Assembly (NCBI GenBank): GCA_903863195.1
Contig: CAIPAY010000043.1
Location: forward strand, 1-48,989
Source of the DNA: an uncultured Holophagaceae bacterium
Lineage (GTDB): Bacteria > Acidobacteriota > Holophagae > Holophagales > Holophagaceae
Direction of reading: 5' to 3'
Length of the DNA stretch: 48,989 nt
The position numbers and the translations under genes were made by a program. This document shows positions 1-48,989 of the stretch, piece by piece (within the stretch, counting starts at the first letter, position 1; each line of letters starts with the position of its first letter). A model generated the notes under the pieces. It was not told where the DNA came from. It searched no databases and worked only from the letters and a program-made list of their open reading frames with translations.

Positions 1-182
1 ACGCTTCCTCCTTTCCGATGGGGCTGACTACGCCTGGTGCTCCAGGTTCACGCCCTTGTCTCGTCGGTGTTGAGTTCCCTCCGTTAGGGCCTCAGGTCTG
101 GATTTTCACCTCCTATCTGTGGATCGTGCCGATCGCACCCGGTCGCCTACGGCTCCCTCCGCGAATCCCAGCGAGACAACCC

Positions 183-866
183 TTAACCCAGGACTCTCAC
201 CATCCTTGGTATAGAAGTGGGGAGGACGTCACGCACCCACCCTTTGTCCCTGGTTTTCAGGGAATGTTCCCATAGCCGTGGCTGGGCCATTTTTAGTTTC
301 CTAGCTAGAGCCAATGTGGCCATTACATCTGCAAGGGCTGTATGTGCCCCCTCATGAGGAATGCCGTTCGCTGCCGTAAGGCGTTCCAGCTTAAAGGTCG
401 GTTGACCTTCCTCATCTATGGGCCATTCCAGGCCTTCAGGCCTAAAGCTTCGGGCCAGGCGCAGCACATCCAGTAGATCCCAACGACTATTGCCATTCGC
501 ATATTCCCTGGCATAGGGATCCAGTAGGTTTCTGAATAGGGTCGACCTGGTCATCTCGTCGTCAAATCGAATGCTGTTGAACCCGACGGTGCATGTGCAT
601 GACACGTAGAGCTCTTGGTGGATTCGCTTGATGAATTCTGACTCGCAAACGCCAAGAGATTGGGATTTGCTCGGCCATATACCTGTGATGCAGCAGGCCT
701 CAGGGTTTGGCAGATAATCGGGTGACAGACGGCAATAGAGTTCTAATGGTTCACCAACAGGGTTCAGGTCAGCATCAGTTCGTATTCCAGCAAATTCAGC
801 CGGCCGATCTACCCGGGGATCGACCCCAAATGTTTCATAGTCATGCCAGTAAAAGGTGTTCGCCAT
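183..866 (-). CDS. Truncated exonuclease I (SbcB-like), catalytic domain only
   Basis: The 227-residue product matches the N-terminal DnaQ/DEDDh exonuclease domain of exodeoxyribonuclease I, the 3'-5' single-strand DNA exonuclease. Visible motifs are HDYETFG near the N-terminus (ExoI site 1 with catalytic D and E), FNSIRFDDE, NSRWDLLD, and HEGAHTALADVMA carrying the final H and D of DEDDh. Full ExoI is about 475 residues and also has SH3-like and helical domains; here the frame stops just after the exonuclease fold. I chose the ATG at 866, which starts just before the first motif; an upstream in-frame extension has no family similarity. No convincing continuation was found in other frames down to base 1. 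It could be a stand-alone exonuclease domain or a 3'-truncated gene. Being at the left of an accessory region favours truncation. Confidence 0.72.
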   Translation of the reverse strand: MANTFYWHDYETFGVDPRVDRPAEFAGIRTDADLNPVGEPLELYCRLSPDYLPNPEACCITGIWPSKSQSLGVCESEFIKRIHQELYVSCTCTVGFNSIRFDDEMTRSTLFRNLLDPYAREYANGNSRWDLLDVLRLARSFRPEGLEWPIDEEGQPTFKLERLTAANGIPHEGAHTALADVMATLALARKLKMAQPRLWEHSLKTRDKGWVRDVLPTSIPRMVRVLG

Positions 867-1153
867 GAACGCCTCCCATTCTGTGATTGAACCATCCTGA
901 CCTTGTGGTGAAGATTTCACTCGATATATTTTTCTCGATCGATTCCTTGCCTCGGCTGGGAGACTTCCACTGCAACCTGACCCCAACTCTGTTCGTCAGC
1001 CATAACATCACAGCTCTGCTGGCCGCAGGTTATGAACCAACCGTCACAATGGTGCCTCCCAGCCCCCCACACCCTGTAGTGCCGCAGGCTAGAACATCGG
1101 GGGGATTCTTCAGCTGACATTCCGTGTCAATTCCCAGGGAGTATTCTTCCTTC

Positions 1154-2119
1154 ATGCCAAACACCCCTTCCCAAACTCCATCTCTCCTGGTCCAGGACTT
1201 CAATCTGCCAAAGAATATCCATCCTTCCTGGGGACGCCTTGCGGCACTGCTGCCCTGGGAGGAATCCTGGGATCCGCGAGATGAGGGTTCTAATGCCTGC
1301 CTTGCGAATCTCCTAATGGGCCTTTCAGGCAAACAGCTACTACATGGCGACAATGGCAACGGTCCTGGAGCCCTGGTCTGGGATGGCTGGGCGCTTCTGC
1401 TGATCGGGGACCCTCTTCCAGAGTCTTCCTGCTGGAAGGAATTGCTCTCTATGGTGGGCCCGAGCTCAGAGCGTGAAGTGCTGTTGGTCGGATCAGAAAC
1501 GATGCGGGATCCCAAACGCCTCGAACCACTCTTGCAAAAGATTGGAGCCCTTCTAGCGGGGGGGCACCACGTGATGACCTTCGGTGAATACAACCCCATG
1601 GCTCCGTCTCTACTCCCGGGTCTCGCGATCATGGCTTCAGCCTACCCAATGACCCCGGATGAAGCCTTGAGTCTATGGAAAGGCTTGCCAGAGGAAACAA
1701 CCGGTCTTTTCGACCTCCTGCAAGCGGACCAGAAGGAGTGTTTGAGCTGCCTCCCCTTCGCCACGCTCAAGGTGAGCTGGGATAAGGACCCGGAGCGCCT
1801 CTACGCTGATTCAACACCCAGGGGCGGTGATTATCTCTACACAGAACGATACCGGGATTCTTTTCTGGATGAGGGTAATGCCCCCGACCAGAAGGACTGT
1901 GAAACGATGCCCAAAGACCCCATGCAGCTGGTCTTGAATGATGTGGGCGTGTCAGGGGCCATTAATAGGCTCAAGGAGATCATAGATGGCAAAGGCGATT
2001 CCTTCTCCCCTGAGGACAACGGGAGATGGGAGATTGAGGCCTTGGTCGGTCAAGTGGTGAAGGCTGCCTTGGTCCACTCCCAGGCACTTTGTGGTGGAGG
2101 CGAGTGCTGGCCAGATTAG
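1154..2119 (+). CDS. Hypothetical protein, accessory region
   Basis: This is a 321-residue soluble protein that I do not recognise. It is acidic, with many Trp and Leu-Leu pairs, and contains CLSCLPF in the middle and a Cys-rich end (CGGGEC). No membrane segment or signal peptide is visible. A GGGAG-type ribosome site lies 12 bases before the ATG at 1154; a GTG at 1124 would add ten residues without a visible ribosome site. It is divergent from the exonuclease I-like gene and followed at 60 bases by another small gene, so the two may be cotranscribed. Codon use is less GC-biased than the chromosomal genes on the right of the window, in line with acquired DNA. Confidence 0.6.
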   Translation: MPNTPSQTPSLLVQDFNLPKNIHPSWGRLAALLPWEESWDPRDEGSNACLANLLMGLSGKQLLHGDNGNGPGALVWDGWALLLIGDPLPESSCWKELLSMVGPSSEREVLLVGSETMRDPKRLEPLLQKIGALLAGGHHVMTFGEYNPMAPSLLPGLAIMASAYPMTPDEALSLWKGLPEETTGLFDLLQADQKECLSCLPFATLKVSWDKDPERLYADSTPRGGDYLYTERYRDSFLDEGNAPDQKDCETMPKDPMQLVLNDVGVSGAINRLKEIIDGKGDSFSPEDNGRWEIEALVGQVVKAALVHSQALCGGGECWPD

Positions 2120-2179
2120 CCAGAGGAAATGACAACTTTTGTCTAATGGGAGGGCTCAAACTTCAGGCCTGGAGGCTCC

Positions 2180-2407
2180 ATGACCAAGCCCAAGAAGCGA
2201 TCCACCAATATCTACGGTGAAGAAGAGGCCCCGGCACGCCCCTCCATTGAAGTGAAGCGGTTCAAGACCGAGGATGGGCGGGAGGGGAGCTACGCCTCAC
2301 TCGGGAATGGGCTCACCAAGTTGCTGTTCGATGATGGCAATATGGCCATTATTCGTGAGATGGGAGAGGATAGATCCAGTGACCCTGCCGAGGATATCCC
2401 TTTCTGA
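2180..2407 (+). CDS. Small hypothetical protein (75 aa)
   Basis: A clear GGAGG ribosome site sits five bases before the ATG. The 75-residue product is charged: a basic start (MTKPKKRST), then a segment that reads as a short beta-rich domain (IEVKRFKTEDGREG, LTKLLFDDGNMAIIRE), and an acidic tail ending DPAEDIPF. The DxxDIPF-like acidic, aromatic C-terminus resembles the C-terminal tips of single-strand-binding proteins, which recruit exonuclease I, RecQ and other partners. That resemblance is only suggestive, but an exonuclease I-like gene lies 1.3 kb away. I do not recognise the family. Confidence 0.55.
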   Translation: MTKPKKRSTNIYGEEEAPARPSIEVKRFKTEDGREGSYASLGNGLTKLLFDDGNMAIIREMGEDRSSDPAEDIPF

Positions 2408-2440
2408 GTTCATGATGAATGGGCCACCTAGGGCATCACC

Positions 2441-2605
2441 CAAGTTGTCGGTTCGAGGCATCATGCCCAGAAAAGCCATGGCGACTGGAGGGCCAGCAAG
2501 GTTTCGGCATTCAAATGGGCGAATACCGCCCTCGGCAACCTGAAAGGAAACATTCGTGGCGTCTGCCACTGGATCGGCAACCAGCACCCTCCCGGTCCAC
2601 AGTGA
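2441..2605 (+). pseudogene. Remnant of an IS1595/ISXO2-like transposase
   Basis: One forward frame through this stretch reads ITQVVGSRHH, then SAFKWANTALGNLKG, then NIRGVCHW before a stop at 2603. In IS1595-family DDE/N transposases the C-terminal part reads like a histidine-rich linker, FKWVNTALGNIK, then an AI.GTYR-type segment followed by YLAEFEYRFNRR. The match covers roughly 50 residues. The rest of the transposase and the terminal inverted repeats are not visible, so the copy is dead. It lies between two orphan genes and marks past transposition here. Confidence 0.6.
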
Positions 2606-2788
2606 AGAAATCGAAAATCGATTGGGGGGTCCCCTCCACACCTGTCGCAAGTGGCGGACCGGGGTTAGTGTTGGCGGGTCATCACGCTGCCATATCTCCG
2701 AGTAGCGCATCTTGCTACTCTCTTTCGGCGTCCTCGTATTGCCAGCGGGGGACTGGGTATGGGATGAACTGCCTGCGAGGAGGGAGAA

Positions 2789-3562
2789 ATGACCCGCGCA
2801 ATCGAAATTCCCGGATTGCTCGAGGCCCGTGAAGCGATTAGGGCTTTGGTCCGCGCAATGCTCGCCCGGAAATCATCGATCTGTGGGCACCTGAAGGACT
2901 TTCCTGAATTAAGCCTCCTCCTCAGTAAATTAGCCAAGTTGGATCCACTTGATTATCCATCTTTTTCGACTGGTAAATTTTTGGCTATGGATTTCGGAGA
3001 ATCTATAAGCTTAAAACTTGAGGATAAACCTGGTAAAAAAGCAATTTTTGTAAATATTTCATTAAGTATAAAATCAAATAAAACCTCTAAAATTACAAAT
3101 GCCAAAATCATTACCCCATTAGGACGAGAGCTCGATTTGAACCGAATCGCCAGTTATGGCTACGCACGTAAAACATCACATGCAGACCACGAAAGAGCAT
3201 ATGTTGTTTCATTAGCGCTCTCTCTATACAAAGAAGGGATGTTGATAGGAACTATAAAATACAACAGAATCACGAATAAAATAAATCAATTTTCATTAAA
3301 GCCTGGAGGGTTGCGGGCAAATGCGAAGTCATATTTGATAACTGATGATGGACCCATCATGAGTCCGAAACTGGAGAGGCGATTATCTGGTTTACTCAAT
3401 AGCGCAACTGCTCATCAAATATTGGTAAAAATGGAAAACCTAAAAAAAGGCGCTCAAATTTCAGAATCTGATTTTATTAATCTTTTAAAGTATTTAAAAA
3501 TTCCCGTAAAGGCTGTAATATTTTATCCTGTCAATAAAAAATATAAATTATTGCCAGAGTAA
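2789..3562 (+). CDS. AT-rich orphan gene, hypothetical protein
   Basis: The 257-residue product starts at an ATG behind a strong GGAGGGAG site. The first 35 codons are GC-rich like the surroundings. From about 2905 onward the gene becomes strongly AT-rich, with many AAA, AAT, ATT and TTA codons, unlike any other gene here. The protein is basic (Lys and Asn rich) and has no signal peptide or membrane segment. Recognisable stretches such as GKFLAMDFGESISLKLED and KLERRLSGLLNSATAH do not identify a family for me. The sharp composition change suggests transfer from a low-GC donor, perhaps fused to a resident 5' end. Antiphage or toxin roles are possible but unsupported. Confidence 0.6.
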   Translation: MTRAIEIPGLLEAREAIRALVRAMLARKSSICGHLKDFPELSLLLSKLAKLDPLDYPSFSTGKFLAMDFGESISLKLEDKPGKKAIFVNISLSIKSNKTSKITNAKIITPLGRELDLNRIASYGYARKTSHADHERAYVVSLALSLYKEGMLIGTIKYNRITNKINQFSLKPGGLRANAKSYLITDDGPIMSPKLERRLSGLLNSATAHQILVKMENLKKGAQISESDFINLLKYLKIPVKAVIFYPVNKKYKLLPE

Positions 3563-3699
3563 TAGTTCAGTCTGTACTTCCTCTGGTCCACTTTGGATTA
3601 TTCTTCCGCAAAAAAGAAGCTCCCTTCCATTAGCTATGAAGGCTTTGTTGTTTTTTGGCGGTTCGAGCATAGAGCGCCACCCACGGCCCCTGGCCTCGA

Positions 3700-6600
3700 T
3701 CAATCCCCCACCCTTACCCACTCCCCGCTCTTGATGGCCACCAACCACGCCTCCACAGGCTTGCCCTCTTGGGCGCGGATGGCCTGGGCGTAGCGAGTGA
3801 GCTGGGCCTGGTAGCTGGCCAGTTCTTCAGCACCGAATGCCTTCGAGTTCTTGAAGTCCAGGAGGTGGAGGCGGTCGTCTTCCCACACCACCAAGTCGGC
3901 GCGGCCCAGAGCGCCGCTGGCGGCAGCTCCCGCCAAGGGCAGCTCGGTGCGGCGACGCAGGTGCCGCCAGCCCCGGGTCTCGAACTGCTCCAGGAAGCGC
4001 TCGGCATGTTCCTGCACACCGGCCACCGCAGGGGCCGCCGCCAGGCAGGCTGCGAACCCTTCGGGGTCCTCCCAGCGAACCAGCAGGTCCCGCAGGAAGG
4101 CATGGACCAGCTCTCCTTCCTGGCGAGCCTTGGCACGGGCCTCCGTCGGCAGGGCTGCGTGAACATCGCGGGTGGCATCCTCCGGGGCTAGGGTCGGCCG
4201 GAGTGCGGGCGCCGCCCAGGCAGGGGCCTCCACCGTCGGGAGCGGCGCAGGTGCGGGCGGCTCGTCCAGCTGCAGCAGTTCGGGGTGGGCCGCCACCAGG
4301 TGCTGGCCCCAGTGGGCCCAGGTCTTGGCCTCCGCTGCATCCTTGGGCTCCTTCGGCTCCTGCAGCAGCAGGCAGAGGCGGCCCTTGGCCCGGGTGAGGG
4401 CCACGTAGAGCAGATTGAGATCGTCCCGGCGCTGGCGCGCCTCGATGAGCGGCTTCAGGTCCCGGTAGGCCCGGCCGGGATGTTTGCCAAGCCTCCAGGC
4501 CAGTAGGAGGGCGCCCCCCGCCGGGCTGGTGCGTAGCTCACCCTTGCTGAAGGGCCTCGGGTGGGCGTGCAGCAGCGGCAGGATGACGTCGTCGTATTCC
4601 AGGCCCTTGCTGGCATGGACCGTCTGGATGAGGAGGTCCGCATCGTCGGCGGAGGCCGGCAGGTCGCCACGCTCCATCCCGCTGCGCTCGTCCTCCAGGG
4701 CCGCATAGGCTACGGAGGAACTGGCGGGTAGGTCCAGCAGCATGCCCAGGAGGGCCGCCAGATTGCGCCGGGCCCGCAGGGGTTCCATGGTCCCGTGGGT
4801 GTGCAGGGCGGCGATGCCGCGCAACAGAGAGCCCTCGTTCAGCAGGCGCCCGACCAGCTCCTGGGCGGACACCTCGCGGAGGCCCCGCAGCCACCGCACC
4901 GCATCGCGCTGCGCCTCGGGGAAGGCCTCGGGATCCAGCTGGCCCAGGCCGGGCAGGCCGGGTCGGCCCTCCCGGGACAGGGCCAGGCGGGTGAGATCGC
5001 CATCGGTCAGGCCCACAATCTGGCGCAGCAGGGCCACGCAGGGCCGCGGCCGCTCGGGGTGGGCCACAGCCTCCAGGGCCGCCAGCACCAGGCGCACGCC
5101 GGGGCTATCCCAGAAGCCCTCCTTGGCTACCACGTAGGGCTGGATGCCTTGGCGCTTCAGGCGCTGCAGCAGGGCCGGCAGCTTGGTGCGCTGTTTCAGG
5201 AGCAGGGTACGACGGCGGGGGCCTGCCTTGGCCGGTTCGCCCAGGCACTGCCGCCAGCCCTCCTCGCGGGCAAGGCCCGAGATCCAGCCGGACAGGGCGG
5301 AGAGGTCCGCCCGGGAGGATGGTGCCGATGTTCGCACCAGGCCGACGGGCAGCGCGTCTGGCGCCATGGCCTCCTGCGCCCCATCCAGGCTGTCCGTACC
5401 CGGCGCGAGCTGTGGCCAGACTTCTTCCACGTAGCGGTTGGCCAGGGCCACCACCTGGGGTGTCGAACGGAAGTTGAAGGGCAGGCGGAAGGCCCGGTCT
5501 CCCGCCGCCTTCAGATGGCCACCCAGGAGGCCGGGGTCGCCACCGCGGAAGCCGTAGATGGCCTGCTTGACGTCGCCCACCCGGACCATCTGCGCCGCAC
5601 CGAGGGCCGCGAGGAAGGCGTCCTGGGAGGGTGAGGTGTCCTGGTACTCGTCCACTAGCAGCAGCCGGGGCGGGACGCCCTCGAGGCGGCCCCCATCCAG
5701 GCTGTGCAGGGCCGTGCGCACCAAGTCGCCAAAGGTGGCCAGACCCTGCTGGGCCTTCTGGGCCTCGAAGCGGTTAAGGGCGTCCACCAGAAGACAGCGG
5801 AGCCAGGCTTCCAGGGCATCCACCACGGGCTCGAAGGTGGTCATGGCCACCCTCAGCGGATCGCTGTAGTAGCCCTTGGAGGCATCCACCCGGCGGTCCT
5901 GGCCCTCGGCCCAGCGCAGGCGCGTGGCCAGGTCCGCCCCGGCGGCGGGCACGGGCAGGATGGAAGAAGCCTTGAAGTGCCGCCTCTGGGCGCTGGACGG
6001 ATCGAGACCCAGCATGGGATTGGCGGCGAACGGCGCCAGGGCCGCCTCGGCGGTGGCGAGGGCCGCCAGCAGGGCGGCTCGGACGGGAGCGGCGTTCTCG
6101 GGCTGCAGGTGACCCATGGCATCGCGGTGGTTGTCGTGCCCCTGGGATAGGTCCTCCCAGTTGCGTTCGGCCCAGGTGAGCAGCAGGCGAGCCGGCACAT
6201 GGTCGGGGTCGGTGTCAGGCAGGGTGAGGGCCTCTCGGACGGTCTGGCGGAGCAGCCGCAGCAAGGCGGGATGGGCCACGTCCCGGATGGTCTCGGGCGC
6301 GCCAGCGCCCTGCCCCAGGACTCGCATGGCCAAACTATGGATGGTCGATACCTGCAGCAGCTCGGCCTCTCGCCGGATGCGGCGCCAGAAGGCCCGCGCC
6401 CGCTCAGCCGATGCCGTCCAGGAGGCCGCAGCCCAGTGACCCGCGGCCTGTGCCACTTCCCCGGCGGATTTGGTCGGCCGCTCGCCCAGGGGCAGGCCCT
6501 TCAGGAAGGCCTCCATGGCCGCGGGGTCTGCAGTCTGCAGGAGCGGCAGAAAGGCTTTCCAGGCCGGTGCATCCAGTGCGGTCAGCAGATCCAGGGGGCG

Positions 6601-6798
6601 GAGCAGGCGCTCGCGCAGGTCGGCGGCCGCCGCTTCGCTGAAGGTGGTGGCCAGGATCTCGAAGGGGCGGAGGTCCTCCCGGCCGAGGTTGGCGGTGACC
6701 AGCACGGTGAGTGTGAAGGTCTTGCCAGAACCAGCGCTGGCGCTGACTACCAAGGACTGGGTCAGGAGGCTGGCATCGCTGAGGTCGAGGTCCCGCAT
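3700..6798 (-). CDS. addA: AddA/RecB-like UvrD helicase-nuclease
   Basis: This is a 1032-residue superfamily 1A helicase fused to a RecB-type nuclease, the ATP-dependent double-strand-break end-resection subunit. Motif I is ASAGSGKT near residue 20, the Walker B/motif II is LLLVDEYQDTSP near 380, and motif III is VGDVKQAIYGFRGGDP near 413. Motif V is TVHASKGLEYDD near 730 and motif VI is LLYVALTRAKGR near 800. The C-terminal PD-(D/E)XK nuclease shows GRADLVVW then LLDFKNSK near 970, supplying D and the DxK pair. The start overlaps the stop of the upstream addB-like gene by one base (TGATG), so the two are translationally coupled. It is somewhat shorter than classical AddA (about 1200). Composition is GC-rich and like the right-hand chromosomal genes. 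AddA rather than RecB is favoured by the AddB-like partner and the absence of recC/recD. Confidence 0.85.
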   Translation of the reverse strand: MRDLDLSDASLLTQSLVVSASAGSGKTFTLTVLVTANLGREDLRPFEILATTFSEAAAADLRERLLRPLDLLTALDAPAWKAFLPLLQTADPAAMEAFLKGLPLGERPTKSAGEVAQAAGHWAAASWTASAERARAFWRRIRREAELLQVSTIHSLAMRVLGQGAGAPETIRDVAHPALLRLLRQTVREALTLPDTDPDHVPARLLLTWAERNWEDLSQGHDNHRDAMGHLQPENAAPVRAALLAALATAEAALAPFAANPMLGLDPSSAQRRHFKASSILPVPAAGADLATRLRWAEGQDRRVDASKGYYSDPLRVAMTTFEPVVDALEAWLRCLLVDALNRFEAQKAQQGLATFGDLVRTALHSLDGGRLEGVPPRLLLVDEYQDTSPSQDAFLAALGAAQMVRVGDVKQAIYGFRGGDPGLLGGHLKAAGDRAFRLPFNFRSTPQVVALANRYVEEVWPQLAPGTDSLDGAQEAMAPDALPVGLVRTSAPSSRADLSALSGWISGLAREEGWRQCLGEPAKAGPRRRTLLLKQRTKLPALLQRLKRQGIQPYVVAKEGFWDSPGVRLVLAALEAVAHPERPRPCVALLRQIVGLTDGDLTRLALSREGRPGLPGLGQLDPEAFPEAQRDAVRWLRGLREVSAQELVGRLLNEGSLLRGIAALHTHGTMEPLRARRNLAALLGMLLDLPASSSVAYAALEDERSGMERGDLPASADDADLLIQTVHASKGLEYDDVILPLLHAHPRPFSKGELRTSPAGGALLLAWRLGKHPGRAYRDLKPLIEARQRRDDLNLLYVALTRAKGRLCLLLQEPKEPKDAAEAKTWAHWGQHLVAAHPELLQLDEPPAPAPLPTVEAPAWAAPALRPTLAPEDATRDVHAALPTEARAKARQEGELVHAFLRDLLVRWEDPEGFAACLAAAPAVAGVQEHAERFLEQFETRGWRHLRRRTELPLAGAAASGALGRADLVVWEDDRLHLLDFKNSKAFGAEELASYQAQLTRYAQAIRAQEGKPVEAWLVAIKSGEWVRVGD

Positions 6799-9749
6799 CA
6801 GTCGCCCTCCTCATCGCTGTCCACGGTGACATCCACCGGGCGACCGCAGATGGCACTCAGCTCGCACCAACTGCAGTGTTCGCCGGGCGTGGGCGGAAAG
6901 TCCCCCGTGTCCAGGCGCGCGTCGAAGCGAGCCAGATTCTGCAGCAGGCAGTCGCGCCACGCGCCCGGCTCTCCAGGCACCGCCGCCAGGGTGGTCAGGT
7001 GCTTGGTGAAGGGCTCCGGTGCCTCCTCGCGCAGGGGGAGCAGGGCGGCGGTGGCGACGTCTCCCGGGTACGCCGCTTCAGCGATGAGCATGTAGAGAGG
7101 CGTCTGGAGGTGCGATGCAAAGGGTGCGCCCTGCTCGGCGTAGGCGTCGAGGCTGGATTTCTTGGAGGTCTTGTAGTCCGTCACCCGCAGAAAGGTCAGG
7201 CCCTCCTCGTGCTCCCAGCGTTCGATGCGGTCGAGCTTGCCACTCACAGGGAAGGCCCGCCCATCCGGCAGGATCATGTCCACGGGGCCCAGCTCCCCTT
7301 CCAGGGCGACCAGGGTGCGGGTCCAGCCCTCCTGCAGGGGTAGGGGTTTGGGTTTTTTGCCGTTGGGGAGCGTCAGGCGCTCGGGATAGAGGAAGGTCAG
7401 CTCGGCGTCCGTGGGCGCCGACGCCGCCGCATCCAGCAGCAGCGCTGCCGCCAGATTGGGCAGCAGGGACTCAACCTCGAGCACCACCTGGGGCCACTGC
7501 TCCTGGGGAATGTTCTTGAGCCCTGCCAGCCAGTCTTCACGGTTGGCCTCCCAGAGGCCCCGAAGGCTGAGGAGCAGGGCTTCGGGATTGAGCTCTCCGC
7601 CCAGGTCGCCAAGGAAGGCGGCGGGCCAGTCCCGGAGCCCCGCATGGGGCAGGAGACTGGCCTCCATGACGTGGTGGACCAGGGTGCCCACGGCCATGCG
7701 GAGCCGGCTTGCGGCGTCATCGCTGGTGAGGCGCCAGACCCGCTCCGCCAGGGACCGGAAGGGGCACTTCGCCAGGCTCTCCAGGGCCGTGGGGCTGGCC
7801 CCGGGCTGGCCCTTGAGCCAGGCCGCGCGAACCCCCGGAACCAGATCCGCTACCGGGGCGGGGGTGGTCAGGGCCTCGGCCTCGGGCCGGGCCATGGCAG
7901 CCTGGCTGCGAGCCTCGGCGGCGGGATCCTGCTCGTGGCCCTCCCACAGCCAGCGGAGGCGGCTGTGCACCCGGGTGGTCGGGGCAACCCAAGTGGCCGC
8001 CCCTTCCAGGGCATTCCAGAACGGGCCCTGAGCCTTCATGCGACCTTCCTCGTCCTGGGCCGGGCTGAGCACCACCAGGCGCTCCCGGGTCATGGCGAGA
8101 ACCTTGTTGAAGGCGTAGGCCTCCCGCTGGAAGGCGCGGGGAATCTGGTCGCCGTGCTCGCTGCGGGGCAGCCAGAAGCGCTGAAGGGCGAGAGGAAAGA
8201 CCACATCGCCCGCCGCCACCGTGGCTTGTACTAGGGCCTGATTGACGGCCGCCTTGCGGTCCCAATCAAGGTCGGGGTTTTCGGGTGCGCGACTGGGCCA
8301 GGCCCCTTCAGAAAGATCCAGGATCAGCGTGGCCCGAGAGCCCGACCACTCCTCCAGGAGAGTGTCTGGCGTCACCAGGCGCAGGCCCTCCGGTGCGCGC
8401 GCCACGCGGCTGCTGCGGGCGGCCTCGAGGAAGGCCTCCAGGGCGGTGAGCATTTCGGCGAAGGTCCAGACATCACCGGCCCAGGCCTCCTTGAGCAGGC
8501 CCAGCGGCGCGAAGAAGTCATCCGGGTCCATGGGCAGGCGCAGGGTCCCGGCCAGAGCCTCGAGGCGTGCGGCCCAGTCCCGGGCGGGAAGGGTGCGCTG
8601 GCGCAGAGCGTCGAGCTCCTGCCAGACGGCGGTGACGCCAGGGCGGGCCCAGTCGTGCAAGTGCATGAAGCTGCTGGTGAAGGCCCGGGGTCCGGTCTGG
8701 TCGGCCACTGCCAGGAGGTCGGCCCAGCGCCGCAGGTCATCACGGTGGGAGGCCCGTAGGCCCGCCGAGACTGCGCAGGGATCCAGGCGCAGCAGGCCCA
8801 TGAGCAGGGTCCAAAGGGGACTCCAAGCTTCGCTGGCAAGGAGTGGCAGCAGGCCCCCCCGCACCTGGAGGGGGATGCCTTCCGCCGCCAGAAGGGGAGC
8901 CAGGAAGGGGCCCACCTTCTGGGGCTCGGGATGAATGAGCGTGATCTCAGCTGGCGTGAAGCCTTCATCCAGCCAGATGCAGACCTGCTCCACCGCGTGG
9001 CGCAGCAGATCCACCGGTCCATCCACCAGGCCGCGCTGGAAGATCTCGCCGTGGGTCTCGAGCGCCAGGGTTCCCTCGAAGAGCCCAGCCAGCTCAGGGC
9101 TCCAGGGGGCGTCGCCCCAGCCTAGGGGTTCCGTGAGGTCCAATTCGTTGGGGAGGCTCTGGCCGTGCTGCTCCAGACCGTCGAGGAACCACTCCACCAG
9201 GGGCTGGGAGCTACCGAAGAGCCCCGAGCTGCCGTCGCCTTTGCGGGTGGCGAGGGCGAAGGTGGCCCCGCCCAGCTCGGGCACGCAGGCCAACGCCCGC
9301 AGGCGGGCCGGACTGAGGTCGCGCAGGCCGGCGAGGATAGGTCCGTCCTCGGGGGTGCGCTCGATCCAGAGGCCCCGCCCGCCCTGCAGCTGCAGGTCCA
9401 CGGCCCGCCAGAGGGCCTGGTCGGGTTCCAGGTAGCCCGCCCGCTCCACCTCGGCAAGGTAGGCCTCCAAGTGGGCCACGACGCTGACCAAGCTGTGGGG
9501 TGACCGGGGGCTACCCAGGTCCAGGCCGTGGCTCTGGAGGGCCCGGACCGCGGCGGGCAGGAGGCCCTGGGCCAGGAGTTCCTGGCAGGCCCCAGACCTG
9601 GCCTTCAGAGCATCCAGACTCGGCGCCGGCCAGCCACTGGCCTTGGCCAGACGGCGGGCCACCCGCAGGTGCAGCATCATGCCGAAGGCCCCCGGTACCG
9701 GAGACCTGGCATCGTCCAACAGCACACCGTCAAAGGGGTCGTAGCTCAT
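6798..9749 (-). CDS. addB: AddB-like PD-(D/E)XK nuclease subunit
   Basis: The 983-residue partner of the adjacent helicase has a helicase-like N-terminal part without a usable Walker A and a C-terminal RecB-family nuclease. The nuclease motif is visible as VSGKLDRIERW followed by LRVTDYKTSKKS near residue 850. AddB iron-sulfur cysteines are recognisable: one in KCPFRSLAERVW near 661 and the trio CSWCELSAIC (C-x2-C-x5-C) near 958, which in AddB staple the nuclease domain. I chose the ATG at 9749, preceded by an AGGCAGG-like site, because the in-frame extension upstream to 9902 is low-complexity. Expected role: complex with AddA, degrading DNA ends until a Chi-like site and loading RecA. The pair lacks other recombination genes nearby. 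Confidence 0.82.
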   Translation of the reverse strand: MSYDPFDGVLLDDARSPVPGAFGMMLHLRVARRLAKASGWPAPSLDALKARSGACQELLAQGLLPAAVRALQSHGLDLGSPRSPHSLVSVVAHLEAYLAEVERAGYLEPDQALWRAVDLQLQGGRGLWIERTPEDGPILAGLRDLSPARLRALACVPELGGATFALATRKGDGSSGLFGSSQPLVEWFLDGLEQHGQSLPNELDLTEPLGWGDAPWSPELAGLFEGTLALETHGEIFQRGLVDGPVDLLRHAVEQVCIWLDEGFTPAEITLIHPEPQKVGPFLAPLLAAEGIPLQVRGGLLPLLASEAWSPLWTLLMGLLRLDPCAVSAGLRASHRDDLRRWADLLAVADQTGPRAFTSSFMHLHDWARPGVTAVWQELDALRQRTLPARDWAARLEALAGTLRLPMDPDDFFAPLGLLKEAWAGDVWTFAEMLTALEAFLEAARSSRVARAPEGLRLVTPDTLLEEWSGSRATLILDLSEGAWPSRAPENPDLDWDRKAAVNQALVQATVAAGDVVFPLALQRFWLPRSEHGDQIPRAFQREAYAFNKVLAMTRERLVVLSPAQDEEGRMKAQGPFWNALEGAATWVAPTTRVHSRLRWLWEGHEQDPAAEARSQAAMARPEAEALTTPAPVADLVPGVRAAWLKGQPGASPTALESLAKCPFRSLAERVWRLTSDDAASRLRMAVGTLVHHVMEASLLPHAGLRDWPAAFLGDLGGELNPEALLLSLRGLWEANREDWLAGLKNIPQEQWPQVVLEVESLLPNLAAALLLDAAASAPTDAELTFLYPERLTLPNGKKPKPLPLQEGWTRTLVALEGELGPVDMILPDGRAFPVSGKLDRIERWEHEEGLTFLRVTDYKTSKKSSLDAYAEQGAPFASHLQTPLYMLIAEAAYPGDVATAALLPLREEAPEPFTKHLTTLAAVPGEPGAWRDCLLQNLARFDARLDTGDFPPTPGEHCSWCELSAICGRPVDVTVDSDEEGD

Positions 9750-10401
9750 GCCTGCCTTCTCGCGCTTCAGTCTGCCAGACCATCCTGGCAGATGGCCCGG
9801 GGTTCCGGGTCCCGGGGAAGAGGCCGAAGCCTCAACATAAAGGTTCAACCCCAGAGTAGGCATTCGGAGTGGACAATTTTTGTCCTCTGGGTCGGTGGGC
9901 ACTTGGACGGCAGGGGTGCCTCAGGGAACGCAAAGAAGATACCTCAGCATGATGCTGCTGATCGCTTTCTGCGGTGAGGTGTGGGAAACGCACAGCGTTT
10001 TCCAAGGGGTTGTGGTCAGGTTGAGGACCCAGAGGGCGGGCCATCAGCCCGTTGCCGCTAGGCAATCCGCAGGCTGTCCATGGCCCCGGCGGCTCTCCGC
10101 AGCGGGTGGGTCGGAGCGATAACTCAGGCCACAACCTGCCTCAAAATCATTGGCGCGTTCCGAATCGGGAGGGCGAATGGCCCGTCGAATCGGTCGGTCG
10201 AATGTCCCGTCGAATCGGTCGGTCGAATGCCCCGTCGAATCGGTCGGTCGAATGCCCCGTCGAATCAGTCGGTCGAATGTCCCGTCGAATCGGTCGGTCA
10301 AGTGTGGCGAAGGCTTATTTTTGAGCGCCGGGAAAAATTCCCCAGGGTAGATCCTCCGGGCATCCCCTGTTTTGAAGGCAGGGAGATGGTTGGAGTTCTC
10401 G
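9750..10401 (+). other. Gene-poor stretch with tandem repeats, upstream of addB
   Basis: No believable gene is present. The left half should hold the addB-addA promoter; I could not pick it with confidence. The right half holds the 25-bp tandem array described separately. Open frames across the array in several phases are by-products of a stop-free repeat unit whose length is not a multiple of three. Confidence 0.6.
10181..10304 (+). repeat. Five tandem copies of a 25-bp direct repeat
   Basis: The unit CCCGTCGAATCGGTCGGTCG followed by AATGY begins at 10181, 10206, 10231, 10256 and 10281, giving five head-to-tail copies with only one or two substitutions each; the last copy degenerates at its end. 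A partial diverged unit sits just before (about 10162-10180). There are no spacers, so this is not a CRISPR. The unit contains inner TCGA and CGGTCG repeats. It lies between the addB promoter region and the first mobilisation-type gene. Iteron-like protein binding or a replication-slippage array are both possible. Confidence 0.9.
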
Positions 10402-10797
10402 ATGAAGAGTTATGTTGTGCCTGACATGCCCAAGAGGAGTCCGGACGCCCTAGAAACCTTGGCGAGTTCACTGGGCCTGAAGAACTCCGCAGCCCTGCGA
10501 GCGGTGGTGGAGCAGTTGGCAACCGCCCAGTTGCTGCTCTTTGCCGAAATTCTGCAACCCCTGGTAGCGCGGCAGGTCGGCAGGCCATCGGTACCCTCAT
10601 CCGCCAAGAAGACCGAAACGGGACCTCTTCTTGTCAGCATCTCCGAGACCATGCGATTGCTCTCGATGTCACGGACCTCCGTGTATTTCCTGATGTCCTC
10701 AGGTCGCTTGACCTGGGTCAAACCGGGCGCTCACCGGAGGATCCGGATGGACTCCATCCACCGGATGCTGATGGAAGGGGACGCTCGCGCGGGGTAA
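10402..10797 (+). CDS. Excisionase-like helix-turn-helix protein
   Basis: This is a 131-residue DNA-binding protein. The C-terminal half is a MerR/excisionase-type winged helix (HTH_17): VSISETMRLLSMSRTSVYF, then GRLTWVKPGAHRRI with the usual basic wing, then a final helix. The N-terminal half (residues 1-60) is helical (DALETLASSLGLKNSAALRAV) and may dimerise. I chose the ATG at 10402 because a GGAG site lies nine bases upstream; a TTG at 10372 would add ten residues. Such proteins serve as recombination directionality factors or transcription factors of integrative elements, which fits the integrase 7 kb downstream. Confidence 0.68.
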   Translation: MKSYVVPDMPKRSPDALETLASSLGLKNSAALRAVVEQLATAQLLLFAEILQPLVARQVGRPSVPSSAKKTETGPLLVSISETMRLLSMSRTSVYFLMSSGRLTWVKPGAHRRIRMDSIHRMLMEGDARAG

Positions 10798-11277
10798 CCC
10801 TTCGCCTCTCCAAGACAATCGGGAACCTCCAAACATCATGAAACAGGAAAGCACCTTCACTTCTCCTAGTCGAGAGCCGGGTGGAACGGCGGTTGAGGAG
10901 GCCTCCATCAAGGTTCTCCTATAGGAGATGCCTGCGGCGATCTAGCGGTCCAGCCGTTCCTGCCGACATGAACGGCCTCTCGGGCCTCGAACGTGCCGTG
11001 TTCTAGGGTCCGTCCTTGGCGGCGAAGCGGTGGGTGGATGGTCTATTGCACACGCATGAGATCGCCGAAGAGGGTCAGCAGAGGGGAGGGCTGCGGCTTC
11101 CTCAGCCACGCAGGGCTTACTTCGGTCGCAGTGTCCACGCCCAGGCAAGGCTGCCCAAGCCGATACGAGCACAAAAAGGGGGCAGAACAGAGCAAGCGGT
11201 GCGATTTGGCCCGCAGCAATTTCGGCAGCCCTGAAGCTTTAGGTGAACTGGGGGTTCCCCCTTAACCGGAGCTCAGC
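10798..11277 (+). other. 480-bp stretch without a supported gene
   Basis: Only short open frames with no ribosome site and implausible composition occur here. The ribosome-binding region for the next gene (ACCGGAGCTC before 11278) is at its end. It probably holds the promoter of the operon beginning at 11278; no clear -35/-10 pair could be picked. Confidence 0.5.
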
Positions 11278-11946
11278 ATGACTGCCCGTCCGCCCTTCCC
11301 TGCCAACTTCCCCACATCGCCAGATGCACAGCTTTACACCACCAGGCGGATTCACGAGGAGCTTTCGCAGTTGTTGGCTCCAGCCCAACAGCTGGTCGCC
11401 GAATCGGCGGCCTCAACTATCGCGCCGAGGGAGTCTCCTCGCGAGGTGCCGCCGCCCGAGCGCCAAGGAGCGGATGAACCCAGGGCCCTCGATAACTGCC
11501 GAAGCTGCCTCCAGTTCGGTGCCTCTCGCGGAACCCTGTACTCGCTGATGAAGGCCGGCCTGCTCCGGTTCGTCATCGTAGGGCATCGCCGGGAAATCCA
11601 GCAAACCGATACCGAGCGCTTTCTCGGTGATGACCCCCGGGGCATAGGCAAAGGAGAGAGTATGCCGTTTTCAGCGCCGTCTTCCTACTACCCCGTCATA
11701 ACTGGGAGCCGCACCCTGGGATGGACGACACTGCGTTTCGTAGACCATCCCCGCGCAGACCGAACAAGGATGAGCAAGGCGAATCCGCAGGTTCGGTCAA
11801 GGTCCGGGGATGGTTCACGACCTCGCAGCACATCTCCCCGCAAGGGGGGTGTGCGTAGGGTGCTTACTCCTTCTCACCACCTCGTTACTCCTTCTCACCA
11901 CCTCGGCCCGGGCATCCAGCGCGGTCCCATGCCGGAGCAGAAATGA
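11278..11946 (+). CDS. Helix-turn-helix protein, first gene of mobilisation operon
   Basis: A 222-residue frame with a CGGAGC site upstream. Residues about 80-118 form an excisionase-type helix-turn-helix (FGASRGTLYSLMKAGLLRF, VGHRREIQQTDTERFL). The N-terminal part resembles that of the upstream HTH protein in layout: a helical region (RRIHEELSQLLAPAQQLV) then a Pro-rich linker. The last 100 residues are low-complexity and include the duplicated TPSHHLV segment encoded by a 21-bp direct repeat, so the natural C-terminus may be extended by decay. Its stop overlaps the next start (ATGA), indicating coupling. Confidence 0.55.
   Translation: MTARPPFPANFPTSPDAQLYTTRRIHEELSQLLAPAQQLVAESAASTIAPRESPREVPPPERQGADEPRALDNCRSCLQFGASRGTLYSLMKAGLLRFVIVGHRREIQQTDTERFLGDDPRGIGKGESMPFSAPSSYYPVITGSRTLGWTTLRFVDHPRADRTRMSKANPQVRSRSGDGSRPRSTSPRKGGVRRVLTPSHHLVTPSHHLGPGIQRGPMPEQK
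11864..11905 (+). repeat. Two tandem copies of a 21-bp direct repeat
   Basis: The 21-base unit begins TTACTCCTTCTCACCACC and ends TCG; copies occupy 11864-11884 and 11885-11905 with no mismatch. The unit is a multiple of three, so the reading frame of the HTH gene is kept, giving a doubled TPSHHLV segment. It lies about 300 bases before the relaxase gene, a position where transfer-origin repeats are sometimes found, but it could equally be a simple slippage duplication. Confidence 0.85.
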
Positions 11947-12200
11947 GCGAGCACAAACTGAAACGGAGTCCCAGCGAGGTCTTGGTGCACCGGATCGAGG
12001 CCGCATTGATTGGCAGGGCGTCCGGAGTCGTGAGGGTCGATGCTCGGCTGACAGGGTCTGTGGCGGACGCCTGGCGGGCACTGCGCGATGCCGCCCAAGG
12101 ACTCACCTTAGACGATTCGGCCCTACTGTCTGCGCTCATCCTGCATGGGTCAAGTAGTGTCCGAGCCACCCTCAGGAAAATCCACCTGGAAAGGAGCTGA
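11943..12200 (+). CDS. Small putative ribbon-helix-helix accessory protein
   Basis: This 85-residue protein starts with an ATGA overlap on the upstream stop and ends one base before the relaxase ATG. A strand-like segment (GVVRVDARL) followed by two predicted helices (SVADAWRALRDAAQ; LDDSALLSALILHG) fits the ribbon-helix-helix outline of small relaxosome accessory proteins that bind the transfer origin. That assignment rests on size, secondary-structure pattern and position directly before the relaxase, not on a recognised motif. Confidence 0.5.
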   Translation: MSEHKLKRSPSEVLVHRIEAALIGRASGVVRVDARLTGSVADAWRALRDAAQGLTLDDSALLSALILHGSSSVRATLRKIHLERS

Positions 12201-12201
12201 G

Positions 12202-14085
12202 ATGGACGTTCCCATGCGATATCACGACGGGCCCGGGCCCCTTTCACCTGAGGGCGCAGTCCAATACCTAGGGACGCATCTTCAGTCCGCGACTGAGGCT
12301 GGAAACCTAGCGCACCTGCCGGGCTATCTGACGCGGGGAGGACTGATTGCGCCAGTTGTGATGGACGCGGATCTTTGGCAGATGGTGGGGTGGGACGGCC
12401 ATGGGATTCCCCCCGATCGACTCATCCGAAACCTCTGTCAGGGTTGCAATCTCGAGGGCGATCGGCTGACGGGCAGCCGAAGCCTTTTCCAAGCGCCCCT
12501 CGAAATTGTCATTCCCTTCCCCTCCGAGCTGTCTGAGGCCATGCATTCTGACCCTGAAGCAGCGCGCGCGACCCTCAGAAAGGCTTTGGATACTACCATT
12601 TCGGAGCTGGAAAGGGCGGCGGTCAGGAAAAGATCCGGGAAAGGGCGCAAGGCCCAACCCGATTGGGCGCCAGCCAGGGTGCTTGCCCTGGGTTATCTCC
12701 ATGCCGAAAATCGAGCGAAGGAGAACCACCTGCATGCCCATTGTGAGATATTTCGGCCTGCCCTAGATGAGGAGGGGAAGTGGCGCACCCTTGACAATGG
12801 ACGCCACGTCTCACGGTTTTCGATTCCCGGGGGCGTCCGAGAACTGGTCACGACTGCAATCGTCATGGAAGCTGCTAGGTGGGGCTACCGAGTGGAGATC
12901 CTTCCGGGGAAGGCCAAGGGTCCAGGCCCACACGGGGCGCGGGTGACCTCGCCAGATGGACACGTTTTCGAGAGGGGGTCGGTGCGCCGGGAACGAAGGC
13001 TCACCATCCTCGCCGCCCAAGCCATGGTCAAGGCCTGTGGCGCAACTCCACTCACTCCGAAGGAGGTGGAACTGGTCAGGAAAGAGACAGGTCGCTTCCC
13101 TCACGAGCTGAAAGGGATTCGACTCATGGCTCACCTTGAAAAAAAGCTGTCGGCTTTGGGCTTCCTTGATGATTCCGGTCGTATCGGGGAATCCCGCCAG
13201 GTCATGGCGGCCCTGTCCAAAATGGAAGAGGCCATGGCCGAGGCTCAAGTTTTCTTGGTGGATGTCCCAATGTCGCGGGCCGATGAGAGCGCGCAAATTG
13301 TCAAGTCGAAGCGACAGGCCCTGGTCGCGCAGGTCCCAGAATTGAGGGCGAACACCCATCAGGCGCGCATCCGCTGGACAGGTGCCTACGACTCGTTGCT
13401 TGAACTTGTTGCGACGCACCCGGAAGGCCTGCGAACCGACAACCTTAACAAGAACTCCAGAGACAATCTCTCCAAGCTGAAGAGGGCAGGCATTCTCCTC
13501 GGTGAGAAAGTCGGTGGCCGAATGACATACCGCCTCGGACTCCCAGGAGAGGAGCGCTTAGCCCGTAGTCGGGATGAACAGAAGGAGGCGGAAAAGTCGG
13601 TCCTGAAAATGGTCCATCTTTCCATGGCCGGGGCCTCGTCCCCGTCCCAGGTCCGCGGCCGCCTCGAGGCCATAGGCATTCAGACAAACCCGAAGGAGGG
13701 CCGCTTTGAATTGGGAGCGGCGGGGCGGACAGTCAGAGAGCCCGACCTCATCGCTTTGACGGGAATCCGGCCCATGACGCCGGTCTCGCCGGATCTTCCG
13801 TGGTGGGAAAGCTGGTGGGCTCGCCGGCACGAACTGCCGACGATCTTGGCCCGCGCCATCCTTCGCCCAGCCGAGGTGCTTGCCAGATGGGGGGAGTCGT
13901 TGGGGCAGCAGGCCGCTGAGGTGATTGCCGTCCGGGTGCGGGACCTTAAAGGTCGCAGGGCCAGTGAAACTGCCGCTAGGAGGACAGCCGCGGTCGATCG
14001 AGATCAGCCGGGTGCTATCACCCGGCAGCAGGACCGAATCCCCACAGTCCCCGTAGGAGGTCCGAGCCATGGACGCAGAATCTAA
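12202..14085 (+). CDS. TrwC/MobF-like relaxase domain protein
   Basis: This 627-residue protein has a strong AAGGAG site before the ATG at 12202. The metal-binding histidine cluster of relaxases is visible as H176-x-H178-x-H180 in ENHLHAHCEIF, followed by the TrwC-family hallmark ALDEEGKWRTLDNG. Upstream stretches (YLTRGGLIAP, GDRLTGSRSLFQAPLEIVIPF) align with the region between the N-terminal tyrosines and the fold core. N-terminal tyrosines near residues 22 and 42 are candidates for the nicking residue. There is no C-terminal helicase with Walker motifs, unlike TrwC/TraI (about 1000 residues or more), so this is a relaxase-only protein as in mobilisable elements. The C-terminal 250 residues look like a winged-helix region (LRTDNLNKNSRDNLSKLKRAG) plus a basic tail. 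Expected role: nicking at an origin of transfer. Neighbouring conjugation pore genes are absent. Confidence 0.65.
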   Translation: MDVPMRYHDGPGPLSPEGAVQYLGTHLQSATEAGNLAHLPGYLTRGGLIAPVVMDADLWQMVGWDGHGIPPDRLIRNLCQGCNLEGDRLTGSRSLFQAPLEIVIPFPSELSEAMHSDPEAARATLRKALDTTISELERAAVRKRSGKGRKAQPDWAPARVLALGYLHAENRAKENHLHAHCEIFRPALDEEGKWRTLDNGRHVSRFSIPGGVRELVTTAIVMEAARWGYRVEILPGKAKGPGPHGARVTSPDGHVFERGSVRRERRLTILAAQAMVKACGATPLTPKEVELVRKETGRFPHELKGIRLMAHLEKKLSALGFLDDSGRIGESRQVMAALSKMEEAMAEAQVFLVDVPMSRADESAQIVKSKRQALVAQVPELRANTHQARIRWTGAYDSLLELVATHPEGLRTDNLNKNSRDNLSKLKRAGILLGEKVGGRMTYRLGLPGEERLARSRDEQKEAEKSVLKMVHLSMAGASSPSQVRGRLEAIGIQTNPKEGRFELGAAGRTVREPDLIALTGIRPMTPVSPDLPWWESWWARRHELPTILARAILRPAEVLARWGESLGQQAAEVIAVRVRDLKGRRASETAARRTAAVDRDQPGAITRQQDRIPTVPVGGPSHGRRI

Positions 14086-14833
14086 CCCGCCCACCTGGGC
14101 CAGCGGACAGCAAGAAGGTGTCAGGGAGCATCTCCCCCCGTGGCTTGGTTCCCAGGGAGACACGTGGGAAACCTACCTGAGGGCGATGGTGCCGAGCCCA
14201 CCGCGGTGGCGGTCTATCCACCCCGGCGACATTGGGTGGAGACCAATTTTGGGCGACCTTGAGACGGCAATTCTCTCCAGGTTCGATGTAACCCCTTATA
14301 ACTATGGGCGCCCAGATTTGAGCGGATATTCGCAGCAAGATCTTGAGAACCTTCTGCGCTCGATGTTGGAAGTGGAGACCCCCGAGGGCTACCGGGCTGT
14401 GCTTTGTCTTGCAAGCGACTCAGATTCACACACCCTGGCCCTTTTCGCTCTCAACGCTAGCGTTTCCGTTTCTCTCCAGAAATGGGATACGAACACGACG
14501 CGAAACCCCCACCTGACTCGAATTACCCCTCTTCAGCCCTCAGCCGACCTTGTCTACTGGGTAGCTTTCATCCAAGCCGCGGAAGGCTCCCAGCTCGTAC
14601 TGCTCACCACCCCGAGGAAGGACAGCGTCAACCTCGCATTCGTGGGCCCGATGCAAATCTGGGCTTACGGAATGGTCACGACGGTGGTTCTGCCTGTCGC
14701 AGCTGCCCGTTTGGACTCTAGCTGGGAGGGACTACCCTATGTGCTCGCTTACTGCACACGGCATGAGCTTGTGTATCAGGCTTTCCATGGTTACTCCGAG
14801 GGATCCCCTCCCGCCAGGAGCGACTTCGACTAA
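14069..14833 (+). CDS. Hypothetical protein downstream of relaxase
   Basis: This 254-residue protein starts at an ATG with a GGAGG site and overlaps the relaxase end by 17 bases, so it is cotranscribed. It has a Trp/Pro-rich N-terminus (PPWLGSQGDTWETYLRAM) and a central beta-rich segment (YRAVLCLASDSDSHTLALFALNA could form sheets), then LVYWVAFIQ and MVTTVVLPVAAARL. There is no signal peptide. I do not recognise the family. Its place suggests a role tied to the mobile element, possibly regulation or immunity. Confidence 0.55.
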   Translation: MDAESNPPTWASGQQEGVREHLPPWLGSQGDTWETYLRAMVPSPPRWRSIHPGDIGWRPILGDLETAILSRFDVTPYNYGRPDLSGYSQQDLENLLRSMLEVETPEGYRAVLCLASDSDSHTLALFALNASVSVSLQKWDTNTTRNPHLTRITPLQPSADLVYWVAFIQAAEGSQLVLLTTPRKDSVNLAFVGPMQIWAYGMVTTVVLPVAAARLDSSWEGLPYVLAYCTRHELVYQAFHGYSEGSPPARSDFD

Positions 14834-14899
14834 GTGTTAGGCGAAATGTTCAGAACAACCAGCCCCGGCTGCCAGCTGGGCCACAAGCAAAGGTGAAAT

Positions 14900-15718
14900 A
14901 TGACTAGGCTGAACCCGATGAACCAACTTCAAATCCAAACGTCGAAGTATGCCAGCGGTGGCACGTTCGGCAGTAGTAATGCTGAGGGCTTGCCTTCCAC
15001 GCTATCGCCTTACGACACGCTACTCTCAGAGGCGCGTGTAATCAGCCAACAGATCAAGAGCGGATACTGCCCAGTGTGTGGAGTCCTGGCCTTCCTATAC
15101 GGCCCGCCCTTATCCGTGGCCTTCGGGCAGATGGCCATGGGGGTGACAAGCATGGTCTTAATGGCGATGGAGGATGGGTTTCGCTGCACCTTGTGTGACG
15201 TCGAAACCAATCCTGCTGCTCAAACGGCGGCGGTTGATTCGGCCTACATCAGCCATTTAATCGGAGAACCCAAGGCCCTCAAACAGTCCACGATAAACCA
15301 GAGGTTCTGGGCAGCCTCCTCAGAAAGAGATGAGGCGATCCGGAAGGCAATGGGAGAAAATCTCGAGGAGGAGTTGCGGAACCAACCCTCTGGCGGCATG
15401 CTTTGGCGGCCCCGGCAGGTGTTAGGGTGCGCAGACCTAGCGATGGCAGCAGAGGCCTGCAAAAAACGAATCGGTGACCACGCCTACGGTAGGCTTGATA
15501 TCGACTCCAGCTACGAACTCTTGGACACTGTCGGGATGTCTGAGGTTGTTCGCAGCATCCAGGCCGGGGAGTCGCGCCCAGACTGGAAGGGCCGCGAACG
15601 TTATTTCTTAACGCCCCTAGGCCTTCAACGTCTCCACCTTGAGTACCTTGCATTGATCAACCCCGGTCAAATCCCGGGTAAGTGCTTCCCCCTCGGACGC
15701 ACGCCCCCCCTAGCATGA
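14900..15718 (+). CDS. Hypothetical protein with paired CxxC motifs
   Basis: This 272-residue protein has an AAGGTGA site before the ATG. Two CxxC pairs (YCPVCGVL near 56 and FRCTLCDVE near 95) could form a zinc ribbon, separated by a hydrophobic segment (FGQMAMGVTSMVLMAM) that could be a buried helix or a membrane hairpin. The C-terminal part has GRERYFLTPLGLQRLHLEYLALI, which looks like a winged-helix tail. It is the last gene of the relaxase operon. The function is unknown; zinc-dependent DNA or protein binding is only inferred. Confidence 0.55.
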   Translation: MTRLNPMNQLQIQTSKYASGGTFGSSNAEGLPSTLSPYDTLLSEARVISQQIKSGYCPVCGVLAFLYGPPLSVAFGQMAMGVTSMVLMAMEDGFRCTLCDVETNPAAQTAAVDSAYISHLIGEPKALKQSTINQRFWAASSERDEAIRKAMGENLEEELRNQPSGGMLWRPRQVLGCADLAMAAEACKKRIGDHAYGRLDIDSSYELLDTVGMSEVVRSIQAGESRPDWKGRERYFLTPLGLQRLHLEYLALINPGQIPGKCFPLGRTPPLA

Positions 15719-16493
15719 GGATGGAGAGGAGGGGATAGGAGGGGGTGCCACACTTGTAATTTCATGCGTAGAATCAATCCAATCAATATCTACAAAAAGT
15801 CATGGCATTCTACAATTCAGGTTTCCTAATCGTGCGACACAATTCTCAGATTCAAATCCAGCCCCACCGCTGACCCCAACCGACTGCAAGCACGCGACGG
15901 TCCGGAAAACCGAAATCACTGAGTATTCAGAGATCCGGTGTAGTTGACCAGACCTAGGCGCATCCCCGAGCGGGCTCCTAAATGGCCAGGAATGCCCCCC
16001 GGTAGCAATCATCAAGGCCATGGAGGCCGTACTGCCTCTTTGAATGCTTGGTAGCACTGGACGCCGCCGGAACAGTTCCATGGTCAAGGCTATTCGACCG
16101 TGTCGGATTCGACCCGGCAATTGACCACCTGTTCGACTGTGTTCGACTCTCCAACTCGCCCGCATTCGATCGGAACCTGTCTGCTGGTCCTTCGCCCACC
16201 AGATCTGACAGTTCGCAATCGCCGAGGTGATCCAGAAGCCTGCAAAGACGTCTCAAATGGCATCTGGTTGGCGTCAACCAGAATTCACCCTTCTCCTTGT
16301 AATTGTCTCAGGCACTGGCCTTCTTGGTGAGCAGCCAAGCGCCGCCCTTCTAGGTCGCACCCAAATCCGGTCCTTGCCTTTGGGCGAGTCGAGGGTCTTG
16401 GGCACAGGGTCCACATTGATCTTCCAGTTTAAGGCCCGCTGTGATTGACGAATTTATAACAGCGCCCACCCGCTTGGTGCGCCCGTGCCTAGA
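15719..16493 (+). other. 775-bp stretch with no supported gene
   Basis: Short open frames occur on both strands but none has a ribosome site with plausible protein composition. Around 16092-16150 there are irregular repeats of a TTCGAC core (ATTCGACCG, GGATTCGACC, GTTCGACTG, GTTCGACTC). On the reverse strand these resemble the 25-bp repeat unit at 10.2 kb. The HNH gene ends just to the right. The stretch looks like decayed or regulatory mobile-element DNA. Confidence 0.5.
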
Positions 16494-17477
16494 TCACTCA
16501 TCTGCGCCAGAGGGGCGGTATGCCATTGCAAAATCAAGCAGGTCTCTGTTTATAGCCTCGTGGTGTGGCGCACAGTGCGCTTCACGATGGCAATTTGGAC
16601 AGAGAGCAACACAATTCCAGACACGGTCACTCGTTCCAACTCCAAGAATGTGGTGGACATCCAAGAATCCAGGGAAGTCCCTCGCTTGGCGGCATCCCCT
16701 TCTTTCACAGGTCCCATTAGACCGAAGAACGACTGCTTTGCGAACCCTAGGGTCCCTCGGGAAGCCAGATTTCATTTGCGTCATCCTGGCAGTCTCATCT
16801 CTCCCCAACGAATAAGGATCGAAGGAGCAATCATCGAATGAATCGTTGGTGGTGTCCGTTGAGTTGGTGATCCTGGGCGAGTCACATATGTCGATCACGC
16901 CAGACCAACCCCACAAGGCATCCGCAACCGCGTGGGCGTCTTGGCTGCGTTCGTCCTGAAGCCAAATGGTTGGGCTGGACCCGTTCATCGCATGGTTCTT
17001 CTTGATGCGCCCCATCTTCCCTTCACGGATAAGGCTTGCACTAACATCTCTCTGCCGCATCCAGATGGGCATCAGTTGGTCCCTGGGGATGAGCGCAGCG
17101 AATACGAACTGCGGATCCTCGTACTGAACGATGAGGGTATGGGTATTGCCTTCCCTGATGTCATGGTCCTTGATAAAACTGAGGGTGCCCTCCCAGTCCC
17201 CATCAACCAGATGCGCCCTGAGTTGGGCAGCAGCGTAGGTGCGTTCCCGATCATTTCCCTTTTGCCTCCGCCAGCACAAACGCACGCGCATCTTGATACG
17301 AGTTCCCTCTGGGGTCTCAGCGGAAATCGCTTGAGACACTGCTGTTCCAGAGACGGTTCTCTGGTCTTGCATAACTCTGTAGCCATGTTCCAAGAGAAAG
17401 GGCACCACTGCGTCTCGAGTTTCTGCCTCGGCCTCCAAGCTAGCTTGAGATCGGAATGCCCTTTTGATTTCGCTCAT
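16494..17477 (-). CDS. HNH endonuclease domain protein
   Basis: This 327-residue protein is preceded by an AGGTGA site. The C-terminal domain (about residues 245-310) is an HNH/McrA-like nuclease: a zinc pair in TCERRGC, the catalytic stretch LDVHHILGVG, then VWNCVALCPNCHREAH with the second zinc pair and last His. The N-terminal 200 residues are not recognised; they contain MRVRLCWRR and a strand-rich middle (HTLIVQYEDPQFVFAALIP), perhaps a DNA-recognition or nucleotide-sensing domain. No methyltransferase gene is adjacent. A modification-dependent restriction role, as for solitary McrA-type enzymes, is plausible. Position between the relaxase operon and the integrase is typical for element-borne defence. 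Confidence 0.72.
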   Translation of the reverse strand: MSEIKRAFRSQASLEAEAETRDAVVPFLLEHGYRVMQDQRTVSGTAVSQAISAETPEGTRIKMRVRLCWRRQKGNDRERTYAAAQLRAHLVDGDWEGTLSFIKDHDIREGNTHTLIVQYEDPQFVFAALIPRDQLMPIWMRQRDVSASLIREGKMGRIKKNHAMNGSSPTIWLQDERSQDAHAVADALWGWSGVIDICDSPRITNSTDTTNDSFDDCSFDPYSLGRDETARMTQMKSGFPRDPRVRKAVVLRSNGTCERRGCRQARDFPGFLDVHHILGVGTSDRVWNCVALCPNCHREAHCAPHHEAINRDLLDFAMAYRPSGADE

Positions 17478-17666
17478 GCGATCACCTGCGGAGTTTGGGA
17501 TTTCATTCCATGATGCCCTCGCTTCCCAGGTTCAGGTTGCAGGAAGGCTCCGGGGAATGTGTAGCGATCTCCAGCCAGGGGCCGAGGGCACGGAACGGAG
17601 CGCCGGTCCTCTGGGTTATGGCGGAGGTTGCAATGACCTTCGCTCATGGCAAGCAAAGCCAGAGCA

Positions 17667-19013
17667 TCACTTCCCGTTTCCCTGCTTGATGGCCAGCGTC
17701 TCCACGGGTGTCCCGTCGTGGATGCCCAGCTTGGGGGCCAGCGCCCGGATCGCGTCAGCCATGGCAGAAGGCGCCAGGTGGCCGTAGTGCTTCTCCACCA
17801 TCCGAGTATCCGAGTGCCCGAGCTGCGCGGCGACAAACGCAAGAGGCACCCCGTTGTTCACCAGGCCGGAGGCGTGGGTATGGCGCAATTCGTGGAACGT
17901 GAGGGTCGCGAGCTTGGCGGCCTCGCAGGCCTCCTTCATGCACCGGGCCGGTTCTGACTTGCGCCAGGGACGGTTCAACTTGGGGCTTGTCCAGTTCCGG
18001 GTTTCGTTGGACTCACGCAGGAACATGGGTTCGTCGGGGAGCCGTCCCGCTGTGAGGGCCTTGAAGTAGATCTGCCCTTCCTCCGTCAGCACCACATAGC
18101 GCGGGTGCGGGTTGTTCTTGGAGGGGGCGATGTAGATCTTTCCGTTCGGCGCGTTGAAGTCTGAGTTCACCAAGCGCGACAGCTCGCCGAAGCGCGCTCC
18201 CGTGAACAGCCCCCCCTGGACGAGGCGTCGGAAGTCTGGCGGGCAGACATTCACCAGCCGCTGGGCCTCCTCGGGTGTAAGGAACCGCTGCCGGGAGGCC
18301 GTGGTGCCTTCAAAGGGTTTCACTTCGCGCCAGGCTTCCGCGTTGGCCCGGGTCATGCCGCGATGCTTCACGAAGTTCAGGATGGCCTTCAGTGCGGCCA
18401 GGATGCGGTTGGCGGTGGCCCTGCGGGCGCGCTTCTGGTCATCGGTGACTGGAGCCGGCCTGGAGGCGGGTTGCTCGCCTTTCCTGGTGCGAACGCGGGC
18501 TGGAGCCTTGGCCAGCGCCGCGTGCCATTTCTCGATCTTCCATTGCGTGAGGTCGGCGACCTTGCAGGCGCCGAAGGCGGGAAGGATGTGGGCAGTGACA
18601 TTCAGTTTGGTGGAGGCGATGCTCTTCTTGCCGCGGCGCTCAGCGTCCTCGGCGTAGGCGATCCAGGCCTGCTCCACGGTGAGTGGGCCCAGCCGGTGCG
18701 GTTCTCCCGCGACCGCGGACTTCATCTCCTTGAACCAGTCGCGGGCCTTGTCCTGAGCCTGGTCGAAGGAAAGCACCGTGTCCTCGTTGGCCTCCAGGAA
18801 GTCATCGGCCGTGCCGAGGGCCTGCCTCAGGTACTTCTTCGTATTCATGTCCATGAACCTGGCGCTCCAGGTCCCGGAGGCTCCGCTCTTCGGCCGGTAG
18901 TAGCCGATCGACTGGCCGATCCCGATCGCCGTCCAGTGGGGGTCCTTCTGGGCGGTCAGCTTCAGCCGTTTGCTACGGTTCTCAAACTTGTTGACCTCTT
19001 TATTCCTGACCAT
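17667..19013 (-). CDS. Tyrosine site-specific integrase
   Basis: This 448-residue phage/island-type integrase has an arm-binding N-terminus (residues 1-110), a SAM-like core-binding domain and a C-terminal catalytic domain. Catalytic residues are visible: Arg in FTGARFGELSRL, His and Arg in TFHELRHTHASG, His in QLGHSDTRMV and the nucleophilic Tyr in EKHYGHL. I chose the ATG at 19013 since a GGAGG lies five bases before it; an ATG four codons upstream is the alternative. It is transcribed away from the tRNA-Glu fragment 140 bases to its right, the standard layout for an element integrated at a tRNA 3' end. It should catalyse integration and, with an excisionase such as the HTH proteins upstream, excision. 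Confidence 0.92.
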   Translation of the reverse strand: MVRNKEVNKFENRSKRLKLTAQKDPHWTAIGIGQSIGYYRPKSGASGTWSARFMDMNTKKYLRQALGTADDFLEANEDTVLSFDQAQDKARDWFKEMKSAVAGEPHRLGPLTVEQAWIAYAEDAERRGKKSIASTKLNVTAHILPAFGACKVADLTQWKIEKWHAALAKAPARVRTRKGEQPASRPAPVTDDQKRARRATANRILAALKAILNFVKHRGMTRANAEAWREVKPFEGTTASRQRFLTPEEAQRLVNVCPPDFRRLVQGGLFTGARFGELSRLVNSDFNAPNGKIYIAPSKNNPHPRYVVLTEEGQIYFKALTAGRLPDEPMFLRESNETRNWTSPKLNRPWRKSEPARCMKEACEAAKLATLTFHELRHTHASGLVNNGVPLAFVAAQLGHSDTRMVEKHYGHLAPSAMADAIRALAPKLGIHDGTPVETLAIKQGNGK

Positions 19014-19151
19014 TAGGTCCTCCATCCGTAATTTATCCGTATTTCACGTCCCCAAATGCCTCCGATCACCATGGGACACTATTTTTGTAACTCACGCAAT
19101 ATCTTATTTTTGAATCGTCCGGAACTGAACGTTTAAACAGTATTTAACAAT

Positions 19152-19195
19152 CTTTCACGGCGGTAACACGGGTTCAAATCCCGTTAGCCCTACCA
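19152..19195 (+). other. 3' fragment of tRNA-Glu: integrase attachment site
   Basis: The 44 bases from the anticodon loop to CCA match tRNA-Glu(UUC): CTTTCACGGCGGTAAC covers the anticodon TTC, the 3' anticodon stem and the variable loop. The T arm (ACGGGTTCAAATCCCGT) and the acceptor end TAGCCCTACCA follow. The 5' half (acceptor, D arm, 5' anticodon stem) is absent; the bases before it are AT-rich and unrelated. A break in the anticodon loop is a classic crossover point for tyrosine integrases. The intact gene should lie at the other end of the element, outside this window. Confidence 0.85.
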
Positions 19196-19197
19196 GA

Positions 19198-19237
19198 ACG
19201 AAAGAGGCGACCGCGCGTTGGCGGTCGCCTCTTTCGT
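19198..19237 (+). terminator. Hairpin terminator behind the tRNA-Glu fragment
   Basis: A perfect 17-bp stem (ACGAAAGAGGCGACCGC paired with its complement at 19221-19237) closes a GCGTTG loop. It begins three bases after CCA, so it is the original terminator of the tRNA-Glu gene and belongs to the chromosomal side of the junction. The T tract after the stem is short. Confidence 0.75.
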
Positions 19238-19318
19238 TTGGGTAGTAATGTGTGGAGCTGCGCTCCCACCTGTGTCCCGCGCTCCTCGCCGTGCTGAGGC
19301 GCCGCGGGGTGAGCCCAG

Positions 19319-19516
19319 CTACTTCTTGGTCCCGCAGGTGTTCATACCCACGAGGGGGTAGAGCGGGCAGAAGCTGAAGGCTGCGGTGAGCAGGGCGACG
19401 AGGCCGAGGAGCCCGAAGTAGCGGGCCTTGCCTTCGAGCAGGAAGAAGAGGCTCAGGAGCGCCACACCTGCGACGAGGCGGACGATCCTGTCTACGGATC
19501 CGACGTTGGCTTGCAT
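19319..19516 (-). CDS. DUF2892-type small membrane protein
   Basis: This 65-residue protein has an AGGAGG site before its ATG. It matches the YgaP-like transmembrane domain: N-terminal NVGSVDRIVRLVAG, a hydrophobic helix (VALLSLFFLLEG), a second helix (LGLVALLTAAFSFCPLYPL) and the typical C-terminal FCPLYPLVGMNTC. Cysteines in the C-terminal half are usual for the family. In other bacteria this domain often accompanies rhodanese or sulfur-transfer genes, which fits the SQR gene divergent to it. Its function is unknown. Confidence 0.85.
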   Translation of the reverse strand: MQANVGSVDRIVRLVAGVALLSLFFLLEGKARYFGLLGLVALLTAAFSFCPLYPLVGMNTCGTKK

Positions 19517-19662
19517 GGTTCCTCCTGAGATTGGAATCCACCAGGGATTCGGCAGGCTGTGATTTTACCGTGAAAGCGTGGCATAAAAATTAATTCTATT
19601 CTTTAACTAAATAGGCATACAATCCACAAACCAATCAACCAGCATTCACCCCCGGAGGCTTC

Positions 19663-21123
19663 ATGTCTCGACCCCGCGTGGTCATCCTCGGCGCCGGCGT
19701 GGCCGGCCATACCAGCGCCGCCTTCCTCAAGAAGTGGTTCGGCCGGGAGGCGGAGGTGGTCGTCATCTCTCCCCGCCCCGACTACAACTGGATCCCATCC
19801 AACATCTGGGTGGGCGTGGGTCTGCTCAAGGCTTCCCAAGTGATGTTCTCCCTGCCGCCGGTCTACGCCAGGAATGGCATCACCTTCCACCAGGCCAAGG
19901 CGACGGTCCTGCATCCCGAGGGCGAGGGCGAGGACACCACCCCCTTCGTGGAGGCCGAGTCCACCCTGGAGGGCCACGCCGGGGAGCGTCTCCGCGTGCC
20001 CTACGACTACCTGATCAACGCCACGGGGCCGAAGCTGTCCTTCGAGTCCACGCCAGGGCTGGGACCCAAGGGACACAGCCTGTCGGTCTGCACCGCGCCC
20101 CATGCGACGGAGGCTTCCGCCGCCCTGGATGAGGCTGTGGCCCGGATGAAGAAGGGCGATCGGCAGCGCTTCCTGGTGGGCACTGGCCATGGCACCTGCA
20201 CCTGCCAGGGTGCCGCCTTCGAGTACATCGTGAACCTCGAGTTCGAGCTGCGGGCGCGGGGGGTCCGCAACCTGGCCGACATCACCTACCTCACCAATGA
20301 GTTCGAGCTGGGCGACTTCGGCATGGACGGCATCCACATCCGCCGCGGAGGCTACGTCACGCCCAGCAACATCATGACGGAGTCTCTGTTCGCGGAGCGG
20401 GGCCTGCGCTGGGTCACCCAGGCCCACGTGCAGGGCCTCGAGGCAGGCCGCGCTTCCCTGGAGTTCCTCGATGGCAGCGAGGGCGAAGAGCGCTTCGACA
20501 TGGCCATGCTGCTGCCGCCCTTCAAGGGCGTGGGATTGCAGGCCCTGGATCGCCAGGGCGCCGACATCACCGACCGGCTCTTCGCGCCCTCGGGCTTCAT
20601 GAAGGTCGATGCGGACTATCAGGCCAAGCCCTTCGAGGCCTGGCGGGCTTCCGACTGGCCCAGCACCTACCAGTCCCCGGCCTATCCGAACCTCTTTGCG
20701 GCGGGGATCGCCTTCGCCCCGCCCCACCCGGTCTCCCGGCCCCGGCAGAGCCCCAAGGGCACCAACATCACGCCGGCGCCACCTCGCACGGGCATGCCGA
20801 GTGCCATGATCGGCAAGGCCGTGGCCCGGAGCATCTACGACATGGTCTGGGGCGCAAAGCGGCCCACCCACACCGCCTCCATGGCCGAGATCGGCGCAGC
20901 CTGCGTAGCCTCGGCGGGGTCCAACCCCTTCAAGGGGACGGCTGCCTCCATCACGGTGTTCCCCATCGTTCCCGATTTCGAGCGCTATCCCGAGTACGGC
21001 CGAGACCTGAACCACACCTTCGGCGAGATCGGCCTGGCGGGGCACTGGATCAAGATCCTGCTCCACCACCTCTTCCTCTACAAGGCGAAGATGCGCACCT
21101 TCTGGTCCCTCATTCCGGAGTAA
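19663..21123 (+). CDS. sqr: Sulfide:quinone oxidoreductase-like flavoprotein
   Basis: This 486-residue FAD protein of the SQR/FCSD family oxidises sulfide to sulfane sulfur and passes electrons to membrane quinone. The FAD-binding motif VVILGAGVAGHTSA lies at residues 5-18, and YDYLINATGPKL marks the second FAD contact. Cysteines for the sulfide site are in GHGTCTCQGAAFE near 177 and in SVCTAP near 145, with another in GAACVAS near 417. The C-terminal stretch WIKILLHHLFLYKAKM is the amphipathic membrane anchor common in SQR. A GGAGG site precedes the ATG. The exact SQR type cannot be fixed by eye. A 56-residue gene follows after three bases, and the sigma-54 regulator gene comes next, suggesting a sulfur-linked locus. 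Confidence 0.82.
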   Translation: MSRPRVVILGAGVAGHTSAAFLKKWFGREAEVVVISPRPDYNWIPSNIWVGVGLLKASQVMFSLPPVYARNGITFHQAKATVLHPEGEGEDTTPFVEAESTLEGHAGERLRVPYDYLINATGPKLSFESTPGLGPKGHSLSVCTAPHATEASAALDEAVARMKKGDRQRFLVGTGHGTCTCQGAAFEYIVNLEFELRARGVRNLADITYLTNEFELGDFGMDGIHIRRGGYVTPSNIMTESLFAERGLRWVTQAHVQGLEAGRASLEFLDGSEGEERFDMAMLLPPFKGVGLQALDRQGADITDRLFAPSGFMKVDADYQAKPFEAWRASDWPSTYQSPAYPNLFAAGIAFAPPHPVSRPRQSPKGTNITPAPPRTGMPSAMIGKAVARSIYDMVWGAKRPTHTASMAEIGAACVASAGSNPFKGTAASITVFPIVPDFERYPEYGRDLNHTFGEIGLAGHWIKILLHHLFLYKAKMRTFWSLIPE

Positions 21124-21126
21124 GCC

Positions 21127-21297
21127 ATGGCCCCCGAGAGAACCCCCTTCGACCAGGGCCGCCGGGCCCAGATCGTCTTCGCCACCAAGCCCACGGACTT
21201 CACCAAGGGCCTCCGCACCAGCATCCTCTGGCAGCTGATCCGCTTCGCCGTGATCAACCTCAAGATGATTCGGATCATCCGCAAGAGCCACCACTGA
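21127..21297 (+). CDS. Small protein (56 aa) following SQR
   Basis: An ATG three bases after the SQR stop opens a 56-codon frame. The sequence begins MAPERTPFDQGRRAQIVFAT and ends with an amphipathic or membrane-associated helix (ILWQLIRFAVINLKMIRIIRKSHH is split hydrophobic/basic). The tight spacing argues for translation with SQR. It may be a membrane-attachment or assembly partner of SQR; the function is inferred from position only. Confidence 0.65.
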   Translation: MAPERTPFDQGRRAQIVFATKPTDFTKGLRTSILWQLIRFAVINLKMIRIIRKSHH

Positions 21298-21372
21298 GGG
21301 ACAAGCGGACAGTGGGCTGGAATGCCGCAGGTCATAACCTCCCGCTGACCCCAGACCGAGAGCATTTGGCAC

Positions 21373-21388
21373 TGCATAATGCAATGCA
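21373..21388 (+). promoter_or_regulatory. TGCA-N3-TGCA palindrome at regulator start
   Basis: TGCATAATGCA followed by ATGCA lies 11 bases before the chosen ATG of the sigma-54 activator. The same 11-bp TGCA-N3-TGCA pattern recurs twice downstream of the gene, before the target operon. It is a likely binding site of the activator, giving autoregulation. Confidence 0.5.
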
Positions 21389-21398
21389 GGGGGCCGCC

Positions 21399-22760
21399 AT
21401 GAAGTATTTCGCCCGCAAGGGACCACCAGGCGCCGCCTCGGCCACGCTCTCCCTGGACCTCCGCACGATCCTGGACTCCATCAACGATGGCGTCTTCACC
21501 GTGGACGACGACTTCCGCATCACGTCGTTCAACCGGGCCGCCGCCGAGATCATCGGCATGCCGCCCGAGCAGGCTCTGGGCCAGCAGTGCTGGAAGGTCT
21601 TCAACGCGGACATCTGCGAGGGCTCCTGCGCCCTCAAGGAGACCATGACCACCGGGTCGCCCCTGCTCAACAAGCACGTGAACATCCACACGGCCGCCCA
21701 GAAGAAGGTCTCCATCAGCGTGAGCACGGCCCTGCTGCGCGACCAGACCGGCAAGGTGGTGGGCGGCGTCGAGTCCTTCCGCGACCTGACCCTGGTGGAA
21801 GAGCTACGGAAGGCCGTGGAAGGCCGCGCCAGCTTCCAGCACATGACCTCGGCCAACCACCAGATGTGGGAGATCTTCAAACTCATGCCCCTCATCGCCC
21901 AGAGCGACAGCACGGTGCTGATCCAGGGCGAGAGCGGCACCGGCAAGGAGCTCATGGCCCGGGCCATCCACGACCTCAGCGCCCGGGCCCGGAAGCCCCT
22001 GGTCACGCTCAACTGCGGGGCCCTGCCCGACACCCTGCTCGAGGCAGAGCTGTTCGGCCACAAGGCGGGGGCCTTCACGGATGCCAAGCGGGACCGCAAG
22101 GGGCGCATCGCCGCCGCCGAGGGCGGCACGCTGTTCCTGGATGAGATCGGTGACATCTCGCCGGCGCTCCAGGTCCGCCTCCTCCGCGTCCTGCAGGAAC
22201 GGACCTACGAGCCGCTGGGCTCCAGCGACTCGCTGAAGGCGAACGTCCGCTTCCTCGCGGCCACCCACCGCGATCTCCGCACCGAGGTCAAAGAGGGTCG
22301 CTTCCGGGAGGACCTGTTCTACCGGCTGAACGTCATGCAGATTGCAATCCCCCCCCTGCGGGAGCGGAAGGAAGACATCCCCGCCCTGGCCCACCGGTTC
22401 CTGGACCGCCAGACCGCCCTCCACGGCAAACAGCTCCAGGGCTTCAGCCCCGAAGCCATGGATCACTTGATGCGCCACGCCTGGCCCGGCAACATCCGGG
22501 AGCTGGAGAATGCGGTAGAACATGCCTTCGTGCTCTGCCGACAGGGCCAGATCCGGCCCCAGGACCTGCCGGCCGCCCTGCAGGATGCGGCCTCCGGGCC
22601 CCTCTCCGAAGGCGGCACCTTCAGAAGCAAAGACTTGCGCAGCCAGGAGATGGCCTCCATTCAGGCCGCCCTGGAGCGCCACGCCGGGAACCGGACCGCT
22701 GCGGCGCGGGAGCTGGGGATCCACCCCACCACCCTGTGGCGCAAGCTCCGCCGTACCTGA
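21399..22760 (+). CDS. Sigma-54-dependent activator, PAS-AAA+-Fis HTH
   Basis: This is a 453-residue enhancer-binding protein. An N-terminal PAS domain (about 22-130) starts ILDSINDGVFTVDDDFRI and contains CWKVFNADICEGSC, so a redox or metal cofactor bound by the cysteines is conceivable. The AAA+ domain has Walker A GESGTGKE near 175, a GAFTDA variant of the sigma-54 contact loop GAFTGA near 224, Walker B GGTLFLDEIG and sensor FREDLFYRLNV. The C-terminal Fis-type HTH (ERHAGNRTAAARELGIHPTTLWRKL) binds the enhancer. I chose the ATG at 21399, with a GGGGG stretch upstream, rather than the distant GTG at 21312. It lies between SQR and the octaheme-cytochrome operon on the same strand and most likely activates the operon promoter at 22882. 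Confidence 0.88.
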   Translation: MKYFARKGPPGAASATLSLDLRTILDSINDGVFTVDDDFRITSFNRAAAEIIGMPPEQALGQQCWKVFNADICEGSCALKETMTTGSPLLNKHVNIHTAAQKKVSISVSTALLRDQTGKVVGGVESFRDLTLVEELRKAVEGRASFQHMTSANHQMWEIFKLMPLIAQSDSTVLIQGESGTGKELMARAIHDLSARARKPLVTLNCGALPDTLLEAELFGHKAGAFTDAKRDRKGRIAAAEGGTLFLDEIGDISPALQVRLLRVLQERTYEPLGSSDSLKANVRFLAATHRDLRTEVKEGRFREDLFYRLNVMQIAIPPLRERKEDIPALAHRFLDRQTALHGKQLQGFSPEAMDHLMRHAWPGNIRELENAVEHAFVLCRQGQIRPQDLPAALQDAASGPLSEGGTFRSKDLRSQEMASIQAALERHAGNRTAAARELGIHPTTLWRKLRRT

Positions 22761-22769
22761 GCGAGGCAC

Positions 22770-22814
22770 TGCAATCTGCATGAATCGAGGTCTTAAAGAG
22801 GACTGCAAATTGCA
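22770..22814 (+). promoter_or_regulatory. Two enhancer palindromes (TGCA-N3-TGCA)
   Basis: TGCAATCTGCA at 22770-22780 and TGCAAATTGCA at 22804-22814 share the 11-bp pattern found before the activator gene. Their centres are 34 bp apart and lie about 107 and 73 bp upstream of the -24 element. That is the usual location of upstream activator sequences for sigma-54 systems. They probably bind the Fis-type HTH of the adjacent activator. Confidence 0.6.
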
Positions 22815-22849
22815 ATTCTTATATCACTATTTGGTTGATCATAAATATT

Positions 22850-22862
22850 CAAATAATTGATA
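22850..22862 (-). promoter_or_regulatory. IHF-like site between enhancer and promoter
   Basis: Reverse strand TATCAATTATTTG fits the IHF consensus WATCAANNNNTTR at every fixed position, within a locally AT-rich stretch. It sits between the enhancer palindromes and the -24/-12 promoter, where DNA bending is needed. AT-rich DNA makes chance matches easier. Confidence 0.45.
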
Positions 22863-22881
22863 TCATTGTAGTTTTTCAAAT

Positions 22882-22896
22882 TGGCCTTGCAATTGC
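22882..22896 (+). promoter_or_regulatory. Sigma-54 (-24/-12) promoter of octaheme operon
   Basis: TGGCCT-N5-TTGC matches the consensus TGGCAC-N5-TTGC with the exact 12-base GG to GC spacing. It lies 232 bases before the first gene of the operon and directly behind a sigma-54 activator gene. Confidence 0.68.
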
Positions 22897-22994
22897 ATTT
22901 GAAGGGTTAGTTGGGGTGGCTTTACAGCCCCAGCCGTTCATGGACCCGGCCCCCTGGGCTATCCGTCCACCCCCCAGCCCGGAAGGTCCGTGAG

Positions 22995-23014
22995 GACGGT
23001 CCCCTTGGACCGTC
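22995..23014 (+). promoter_or_regulatory. Stem-loop in the operon leader
   Basis: A perfect 8-bp stem GACGGTCC/GGACCGTC closes a CCTT loop, inside a GC-rich leader of about 220 bases between the predicted transcription start and the first gene. No U tract follows. It may stabilise the message or hold a control element; no known riboswitch was recognised. Confidence 0.45.
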
Positions 23015-23127
23015 GCCCGGGGTCTGCCGGATCACCCCTTCAAGAACTCCCGAGTGCCGCTGCCAGACACGGCTGAGCCGTCTCTGCCCAGGGTCTGCCC
23101 GGGGCCTGCCCCACCCCGGAGGTTGTC

Positions 23128-24063
23128 ATGCGGAACATCGGATTGAGTCGAGTGCTGGGCGTCCTCCTGGCCGGTCTGGCCCTGGCCCTTCCGGCCTTTG
23201 CAGCGCCTCCGAAGGCTCGGGAAGGCATGCTCACCGTTGCCGTGGCCGTGACCGACCTGGAGCCCATCGTCCGGGCCGTGGGCGGCAGCCAAGTCGAGAC
23301 CGTGAACCTGTTCAAGGGCTGCATCCTGAGGAAGGACCTGCAGGTGGAGCCCGCCGCCAAGACCCGGCTGGCCGCCTCGGCAGCCATCGTCTGGACCGGC
23401 TTCCTGAACGAGTCCGCAGCGATCTCATCTGCGCTCCGCGCCGCGGGAGCGACCACCCCGAAGGCGGCCGAGCCGAAGTGGATCGATGTGTCGAAGGGCG
23501 CGGCGCGGACCAACCTGCCCACCTCCAACTGTGGTGGCTACGTGGACCCGGCCTACGCGGCGGGCGATCCGTTCTTCTGGCTCAACCCCACCAACGGCGG
23601 GCTCATGGCCCGCACCGTCGCCCGCGGCCTGGGCGAGCTGAGACCGGCCAGCCGGGCACTGTTCATGGCCAATGCCGAGGCCTTCGAGAAGGCCCTGGCC
23701 CGGGACATCGAGCATTGGAAGGCGGCGCTCAAGCCCATCCAGGGCATGCGAGTATTCGCGGCCCAGTGCGGCTGGCAGAACTTCTCCGCCGCCGTGGGGG
23801 GGCCAGCCTTCGTGACCTGCAAGGGCACGCCGGACGAGCCGCCGAGCCCCCAGGCTCTGCTCCTGCACATCCGCGGCATGAAGGCCGAGCTCATCCTGGT
23901 GGATCCCAACACCCCCCAGGACTACGTCGAGGCCTTCCGAGAGCACTCGAAGCTCAAGGTGCTCGAGGTGCCCTCCTCCATCGAGGGGCTCCGCGGTGCC
24001 GCCACCTACAGCGCCCTCTTCGAAAACCTGGTGAAGGTGCTCCAGGGCCAGGCCAAGCACTAA
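23128..24063 (+). CDS. ZnuA-like periplasmic protein lacking metal-site histidines
   Basis: This 311-residue cluster A-I solute-binding protein (zinc/manganese type) has a signal peptide (first 25 residues, ending AFA). The fold is recognisable from LEPIVRAVGG, LQVEPAAKTRLAASAAIVWTGFLNE, WLNPTNGGLMARTVARGL and the C-terminal LRGAATYSALFENL. The canonical metal ligands are changed: the PHxYEP His is replaced in the KDLQVEP region, the HxW His reads FFW at 149-151, and the HxAF His reads QCGW at 213-216. Four cysteines (65, 135, 214, 231) are present instead, two of them near the lost histidines. No ABC permease or ATPase is adjacent. It heads the sigma-54 operon with an octaheme cytochrome, so binding a sulfur species, heme or thiophilic metal is more likely than zinc uptake. 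That role is inference. Confidence 0.7.
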   Translation: MRNIGLSRVLGVLLAGLALALPAFAAPPKAREGMLTVAVAVTDLEPIVRAVGGSQVETVNLFKGCILRKDLQVEPAAKTRLAASAAIVWTGFLNESAAISSALRAAGATTPKAAEPKWIDVSKGAARTNLPTSNCGGYVDPAYAAGDPFFWLNPTNGGLMARTVARGLGELRPASRALFMANAEAFEKALARDIEHWKAALKPIQGMRVFAAQCGWQNFSAAVGGPAFVTCKGTPDEPPSPQALLLHIRGMKAELILVDPNTPQDYVEAFREHSKLKVLEVPSSIEGLRGAATYSALFENLVKVLQGQAKH

Positions 24064-24094
24064 GCGAGCTTCCACGACTCCCCCGAGGTGCCCC

Positions 24095-24577
24095 TTGATC
24101 GAGCTCAACCTGGATCCCCGCGGGGAGCAAGGCCCGGCGCCGGCCGTGGCCTTCACCCTCAGGCCCATCGGCCTCGTCCACGCAGCCCCAGTTAAGCGGG
24201 CCCGGCTGCCCAAGTACTTCGTGCCCCGGGGACGCGCCGCCCTGGAGCTGTTCCACCCCTATGCGCCAGGCCTCCAGGGTCTCTACGAAGGCCTGGACCT
24301 CTGGATCATCACCTACCACGCCCTCTCCGGCCGTATCTCCGGCGATGCGTGGCAGGGCGGGGAAGGCCGCCCCGGCGTCTTCGCCACCACGGCCCTCCAG
24401 CGGCCGAATCCCATCGAGTTCCTGCGGGCCAGGGTCATGACCGTGGACCCAGCGCAGGGCCTTCTCCACGTGGAAGGGCTGGATGCGGAGGATGGCGCAC
24501 CCATCCTCGACATCCGCCCCGCCACCTCCCCTCACCACCGCCTCACCCAGCCCAGCGAAGAAAGGGACTCCAGATGA
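24095..24577 (+). CDS. TsaA/TrmO-domain protein in redox operon
   Basis: This 160-residue protein has the TrmO/VirR beta-barrel fold: FTLRPIGLVHAAPVKRA at the start, TTALQRPNPIEFLRARV in the middle, and LHVEGLDAEDGAPILDIRPA near the end. In TrmO these are RPIG, RPNP and LDGTPVLDIKPY, which methylate N6 of the modified A37 in tRNA-Thr using SAM. This copy is shorter, and a second, fuller TrmO is encoded at 47200-47733, so this one is probably repurposed for a small-molecule or protein substrate. It starts at TTG 24095 behind GAGG; its stop overlaps the next start (ATGA). Confidence 0.68.
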   Translation: MIELNLDPRGEQGPAPAVAFTLRPIGLVHAAPVKRARLPKYFVPRGRAALELFHPYAPGLQGLYEGLDLWIITYHALSGRISGDAWQGGEGRPGVFATTALQRPNPIEFLRARVMTVDPAQGLLHVEGLDAEDGAPILDIRPATSPHHRLTQPSEERDSR

Positions 24578-24966
24578 AGGTCGCCATCGCCGTCAACAAC
24601 CGATCTGAGGTCTCGGCGCATTTTGGACGCAGTCCCGCCTTCCTCGTCTTCCAGGTAGAGCAGGGCCAGATCCTGCACCGCGAGGTCCGGCCGAATGACC
24701 AGGCCGGAGCAAGCCACGAGCACGGCGGCGCGCAGGCGCACCCCCACGACCACAACCGGTTCGTCCAGCTGCTGGGGGACTGCCAGGCCGTGATCGGCCT
24801 CGGCATGGGCCCCGGCGCACGCCAATCGCTGGAGGCCTCCGGCATCACCGTCTGCCTGCTGGAAGCGCCCACCTCCCCCGAGGAGGCCGCCATCCGCTTC
24901 GAGACCGGGCAGCTGCCCGCTGGTCCCCGCAGCTGCGGTGGGGGGCACGCCCACCCGCACCCCTGA
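24574..24966 (+). CDS. His-rich NifX/NifB-C-like (Fe-Mo cofactor fold) protein
   Basis: This 130-residue protein of the dinitrogenase iron-molybdenum cofactor family has MKVAIAVNNRSEVSAHFGRS at the start, where the family has VAV....G.V..HFG.a. LLGDCQAVIGLGMGPGARQSLEASGI follows, the usual nucleotide-fold core. A His-rich loop (HEHGGAQAHPHDHN) and tail (CGGGHAHPHP) could bind metal. No nif genes are nearby, so a stand-alone metal or cluster carrier such as MTH1175-type proteins is the likely analogue. The start overlaps the TsaA-domain gene by four bases. Confidence 0.75.
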   Translation: MKVAIAVNNRSEVSAHFGRSPAFLVFQVEQGQILHREVRPNDQAGASHEHGGAQAHPHDHNRFVQLLGDCQAVIGLGMGPGARQSLEASGITVCLLEAPTSPEEAAIRFETGQLPAGPRSCGGGHAHPHP

Positions 24967-25090
24967 CCGCGGAATTCCCCCTATCCAACCGGCCCTCGGG
25001 AGGGCGCAGCCCTGCCCTCCCCAGGAAACCTCCCGGGGCGTTTCTCCAACCTCGCCCCTGTCATGCGCTGTCCTGCCTTCTGGAGATCCC

Positions 25091-26707
25091 ATGCCGCACC
25101 CCCCTCGAAGACCTTCGCCGCCGCTGCTGAGGCGGGCTCTGCAGGCCCTGCTTGGACTCCTGGCCCTGCCCTTCGCCCTGGCCCAGGAGCCGGCGGCGGC
25201 TCCGCCCACGGCGGGCCACGGCTCCTACACGATCCTCCATGTGGCCAAGAGCCGCCGGCAGACCTCGGATCACAGCAAGTTCCAGGTGCTGAAAGGCCCC
25301 TTCAAGGACAGCGATGGCCCCGCGGTGACCCGGGCCTGCCTCACCTGCCACATGAAGGCGGCGGAGCAGGTCATGGCCACATCCCACTGGACCTGGAACA
25401 TCGCGAAGGACGGCAAGGACGGCTTCGGCAAGTCCACGCTCCTGGTGAACAACTACTGCATCTCCATCATCGGCGGCAACACCGAGTCCTGCGCACGTTG
25501 CCATGCGGGCTACGGATTCAAGGACAAGAGCTTCGACTTCACCAAGCCGGAGAACGTGGACTGCCTGGTCTGCCACGACACCACCGGCGACTATGAGAAG
25601 GAGAAGGCCGGCTGGCCCAATCCCGGCGTGTCCCTGGCGGAAGTCGCCCAGAAGGTCGGCGCGCCCACCCTGAAGAACTGTGGCGTGTGCCACTTCTTCG
25701 GTGGCGGCGGCGACGCCACCAAGCACGGGGACCTGGATGACACGATCCTGAAGGCCCCTCGTGCTGAGGATGTCCACATGTCCAGGCAGGGCGCGGGCAT
25801 GGACTGCATCGACTGCCATGCCTCGGACGCGCACAAGGTGGGCGGCCCGAACTATGTCGTCCCCGCCGACCGGCGGGAGCAGGCCAAGTTCGCCGGGGAG
25901 AGCGTCTCCCGGATGTCCTGCGCCGCCTGCCACAGCGACTCGCCTCACAAGTCCTACATCCTGAACCGCCACTACCAGAAGGTGGCCTGCCAGACCTGCC
26001 ACATCCCCACCTACGCGCGCGGCACGCTGCCCACCAACACCTTCTGGGACTGGGCCTCCGCTGGGCGGCTGAAGAACGGGCGGGGCTACAAGGAAGAGGA
26101 CGCGAACGGCTACGAGAAGTACAACAGCATCCACGGCGAGATGATCTGGGCGCGCAACGTCCGGCCCAGCTACGTCTGGTACAACGGCACCCTGAAGTTC
26201 ACCCGCCTGACGGATCGCATCACCGTGCCCACGGATGGCCGGGTCATCCTGAACCCTGCGGAAGGCTCCTACACCGATCCCAACGCCAAGATCTGGCCCT
26301 TCAAGTTCCACGAGGCCACCCAGCCCTTCGACCCGATCCTGCAGCGCTTCGTGGCTCCCTACACCGCGGGGCCCAAGGGCTCCGGCGCTTACTGGGGCGA
26401 CTGGGACTGGGACATCGCGATCCAGAAGGGCATGGCGACGGCCGGTCTGCCCTACAGCGGCCAGCACAGCTTCGTGAAGACCACCATGCTCTGGCCCGTC
26501 ACCCACATGGTGGCCCCCAAGGAGCAGGCCCTTGCCTGCACGGAGTGCCACAAGCGCAACGGGCTCCTGGCCCAGGTTCCCGGGTTCTACCTGCTGGGCC
26601 GGGACCACGGCACTGGCGTCGACCTTCTCGGGTTCGGAGTGATCCTCCTGACCATCCTCGGCGTGGGCATCCACGGCTTCATTCGCTTTTCCCACGGACG
26701 CCACTAG
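25091..26707 (+). CDS. Octaheme c-type cytochrome, tetrathionate reductase family
   Basis: This 538-residue periplasmic multiheme protein has eight CxxCH motifs starting near residues 83, 134, 158, 197, 239, 277, 300 and 483. The spacing, with the last heme far downstream, fits the octaheme tetrathionate reductase (OTR) family. A signal peptide covers about the first 31 residues (LLGLLALPFALAQ) and a C-terminal helix (LLGFGVILLTILGVGIHGF) anchors it in the inner membrane. Known OTR reduces tetrathionate, nitrite or hydroxylamine in vitro. I chose the ATG at 25091 with GGAG eight bases upstream; longer upstream frames have no signal peptide. The cytochrome b gene begins eight bases after the stop, so a quinol to cytochrome b to octaheme chain is likely. 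The physiological acceptor is unknown. Confidence 0.88.
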   Translation: MPHPPRRPSPPLLRRALQALLGLLALPFALAQEPAAAPPTAGHGSYTILHVAKSRRQTSDHSKFQVLKGPFKDSDGPAVTRACLTCHMKAAEQVMATSHWTWNIAKDGKDGFGKSTLLVNNYCISIIGGNTESCARCHAGYGFKDKSFDFTKPENVDCLVCHDTTGDYEKEKAGWPNPGVSLAEVAQKVGAPTLKNCGVCHFFGGGGDATKHGDLDDTILKAPRAEDVHMSRQGAGMDCIDCHASDAHKVGGPNYVVPADRREQAKFAGESVSRMSCAACHSDSPHKSYILNRHYQKVACQTCHIPTYARGTLPTNTFWDWASAGRLKNGRGYKEEDANGYEKYNSIHGEMIWARNVRPSYVWYNGTLKFTRLTDRITVPTDGRVILNPAEGSYTDPNAKIWPFKFHEATQPFDPILQRFVAPYTAGPKGSGAYWGDWDWDIAIQKGMATAGLPYSGQHSFVKTTMLWPVTHMVAPKEQALACTECHKRNGLLAQVPGFYLLGRDHGTGVDLLGFGVILLTILGVGIHGFIRFSHGRH

Positions 26708-26715
26708 GAGGCAGC

Positions 26716-27339
26716 ATGCGACGCGTTGTTCTGTATGAAGGCTTCGAGCGTTTCTGGCACTGGGCCCAGGCCCTGCTCATCCTCACGATGATGCTCACGG
26801 GCTTCGAGGTTCGGGGCCTGGGGCTGCACCTCTTCGGGTTCCAGCGGGCCGTGGCCCTCCACAACATCCTGGCCGTGACCCTGCTGGTCCTCATCGTCTT
26901 CGCCATCTTCTGGCACATCACCACCGGCGAGTGGCGCCAGTACATCCCGACCCGAAAGTTCCTCCGCGAGATGATCGCCTTCTACGTCACGGGGATCTTC
27001 AAGGGCGCGCCCCACCCGGTGCGCAAGCACCGCATGGCCAAGCTGAACCCCCTGCAGCGGCTCGCCTACTTCGGCTTCAAGGTGCTGATCATTCCCGTGC
27101 AGGTCACCAGCGGCGCCCTCTACTACTACTACCCCAACCTGCAGCATGCCCTGGGCTGGCCGCCGGCTTCGCTCTGGGTCATCGCCGTGGTCCATGTCCT
27201 CGGGGCCTTCGGCCTGGTGGCCTTCCTCATCGGCCACGTCTATCTGACGACCACCGGGCACACCCCCTTGACCAACATCAAGGCGATGCTCACCGGCTGG
27301 GAGGAGCTTGAGGACGATGCGTATTTCGATGAGACCTAG
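26716..27339 (+). CDS. Membrane cytochrome b, quinol-oxidising partner
   Basis: This 207-residue integral membrane protein of the cytochrome b561/thiosulfate reductase PhsC-like family has a GGAGG site before the ATG. Four helices are visible with candidate heme-ligand histidines in FERFWHWAQALLIL, VALHNILAV, FWHITTGEW, VVHVLGAFG and IGHVYLTTTGHT. It ends in an acidic cytoplasmic tail. Its role, inferred from the operon, is to pass quinol electrons to the anchored octaheme cytochrome encoded just upstream. Confidence 0.85.
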   Translation: MRRVVLYEGFERFWHWAQALLILTMMLTGFEVRGLGLHLFGFQRAVALHNILAVTLLVLIVFAIFWHITTGEWRQYIPTRKFLREMIAFYVTGIFKGAPHPVRKHRMAKLNPLQRLAYFGFKVLIIPVQVTSGALYYYYPNLQHALGWPPASLWVIAVVHVLGAFGLVAFLIGHVYLTTTGHTPLTNIKAMLTGWEELEDDAYFDET

Positions 27340-27488
27340 AAACATTTTTTCTGAGTGAGAGAGAGCTCGCTCCTAGGTTCCATCAGAGGTATAGCTCCGC
27401 TGGAATGCAGGAGTGAAGCCGCTCTCCCACTGCGCGTGAGAGACTGCTCACGGGTAGCGATCACATTGGCAACTGAGCAGGAGGCACC

Positions 27489-28817
27489 ATGGGCGATCCC
27501 CTTTTCTGGCACCGTTTGCAGTTCGGGTTCACGGCCACCTACCACTACCTGTTTCCGCAGCTCACCATGGGGCTGGCGCTCGTCATCGTCATCTTCAAGG
27601 CCCTGGGGCTCCGGACCAGTGAGGCGCGGTACAGCGACGCCGCCCGGTTCTGGATCCGCATCTTCGGCATCAACTTCGCTGTGGGCGTGGTGACGGGCAT
27701 CCCCCTCGAGTTCCAGTTCGGCACCAACTGGGCGCGGTTCTCGCATCTCTCCGGGGGCATCATCGGCCAGACCCTGGGCATGGAGGGCATGTTCGCCTTC
27801 TTCCTCGAGAGCAGCTTCCTGGGCCTGCTGATCTGGGGAGAGAAGAAGCTCTCGCCGAAGGGTCATTTTGGCGCAGCCGTAGCGCTGTGGCTGGGGAGCT
27901 GGCTGTCCGGCTACTTCATCATCGCCACCAACGCCTTCATGCAGCACCCGACGGGTTTCGCGGTGGCCGCGGACGGGACGCTGCAGCTCACCAGCTTCTG
28001 GGCCTTCCTGCTCAATCCCTGGGCCCTGGGCCAGTACGCGCACAACATGATCGCGGCGGTGGTCACCGGCTCCTTCGTGGTGGCCGCTGTCGGGGCCTAC
28101 TGGACCCTCAAGGGCATCCATCCCGTGCAGGCGAATCTGAACCTCCGCACGGGCACCATCCTGGGCCTGGTCTTCAGCGTCCTCGTCGCCTTCCCCACCG
28201 GCGACCTTCAGGGGAAGCTCGTCGCGAAGCACCAGCCCATCACCCTGGCCGCCATGGAAGGGCGCTTCGAAAGCGGGCCCCGGGCGGCGCTCACGCTCAT
28301 CGGGCAGCCCGATGTCACCCTGCACAAGATTGAGAACCCCATCAAGGTGCCCGCGGTGCTCAGCTTCATCGCCTTCGGGACCTTTTCGAGCAATGTGAGA
28401 GGCCTGCTGGAGTTTCCGCAGGACCAGTGGCCCCAGAATATCGAGCTGCTCTACTACGGCTTCCACATCATGGCTGGCCTCGGCACTCTCATGATCGGGC
28501 TCATGGCCCTGGCCGTATTCCTGCTCTGGCGCGGCAAGCTGGCCACCACCCGACCCCTCCTGTGGGTTGTGATGCTGGCGGTGCCCTTCCCCTACATCGC
28601 CACCACGGCCGGCTGGGTCGTGACGGAGTTCGGCCGCCAGCCCTGGCTCATCTACGGTGTCCTGCGCACGACCCAGGGCAGCTCGCCCCTGGTCCACGCG
28701 GGCCACACGGCCTTCACCACCCTGGGCTTTGCGGGGATCTTTGTCGTGCTCTCCATGCTGTGGCTGTTCCTGATCGGGCGAGAGCTCGCCCACGGCCCCG
28801 AATCCCCGGCGCACTAG
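27489..28817 (+). CDS. cydA: Cytochrome bd oxidase subunit I (CIO type)
   Basis: This is a 442-residue membrane protein. His19 in TATYHYLF is the heme b595 ligand; GMEGMFAFFLESSFLG holds the conserved glutamates of the proton path; GQYAHNMIAA holds the b558 His; GRQPWLIYGVLRT is the family signature near the end. The short Q-loop (total length below the 522 of E. coli CydA) marks the cyanide-insensitive-oxidase branch. An AGGAGG site precedes the ATG. It couples quinol oxidation to O2 reduction. The 149-base gap from the cytochrome b gene could carry its own promoter; no clear one was identified. Confidence 0.95.
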   Translation: MGDPLFWHRLQFGFTATYHYLFPQLTMGLALVIVIFKALGLRTSEARYSDAARFWIRIFGINFAVGVVTGIPLEFQFGTNWARFSHLSGGIIGQTLGMEGMFAFFLESSFLGLLIWGEKKLSPKGHFGAAVALWLGSWLSGYFIIATNAFMQHPTGFAVAADGTLQLTSFWAFLLNPWALGQYAHNMIAAVVTGSFVVAAVGAYWTLKGIHPVQANLNLRTGTILGLVFSVLVAFPTGDLQGKLVAKHQPITLAAMEGRFESGPRAALTLIGQPDVTLHKIENPIKVPAVLSFIAFGTFSSNVRGLLEFPQDQWPQNIELLYYGFHIMAGLGTLMIGLMALAVFLLWRGKLATTRPLLWVVMLAVPFPYIATTAGWVVTEFGRQPWLIYGVLRTTQGSSPLVHAGHTAFTTLGFAGIFVVLSMLWLFLIGRELAHGPESPAH

Positions 28818-28826
28818 GAGACCCCC

Positions 28827-29873
28827 ATGGAAACCCTCTGGTTCTGGCTCGTCTCCGTGATGGTCGCGATCTACGTGGTGATGGACGGCTTCGACTTCGG
28901 GGCGGGCATCCTGCATCTGGTCGTCGCCAAGACCAACGAGGAGCGCCGGCAGGTGCTCGGCGCCATCGGTCCCCTCTGGGACGGCAACGAGGTCTGGCTG
29001 CTCGCGGGAGGCGGCTCCCTGTTCCTGGCCTTCCCCAAGGTGCTGGCTTCGGGCTTCTCCGGCTTCTACCTCGCCATGTGGCTGGTGGTCTGGAGCCTCA
29101 TGCTCCGCGGCATCTCCATCGAGTTCCGCTCCCACGTGCAGGACGGCCTCTGGCGGCACTTCTGGGATGCCACCTTCGCGGTCTCCAGCGTGCTCCTGCC
29201 CGTGCTGCTAGGCGCGGCGCTGGGCAACGTGCTCCGCGGCGTGCCGCTGGATGGGACCGGCTACTTCAGCATGCCGCTCTGGACCGACTTCCAGCTTGGC
29301 CCGCAACCCGGGATCCTGGACTGGTACACCGTGCTGATCGGCGTCTTCGCCCTGGTCACCGTGACCGCCCATGGCGCCCTCTTCCTGGCCTGGAAGACGG
29401 AGGGACCCGTGCATCTCCGCACCAAGCACCTCGCGCCGAGGCTCTGGCTCCTGGTGCTGGCGGTCTGGGTCGCAGCCAGCGCCGCCACTGCCCGCGTAAA
29501 CCCGGCGATCCTCCACAACCTGCCCGGGGCGCCCCTGGCCTGGATTGCGATCCTGCTCTACCTGGCCGGCCTGGGGCTGGTCTTCCTCGGACTCGGGCGC
29601 GAGCGCTACCTGCTGGCCTTCCTCGGCTCCGGGGCCTTCATCCTCGGCCTGCTGGCGGCCAGCGCCGCCTGCGTCTTCCCCGTGATGCTTAGGTCCACCC
29701 TGAATTCCGCCTTCGACCTCACGGCCCTGAATGCCAGCGTGGGCGGCCACGGGCTCCGCACGGGCCTGGTCTGGTGGCTGCTCGGCTTCCCCCTCGCCCT
29801 GGGCTACGTCGCCTTCCTCTTCCGATTCCACCGGGGCAAGGTGGCCGCCGCCGAGGAAGGTGAAGGCTACTGA
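28827..29873 (+). CDS. cydB: Cytochrome bd oxidase subunit II
   Basis: This 348-residue membrane protein starts nine bases after cydA with a GGAG site. The start METLWFWLVSVMVAIYVVMD then GFDFGAGIL is the CydB hallmark, followed by GPLWDGNEVWLLAGGGSLF. About eight or nine hydrophobic helices follow. It pairs with CydA to form the oxidase. No CydX-like small subunit frame was found between cydB and the convergent gene 16 bases away. Confidence 0.95.
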   Translation: METLWFWLVSVMVAIYVVMDGFDFGAGILHLVVAKTNEERRQVLGAIGPLWDGNEVWLLAGGGSLFLAFPKVLASGFSGFYLAMWLVVWSLMLRGISIEFRSHVQDGLWRHFWDATFAVSSVLLPVLLGAALGNVLRGVPLDGTGYFSMPLWTDFQLGPQPGILDWYTVLIGVFALVTVTAHGALFLAWKTEGPVHLRTKHLAPRLWLLVLAVWVAASAATARVNPAILHNLPGAPLAWIAILLYLAGLGLVFLGLGRERYLLAFLGSGAFILGLLAASAACVFPVMLRSTLNSAFDLTALNASVGGHGLRTGLVWWLLGFPLALGYVAFLFRFHRGKVAAAEEGEGY

Positions 29874-29889
29874 CCGACTCGATCCAGGC

Positions 29890-30987
29890 TCAGAAGGAGG
29901 CCGTGAGCACCAGCCCGAGCCCCATGTCGGCGGTGTTCTCGTTGTGGGTGATGTTGTTCATGTAGCGGAAGGTCAGCGTCGCCTCGCGGCGGAGCTGCCA
30001 GTGGAAGCCCAGGTCGTGCTGGAGGCTTGGGCGATTCAGCTTCTGGGAGGGCTGCCTCGGTAGGTAGCCGCTCTGGGCATAGAGCTGGAAAAAGGGCCGG
30101 ACCCGGGACCAGCCCCGGTATTCCCAGGTGCCATGGGCTCCTGCGCCATTGCGGATCCGCCCGAACGGCGAGCCGTTGTAGGCCAGGCTGCCGCCGGGGC
30201 GCCTGAGGAAGCCCACGCCGAGGTAGAAGACATGGCGCGGGACCGGCTGCCACCGGGCACTGAGCCCGAGCGTCTGGTCCCACCCGGACTGGTAGACATC
30301 GTAGGTGGTGGTCAGGGGGGGCTTGAGCGCCCCGTAGATCGAAAGGGTCCAGCCCGGTTCCTGGGCCAGCACGTGGACCAGGCCGAGGGTGGGGTCCTGG
30401 GTCTTGCCGCGAATGGGCTGGTCGCTGAAGAACTGCAGCTGGCCGTGGGTCATCACCGCCAGGGTCAGCTGGTGCTTGACCACCCGGTCCCGCCCGTATT
30501 GCTCGAAGCCGAGGCGGTGGAAGTCCTCGATGACGTTGTCGAGGTAGCCGCCGGTGTGGCTCTGGAAGGGCAGTTCCACCCACACGTCCGTCCGGTCGGT
30601 CAGCCCATAACGGACGCGGAGCGCGGTCCGCACGATCTCCTCGTCGAAGTAGTAGACCAGGGGCAGGGACGCGTATTGCGCGGACTGGGACAGGATGAAG
30701 GCTCGGGTGATGGCCACTCGTCCCAGGGCATCGCGCGGCACCTGATCCTTGAACACCTCCGAGAACTCGAAAGTGTTGGCGCGAACGTGGTCGAGGGAGA
30801 CCCGCCACCGGCCCTGGCCCACGGGCGTCGGGTTCACGGGCTGGTAGACCAGGGGCGGCAGGAACAGGGGGAACATCTCCCGGGTCGGGATCGGACCCAG
30901 CTCCAGGGGTTCCTGGCCCAGCGCCGGCAGACCGCCCGACAGCAGCCAGACCAGGCCGCCGCCGAGGATCCCCTTCACCGTAGGCAT
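29890..30987 (-). CDS. DUF3187 family outer-membrane barrel protein
   Basis: This 365-residue exported protein has a signal peptide (ILGGGLVWLLSGGLPALGQ) and many alternating beta strands (WRVSLDHVRANTFEF, ALRVRYGLTDRTDVWVELPF, ATLTFRYMNNITHNENTADMG). It ends GLGLVLTASF with the terminal Phe typical of outer-membrane barrels. The pattern and the conserved GYLDNVIEDFH stretch fit DUF3187. I chose the ATG at 30987; an upstream in-frame extension to 31221 is Arg/Pro-rich and antisense to the next promoter. It is convergent with cydB and divergent from the PAP2 gene. Its function is unknown. Confidence 0.75.
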   Translation of the reverse strand: MPTVKGILGGGLVWLLSGGLPALGQEPLELGPIPTREMFPLFLPPLVYQPVNPTPVGQGRWRVSLDHVRANTFEFSEVFKDQVPRDALGRVAITRAFILSQSAQYASLPLVYYFDEEIVRTALRVRYGLTDRTDVWVELPFQSHTGGYLDNVIEDFHRLGFEQYGRDRVVKHQLTLAVMTHGQLQFFSDQPIRGKTQDPTLGLVHVLAQEPGWTLSIYGALKPPLTTTYDVYQSGWDQTLGLSARWQPVPRHVFYLGVGFLRRPGGSLAYNGSPFGRIRNGAGAHGTWEYRGWSRVRPFFQLYAQSGYLPRQPSQKLNRPSLQHDLGFHWQLRREATLTFRYMNNITHNENTADMGLGLVLTASF

Positions 30988-31115
30988 CGCCGTCCACCGA
31001 TCCACCCCCACGGTACGGCGCGCGCCCCGGCGGGCAATACCTGAAAGGGAGCAGGCCGGCTTCCGTCTATCCTGAAGCGACCGATCTGGTTTCGCAGCAG
31101 CCCCCAAGGAGAACC

Positions 31116-31988
31116 ATGCGCCCTGCCATCCACCTTCAGAACCTGGGGCTCGGCCTGCTTCTGCCCTGTCTGGCCGCGCCCCTCTGGGCCCAGGCGCCCA
31201 CCGACGGGGTCGCGCCCACACCGGTCCAGGCCCCCGCCAAGGCTGACCCGGAGGCCCTTGCGAGCCTCCCGCGGCTGCTGGTGCGGGACACGGTGCATGT
31301 GGTGACGCGGCCTGCAGACTGGGAGGCTTCGGACTGGAAGCAGGTGGGTCTAGGAGCGGTGGCTGTGCTCGGTGCGGGTCTGGCCCTGGACGCCCCCCTG
31401 GATCGGGCCTTCGCCCGCAATGCCCGACCCTCCTGGGACAACCTGGCCAAGAACGTGGAATACCTGGGCGGCACCGGCAGCCTCATCATCGCTGGGGGCG
31501 TCTACCTGGGCGGCGCGGCGCTAAAGGATCCCGCCGTGAGGGCCGTGGGCATCGACGCCGGCATGGCCATGGTCATCGCCCAGCTCACCCTGACCCTGCC
31601 CCTGAAGGTCCTGGCGGGACGCTCCCGCCCTTACGCCGGAGAGGGCAGCTCCCACTTCAAGCCCTTCACCGGGGGAGAGTCCTTCCCCTCGGGGCACACC
31701 ACCCAGGCCTTCGTGCTGGCCTCGGTCATCAGCGCTCACGCGGACCAGCCCTGGGTCACGGGCGTCTCCTACGGGCTGGCCACCCTGGTGGGGGTTGCGC
31801 GCATGGAGCGTCGTGCCCACTTCCTGTCGGACGTCCTCAGTGGCGCGGCCATTGGGACCTTCGTGGGCCGCGAGGTGGTGCACTTCAACCAGTCGCTGCG
31901 CAGCTCGGCCAAGGGGGACGTAAAGGTGTCTTTCCAGCCTGTGGTGGGTCCCGCCTACCAGGGCGCCACCCTGCGCGTCAGCTTCTGA
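31116..31988 (+). CDS. PAP2-superfamily phosphatase, exported
   Basis: This 290-residue protein has a signal peptide (GLGLLLPCLAAPLWAQ). The acid-phosphatase signature is complete: KVLAGRSRPYAGEG (motif 1), SFPSGHTTQAF (motif 2) and ARMERRAHFLSDVLSG (motif 3, with Ala for Ser). It probably dephosphorylates lipid phosphates such as undecaprenyl pyrophosphate or phosphatidylglycerol phosphate on the periplasmic side. A strong AAGGAG site precedes the ATG. The diacylglycerol kinase gene is convergent 9 bases downstream, so opposed lipid kinase and phosphatase functions are adjacent. Confidence 0.85.
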   Translation: MRPAIHLQNLGLGLLLPCLAAPLWAQAPTDGVAPTPVQAPAKADPEALASLPRLLVRDTVHVVTRPADWEASDWKQVGLGAVAVLGAGLALDAPLDRAFARNARPSWDNLAKNVEYLGGTGSLIIAGGVYLGGAALKDPAVRAVGIDAGMAMVIAQLTLTLPLKVLAGRSRPYAGEGSSHFKPFTGGESFPSGHTTQAFVLASVISAHADQPWVTGVSYGLATLVGVARMERRAHFLSDVLSGAAIGTFVGREVVHFNQSLRSSAKGDVKVSFQPVVGPAYQGATLRVSF

Positions 31989-31997
31989 GGCCCGGCC

Positions 31998-32363
31998 TCA
32001 GCGCGGCCAGAGGGGCCAGCGGGCGATGAGCAGGGCGATGAAGGTGCCCAGGGCGCAGCAGCTGAACATCAGCACCGCCCCCGCAGCGCAGTCCTTGGCG
32101 ATGCGGATGCTCGGGTGCAGCTCGGGATGGAGCCGGTCCAGCGTGTGCTCCAGCGCGGTGTTGAAGAGCTCCGCACCCAGCACCAGGCCGCAGTTCATCA
32201 GGACCAAGGCCCACCAGACCGCCGGTGGCCGCAGCCAGAGGAGAAACAGCACCGCCCCCCCGGCCATGACGGTCTGGCTGCGGAAGCTCGCCTCCAGGCG
32301 CCAGGCTGTGGAGATCCCGGCCAGGCTGAACCCCAATCGCTGCAGAAACGACCTGTTTTTCAT
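31998..32363 (-). CDS. dgkA: Diacylglycerol/undecaprenol kinase
   Basis: This 121-residue membrane protein has three helices. The DgkA signature is visible: GAELFNTALEHTLDRLHPE and IRIAKDCAAGAVLM, which bind ATP and the catalytic Glu. It begins RLGFSLAGISTAWRLEASFR, the usual amphipathic start. I chose the ATG at 32363, with GGAG just upstream; the ATG at 32393 adds ten residues. It phosphorylates membrane diacylglycerol or undecaprenol. Confidence 0.88.
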   Translation of the reverse strand: MKNRSFLQRLGFSLAGISTAWRLEASFRSQTVMAGGAVLFLLWLRPPAVWWALVLMNCGLVLGAELFNTALEHTLDRLHPELHPSIRIAKDCAAGAVLMFSCCALGTFIALLIARWPLWPR

Positions 32364-32632
32364 GGACTCCGCCGATTCTCTCCATTGTGGCACGTCTTAA
32401 TTGCACAGAATACAACACATGAGCTCAGCCGAATTGGTCCATGTCTGGGTGCTGGAACCAAACTTCTTTTTAGAATCAAGCGCACCGGGGTGGAAGGCCA
32501 ATTGGGTTCGCTGCATAATAAGGCCTCCGCGACCCTTCGCAAAACCTGAAGAGACGAGGACATTCCGATCCCGGTCCCTGTTTGGGAGCCGGCCCCTCAA
32601 GTCCACTGAGCCAAACTTACAGGGATACCGTC

Positions 32633-33073
32633 ATGCCCAACATTGCCTCCGTCCTCAAGGAAGAGATCATGCGCCTGGCCCGCAAAGAGCTGCGCAGCGA
32701 GACCGAGAGCCTGAAGAAGGCCTCGGCCCTCTATCGCTCCGAGATCGCCACGCTCAAGCGCCGCGCCACCGCGCTGGAAAAGCAGCTTGCCCACCTGGGC
32801 AAGAAGGTGGTCGGCAAAGGTGAGGGCCAGGAAGCGGCCGCCCCCGAGTCCCGGGTGCGGTTCAGCGCCAAGGGCCTCAACTCCCGGCGCCAGAAGCTGG
32901 GTCTCTCCGCCGGCGACATGGGTGCCCTCCTGGGGGTCTCCGCCCAGACCATCTACAACTGGGAGGCTGGCACCACCCGCCCCCGCGGCCCCCAGGTGGA
33001 GGCCATCGCCGCCGTCCGGGCCATGGGCAAGCGGCAGATCCTGGCCAAGCTGCAGGAACAGCCGGCCAAGTAG
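32633..33073 (+). CDS. XRE-type HTH protein with N-terminal coiled coil
   Basis: This 146-residue protein has an N-terminal charged coiled coil (residues 5-60, RKELRSETESLKKASALY, LKRRATALEKQLAHL) and a C-terminal helix-turn-helix (LNSRRQKLGLSAGDMGALLG, VSAQTIYNWEAGTTRPR). The HTH recognition part is typical of Cro/CI-like regulators. It stands alone between dgkA and a MerR gene. Targets are unknown. Confidence 0.78.
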   Translation: MPNIASVLKEEIMRLARKELRSETESLKKASALYRSEIATLKRRATALEKQLAHLGKKVVGKGEGQEAAAPESRVRFSAKGLNSRRQKLGLSAGDMGALLGVSAQTIYNWEAGTTRPRGPQVEAIAAVRAMGKRQILAKLQEQPAK

Positions 33074-33087
33074 CCTGCCTGCCCGGC

Positions 33088-33930
33088 TCAGCCGACGCAG
33101 AGGTCCTTCGCTTTACGGATGCCCGGCACCAGGCGCAGCCGGGCCGCGCCCTTGCCGCCAATCACCAGCCTGCACGCCTCGGGCAGCCGCTCCCGCAGCT
33201 CCCGGAGCAGGGTCCGGGCGGGTTCCCCGGTGAAGTAGACGGACATGCTCACGGCTACCTTGTCCACCTTCAGTGTGATGGCCGCCTCGGCGATGTTGGC
33301 GATGGGCACATCCTCCCCCAGAACCTCCGTGCGCGCGCCGAGGGCCGCGTGGGCCAGGGCGGCCATCAGCAGCCCCAGGCGGTGGCGCTCGCCTGGCAGC
33401 GTGCAGAGCAGCACCCGGCCCCGCCCCGGCTGGGAGTGGAACTCCTGACGAATGGTCCGGAGGAAGTCCTCGAGCAGCTCGGAGATCAGGTGCTCGTGGT
33501 GGATCTCGATGTCGCCGTCGGCCGAGGCGATGCCCACGCGGTCCAGGAGGGGAGAGGCCACCCGCAGGAGGAAGGGCTCCCAGCCCAGCTCAAGCATGTT
33601 CTGCCGCAGGAGTTGCCGGATGCGATCCGAGTCCATGGCCACCACGCCCGCAAACAAGGCCTCCACCCGGGTGTTGCCCCCGGGCAGGATTAGCTTCCGG
33701 AGGTCCGCCTCGCTGGCACTGGCCGCCCTCGAGGGCTTGTGGCCCAGGGTGACCGCCTGGGCCATGAGCTTGAGCCGGGCCACCACATCTTCCTCGTAGC
33801 GCCGGTGTCCGGTGGGTAACCGCTGGGAAACGGGGAAGCCATAGCGACGCTCCCAGGCCCGAATCACATCCACCGTGAGGCCCGTCTCCGCACAGACCTC
33901 ACCGATGCTCCGCAGTCCTGTCGGGTCCAT
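33088..33930 (-). CDS. MerR-family regulator with B12-binding domain (CarH-like)
   Basis: This is a 280-residue protein. The N-terminal winged helix (SIGEVCAETGLTVDVIRAWE, RRYGFPVSQRLPTGHRRY) is the MerR type of CarA/CarH/LitR. A helical domain with IHHEHLISELLEDFLR follows and corresponds to the four-helix cap over cobalamin. The C-terminal Rossmann part has PGERHRLGLLMAALA, where the His of ExHxxG binds cobalt, then VLGEDVPIANI. Relatives sense light through adenosylcobalamin and repress carotenoid or photolyase genes. No such targets are adjacent; the AT-rich intergenic region towards trpR may hold its own operator. I chose the ATG at 33930 over the longer frame to 34023. Confidence 0.8.
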   Translation of the reverse strand: MDPTGLRSIGEVCAETGLTVDVIRAWERRYGFPVSQRLPTGHRRYEEDVVARLKLMAQAVTLGHKPSRAASASEADLRKLILPGGNTRVEALFAGVVAMDSDRIRQLLRQNMLELGWEPFLLRVASPLLDRVGIASADGDIEIHHEHLISELLEDFLRTIRQEFHSQPGRGRVLLCTLPGERHRLGLLMAALAHAALGARTEVLGEDVPIANIAEAAITLKVDKVAVSMSVYFTGEPARTLLRELRERLPEACRLVIGGKGAARLRLVPGIRKAKDLCVG

Positions 33931-34306
33931 GGTGAAAGGTGCCTCCGCTGCCGTGATCGGGGTCGAGAGTCGACTGCTCGTTCTGAGAAAAACGAAAAAA
34001 CGGTTCGGATTGCTGAGCCACATTATATGGTGATTATTTTGAATTCATATGATTGATATTGTTTATTTTAAGTAAGCTGTTTTACGTATTTTTATTGTAC
34101 CGATAATTGTGAAAAAATTGTTTTCAATAGACTTATATCTATCCAATAACCCTCCTCTGAGGAGTCCGAGTTTCAGCCAGGATTCAGCAGAGACCTCCAT
34201 TCAGCCCTCGGCCCGGCTTTGGTTTTGTCATCCCGGCACCCCACAGTGGGTAGGACCACTCAACCTTCTTGTTGACGGACACTTCCAGGTTTGATGGAAT
34301 GTTTCT
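33931..34306 (+). other. AT-rich divergent promoter region, MerR/trpR
   Basis: There is no gene in these 376 bases. The part from about 34020 to 34145 is strongly AT-rich for this genome and likely holds promoters and operators for both divergent genes. A short palindrome CTCCTCTGAGGAG lies at 34152-34164. No riboswitch fold was recognised. Confidence 0.5.
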
Positions 34307-34318
34307 ATGCATAGAAAC
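34301..34318 (+). promoter_or_regulatory. 18-bp palindrome over the trpR start codon
   Basis: GTTTCTATGCATAGAAAC is a perfect 18-bp palindrome whose centre covers the trpR ATG at 34307. TrpR operators are palindromes of about this length, so this is a candidate autoregulatory operator that would also block translation initiation if folded in RNA. Confidence 0.55.
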
Positions 34319-34600
34319 AGCCTGGATCGCCTGGCCGAGCTGGCCGCGCTGCTCCACCAGTCCGGCGACCCGGACCTGGTGGAGCAGTTCCTGCGCGAGA
34401 TCCTGACCCCCTCGGAGGTCCAGGGCATCAGCTCCCGCTGGGAGCTGGTGAAGCGGTTGGACGGCGGCCAGAGCCAGCGGGCCATCGCCTCCGAGCTGGG
34501 CCTGAGCCTCTGCAAGATCACCCGGGGGTCGCGGGAGCTGAAGAAGCCCCACTCGGCCCTCCGGACCATGCTGGACCACCACCACCGCCTCCAAGGCTGA
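34307..34600 (+). CDS. trpR: TrpR-family repressor
   Basis: This is a 97-residue protein. The TrpR core is clear: FLREILTPSEVQGISSRWELVKRL, then GGQSQRAIASELGLSLCKITRGSRELK, matching the helix D/E reader of E. coli TrpR, where ITRGSN is conserved. E. coli TrpR has 108 residues; here the N-terminal arm is shorter. A GGA-type site lies ten bases before the ATG. The trpB2 gene follows after 30 bases, so the pair forms an operon controlled by tryptophan. Confidence 0.88.
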   Translation: MHRNSLDRLAELAALLHQSGDPDLVEQFLREILTPSEVQGISSRWELVKRLDGGQSQRAIASELGLSLCKITRGSRELKKPHSALRTMLDHHHRLQG

Positions 34601-34630
34601 TCCCCCCCCCACGACGCACCAGGAGACCCC

Positions 34631-36004
34631 GTGTCCAACCGCAGCATCCTTCCCGACAGCGAGATTCCCCGCCAGTGGTACAACCTGGCCGCGGACCTGC
34701 CCCACGCGCCCCACCCGCCCCTGGGGCCCGATGGGAATCCCGTCAGTCCTGACCAGCTGGCCGCGGTGTTCCCCATGAACCTCATCGAGCAGGAGATGAG
34801 CCAGGAGCGCCACATCACGATCCCGGACGAGGTCCTGGAGATCATGCTGCGCTACCGTCCCACCCCCCTGCACCGCGCCCGGGCCCTGGAAGCGGCCCTC
34901 AAGACGCCCGCCCGGATCTACTTCAAGAACGAGAGCGTCAGCCCTGCGGGCAGCCACAAGGTGAACACGGCCATCGCCCAGGCCTACTACAACAAGCAGG
35001 CGGGCATCGAGCGCATCACCTCCGAGACCGGCGCGGGCCAGTGGGGCAGCTCCATCGCCTTCGCCTGCAGCCAGTTCGGCCTGGAGTGCAAGGTCTACAT
35101 GGTGAAGGTGAGCTTCGAGCAGAAGCCCTTCCGCAAGATGATGATGAAGACCTGGGGCGTGGACTGCATCTCCAGCCCCAGCATGGAGACCCAGGCGGGC
35201 CGGGACATCCTCGCCCAGGATCCCAACTGCACCGGCTCCCTGGGCATCGCCATCAGCGAGGCCGTGGAAGCGGCGGTGACGGATCCTACGGGCAAGACCC
35301 GCTACACCCTGGGCAGCGTGCTCAACCACGTGCTGCTGCACCAGACCATCATCGGCCTGGAGGCCCAGAAGCAGATGGCCGCCCTGGGCGAGCGCAAGAT
35401 CGACAAGGTCATCGCCTGCGTGGGCGGCGGCAGCAACTTCGCCGGCATCGCCTTCCCCTTCGTGAAGGAGAAGATCAACGGCGCCGACATCGACATCATC
35501 GCCGTGGAGCCCGCCTCCTGCCCAACCCTGACCCGCGCGCCCTACGTCTACGACCACGGCGACGTGGCCCGCATGACGCCCCTCATGGCCATGCACAGCC
35601 TGGGCCACACCTTCATGCCCCCGGGCATCCACGCGGGCGGCCTCCGCTACCACGGCATGGCCCCCCTGGTGAGCCAGACCGTCATGGAGGGCCTCACCCG
35701 CGCCGTGGCCATCCAGCAGCTGGAGTGCTTCGAGGCCGCCGTCCTCTTCGCCCGCACCGAGGGCATCATCCCCGCGCCCGAGAGCAGCCACGCCATCGCC
35801 CAGGTGATCCGGGAGGCCAAGCAGGCCCGCGAGGAGGGCAAGGAGCGCGTCATCCTGTTCAACCTCAGCGGCCACGGCCTCTTTGACCTGAACGGCTACA
35901 GCGACTTCCTGGACGGCAAGCTCTCCGACCACTCCCTCTCCGACGAAGAGATGGCCAAGGGCCTCGCCTGCCTCGAAGGCCTGCCCAAGCCCGCAGCGCG
36001 GTAG
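34631..36004 (+). CDS. trpB2: Tryptophan synthase beta-like protein TrpB2
   Basis: This 457-residue PLP enzyme of the TrpB2 branch is longer than TrpB1 (about 400). The PLP lysine lies in [11 protein letters not shown] near residue 114, [13 protein letters not shown] follows, and the phosphate-binding glycine loop is [13 protein letters not shown]. The [10 protein letters not shown] and HGLFDLNGY stretches are TrpB2 features. It converts indole and serine to tryptophan without needing TrpA. Location behind trpR suggests it salvages indole under tryptophan limitation. A GGAGACC site precedes a GTG start. Confidence 0.92.
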
Positions 36005-36083
36005 ACGCTCGAATAAGGCTCGCCACCAGGAACAGTTTGTCTCGCCACCTGGGTGCTCTCTGCACACTCAGGCAAAAGGAACC

Positions 36084-36187
36084 ACTCTCGCAGAGAAAAG
36101 ACGAGGGGGGCGGAGGGGCGCTGAGGGCTTCGGGTTACCCGCTGTTCTCTGCGAACCTCGGCCCTCTCCGCGCCCTCTGCGAGAGTT
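36084..36187 (+). repeat. Long interrupted inverted repeat with CTCTGCG units
   Basis: ACTCTCGCAGAG (36084-36095) is repeated exactly inverted as CTCTGCGAGAGT (36175-36186), with further imperfect pairing of GAGG-rich against CCTC-rich blocks inside. CTCTGCG also occurs internally at 36147. It fills the space between the convergent trpB2 and Fe-S protein genes. It may act as a bidirectional terminator or be a dispersed palindromic repeat. Confidence 0.65.
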
Positions 36188-36208
36188 GTTGCCCTTCCGC
36201 CCAACAAA

Positions 36209-37492
36209 TCAGTATCCCGCCAGCAGCCGATCCAGGTAGCGGGACTTGAGCTGCTCGGAGGCCAGGGCCTGCTTGAGGGGGGGCAACTTCAGGACGGCGC
36301 CGAGGATGGCGGCGGCGGCGCGGTGGCCCTGGGTGGACTGGCCGTCCACCAGCAGCTCCGCCAGCTTGCCGCGCTCCAGGGCCATGACCACTGTGCGGTG
36401 GGCGGTGTTGACGGGGGTCAGCACCCGCGAGGGGCGGGGCTTCAGGCGGATGGCCTCCTTGGCGCAGACCCGCACGCACACGCCGCAGCCCAGGCAGCGC
36501 TCCTCATTCAGCTGGGCCGTGCGGGCCACGCGGCGGTGAGGGTCGTGGGCGCTCACGAGTCCCAGCGCCTCCACGGGGCAGGCGTCCAGGCACTTGCCGC
36601 AGCCGTTGCAGCGCCCGCTGTCCACCTCGGGCAGGTAGTTGGTGGTGTGCACAGGCTTCATGAAGGCGAAGCGCCGCGCCGCGATCAGGGCCTCGCAGCA
36701 GCAGCCGCAGCAGTTGCAGATGAAGCTCACCTGCTCGCGGACGTTCTCGCCGAACTGCACCAGCCCCCGCTCCCGGGCCTGGGCCAGCAGGTCCAGGCAC
36801 TCGGCGGCATCCACGCGCCGGGCCACCTGGTGCCGCGTGAGGGAGTCCGCGCAGCTGCCGAAGGTCATGCAGATGTCCATGGGGGCATCGCAGGCCCGGC
36901 CCTTCCGCGCCATCTTGTGGCGGCAGTAGCAGGCGCTGATGCCGATGGCCTTGGCGGAGCGCACCACCTCGCTGGCCCGCTCGTGATCCAGCACCACCAG
37001 GGTGCCCCCCGCGGGCAGGGCGGTCTCGTCCACGAAGACCCTGCCCAGCTGGGTCTGGCCCGTGGCGAAGAGCTCCCGGCAAAAGTCCTCCTCCATGTTG
37101 ATGTAGTCGTAGTAGAGCTCCGCCAGGGCCTGCTGATCCACATCGCCCCGCACCCGCATCATCGAGAACTCGAAGAAGCCCGCCATGGGGGGCGGCAGCA
37201 CATACCGGGTCTCGCCGCCTTCGGGGTAGTCCAGCAGCATGGCGCGGTCCGCGAGGCCGTCGAGTACCTGGCGGGCCCGGGTCTCAGACAGGCCCCAGAG
37301 CGCCGCGGCCCGGCGGGCGGTGAAGGGCCGGATCGGCACCTGGGCCAGCAGCCCGGCCTCCTCCTCGCTCACCAGCAGGCGCAGGATCTGGAAGAGGCGC
37401 TCCGAGGGTGGCGCTCCCTGGGGTGAGCGGTTGAGCCGCTCCACCAGTCGGTCGTAGGTGCCCTGGCCGGGCCCAAGAATCGCATTGCCCAT
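36209..37492 (-). CDS. Cysteine-rich 2[4Fe-4S] ferredoxin-domain protein
   Basis: This 427-residue cytoplasmic protein has three parts. The N-terminal part is a winged-helix-like region (TARRAAALWGLSETRARQVLDGL). The middle carries ISACYCRHKMARKGRACDAP, MDICMTFG and the dense cluster ICNCCGCCCEAL. The C-terminal part (about 290-345) is a two-cluster ferredoxin: RCNGCGKCLDACPVEAL and RCLGCGVCVRVCAKEAI. Related proteins occur in anaerobes near respiratory genes, but the reaction is unknown. It starts at the ATG 37492 (AGG upstream), twelve bases inside a longer GTG-started frame. An electron-transfer sensor or reductase subunit is possible. Confidence 0.72.
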   Translation of the reverse strand: MGNAILGPGQGTYDRLVERLNRSPQGAPPSERLFQILRLLVSEEEAGLLAQVPIRPFTARRAAALWGLSETRARQVLDGLADRAMLLDYPEGGETRYVLPPPMAGFFEFSMMRVRGDVDQQALAELYYDYINMEEDFCRELFATGQTQLGRVFVDETALPAGGTLVVLDHERASEVVRSAKAIGISACYCRHKMARKGRACDAPMDICMTFGSCADSLTRHQVARRVDAAECLDLLAQARERGLVQFGENVREQVSFICNCCGCCCEALIAARRFAFMKPVHTTNYLPEVDSGRCNGCGKCLDACPVEALGLVSAHDPHRRVARTAQLNEERCLGCGVCVRVCAKEAIRLKPRPSRVLTPVNTAHRTVVMALERGKLAELLVDGQSTQGHRAAAAILGAVLKLPPLKQALASEQLKSRYLDRLLAGY

Positions 37493-37599
37493 GGGGATCC
37501 TCACGCGGTGGCATCGGAAGGAATCGACGAAAGCATCGGGCGATGGGATGGAAGCGTCAAGTCGCGGAACCTACATTGGGGGCGGAAGCGAGGTGTCCC

Positions 37600-38022
37600 A
37601 TGTTCAAACGGGTCCTTGTCGCCATTGATTTCTCAGAGAACAGCCGCCGCGCCCTGGACCGGGCGGCCGGGTGGGCCCGCCAGCTCGAGGTGCCACTCAC
37701 GGTCATCCATGTGGTCGAGGGGCCCAGCATGGCGGCCTACTCGGTCTACGCCCCCATGGGCGACCCATCCTGGTTCATGGATGCCCAGCCCAACGCGAGC
37801 CTGATCATGGACACCTGGCTGGCGCCCTATCCGGAGGCCAAGGGGATCCTCCTCGCCGGCTCCCCCGCCGAGGAGATCCTGGGCGTGGCAGACCCCGAAG
37901 CCCTGCTGGTCATTGGCCAGGTGGGCCACAGCGCGCTGGAGCACCTGCTGTTCGGCTCCACCGCCACCAAGCTGGTGCGCCACGCCCCCTGCGATGTGCT
38001 CGTGGTGCGCAACGACCGCTAG
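37600..38022 (+). CDS. Universal stress protein
   Basis: This 140-residue protein begins MFKRVLVAIDFSENSRRALD and ends with the ATP-binding GHSALEHLLFGSTATKLVRHAPCDVLVVR, the UspA signature (G-x2-G-x9-G-S/T). A single domain is present. The stop overlaps the stop of the convergent gene by three bases (CTAG). It probably binds ATP or AMP and responds to stress; the partner is unknown. Confidence 0.88.
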   Translation: MFKRVLVAIDFSENSRRALDRAAGWARQLEVPLTVIHVVEGPSMAAYSVYAPMGDPSWFMDAQPNASLIMDTWLAPYPEAKGILLAGSPAEEILGVADPEALLVIGQVGHSALEHLLFGSTATKLVRHAPCDVLVVRNDR

Positions 38023-38864
38023 TCCGGCAGCTCCCCCAGGAGCCGCGCGGCGTGAGGGGCCAGCAGCAGCGTGAGGGGCGCAAGGGCCGCCCCCGCCAGC
38101 ACGTCGACCACGTAGTGGGCCGAGATGTAGACCGCCGCAAAGATGATGCCTCCCGCCCAGAGCGCAAGCAGCGGGGCGACCCGAGGAAAGGGCCGGGCGG
38201 CCAGCAGCACCGCCAGCAGCGAGAGCAGGGTGTGGCCGCTGGGGAAGGCGTCCAGGGTGGTGCGCTCCGCGTGGCGCAGGAACATCCGGACGCCGTCGGA
38301 GAAGGGTCCCCCGCCCAGCTGGGCGGCTTCGAGAGCCTGGGGGATCCGGGGACCCTCAGCAGGCCAGAGGAAGTAGCCCAGGAACGAGAGGTAGAAGCCC
38401 AGCAGCAAGGTGAAGACCACCCGCTCGAACCGGGCCGCGTCCAGCCGCACCCGGGCCAGGACCGCCACGCTCAGGGGCAGGAAGTAGAAGCTGGCATAGG
38501 CGCCGTAGACCAGGTCCGTGAAGGCGGCGGGCCGGCCGAAGCTGCCGCGCCAGGCGTCCGCAACGCCTCCCAGCCACCGGGCGTCCGCCTGGGCCAGGAG
38601 CCCATCGAAGCGCTGGGGATTGACCCCCGCCACCAGGGGCTGGAGCAGCAGGAAGGTGGCCAGCACGGCCCCCGCAGGCGCGAAGTCGCGCGCCAGCCCG
38701 AGCCTGCCACCCACCGCTGACCCGCTCAGGAACGCCTGGGCCAGCAGCAGGCCGGCCAGGGCCAGGGCTGTCGAACCCCAGCCGGGAGGCCGCGCCAGGC
38801 AGGCCAAGGCGAGCAGCACCGCCAGCGCGAGCGCGGTGAGCCGCTCCGAGGGCCGGAGGCTCAT
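38019..38864 (-). CDS. PAP2_3/Aur1-like membrane protein
   Basis: This 281-residue protein has about six or seven helices. It resembles inositolphosphotransferase/PAP2_3 proteins: FLWPAEGPRIP in the loop, DAFPSGHTLLSLLAV as motif 2, and YISAHYVVDVLAG as motif 3. The Arg usually six residues before the motif-3 His is absent, so activity may differ. The ATG overlaps the stop of the upstream acyltransferase-like gene (ATGA), indicating coupling. A lipid headgroup transferase or phosphatase is likely. Confidence 0.75.
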   Translation of the reverse strand: MSLRPSERLTALALAVLLALACLARPPGWGSTALALAGLLLAQAFLSGSAVGGRLGLARDFAPAGAVLATFLLLQPLVAGVNPQRFDGLLAQADARWLGGVADAWRGSFGRPAAFTDLVYGAYASFYFLPLSVAVLARVRLDAARFERVVFTLLLGFYLSFLGYFLWPAEGPRIPQALEAAQLGGGPFSDGVRMFLRHAERTTLDAFPSGHTLLSLLAVLLAARPFPRVAPLLALWAGGIIFAAVYISAHYVVDVLAGAALAPLTLLLAPHAARLLGELPD

Positions 38865-39727
38865 GTCCAGGGCTGGCCCGTCCAGGTGGGCGCGCCTTCC
38901 GGAGGACCCAGCCACTGGGCCGGATCCTCGGTGACCTTGCGGATGATGTAGAGCCCCCCGGCGCAGGAGAAGGCATCATCGATGCGCTCGTCGAAGGTCC
39001 ACCGCACGGTCAGGCCGGACTCCACCACGCCCTGGTTCTCCCGGGGAAAGAAGGTCGGCCGGGGTGCGGAGACCGCGCCGAAGATGGACGTGGTGCCGTA
39101 CTCGAACAGGTGGTGGTAGACATCGGAAACGCCCACGGAGCCCAGGTTCGCCAGGAACACGGTCGAGTACATGGGATCGTTCCGGATCATGAAGGCCGGG
39201 TAGAGGTTCCAGTGGTCCAGGCAGCGGGCCAGGCTCACCAGCCCCCGGATGAGGAAGCCCGGCAGCAGCATGATCAGGTTGACCTCCTGGTCCACGGAGC
39301 GCCGGGTGGTCCGGGCCTGGTCCACGAGGGCGGCCAGCCGGCCGGACCACTCCGAGAAGGGCTCCCCCCGGGGGGCCAGCACCTTCACCGTGGCGCCCGC
39401 GGCCTCGTCCCGGAAGGCGGTCTTTACGACGAAGGCCAGGGACACTTCCCGGCGCTGGTAGTGCCGCCCGCCGGACACGAAGCGGTTCAGCCGCGGCCGC
39501 TCCTGCATGGCCAGGGCCGTGGCATAGGCCACGAGGTGGAAGAGGGTGGCCCGGGTCGGGTGGGTCCGGTTGAAGGCCTTCAGCCAATCCTGGGTGGCGG
39601 CCACCCGGAAGACCGTCTCCTGGTAGACGCAGCTCTCGTTCCGGCCCCGCATCAGATAAGGCATGAGCTGCCTCACCGGAGCTTCCCCTCGCACCAGGTC
39701 GCCGTCGGACCTCCGGAACAGTGGCAT
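38861..39727 (-). CDS. E2/CAT-like acyltransferase domain protein, degenerate active site
   Basis: This 288-residue protein has the fold of the 2-oxoacid dehydrogenase E2 catalytic domain and chloramphenicol acetyltransferase: TLFHLVAYATALAMQERPRLNRFV, VSLAFVVKTAF and VFLANLGSVGV with YHHLFEYGTTSIFGAV. The catalytic HRxxDG near the end reads TFDERIDDAF, with Glu in place of His, so classical acyl transfer is unlikely. It lacks lipoyl and E1-binding domains. It is coupled to a PAP2_3 membrane protein, suggesting a joint role in lipid modification. I chose the ATG at 39727 (GGGG four bases upstream) over that at 39754. Confidence 0.72.
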   Translation of the reverse strand: MPLFRRSDGDLVRGEAPVRQLMPYLMRGRNESCVYQETVFRVAATQDWLKAFNRTHPTRATLFHLVAYATALAMQERPRLNRFVSGGRHYQRREVSLAFVVKTAFRDEAAGATVKVLAPRGEPFSEWSGRLAALVDQARTTRRSVDQEVNLIMLLPGFLIRGLVSLARCLDHWNLYPAFMIRNDPMYSTVFLANLGSVGVSDVYHHLFEYGTTSIFGAVSAPRPTFFPRENQGVVESGLTVRWTFDERIDDAFSCAGGLYIIRKVTEDPAQWLGPPEGAPTWTGQPWT

Positions 39728-39844
39728 GCCCCAAAGTTCTGGACGAACCAGCATGCTGTCAAGGTGCCGTTATTTCACAATTCCATCCATTGACAACAAA
39801 GCAGTCTGGAATTATCCATTGGGGGGTTTCCGCGAGGTGCTTCG

Positions 39845-40567
39845 ATGAGGGTGTCCCCCGGCCTTATTGCGCTCGCCTGCCTGCTTCCCGCTTCCGCCCA
39901 AGGCTTCTCCGGGCCCTGGTCCACCACGATATACCTCCAGCAGAGCTGGCCGAAGCAGACCGAGGCCAACCGGCAGATCAAGCAGGACATCAACGGGACC
40001 TTCGGCACCCACTTCCAGACCTGGGATGACGTGGCCAACCTGAACGTGGGGGTGCAGATCTTCCGGGACCTCTCGCCCCAGTGGAAAGTGGGGCTGGAGT
40101 TCGACTACTCCTCGGGCCGGATCCGCGGCACGGAGACGGTCGCCACCCTGGCGGGTCCCGCCACCATGGGCTTTGAGCAGAAGTACACCACCTATGCCGA
40201 CCTGCTCGCGGTGGTGCACTACCGCCCCCTGGGCAACAACGGCCCCTGTTACCCCTTCCTGGTGGCGGGTTCGGGGCTGGCCTACGACAAGGACCGCACC
40301 CTCCTCACCCTGCGGAATCCCCTGCTCGATGAGCGCCTCCAGGTGGACAACAGTGGGTGGTTCCCCATGCTCACCGTGGGGGCCGGCGCCGACATCTACC
40401 TCACGGACGCCCGGACCTGGTACCTCGAGGTTGGCGTGAGCTACACCTGGGCCCGGCTCAAGCACACCGCCGATGCCAGCGGCAGCCTGGCGCTCAGCCC
40501 AACCGTGACCGCCGACACCGACTCCACGGGACTCAATGCCTGGGTGGGCTTCGGCCGCAGGTTCTGA
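39845..40567 (+). CDS. Outer-membrane beta-barrel protein
   Basis: This 240-residue exported protein has a signal peptide (LIALACLLPASAQG) and alternating strands (WKVGLEFDYSSGRIRG, YADLLAVVHYRPLG, TWYLEVGVSYTWARLKH). It ends in GLNAWVGFGRRF with terminal Phe. The size suits an eight-stranded OmpW/OmpA-like barrel. No specific family was recognised. Confidence 0.7.
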   Translation: MRVSPGLIALACLLPASAQGFSGPWSTTIYLQQSWPKQTEANRQIKQDINGTFGTHFQTWDDVANLNVGVQIFRDLSPQWKVGLEFDYSSGRIRGTETVATLAGPATMGFEQKYTTYADLLAVVHYRPLGNNGPCYPFLVAGSGLAYDKDRTLLTLRNPLLDERLQVDNSGWFPMLTVGAGADIYLTDARTWYLEVGVSYTWARLKHTADASGSLALSPTVTADTDSTGLNAWVGFGRRF

Positions 40568-40658
40568 GGCCACCGATCTGGAAGATCCCCTTCCACCGCA
40601 CCGTGGGGTGGGGCGCATAATGGGGCAACCGATAGCGCCATCCCCTATGGAGTGCCCC

Positions 40659-41645
40659 ATGCGCCGATACGTCCTCCCGCTGCTGCTGGCCTTCGCCTTC
40701 CTGGGCGGCACCCTCCAGGCCCAGGAAAAGGTCATGGTCTACACGTCCATGAAGGAAAGCCTCATGGGCAAGCTGCGGGATGCCTTCAAGAAGAAGCAGC
40801 CCAATGTCGCCTTTGACTATTACTCCGCCGGCGCCGGCAAGGTCATGGCCAAGCTGGCGGCGGAGCGCCAGGCTGGCAAGGTGGCCGCGGACATCCTGTG
40901 GCACAGCGAGGTGCCGGACTTCTTCCAGCTCAAGGCCGAGGGCATGTTCGAGGCCTACGCCTCACCCGAAGCCGGCGCCATCCGCAGCACCGTTACGGAC
41001 CCCGACAAGACCTTCGCCATCGCCCGCCTGGGCACTCTGGGCATCGTCTACAACACGGACAACGCCGCCAATGTCGGCAAGGTGCCCAAGACCTGGGCGG
41101 ACCTGCTGGACCCGGCCTTCAAGAACAAGGTCACCATCGCGAACCCCGCCCTGTCCGGCACCTCCTTCATGAGCTGCGCCATGCTGGTGGAGAAGTTCGG
41201 CTGGGACTACTTCGCCAAGCTCAAGGCCAACGGCGCGAAGATCGGCCAGGGCTCCGGCCAGGTGGTGGACGACACCGCCTCCGGCGACTTCACCATCTGC
41301 ATCGGCGTGGACTACATCGCCCTGGACAAGATCCAGAAGGGCGCCCACCTGAAGCTGGTGTTCCCCCCCGAGATGCTGGTGATCCCGAGCCCCATCGCCA
41401 TCATGAAGAGCAGCCCCAACAAGCCTGCGGCCAAGAAGTTCATCGACTTCCTGCTGTCGAAGGAGGGCCAGACCATCATCACAGCCTCGGGCACCCTGCC
41501 CGCCCGGGTGGATATCCCCATCGACAAGAGTATGGGCCTGGTGGCCCCCGAGGAGGCCATCAAGCGGGCCATCAAGCTGGACTACCCCGCCGCCATCAAG
41601 CTGAAGGAAGGCTTCGTCAAGCAGTTCGAGAAGACCCTGCGCTGA
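40659..41645 (+). CDS. AfuA/FbpA-type ABC substrate-binding protein
   Basis: This 328-residue periplasmic protein has a signal peptide (LPLLLAFAFLGGTLQAQ) and the SBP_bac fold of the iron(III)/2-aminoethylphosphonate group: VMVYTSMKESLMGKLRDAF, PNVAFDYYSAGAGKVMAKL, LGTLGIVYNTDN and FIDFLLSKEGQTII. The ligand is not clear, because the Tyr pair used by FbpA for iron was not identified. A GGAG site lies eight bases before the ATG at 40659. It is first in an operon with two ATPase genes and one permease gene. Confidence 0.82.
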   Translation: MRRYVLPLLLAFAFLGGTLQAQEKVMVYTSMKESLMGKLRDAFKKKQPNVAFDYYSAGAGKVMAKLAAERQAGKVAADILWHSEVPDFFQLKAEGMFEAYASPEAGAIRSTVTDPDKTFAIARLGTLGIVYNTDNAANVGKVPKTWADLLDPAFKNKVTIANPALSGTSFMSCAMLVEKFGWDYFAKLKANGAKIGQGSGQVVDDTASGDFTICIGVDYIALDKIQKGAHLKLVFPPEMLVIPSPIAIMKSSPNKPAAKKFIDFLLSKEGQTIITASGTLPARVDIPIDKSMGLVAPEEAIKRAIKLDYPAAIKLKEGFVKQFEKTLR

Positions 41646-41649
41646 CTCC

Positions 41650-42726
41650 ATGGGCCGGGTCTCAGTCGAAGGCGTGACCAAGGCCTACGGGCCCAAGCGG
41701 ATCCTGCAGGACCTGAGCCTCGCCGTGGAGGATGGCGAGTGCTTCACGCTGCTGGGCCCCTCGGGCTGCGGCAAAACCGTGCTGCTGCGCCTGGTGGCGG
41801 GCTTCGAGACGCTGGACGCCGGGGAGATCCACATCGGCGGGCGGCTCGTCTCGGGCCGGGGTACGAATGTGCCGCCCGAGGCCCGGAACCTGGGCGTGGT
41901 CTTCCAGGACTACGCGGTCTGGCCGCACCTCACTGTGCGCGCCAACACGGCCTACCCGCTCAAGTTCCGGGCGGAAACGCCAGCCCATGCCCAGGCCGCG
42001 GTACAGGGCGTGCTGGACCAGGTGGGGCTGGGCGCCCTCGGGGAGCGCTATCCCTCGCAGCTCTCCGGCGGCCAGCAGCAGCGCGTGGCCCTGGCCCGGG
42101 CCCTGGTGGCCCACCCCGAGGTGCTGCTGCTGGACGAGCCCCTCAGCAACCTCGACGCGAACCTGCGCGAGGAGATGCGCTTCGAGATCAAGGACCTGCA
42201 GCGCCAGCACGGCGCCACCATCCTCTACGTCACCCACGACCAGGAGGTGGCCCTGGCCCTCTCGGACCGCATCGGCATCCTGGACCCGACAGGCCGGCTC
42301 CGCCAGGTGGGCACGCCGCGCGAGGTCTTCGACCAGCCGGCGGACCTGGAGGTGTTCCGCTTCCTGGGCGTCACCAGCTTCGTGGACCTGACCTTCGACG
42401 GGGAGCAGGTCCTCGTCGCCGGCACCCCCATCGACCTCCGGCCCGAGGGCCCGCGCCCCGACACCGGCCCCCTGGTGGGCGGCTTCCGGCCCATGGAGGC
42501 CGAGCTGGTCCAGGCGGGCGGCGTGCCGGGCCTCGTGAAGCGGGTGGCGCTGCTGGGGGCCGTGGTGGACTTCCGCGTGGAGATCGGCGGCCGCGAGCTC
42601 CGCATCCAGCAGGAGACTTCCGAGGTCATGGCCGGCTTCGGCCTGCCCGAGGAGGGCCAGCCCTGCGGCGTGCGCTTCCACCGCCTGCGGACCTTCGCCG
42701 CTTCGGCCCTGACCGGAGAGGCCTGA
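41650..42726 (+). CDS. ABC transporter ATP-binding protein (FbpC/PotA type) 1
   Basis: This 358-residue ATPase has Walker A GPSGCGKTVLLRL, Q-loop FQDYAVWPHL, signature LSGGQQQRVALARAL, Walker B VLLLDEPLSNLD and switch His in YVTHDQEV. A C-terminal TOBE-like regulatory domain follows. It starts four bases after the substrate-binding protein stop and is two bases from the permease start. It energises import by the downstream permease. Confidence 0.88.
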   Translation: MGRVSVEGVTKAYGPKRILQDLSLAVEDGECFTLLGPSGCGKTVLLRLVAGFETLDAGEIHIGGRLVSGRGTNVPPEARNLGVVFQDYAVWPHLTVRANTAYPLKFRAETPAHAQAAVQGVLDQVGLGALGERYPSQLSGGQQQRVALARALVAHPEVLLLDEPLSNLDANLREEMRFEIKDLQRQHGATILYVTHDQEVALALSDRIGILDPTGRLRQVGTPREVFDQPADLEVFRFLGVTSFVDLTFDGEQVLVAGTPIDLRPEGPRPDTGPLVGGFRPMEAELVQAGGVPGLVKRVALLGAVVDFRVEIGGRELRIQQETSEVMAGFGLPEEGQPCGVRFHRLRTFAASALTGEA

Positions 42727-42727
42727 C

Positions 42728-44413
42728 ATGCGTCCGCGCCGCTTCGGCACCGCCGAGCTCCTGCTACTGCTGTCGATCCTCATCCTCGTGGTGGTGGTGG
42801 CCATCCCCATCCTGCTCATCTTCTGGAACGCCTTTGTGGTGGAGGGCAAGCCGGACTTCCTCCGGGCCCTGGCCCTGCTCAAGGAGCCGGACACCCTCGA
42901 GGCCCTGAAGAACTCCCTGGTCATCGCCGGGGGCACCACGGTGCTGAGCACGCTCATCGGCGTGTTCTTCGCGTGGCTGGTGTCGCGCACGGACCTGCCC
43001 TACAAGGCCACCATGAAGGTGCTGTTCCTGGTGCCCTTCATGCTGCCCTCCTTCATCGGGGCCCTGGCCTGGAAGATCCTGCTCTCGCCCCGCGGCGGCC
43101 ACATCAACCGGCTGCTCATGGACCTCTTCCACCTGGAGGACCCGGTCTTCAACATCATGAGCCTCGGCGGCATCATCGCCGTGGAGACCATGTACCTGTT
43201 CCCCTTCGTGTTCATCCAGGTCTCGGGCGCCCTGGAGCGCATGGATCCCACGCTCGAAGAGGCCGCGCGCATCTCCGGGGCCGGGCTGTTCACCATCACC
43301 CGCCGCATCACCCTGCCCCTGATGATGCCCAGCATCCTGGCGGGCGCCCTGCTGGTCGCCCTGTATTCGCTGGCCCACTTCGGCGTCCCGGCGATCCTCG
43401 GCACCGAGCGCAACATCTTCATCATCCCCACCAAGATCTACGAAAAGATCTACGCCAGCGGCGGCAACTTCGAGGCCATCCGCACCGGCACCATGCTGTC
43501 CTCCATCCTGGTGCTCAGCGCCGCGGCCATCCTCTATGTGCAGAGCCTGGTCCTCAGCTCCGGCCGCTTCCAGGTGATCTCCGGCAAGAGCATGCGGCCC
43601 ATGGTCCTCAAGCTGCGCGGCCTGAAGTGGCCGCTGCTGATCCTCAGCGTGGTCTACATCGCCCTCACGGTGGTGCTGCCCACGGCCACCATCTTCCTGG
43701 TGGGCACCCTCAAGACCTACGGCCTGGCCTTCAAGCTCGAGAACATGACCCTCGACAACTTCACCTACATCCTCTTCAAGTGGGAGCTGACCCGGGACGC
43801 CATCTGGAACAGCTTCTACCTGTCCCTCTGCGCCGCCGCCGTGACCATGCTCATCGGCACGCTCATCAGCTACGTGCTGGTAAAGACCAAGATCCGGGGC
43901 AAGTTCCTACTGGAGTTCCTGGGCGTACTGCCCTTCTCGGTGCCCGGCACCGTCATCGCCCTGGGCGTGATCCTCATGTGGAGTGGCCGCTTCGGCGTGA
44001 ACCTCTACAACACCGCCTGGATCATCTTCGTGGCCTACATCGCCCGCTACATGGCCTTCGCGCTCAAATCCACCTCCGCGGCCCTGGAGCAGGTCCACGA
44101 CAGCCTGGAGGAAGCCGCCCGGGCCTGCGGCGCCAGCAAGTGGCAGGCCATGAAGGACGTGGTGCTGCCCCTCATCAAGCCCGGCATGGTGGCGGCCTTC
44201 TTCCTGATCTTCCTGCCGGCCCTGCGGGAGCTGACCACCTCGGTGCTGCTCTACGGCCCCCACACCCGCACCATCGGCGTGGCGATCTACACCCTCAACG
44301 AGGACGGGGAGACCGTCTACGCCGCCGCCCTGGCCGCCATCGCCCTGGTGATCATCGTGCTGGGCCAGCTGCTCATCAAGCGCGTCACCCGCGCCAAGAT
44401 CGAGAGCGCCTGA
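42728..44413 (+). CDS. Two-domain ABC permease (FbpB type)
   Basis: This 561-residue inner-membrane protein has about twelve helices in two halves, the FbpB/SfuB layout of fused permease domains. EAA loops that contact the ATPases are visible: LEEAARISGAGLFTITRRI in the first half and LEEAARACGASKWQAMKDV in the second. It starts one base after the first ATPase gene and overlaps the second (TGATG). One permease polypeptide with two EAA loops could use both ATPases as a heterodimer. Confidence 0.9.
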   Translation: MRPRRFGTAELLLLLSILILVVVVAIPILLIFWNAFVVEGKPDFLRALALLKEPDTLEALKNSLVIAGGTTVLSTLIGVFFAWLVSRTDLPYKATMKVLFLVPFMLPSFIGALAWKILLSPRGGHINRLLMDLFHLEDPVFNIMSLGGIIAVETMYLFPFVFIQVSGALERMDPTLEEAARISGAGLFTITRRITLPLMMPSILAGALLVALYSLAHFGVPAILGTERNIFIIPTKIYEKIYASGGNFEAIRTGTMLSSILVLSAAAILYVQSLVLSSGRFQVISGKSMRPMVLKLRGLKWPLLILSVVYIALTVVLPTATIFLVGTLKTYGLAFKLENMTLDNFTYILFKWELTRDAIWNSFYLSLCAAAVTMLIGTLISYVLVKTKIRGKFLLEFLGVLPFSVPGTVIALGVILMWSGRFGVNLYNTAWIIFVAYIARYMAFALKSTSAALEQVHDSLEEAARACGASKWQAMKDVVLPLIKPGMVAAFFLIFLPALRELTTSVLLYGPHTRTIGVAIYTLNEDGETVYAAALAAIALVIIVLGQLLIKRVTRAKIESA

Positions 44414-45477
44414 TGGCCACCGTCACGCTGTCCCACGTCACCAAGCGCTTCGGCGGTGTTACGGCCGTGCGGGACCTGGATCTGGAGATCCGGGACGGCG
44501 AGTGCTTCTCCCTGCTGGGCCCCAGCGGCTGCGGCAAGACCACGACCCTGCGCATGCTCGCGGGCTTCGAGGACCTGGACGAGGGCGAGATCCGCGTGGG
44601 CGACCGGGTCTTCTCCAGCAGCGCGCGCCGCTACTACCTGCCCCCGGAGCAGCGGGACTTCGGCATGGTCTTCCAGGCCTTCGCCGTGTGGCCCCACCTC
44701 AACATCTTCGACAATGTGGCCTTCCCTTTGCAGATCAAGGGCCTCAGCCGCGCCGACATCCAGGCGAAGACCCGCCGCGCCCTGGCGGACACGGGGCTGC
44801 TCAAGGTCCAGAGCGCCTTCCCGGGCGAGCTCTCCGGCGGCGAGAAGCAGCGCATCGCCCTCGCCCGCGCCATCGCCATCAACCCCCAGGTCATGCTGCT
44901 GGACGAGCCCCTGTCGAACCTGGACCCCAAGCTGCGCGAGGAGATGCGCTTCGAGATCAAGGATCTCCAGCGCCGCCTGGGCTTCACCATCGTCTTTGTC
45001 ACCCACGACCAGGCCGAGGCCATGGCCATCTCCGACCGCATGCTGGTCATGCGCGACGGCGTGCTGCAGCAGGTGGGCAGCCCCGTCGCCATCTACGAGC
45101 AGCCCGCCAGCCGCTTTGTTTTCAGCTTCATCGGCCTCTCCAACTTCTTGCCCATGGAGGACCGGGACGGTCGCAGCTACGTGCAGGGCGCCCCCGGGGC
45201 AGGCCCCCTGGAGGCGCCGCGGCCCGAGGGCGCGGCAGGCCCGACCTGGACCCTGGCCACCCGCCCCACCCACATCGACCTCCAGGCCGGGGGCGGCCTG
45301 CGCGGCACCGTGCTGCGCAGGGTCTACCTGGGCGAGGTGGTCGAGTACCGCGTCCGCGTCGGCCCCCACGAGCTGCGCATCCAGAAGGGCGCCCGCGACC
45401 AGGTCTTCGAAGAAGGCGCCCCCGTGGGCCTCACCTTCCGCCAGTACCTGGGCTACCCCGAGGACGCAGCAGGGTGA
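44413..45477 (+). CDS. ABC transporter ATP-binding protein (FbpC/PotA type) 2
   Basis: This 354-residue ATPase has Walker A GPSGCGKTTTLRM, Q-loop FQAFAVWPHL, signature LSGGEKQRIALARAI, Walker B VMLLDEPLSNLD and switch FVTHDQAEAM. A C-terminal TOBE-like domain (TWTLATRPTHIDL) follows. It is about half identical to the first ATPase of the same operon by eye, so a tandem duplication is likely. The permease stop and this ATG overlap by one base. A strong hairpin follows at 45509. Confidence 0.9.
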   Translation: MATVTLSHVTKRFGGVTAVRDLDLEIRDGECFSLLGPSGCGKTTTLRMLAGFEDLDEGEIRVGDRVFSSSARRYYLPPEQRDFGMVFQAFAVWPHLNIFDNVAFPLQIKGLSRADIQAKTRRALADTGLLKVQSAFPGELSGGEKQRIALARAIAINPQVMLLDEPLSNLDPKLREEMRFEIKDLQRRLGFTIVFVTHDQAEAMAISDRMLVMRDGVLQQVGSPVAIYEQPASRFVFSFIGLSNFLPMEDRDGRSYVQGAPGAGPLEAPRPEGAAGPTWTLATRPTHIDLQAGGGLRGTVLRRVYLGEVVEYRVRVGPHELRIQKGARDQVFEEGAPVGLTFRQYLGYPEDAAG

Positions 45478-45508
45478 GACTGAGCTCAAACAGATAAGTG
45501 AAAAAACA

Positions 45509-45550
45509 TCACCACGAAGATCCCGTGCCGGCATGGGATCTTCGTGGTGA
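45509..45550. terminator. Bidirectional terminator hairpin
   Basis: A perfect 16-bp stem (TCACCACGAAGATCCC and its complement) closes a ten-base loop holding TGCCGGCA. An A6 run precedes the stem on the plus strand, so transcripts from the minus-strand methyltransferase gene end in a U run. It also sits at the end of the plus-strand ABC operon. Confidence 0.85.
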
Positions 45551-45567
45551 ATCAGTTTGCCTTTCCT

Positions 45568-46338
45568 TCACACCCGCAAAGCGATCACCACGAGATCCGA
45601 CGAGGTCGGACTCCAGGCTTCGCCGGTCATGGTGCCGAGGGTCTCGCGGACGCGGAAGCCACACTCGCCCAGCAGCGCCTCCACTTCGGCCCGGCGCCAG
45701 CCGCGCAGGGCGACCTCCTCGGCGGCGAGCAGCTCCAGGGGCGACACGGCGCCGGGGCGGTGGCGCAGGGTGGCGGGGGTGAAGGTCAGGCGGCCGCCGC
45801 CGTGGTGGGTCATGAGACGCAGGAAGAGCGTGTCTTCGCCCTCGACCGCACCGGGCCGCAGCACCAGGGGAAAGGTCCGCTCGCCACGGTCCAGGATGCG
45901 GTCGTAGTTGAGCAGCTGGAGCAGGAAGGCCGCGCCGGGATCCAGGCAGGCGGCGAGGCCCATGAAGAAGGCCCGGAGGTCGGCCTCGTCGCCGAGGTGC
46001 GGCAGGGTGTTGCCCACGCAGAGGGCGCCGCCCTGGGGGACGAGGTCCGCCACGGGCAGGGCCGTGAGGCTGGCCTGGAGGTAGCGGCCCTGGGGATCGG
46101 CCTCGGTGGCCACCCGCACCTGGGAGGGGGAGGCGTCGAGGCCCGTCACCGCGAAACCCTGGGCGGCCAGGAAGCGGCTGTGCTCGCCGCTGCCGCAGCC
46201 CAGATCCAGCACCCGGCGCGAGGGGCCAGCCCCCAGCGCCCGCAGCAGCAGGGGCGCCTCCCGCTGGAGCCGCTCGGGCCAGGCGATGAGGCCGCGGTAG
46301 GCCATGCGTCCGTAGTGGTCCTGCTCAGGCTTGTCCAT
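45568..46338 (-). CDS. Class I SAM-dependent methyltransferase
   Basis: This 256-residue protein has the SAM-binding motif I RRVLDLGCGSGEHSRFLA near residue 45, motif II VTGLDASPSQVRVA and motif III LCVGNTLPHL. Type 11/25 methyltransferase fold. The substrate is unknown; no pathway neighbours are informative. Confidence 0.85.
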   Translation of the reverse strand: MDKPEQDHYGRMAYRGLIAWPERLQREAPLLLRALGAGPSRRVLDLGCGSGEHSRFLAAQGFAVTGLDASPSQVRVATEADPQGRYLQASLTALPVADLVPQGGALCVGNTLPHLGDEADLRAFFMGLAACLDPGAAFLLQLLNYDRILDRGERTFPLVLRPGAVEGEDTLFLRLMTHHGGGRLTFTPATLRHRPGAVSPLELLAAEEVALRGWRRAEVEALLGECGFRVRETLGTMTGEAWSPTSSDLVVIALRV

Positions 46339-46391
46339 GGGTTGAGTCTAGTCCTTCCCGTAGACTTGCCAGGACCCATCTCGAGGCTTCT

Positions 46392-47189
46392 GTGCACCGT
46401 CTGCTGCTCCCGCTGATCCTGCTCGCCGCCAGCCTCGGCGCTGCGCCCCGCGAGATCCAGCGGGAGCTGCTGAAAATCCCCACGCGGCCCGGCGTGCTCC
46501 AGCCCGCGCTGCTGCTGACCGAGGGCACCACCCCCAAGGCGGTGGCCCTCCTGTTCCCCGGAGGGTCTGGAAAACAGAGCCTGCTGCGTCGGCCCATCGA
46601 GGTCGTGCTCGGCCCCCGGGGCAACTTCCTGGTGCGCAGCGCCGAGCAACTCCTGGCCCCGGAGCTGGCGGTGCTCATCCTCGACTGCCCCTCGGACAAC
46701 GCCGAGGGCATGAACGACGCCTTCCGGATCAGCGACGAGCACGCCGCCGATGTCCGCGCCGTGCTGGCTGCCCTGCGGACCCGGTTCCAGGGAGCGAAGC
46801 TGCACCTCGTGGGCACCAGCCGGGGCACGGTCTCGGCGGCCTATGTGGCCCAGGAGCTGGGCCCGGCGGTGGATGGCGTGGTGCTGTCCTCCTCGGTGTT
46901 CCGCGCCAGCGGGAACAACCTCGGGCTCAGCCTCTTCAAGTTCGAGCGTCTGAAGACGCCCCTGCTGCTGGTCCATCACGCCGAGGATGGCTGCCCGGTC
47001 TGCCCCTACGGCCAGGCCCTGAAGCTGGCCGACAAGGTGCCGCTGATCACGGTGCGGGGCAGCATCGAGCCCGAGTCCGGCCCCTGCGATCCCCTGGCGA
47101 ACCACGGCTACTTCGGCCGCGAAGCCACCGTGGTCCAGGCCATCCGGAACTGGATCCTGGGGCTGCCCTACGAGCGTGAGATCCCCTGA
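46392..47189 (+). CDS. Exported alpha/beta hydrolase
   Basis: This 265-residue protein has an N-terminal signal peptide (LLLPLILLAASLGA). The nucleophile elbow is seen in HLVGTSRGTVSAAYVA (GTSRG, Ser in the middle), an acid follows in LVHHAEDGCPVCPYG, and a late His is in LANHGYFG. The CPVCPYG Cys pair may form a disulfide. It starts at GTG 46392. The substrate is unknown; it resembles uncharacterised dienelactone-hydrolase-like exported proteins. Confidence 0.78.
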   Translation: MHRLLLPLILLAASLGAAPREIQRELLKIPTRPGVLQPALLLTEGTTPKAVALLFPGGSGKQSLLRRPIEVVLGPRGNFLVRSAEQLLAPELAVLILDCPSDNAEGMNDAFRISDEHAADVRAVLAALRTRFQGAKLHLVGTSRGTVSAAYVAQELGPAVDGVVLSSSVFRASGNNLGLSLFKFERLKTPLLLVHHAEDGCPVCPYGQALKLADKVPLITVRGSIEPESGPCDPLANHGYFGREATVVQAIRNWILGLPYEREIP

Positions 47190-47199
47190 CGCCAGCGCC

Positions 47200-47733
47200 T
47201 CAGGTCGCGTTGGGCCGACGGGGCTTCTTGGGTCCCGGCGCGGAGTGGACGCCGGTGGCGGCATCCACGGCGTCGATCCAGCCGGCCCGGGCTTCAGGGA
47301 AGGCGTCGGCGTAGGGCACGTAGGGCTTCACGTCCAGCACCGGCGTGCCGTCCAGCAGGTCCACGCCCCGCAGGTGCAGGGTGCGGCCCTCCACGGCCAC
47401 CAGCTCGACGCAGGAGAGGCCGAGGGGATTGGGCCGGTGGGGCGATCGCGTGGCCAGCACGCCGCGCTTGCCCTTCGGTCCCCGGGGCGGCTGCACCAGC
47501 GGCGCCCAGCCCTCGCTGAGGTGGAACACGAAGACCAGCCACACACGCTCGAACCCCGCCAGGTCCCGCAGGGCAGTCTCCGGCACCCAGGGCTCCAGCT
47601 CCAGCGTGGCCTCGGCCACGGCGCCGGACTCGGTGCCCTCCACCACCGTCGGCTGGTGCGGCGCGTCGATGCGCTTCGCATAGGGCGAGCGCACGAAGCC
47701 GAGGGGGGGGAAGGAGAAGGCCAGAGCATCCAT
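47200..47733 (-). CDS. trmO: tRNA-Thr (t6A37) N6-methyltransferase TrmO
   Basis: This 177-residue protein has all TrmO landmarks: FPPLGFVRSPYAKR with the VRSPY start, FERVWLVFVFH, LATRSPHRPNPLGLS, LRGVDLLDGTPVLDVKPYVPYAD. It uses SAM to methylate N6 of threonylcarbamoyl-A37 in tRNA-Thr. I chose the ATG at 47733 over an upstream ATG at 47769. It is convergent with the hydrolase gene. It is the canonical counterpart of the shorter TsaA-domain protein at 24095. Confidence 0.88.
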   Translation of the reverse strand: MDALAFSFPPLGFVRSPYAKRIDAPHQPTVVEGTESGAVAEATLELEPWVPETALRDLAGFERVWLVFVFHLSEGWAPLVQPPRGPKGKRGVLATRSPHRPNPLGLSCVELVAVEGRTLHLRGVDLLDGTPVLDVKPYVPYADAFPEARAGWIDAVDAATGVHSAPGPKKPRRPNAT

Positions 47734-47789
47734 GGTGGAAGGGTAGCGGTTCCGGCCCCTCCTGGGCACGTATTGGCGGCGGAGAGCCC

Positions 47790-48989
47790 CTACCGGCGCA
47801 GGAGCAGTGCCCGGATCTCTGCGAGCTGCTGGCGGAGGTCCGCGTTGTCCACCTCCAGCCGCTCGATGGCCTTCTGCTGCTTCTGCACCTCGCTCAGGAG
47901 CAGGGGCGGCAGCTCGTGGTAGGCCACGGTCTCGATCTGGCCGTCCTTGCCGTGCACGGCCAGCTCGGGCATCACCTGGTCCACCTCCTCGGCGATGAGC
48001 CCGTAGTGCGCATTGCCCATCTGGCCCTTGTAGCGGAAGCTCACGGGCCGCAGCTGGAAGATGCGGCTCGAGACCCCGCCCAGATCCCGGACGTCCTCCT
48101 TGAAGCGGATGGAGGAAGAGATTGTTCCCAGCTGGCCATTCGAGTCGATCACCACCGGGATTGCGTTATTTGCGATCGTGGTGACACCGCGGATGCCTGC
48201 GATGAAGGCTGTGGTCTGGCTCAGGGAGTTGCCGATCCGGAGGACCCCTGAATCAGTTGCCACGCCGGTGTGGCCGATGTGGATGTTGTGGCTGGTGTTC
48301 AGGATGGTGCTGCCAGCCTCGGGACCCACGGCGATATTCCAGGTGCCCGAGACATTGCCCCTCAGGGCACCGTCACCAAGGGCGATGTTTTCATTGCCGG
48401 TCGTGTTCGCTTCCAGGGCATAGGCCCCGATGGCGGTGTTGGGTGAGCCCGTGGTGTTCTCCATGAGCGCCCGGAAGCCTACGGCCGTGTTGTTGCTGCC
48501 ATTCAAGTTCCAGACAAGGGTCTCGTTGCCCAGGGCGGTGTTGCCGTTGCCGTTGACGGTGGATGACAGGCTTGAGTTGCCGATCGCGGTATTCCCGGTT
48601 CCGGCCTGGTTCATTCCCAAGGCTGTGGCGCCGAAGGCTGCGTTCCCAGAACCCCCGGTGACCGCGGCCAACGCTCCCTGGCCGATGGCCGTGTTGGTGC
48701 TTCCCGCAGCAACGCCCGTGGTCCCGGCTGGTCCCGTGGCGCCAGTCGCGCCGGTCGCACCGGTCGCGCCTGTGGAGCCCTGTGAACCAGCAGGTCCAGT
48801 GGCACCCGTGGCACCCGCAGCGCCCCCGTCGGCGATCCGGGACCAGTTAAAACAGTGAGCATTTCGTCGGTGGCGGGACCGAGTTGATGGTGTGGGTAGG
48901 CGCGGCGGTGCCCACCGGCAAAATGCGATGTTGAACAAGCCCGTAGCGGCGAGGGCCGAGCAGACCGTTATGGGGAAATCGGGTCTGGC
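47790..48989 (-). CDS. Collagen-like/YadA-head/S74-chaperone surface protein, 5' end beyond window
   Basis: The frame runs from a C-terminal chaperone domain back through repeats to the right edge without a stop. From the N-terminal side: a short stretch of uncertain reality, collagen-like Gly-X-Thr repeats (GATGATGPAGSQGSTGATG), a run of NTAIG/NTALG head repeats of the trimeric adhesin type (GNTAIGNSSL, NNTAVGFRAL, PNTAIGAYAL, NENIALGDGAL), then a peptidase S74 domain. The S74 domain shows SSIRFKEDVRDLG, FRYKG, HYGLIAEEVDQVMPEL, and the protein ends with a trimerising coiled coil. S74 domains release themselves after chaperoning trimeric fibres. The segment before the collagen repeats is Arg/Pro-rich, has no signal peptide, and reads more naturally in another frame, so the true start or a frameshift is unresolved. 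Confidence 0.72.
   Translation of the reverse strand, partial: ARPDFPITVCSALAATGLFNIAFCRWAPPRLPTPSTRSRHRRNAHCFNWSRIADGGAAGATGATGPAGSQGSTGATGATGATGATGPAGTTGVAAGSTNTAIGQGALAAVTGGSGNAAFGATALGMNQAGTGNTAIGNSSLSSTVNGNGNTALGNETLVWNLNGSNNTAVGFRALMENTTGSPNTAIGAYALEANTTGNENIALGDGALRGNVSGTWNIAVGPEAGSTILNTSHNIHIGHTGVATDSGVLRIGNSLSQTTAFIAGIRGVTTIANNAIPVVIDSNGQLGTISSSIRFKEDVRDLGGVSSRIFQLRPVSFRYKGQMGNAHYGLIAEEVDQVMPELAVHGKDGQIETVAYHELPPLLLSEVQKQQKAIERLEVDNADLRQQLAEIRALLLRR

Follow-up and report, generated by a model that had tools for sequence, protein, structure and literature searches.

The DNA analysed here (the window) is a 48,989-nucleotide stretch from an uncultured Holophagaceae bacterium, corresponding to the entire contig C43 of a 267-contig bin (G000). 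Its left 19 kb carry a series of cargo genes, followed by an integrase gene and the 3' part of a tRNA-Glu gene, as listed below by position and strand.

183-986, minus strand: exonuclease I, N-terminal part only (NCBIfam ExoI, 2.8e-104, profile positions 5-219 of 477)
2245-9940, no strand: block 99.5% identical to contig C44 of genome G023 (G023:C44), where a different integrase adjoins it
3700-6798, minus strand: addA-like gene, UvrD helicase plus PD-(D/E)XK nuclease (Pfam; best solved structure 3u44_A, 1.7e-26)
6798-9902, minus strand: addB-like gene, nuclease subunit (PDDEXK_1, 2.4e-24; the real start is probably near 9749)
10372-10797, plus strand: HTH_17 protein (Pfam HTH_17, 2.9e-7), candidate excisionase or regulator
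12145-14085, plus strand: MobF/TrwC-like relaxase of 646 aa with an HLHAH motif (Pfam TrwC, 5.9e-12; NCBIfam MobF, 3e-14, below cut-off)
16494-17477, minus strand: HNH-type nuclease-like protein, weakly similar to IscB and type IV restriction proteins
17667-19025, minus strand: tyrosine integrase of 452 aa (Pfam Phage_integrase, E = 1e-21), with relatives adjoining tRNA-Glu fragments in 13 other loci
19024-19044, plus strand: paired 11-bp tandem repeats ATCCGTAATTT/ATCCGTATTT at the integrase start, putative arm sites, matched once in the window and once in its own genome
19152-19195, plus strand: attR core, the 3' 44 nt of tRNA-Glu(UUC)
19190-19245, plus strand: terminator hairpin 3' of the fragment, of the same flank type as in G062

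The tRNA part had been noticed in a first-pass annotation of the sequence, and its description holds. Positions 19152-19198 agree in 47 of 47 bp with the 3' part of a tRNA-Glu(TTC) gene that is intact, 75 nt long, and located on another contig of the same bin (C22), and 44 bp of this match, 19152-19195, are tRNA proper. Because ARAGORN calls no tRNA at 19152-19195, we regard this sequence as a fragment. The spacer that separates it from the integrase gene, where a 5' half would be expected, is indeed AT-rich and bears no likeness to one, and the fragment does have its own terminator, a 25-bp inverted repeat (19190-19214/19221-19245, 92%). With up to three mismatches allowed, a search for the core pattern gives one match in the window and a match in 0 of 100 shuffles, in agreement with the earlier statement that positions 1-19150 hold no second copy. 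An Rfam search of positions 1-22000 gave zero matches. A fragment identical to the target tRNA gene thus lies at one end of the island, and 19152-19195 is, as judged from its sequence, the attR of a tRNA-Glu island, an object of an ordinary kind.

As assessed by eye, the neighbouring integrase keeps an R...HxxR...H...Y-type active site, the motif of tyrosine recombinases, and it is rightly described as a tyrosine integrase beside the fragment. We compared the locus with 47 Geothrix-group genomes, of which 41 match tRNA-Glu. Many combine an intact copy with a 3' fragment; the two share a strand and are in many cases 11-28 kb apart. On the intact side, tandem repeats are found ∼70 nt after the tRNA, with the same sequence as the repeats beside the integrase of that genome, and the window repeats occupy the same position as those of these paired elements. 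Among others, the end repeats are the following.

G045: ATCCGGCA
G044: ATACGGAAA
G053 and G020: TACTGCAA
G018: ATCCGAAA
G023: AGCGGGAAA

When the left and right ends of nine genomes were paired by genome, not by likeness, they shared 6-21 8-mers (mean 11.7), whereas mismatched ends shared 1.8 on average (p = 1e-5 by permutation); the G061 and G023 pairs span contigs, and G007 and G008, whose far ends are decayed, are not among the nine. By analogy with known integrases, the tandem repeats are probably arm-type sites. An intact tRNA with an attL at the other island end is seen in G018, G020, G045, G044, and G053. Empty and occupied versions of the site are represented by G007, with an intact tRNA followed by the flank, and G018, in which tRNA, a 19.2-kb element, and the fragment precede the same flank. 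Paired arm repeats hence provide a worked case of how to tell which island ends belong together, which helps to sort tandem islands in fragmented genomes. In G053 and G008, the tRNA T-arm end recurs as an inverted copy behind the terminator of the tRNA-Glu fragment, giving a longer hairpin.

Recombinational repair has RecBCD and AddAB as its entry enzymes, which also destroy phage DNA. The window addA product combines a UvrD-type helicase with a PD-(D/E)XK nuclease, as expected of AddA, and its best solved structure, 3u44_A, is an ATP-dependent helicase/nuclease subunit A. AddB has a PD-(D/E)XK nuclease and a four-cysteine Fe-S site. In an alignment of seven AddB proteins (G015 and G012 left out), Cys713, Cys1010, Cys1013, and Cys1019 are invariant in all seven, and the DYK nuclease motif is conserved; a sequence search of window AddB against solved structures returned zero relatives. 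Because both products score below the curated NCBIfam cut-offs (105.7 vs 707.65 bits for AddA and 22.2 vs 903.7 bits for AddB), we refer to the enzyme as AddAB-type, of a divergent group. The GC content of addAB is about 70%, vs mostly 46-62% in the rest of the left region, and its composition is chromosome-like, as originally described.

Other cargo has relatives in islands of the same kind. The two best relatives of the relaxase-like protein (56 and 54%) are in tRNA-Glu islands of G004 and G003, and a full-length relative of exonuclease I (511 aa) lies in the G004 island, beside helicases resembling anti-phage proteins. That island (G004:C13, 1409-11226) encodes two large IGHMBP2/PLuB/ProA-like helicases along with the full exonuclease I. 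The truncated exonuclease I gene of the window adjoins a sequence (1-231) that is multi-copy and found at contig ends in several genomes, which is probably why the contig ends where it does; contig C8 of the same bin equals 138-231 at 100%. A repeat of ∼215 bp (9947-10162), with many copies in relatives and often at contig ends, is directly followed by six tandem copies of a 25-bp unit (10136-10329). A 93-nt tRNA-Arg(ccg) called by ARAGORN at 9770-9862 overlaps the addB ORF and is probably a false call.

RecBCD and AddAB replace each other over evolution, and we determined which of them each Geothrix-group genome holds. AddA is present in 29 of the 47 genomes (AddB in 27) and RecC in 15, none has both, and three have neither (G004, G062, and G021, which are 95%, 97%, and ∼80% complete, respectively). 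Many of the compared genomes are metagenome bins, and the G000 bin is itself mixed (C22). A PF12705 search of eight genomes including these three found none in G062 and G021 and a weak match in the G004 island helicase, which we rejected as AddA, the protein being IGHMBP2/PLuB-like. The RecC of G043, G056, and G020, labelled "other RecBCD", is 35-37% identical to that of G008. Mutual exclusion of the two enzymes is known on a broad scale, one paper giving only 16 genomes with both (PMC6452273).

The repair genes were then located relative to tRNA-Glu. Among 16 contigs of >100 kb holding both, the enzyme lies within 20 kb of the tRNA or fragment in 11 (G041, G042, G047, G046, G002, G045, G007, G015, G008, G018, and G006) and farther away in G053 (34 kb), G013 (40 kb), G043 (46 kb), G056 (99 kb), and G020 (128 kb). 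RecC is located 4.7 kb beyond the tRNA in G008 and 9 kb beyond it in G006; in G018, the fragment precedes it by 2.8 kb. Downstream genes for a lantibiotic dehydratase and a histidine kinase are common to AddAB-B, AddAB-A, and RecBCD genomes. The RecBCD genes of G056 and G020, at about 99 and 128 kb from tRNA-Glu, count against an exchange at this site, and so does the AddAB of G001, which is one of the genomes (with G019, G048, and others) in which repair enzyme and tRNA-Glu are on separate contigs.

Replacement of one enzyme by the other is seen between close relatives. G046 (AddAB) and G018 (RecBCD) are 97.1% identical through the tRNA, have no identity over 6.5 vs 30.9 kb, and are then 93.4% identical for 11.8 kb. 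The left breakpoint of this swap is just beyond the tRNA end; at its right end an att site is not recognisable, which counts against site-specific delivery. G046 vs G018 and G006 are very close relatives with AddAB and RecBCD, respectively, and would make good experimental pairs. To see how far type follows descent, we placed four labels (AddAB-A, AddAB-B, RecBCD like G008, and other RecBCD) on a core tree of 21 of the 47 genomes, hand-picked for contiguity and known type. At least seven changes are needed vs a shuffled mean of 9.3, and as few were obtained in 1 of 200 shuffles. The labels are thus clustered, and type is therefore partly inherited, with much vertical descent.

Because the stretch between flanks that are ∼97% identical is occupied by AddAB in some relatives and by RecBCD in others, we take the tRNA-Glu site to be an integration hotspot for exchange of the RecBCD/AddAB-type enzyme; the exchange would be performed by integrase or by homologous recombination. 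It could be that islands and AddAB/RecBCD are mere neighbours, the chromosomal repair genes being replaced by homologous recombination via the flanks while elements are drawn by tRNA-Glu. Flank identities of 93-97% permit such recombination, and in six genomes (G002, G003, G041, G042, G046, and G047) an intact tRNA-Glu is separated from the addB start by 263-390 bp that hold no integrase. Moreover, in G044 and G045 the integrase element lies between tRNA and addB, with addB within about 0.5 kb after the fragment and hence on the chromosomal side, which counts against delivery by that element. We nevertheless consider mere neighbourhood rather unlikely, in view of repair genes that do lie between att sites. 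In G022, a single 22-kb contig contains intact tRNA, addB-addA, integrase, and fragment, with addAB inside the integrase-fragment boundary. Three further genomes have a decayed tRNA core directly behind addA or recD: in G041 and G007 it lies 27-28 bp from the addA stop, and in G008 it lies 97 bp past recD (0 of 200 shuffles as good in each case). These four genomes (G022, G041, G007, and G008) have att-bounded repair genes on one contig, from intact tRNA to 3' fragment or decayed core. The G052 contig starts with a tRNA core about 95 bp from the addA end. Against site-specific delivery, in 22 of 26 tested regions just after addA or recD there is no strong core, G014 and G044 among them having weak ones (0.015 and 0.04 of shuffles, respectively). 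Mere neighbourhood also fits poorly with the position of the left breakpoint in the G046/G018 swap, with the inverted orientation of addAB relative to tRNA-Glu in G000, G023, and G015, and with arm-like repeats of the CGCTCC kind, which lie between tRNA and addB in G002, G041, G047, and G046 and so are present behind the tRNA in the "native" layout as well. The G062 integrase carries repeats of the same kind (GCGCTCCAAA), which makes a trans-mobilized addAB cassette conceivable, although this is speculation. Because of the four att-bounded cases, we favour site-specific delivery over its main rival, homologous replacement via the flanks.

Delivery to this site would also apply to the window itself. 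Its block at 2245-9940 differs from G023:C44 by 36 mismatches (99.5% identity), and the neighbouring integrases are 66% identical as proteins. Identities of core (a 2.4-kb region for G000 and its relatives) and AddA are 95.1 and 100% for G000-G023, vs 92.1 and 66.7% for G000-G003 and 93.0 and 65.8% for G000-G022; the comparison covered 23 of the 29 AddA-positive genomes, leaving out G005, G011, G054, G057, G059, and G060 (partial or not included). The AddA proteins of G003 and G022 resemble the AddAB of species that are less closely related, and identities inside this group are mostly 84-92%. Elsewhere, G041-G007 are 90.8% identical in core and 91.4% in AddA, whereas G015-G007 are 91.0 and 68.5%, G015 being ∼91% identical in core and 68-69% in AddA to both G007 and G041. 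Since the window addAB is 99.5% identical to the G023 block, yet 66-67% identical in AddA to G003 and G022 at 92-93% core identity, it is, on these comparisons, a horizontally exchanged version and not that of its close sister species. The earlier suggestion that addAB is chromosomal, made on composition, is left without support by the different AddAB of these sister species. To regard addAB as a vertically inherited chromosomal gene in an ordinary tRNA-Glu island, one would have to take the near-identity with G023 for a binning or assembly artefact. Its chromosome-like GC and the fact that both G000 and G023 are metagenome bins speak for this, but we find it very improbable: the surroundings of G023:C44 and window differ and there are 36 mismatches within the shared block, so the two are different molecules, and similar splits are seen in G015 vs G041 and G007 and in G046 vs G018.

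As for the left end of the island, contig C171 in this bin breaks off 12 nt into the tRNA core, and joined to the window core it gives a complete 75-nt tRNA-Glu(TTC) as assessed by ARAGORN. Together with fragment and integrase, this join supports the original reading of the locus as the attR, or right end, of a tRNA-Glu island. Over 7.4 kb, C171 and G023 are 96.4% identical, and the value for C171 and G003 is 95.6%, whereas C22 is ∼87% identical to both genomes; the window right flank is ∼93% identical to G023 and G003. On account of these values, C22 most likely belongs to a second, co-binned species, and C171 is likely to be the partner of the window, carrying the true 5' half of the tRNA. 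The chromosome upstream of the tRNA is 87% identical between C22 and C171; the G000 bin carries the tRNA-Lys/tRNA-Glu region twice in these contigs and probably mixes two species. G062 has a similar terminator behind its fragment, and then the downstream genes that the window has; this supports the view that in close relatives the window right flank is a long-standing neighbour of tRNA-Glu. The C22 repeats are of the ATCCGGAAA type, as at the G004 and G003:C155 ends, and the window attR type is ATCCGTA. A pattern search of its own genome assembly for an attL with the window arm type returned the attR copy only, so that a position of the window AddAB between attL and attR of one element is putative. 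The search proposed at first for an intact tRNA-Glu with the same last 44 bases did find one, on C22, but this hit is misleading in view of its 87% flank and different repeats. An island running from C22 (18305-1) through the left 19 kb of the window (≥37 kb) has in its favour that C22, a contig of this bin, holds an intact tRNA-Glu identical to the window at all 47 bp, but it is hardly credible and C22 was rejected as the left end, as C171 holds the same region, single in most genomes, with 96 vs 87% identity to the nearest relatives, and the C22 arm repeats share zero 8-mers with those of the window and some with the G004 and G003:C155 ends. The assembly lacks the contig with the left end, and the island measures at least 19 kb if it is a single element.

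Taken together, these findings make it probable that window positions 1-19195 are the right part of an island and that the tRNA-Glu locus is a site of exchange of AddAB-A, AddAB-B, and RecBCD. The window segment would form the right portion of an element, or of several in tandem, that integrates and is probably mobilizable, and its tyrosine integrase would recombine within the anticodon-loop-to-3'-end part of tRNA-Glu(UUC). Integration would restore an intact tRNA on the left, with its 5' half on C171, and leave the old 3' end and terminator at 19152-19245. Tandem repeats specific to the element, at both of its ends, would serve the integrase as arm sites, which would let several elements share one core, and the element-borne AddAB-type helicase-nuclease would stand in for the resident version. 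In the genus, the locus would consist of tRNA-Glu, variable cargo, and the lantibiotic-dehydratase and histidine-kinase genes, AddAB-A, AddAB-B, or RecBCD being exchanged there; the integrase or its relatives would move the repair cassette, and the resident copy would be lost by excision or recombination. More tentatively, tRNA-Glu(UUC) might be a general docking site in Geothrix, where RecBCD/AddAB-type cassettes are delivered and replaced by site-specific integration, with family-specific arm repeats by which elements of a common core could be distinguished.

To our knowledge, no vehicle has been described for the replacement of RecBCD and AddAB by one another, and none is evident in the literature we looked at. 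If our proposal is true, the docking site would be the vehicle for their known shuffling. An attachment site at which much of a genus keeps and exchanges its RecBCD/AddAB-type enzyme is uncommon, and since species that are ∼90-97% identical hold different versions at one integrase target, the exchange is testable in cultured Geothrix strains.

Several known systems share features with this locus. Like tRNA-targeting islands and integrative mobilizable elements, it has an integrase by a tRNA 3' fragment, an intact tRNA opposite, and a relaxase-like gene, and tandem arrays at one tRNA are likewise found in such islands. It differs from them in its cargo, the main helicase-nuclease of the cell for double-strand breaks, and in that several AddAB-bearing segments are without an integrase of their own. 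The latter recalls CIME-type elements, which are att-flanked and integrase-less, as is the G041 AddAB, which has an intact tRNA-Glu and its arm repeats on one side and a decayed 3' core on the other; for the G041 segment, unlike these elements, mobilization in trans is putative. Finally, Cromie (2009) reportedly described a phylogenetic shuffling of RecBCD and AddAB, in which, as here, the complexes are mutually exclusive and pass from one lineage to another. The exchange we describe differs in that it is seen at one locus, next to integrase attachment sites, and between species that are about 90-97% identical in nucleotide sequence.

Follow-up and report, generated by a model that had tools for sequence, protein, structure and literature searches.

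The canonical ligand site of cluster A-I solute-binding proteins consists of three histidines together with a glutamate, an aspartate or a water molecule, and has a flexible loop nearby (PMC8900738). In a stretch of DNA of 48,989 nucleotides from an uncultured Holophagaceae bacterium, analysed at its full length and referred to here as the window, we describe a protein that shares with ZnuA, AztC and TroA (PF01297) the two-lobe fold, the backbone helix that links the lobes, the export signal and, in its predicted model, the flexible loop before the second ligand position. Unlike these proteins, it has all three histidines replaced, carries four invariant cysteines, lacks a permease partner and is encoded in a respiratory operon. 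We refer to it as the 4-Cys protein.

Orphan solute-binding proteins with a recruited cysteine also occur beside the respiratory enzyme of arsenite oxidase operons. These AioX-type proteins work with a membrane sensor kinase and come from a different binding-protein family; the activator of the 4-Cys module is, by contrast, predicted to be a cytoplasmic PAS-AAA+ protein. Sud of Wolinella is a small rhodanese-fold protein, whereas the 4-Cys protein has the ZnuA fold. The likeness that we draw to Sud is one of proposed role only, that of a carrier in the periplasm that works through cysteine next to a reductase of sulfur compounds, and claims no relation: Sud, a periplasmic sulfur carrier, binds polysulfide and presents it to polysulfide reductase (PMC2628731). 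On the enzyme side the locus compares with the octaheme tetrathionate reductase modules (TIGR04315), as the cytochrome encoded downstream in the window scores over the cut-off of that family.

No such protein turned up in a literature search on octaheme cytochromes with ZnuA and on cluster A-I proteins with cysteine. As far as that search shows, the 4-Cys clade has not been described before; it is a solid and conserved branch of a known family that has given up transport. Family profiles label its members as zinc-uptake proteins, very likely wrongly for the whole clade, and they show clearly how a transport protein, with a remodelled ligand site and no transporter left, has been taken over by an anaerobic respiratory module. 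For the natural substrate of the octaheme 'tetrathionate reductase' family, an inducible binding protein transcribed with the reductase would be directly informative: the ligand of the 4-Cys protein would be a strong clue to the substrate of the reductase.

A cluster A-I protein with a rewritten ligand site

The 4-Cys gene (23128..24063, forward strand) is an open reading frame of 311 amino acids, its stop codon falling within these coordinates; it is preceded by a ribosome-binding site (GGAGG, 23118-23122) and its product carries a Sec-type signal peptide, recognised by inspection. The Pfam ZnuA profile PF01297 matches the protein over its whole length (1.2e-21; 78 bits, cut-off 29), while none of the NCBIfam AztC, ZnuA, MntC and SloC families accepts it, the best being AztC at 38 bits against a cut-off of 350. 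An AlphaFold model built from 39 sequences (pLDDT 84, pTM 0.82), which superseded a weak one from nine close sequences (pLDDT 68), has as its best structure matches the solved ZnuA, PsaA, YfeA and AztC, all of the ZnuA/AztC/TroA class. Judged by profile and modelled fold, the 4-Cys protein is a cluster A-I solute-binding protein.

Aligning 39 proteins, comprising 17 distinct members of the 4-Cys family and 22 canonical relatives from Acidobacteriota genomes, revealed how its ligand site differs: firstly, the three ligand histidines, present in all 22 canonical proteins, are replaced by Lys69, Phe149 and Gln213; secondly, the fourth, acidic ligand position, a glutamate in 21 of the 22, is Asp259, the only part of the canonical set of three histidines plus Glu/Asp or water that the window protein retains; thirdly, the Pro, His and Glu of canonical proteins at positions 68, 69 and 232 have given way to basic residues. 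The protein has four cysteines and no others. The earlier note had read from the window that the three histidines are missing and that Cys65, Cys135, Cys214 and Cys231 are present, exactly as the alignment shows.

In the topology of the predicted model, Cys65 and Cys135 belong to the N-lobe and Cys214 and Cys231 to the C-lobe. Cys65 (codon 23320..23322, +) precedes the first histidine position by four residues, in the loop that follows strand 56-60, and Cys135 (23530..23532, +) lies in a flexible loop before the second; this loop is of low confidence in the model (pLDDT below 50 at 132-139), and its place matches that of the flexible loop of ZnuA. Cys214 (23767..23769, +) adjoins Gln213 at the third histidine position, and Cys231 (23818..23820, +) follows strand 227-229 directly. 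Because the cysteines follow the C-terminal ends of beta-strands, the model topology predicts them on the cleft side.

Most mature 4-Cys proteins contain exactly these four cysteines. An even number, two to a lobe, in an exported protein would suit one structural or redox disulfide in each lobe, and the basic residues gained at 68, 69 and 232 a cleft that binds an anion such as thiosulfate or tetrathionate via Arg68, Lys/Arg232 and Gln213. We consider this unlikely, since all four cysteines stand at binding-site loops, Cys214 right beside the third-ligand position, and a side-branch of the family (L087, L092) has extra cysteines around the site, including a CxxC at 211/214.

The 4-Cys family is conserved and monophyletic

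All four cysteines are found in 17/17 members of the 4-Cys family and in 0/22 canonical proteins, and the three ligand histidines in 0/17 and 22/22, respectively, a residue pattern far beyond chance. The members come from at least three Acidobacteriota families. Orthologues in the same genus (70-92% identity) and distant relatives (42-59% identity) alike retain the four cysteines, and the 4-Cys and canonical groups form separate clades with support of 100/100. The earlier note had called for this comparison with operon homologues and had allowed that they might retain the histidines, making the window's copy a decayed one; the cysteines proved conserved throughout and the histidines are absent from every member.

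A functionless zinc-binding protein, decayed or misread, would agree with the loss of the histidines and the disappearance of a permease. Such a reading is nonetheless scarcely credible, and we rejected it: dN/dS of the 4-Cys gene within the genus is 0.14-0.22, indicating purifying selection, the cysteines are invariant down to 42% identity, and operon and promoter are conserved. The best explanation of these data is that 4-Cys proteins are a functional, monophyletic subfamily of cluster A-I proteins outside metal transport.

When 84,980 genomes were scanned with two peptide motifs, every record with a relative was labelled Acidobacteria, Holophagaceae/Geothrix, Aminicenantes or Terriglobia; the scan overlooks divergent members such as L087, L091 and L092, whose motifs differ, and is no proof of absence elsewhere.

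The 4-Cys protein has no transporter

The observation that no transporter accompanies the gene, made beforehand for the window, extends to the genome. No transporter gene lies near the 4-Cys gene in the window, and an ABC-3 permease (PF00950) was detected neither in the window's genome, which is 93% complete (13 of 14 control genomes score in that search), nor in ten further genomes of the same genus that carry the 4-Cys gene. The single ZnuA-family protein of the window's genome is the 4-Cys protein itself. In congeners, canonical paralogues with the histidines are encoded directly before an ABC-3 permease gene, and in one genome, G387, a canonical binding protein and the accompanying transporter are encoded about 10 kb from the 4-Cys gene; with both types in one genome, the 4-Cys and canonical proteins are paralogues with different roles. 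A role other than transport is thus well supported for the 4-Cys protein.

The 4-Cys gene leads a respiratory module

The 4-Cys gene had also been thought to open a cytochrome operon, and the genes that follow it agree: all on the forward strand, they encode a TrmO_N-like protein (24095..24577; 60 bits against the TrmO cut-off of 93), a NifX/dinitrogenase FeMo-co-like small protein (24571..24966; PF02579), an octaheme c-type cytochrome of the tetrathionate reductase family (25112..26707; TIGR04315, 532 bits, cut-off 375) with eight CXXCH motifs in its translation, a cytochrome b561/PhsC-like membrane subunit (26707..27339; PF01292, with a PRK15006 match below cut-off) and the bd-type quinol oxidase CydAB (27489..29873), a part of the module that is confined to the window and its closest relatives. 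Before the 4-Cys gene stands that of an activator with PAS, sigma-54 AAA+ and Fis-type HTH domains assigned by Pfam (21399..22760, +). The window holds a second TrmO-like gene at 47323-47727 on the reverse strand; given this and the low score of the module copy, the latter may not be the tRNA enzyme.

All 4-Cys carriers in the genus keep the core of the module, the NifX-like gene being missing in some. Of the 37 genomes compared within the genus, 9 carry the 4-Cys and octaheme genes together, 8 the octaheme gene only, none the 4-Cys gene only and 20 neither (p = 2e-4, a value that is indicative only because genomes within one genus are not independent). Further afield, L090, from another family, has activator, NifX-like, 4-Cys, octaheme, b561 and TrmO-like genes in a changed order. 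The partner itself changes in other families. L051, L053 and L054 encode another cytochrome, about 710 amino acids long with 7-8 CXXCH motifs (L051:8879-11011, L053:2219-4381, L054:8879-11005), followed by a b561 gene; it has no good family match, its hits to ExtN and TIGR04315 being weak and far under cut-off. The 4-Cys gene of L055 and L091 is followed by genes for a PhsA/PsrA-type molybdoenzyme, NrfD-like subunits and a barrel protein; the molybdoenzyme of L055 scores 610 bits to PhsA, just under the cut-off of 694, and that locus also encodes an FeS subunit, its accessory subunits being PsrB/NrfD-like. In L087 a second 4-Cys copy lies in a cluster (5928-13464, reverse strand) with two CGGC-domain proteins, a NifX-like protein, a UbiE-type methyltransferase, an old-yellow-enzyme-like flavoprotein, a ferritin/Dps-like protein and a cysteine/cystathionine synthase-like enzyme.

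Seven octaheme loci of the same genus (L119 to L125) are without the 4-Cys gene. In all of them a monoheme cytochrome c and a DUF3373 barrel precede the octaheme gene in its place, and together with b561 these genes make up an alternative octaheme module. Two of these loci contain rhodanese genes, that of L119 encoding an exported, multi-domain protein with a CXXCH motif and that of L121 its relative.

Multiheme cytochromes neighbour the gene in most 4-Cys loci, which would be expected if the protein assisted the insertion of heme into a multiheme cytochrome or the maturation of the latter. Such a function is nevertheless very improbable: the seven octaheme modules just described manage without the gene, the PhsA-type loci L055 and L091 have only a monoheme cytochrome near it, and no histidine or methionine is invariant in the 17-member family, whose only invariant candidate heme ligands are the cysteines and one tyrosine.

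The module has a conserved enhancer-type promoter

Upstream of the 4-Cys gene is a sigma-54-type -24/-12 promoter, TGGCCTTGCAATTGCA (GG-N10-GC; 22882..22897, +), whose GG and GC are invariant in 10/10 aligned upstream regions; its score in the window is not above that of shuffled sequence, so that the case for it rests on conservation and position. The gap between the activator and 4-Cys genes also contains two dyads of the TGCA-N3-TGCA type, TGCAATCTGCA (22770..22780, +), a likely activator site, and TGCAAATTGCA (22804..22814, +), 34 bp from the first. A pair at this spacing, with up to two mismatches, occurs once in the 3.6-Mb genome, and single dyads number 5 in the window where 0.9 are expected; L051 and L056 again have paired dyads, at a spacing of 31 bp. 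A further TGCAN3TGCA dyad (21373-21383) lies just before the likely activator start (21399), which suggests autoregulation. With GG-N10-GC, upstream dyads and an adjacent AAA+ activator gene all in place, the 4-Cys module has a dedicated sigma-54 control region of the ordinary enhancer-dependent kind. As the activator is predicted to be cytoplasmic, no sensing route is evident, a point against the reading favoured below.

Promoter and start codon are separated by a leader of about 220 nt (22898-23117) with a hairpin, GACGGTCC...GGACCGTC; the leader is partly conserved among close relatives and had no match in an Rfam search.

A proposed sulfur ligand for the cleft

The exchange of the histidines for four conserved cysteines, the loss of the transporter and the lead position in a cytochrome module together point to a ligand that is probably sulfur-loving and not zinc. 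The earlier note had named a thiophilic ligand, heme or polysulfide. Its preference for a thiophilic ligand over zinc is well supported; between heme, polysulfide and another soft ligand sequence cannot choose, although heme is the weakest candidate and, for want of an invariant histidine or methionine, was reduced to a minor possibility. The note did not cover the sigma-54 promoter with its enhancer, the lack of the permease across the genome or the partners other than octaheme cytochromes at other loci.

We tentatively favour a transport-free protein that binds a soft sulfur ligand through its thiols and shuttles it, induced together with the reductase. The two cysteines of each lobe would line the interdomain cleft along with conserved aromatic residues, and the protein would be made when the reductase is made and act in the periplasm. 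The ligand may be sulfane sulfur, polysulfide or a thiosulfate-derived persulfide, which would be concentrated at, or presented to, the quinol-linked reductase much as the unrelated Sud does for polysulfide reductase. On this reading, sulfane sulfur is probably what the thiol-lined cleft would bind.

This sulfur reading follows from the partners, which are sulfur-compound enzymes or members of their families. The theme recurs across unrelated partners: the octaheme tetrathionate reductase family, PhsA with PsrB/NrfD-like subunits, and the cysteine/cystathionine synthase-like neighbour in L087; to these may be added an SQR-like gene upstream in the window (a weak match) and the rhodanese genes of the two octaheme modules that have no 4-Cys gene. 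Octaheme cytochromes of this family act on nitrite and hydroxylamine as well, so an octaheme partner is no proof of sulfur, and with the natural substrate of the family uncertain the argument from partners is a moderate one.

The same cysteines could instead form a tetrathiolate, or mixed Cys/Asp, site between the lobes for a thiophilic metal or metalloid such as Cu(I), As(III) or Fe/Fe-S, serving sequestration or cofactor delivery to the cytochrome. The ancestor binds metal, the cysteines stand two and two across the metal cleft, Asp259 is retained, the module has NifX-like genes, the second copy, in L087, has CGGC-domain and ferritin/Dps-like neighbours, and the side-branch is richer still in cysteine. 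We nevertheless regard a metal site as possible but rather unlikely: the module genes include none recognised as a metalloregulator or as serving metal efflux or resistance, the partners include enzymes that differ widely in their cofactors, and the aromatic substitutions at the old ligand site are untypical of metal sites.

Extending the favoured reading, a thiol-dependent carrier of soft sulfur, 4-Cys proteins might be periplasmic carriers of a new class: a metal-uptake binding protein would have been turned into a Venus-flytrap that uses two thiols from each lobe to capture sulfane sulfur or a polysulfide chain and pass it to octaheme or PhsA-type reductases, and the class would be widespread in anaerobic Acidobacteriota; we put this forward as a doubtful proposal.

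Genes upstream of the activator

Upstream of the activator, the window encodes an FAD-dependent sulfide:quinone reductase-like protein (19663-21123, +) with a weak match to NCBIfam SQR type III. Genes 81-87% identical to it lie near L052, which has a 4-Cys gene, and L120, which has none. A few hundred bases further upstream, on the opposite strand, is an integrase-like open reading frame of 452 amino acids (17667-19025, -) that has the look of a tyrosine recombinase by eye.
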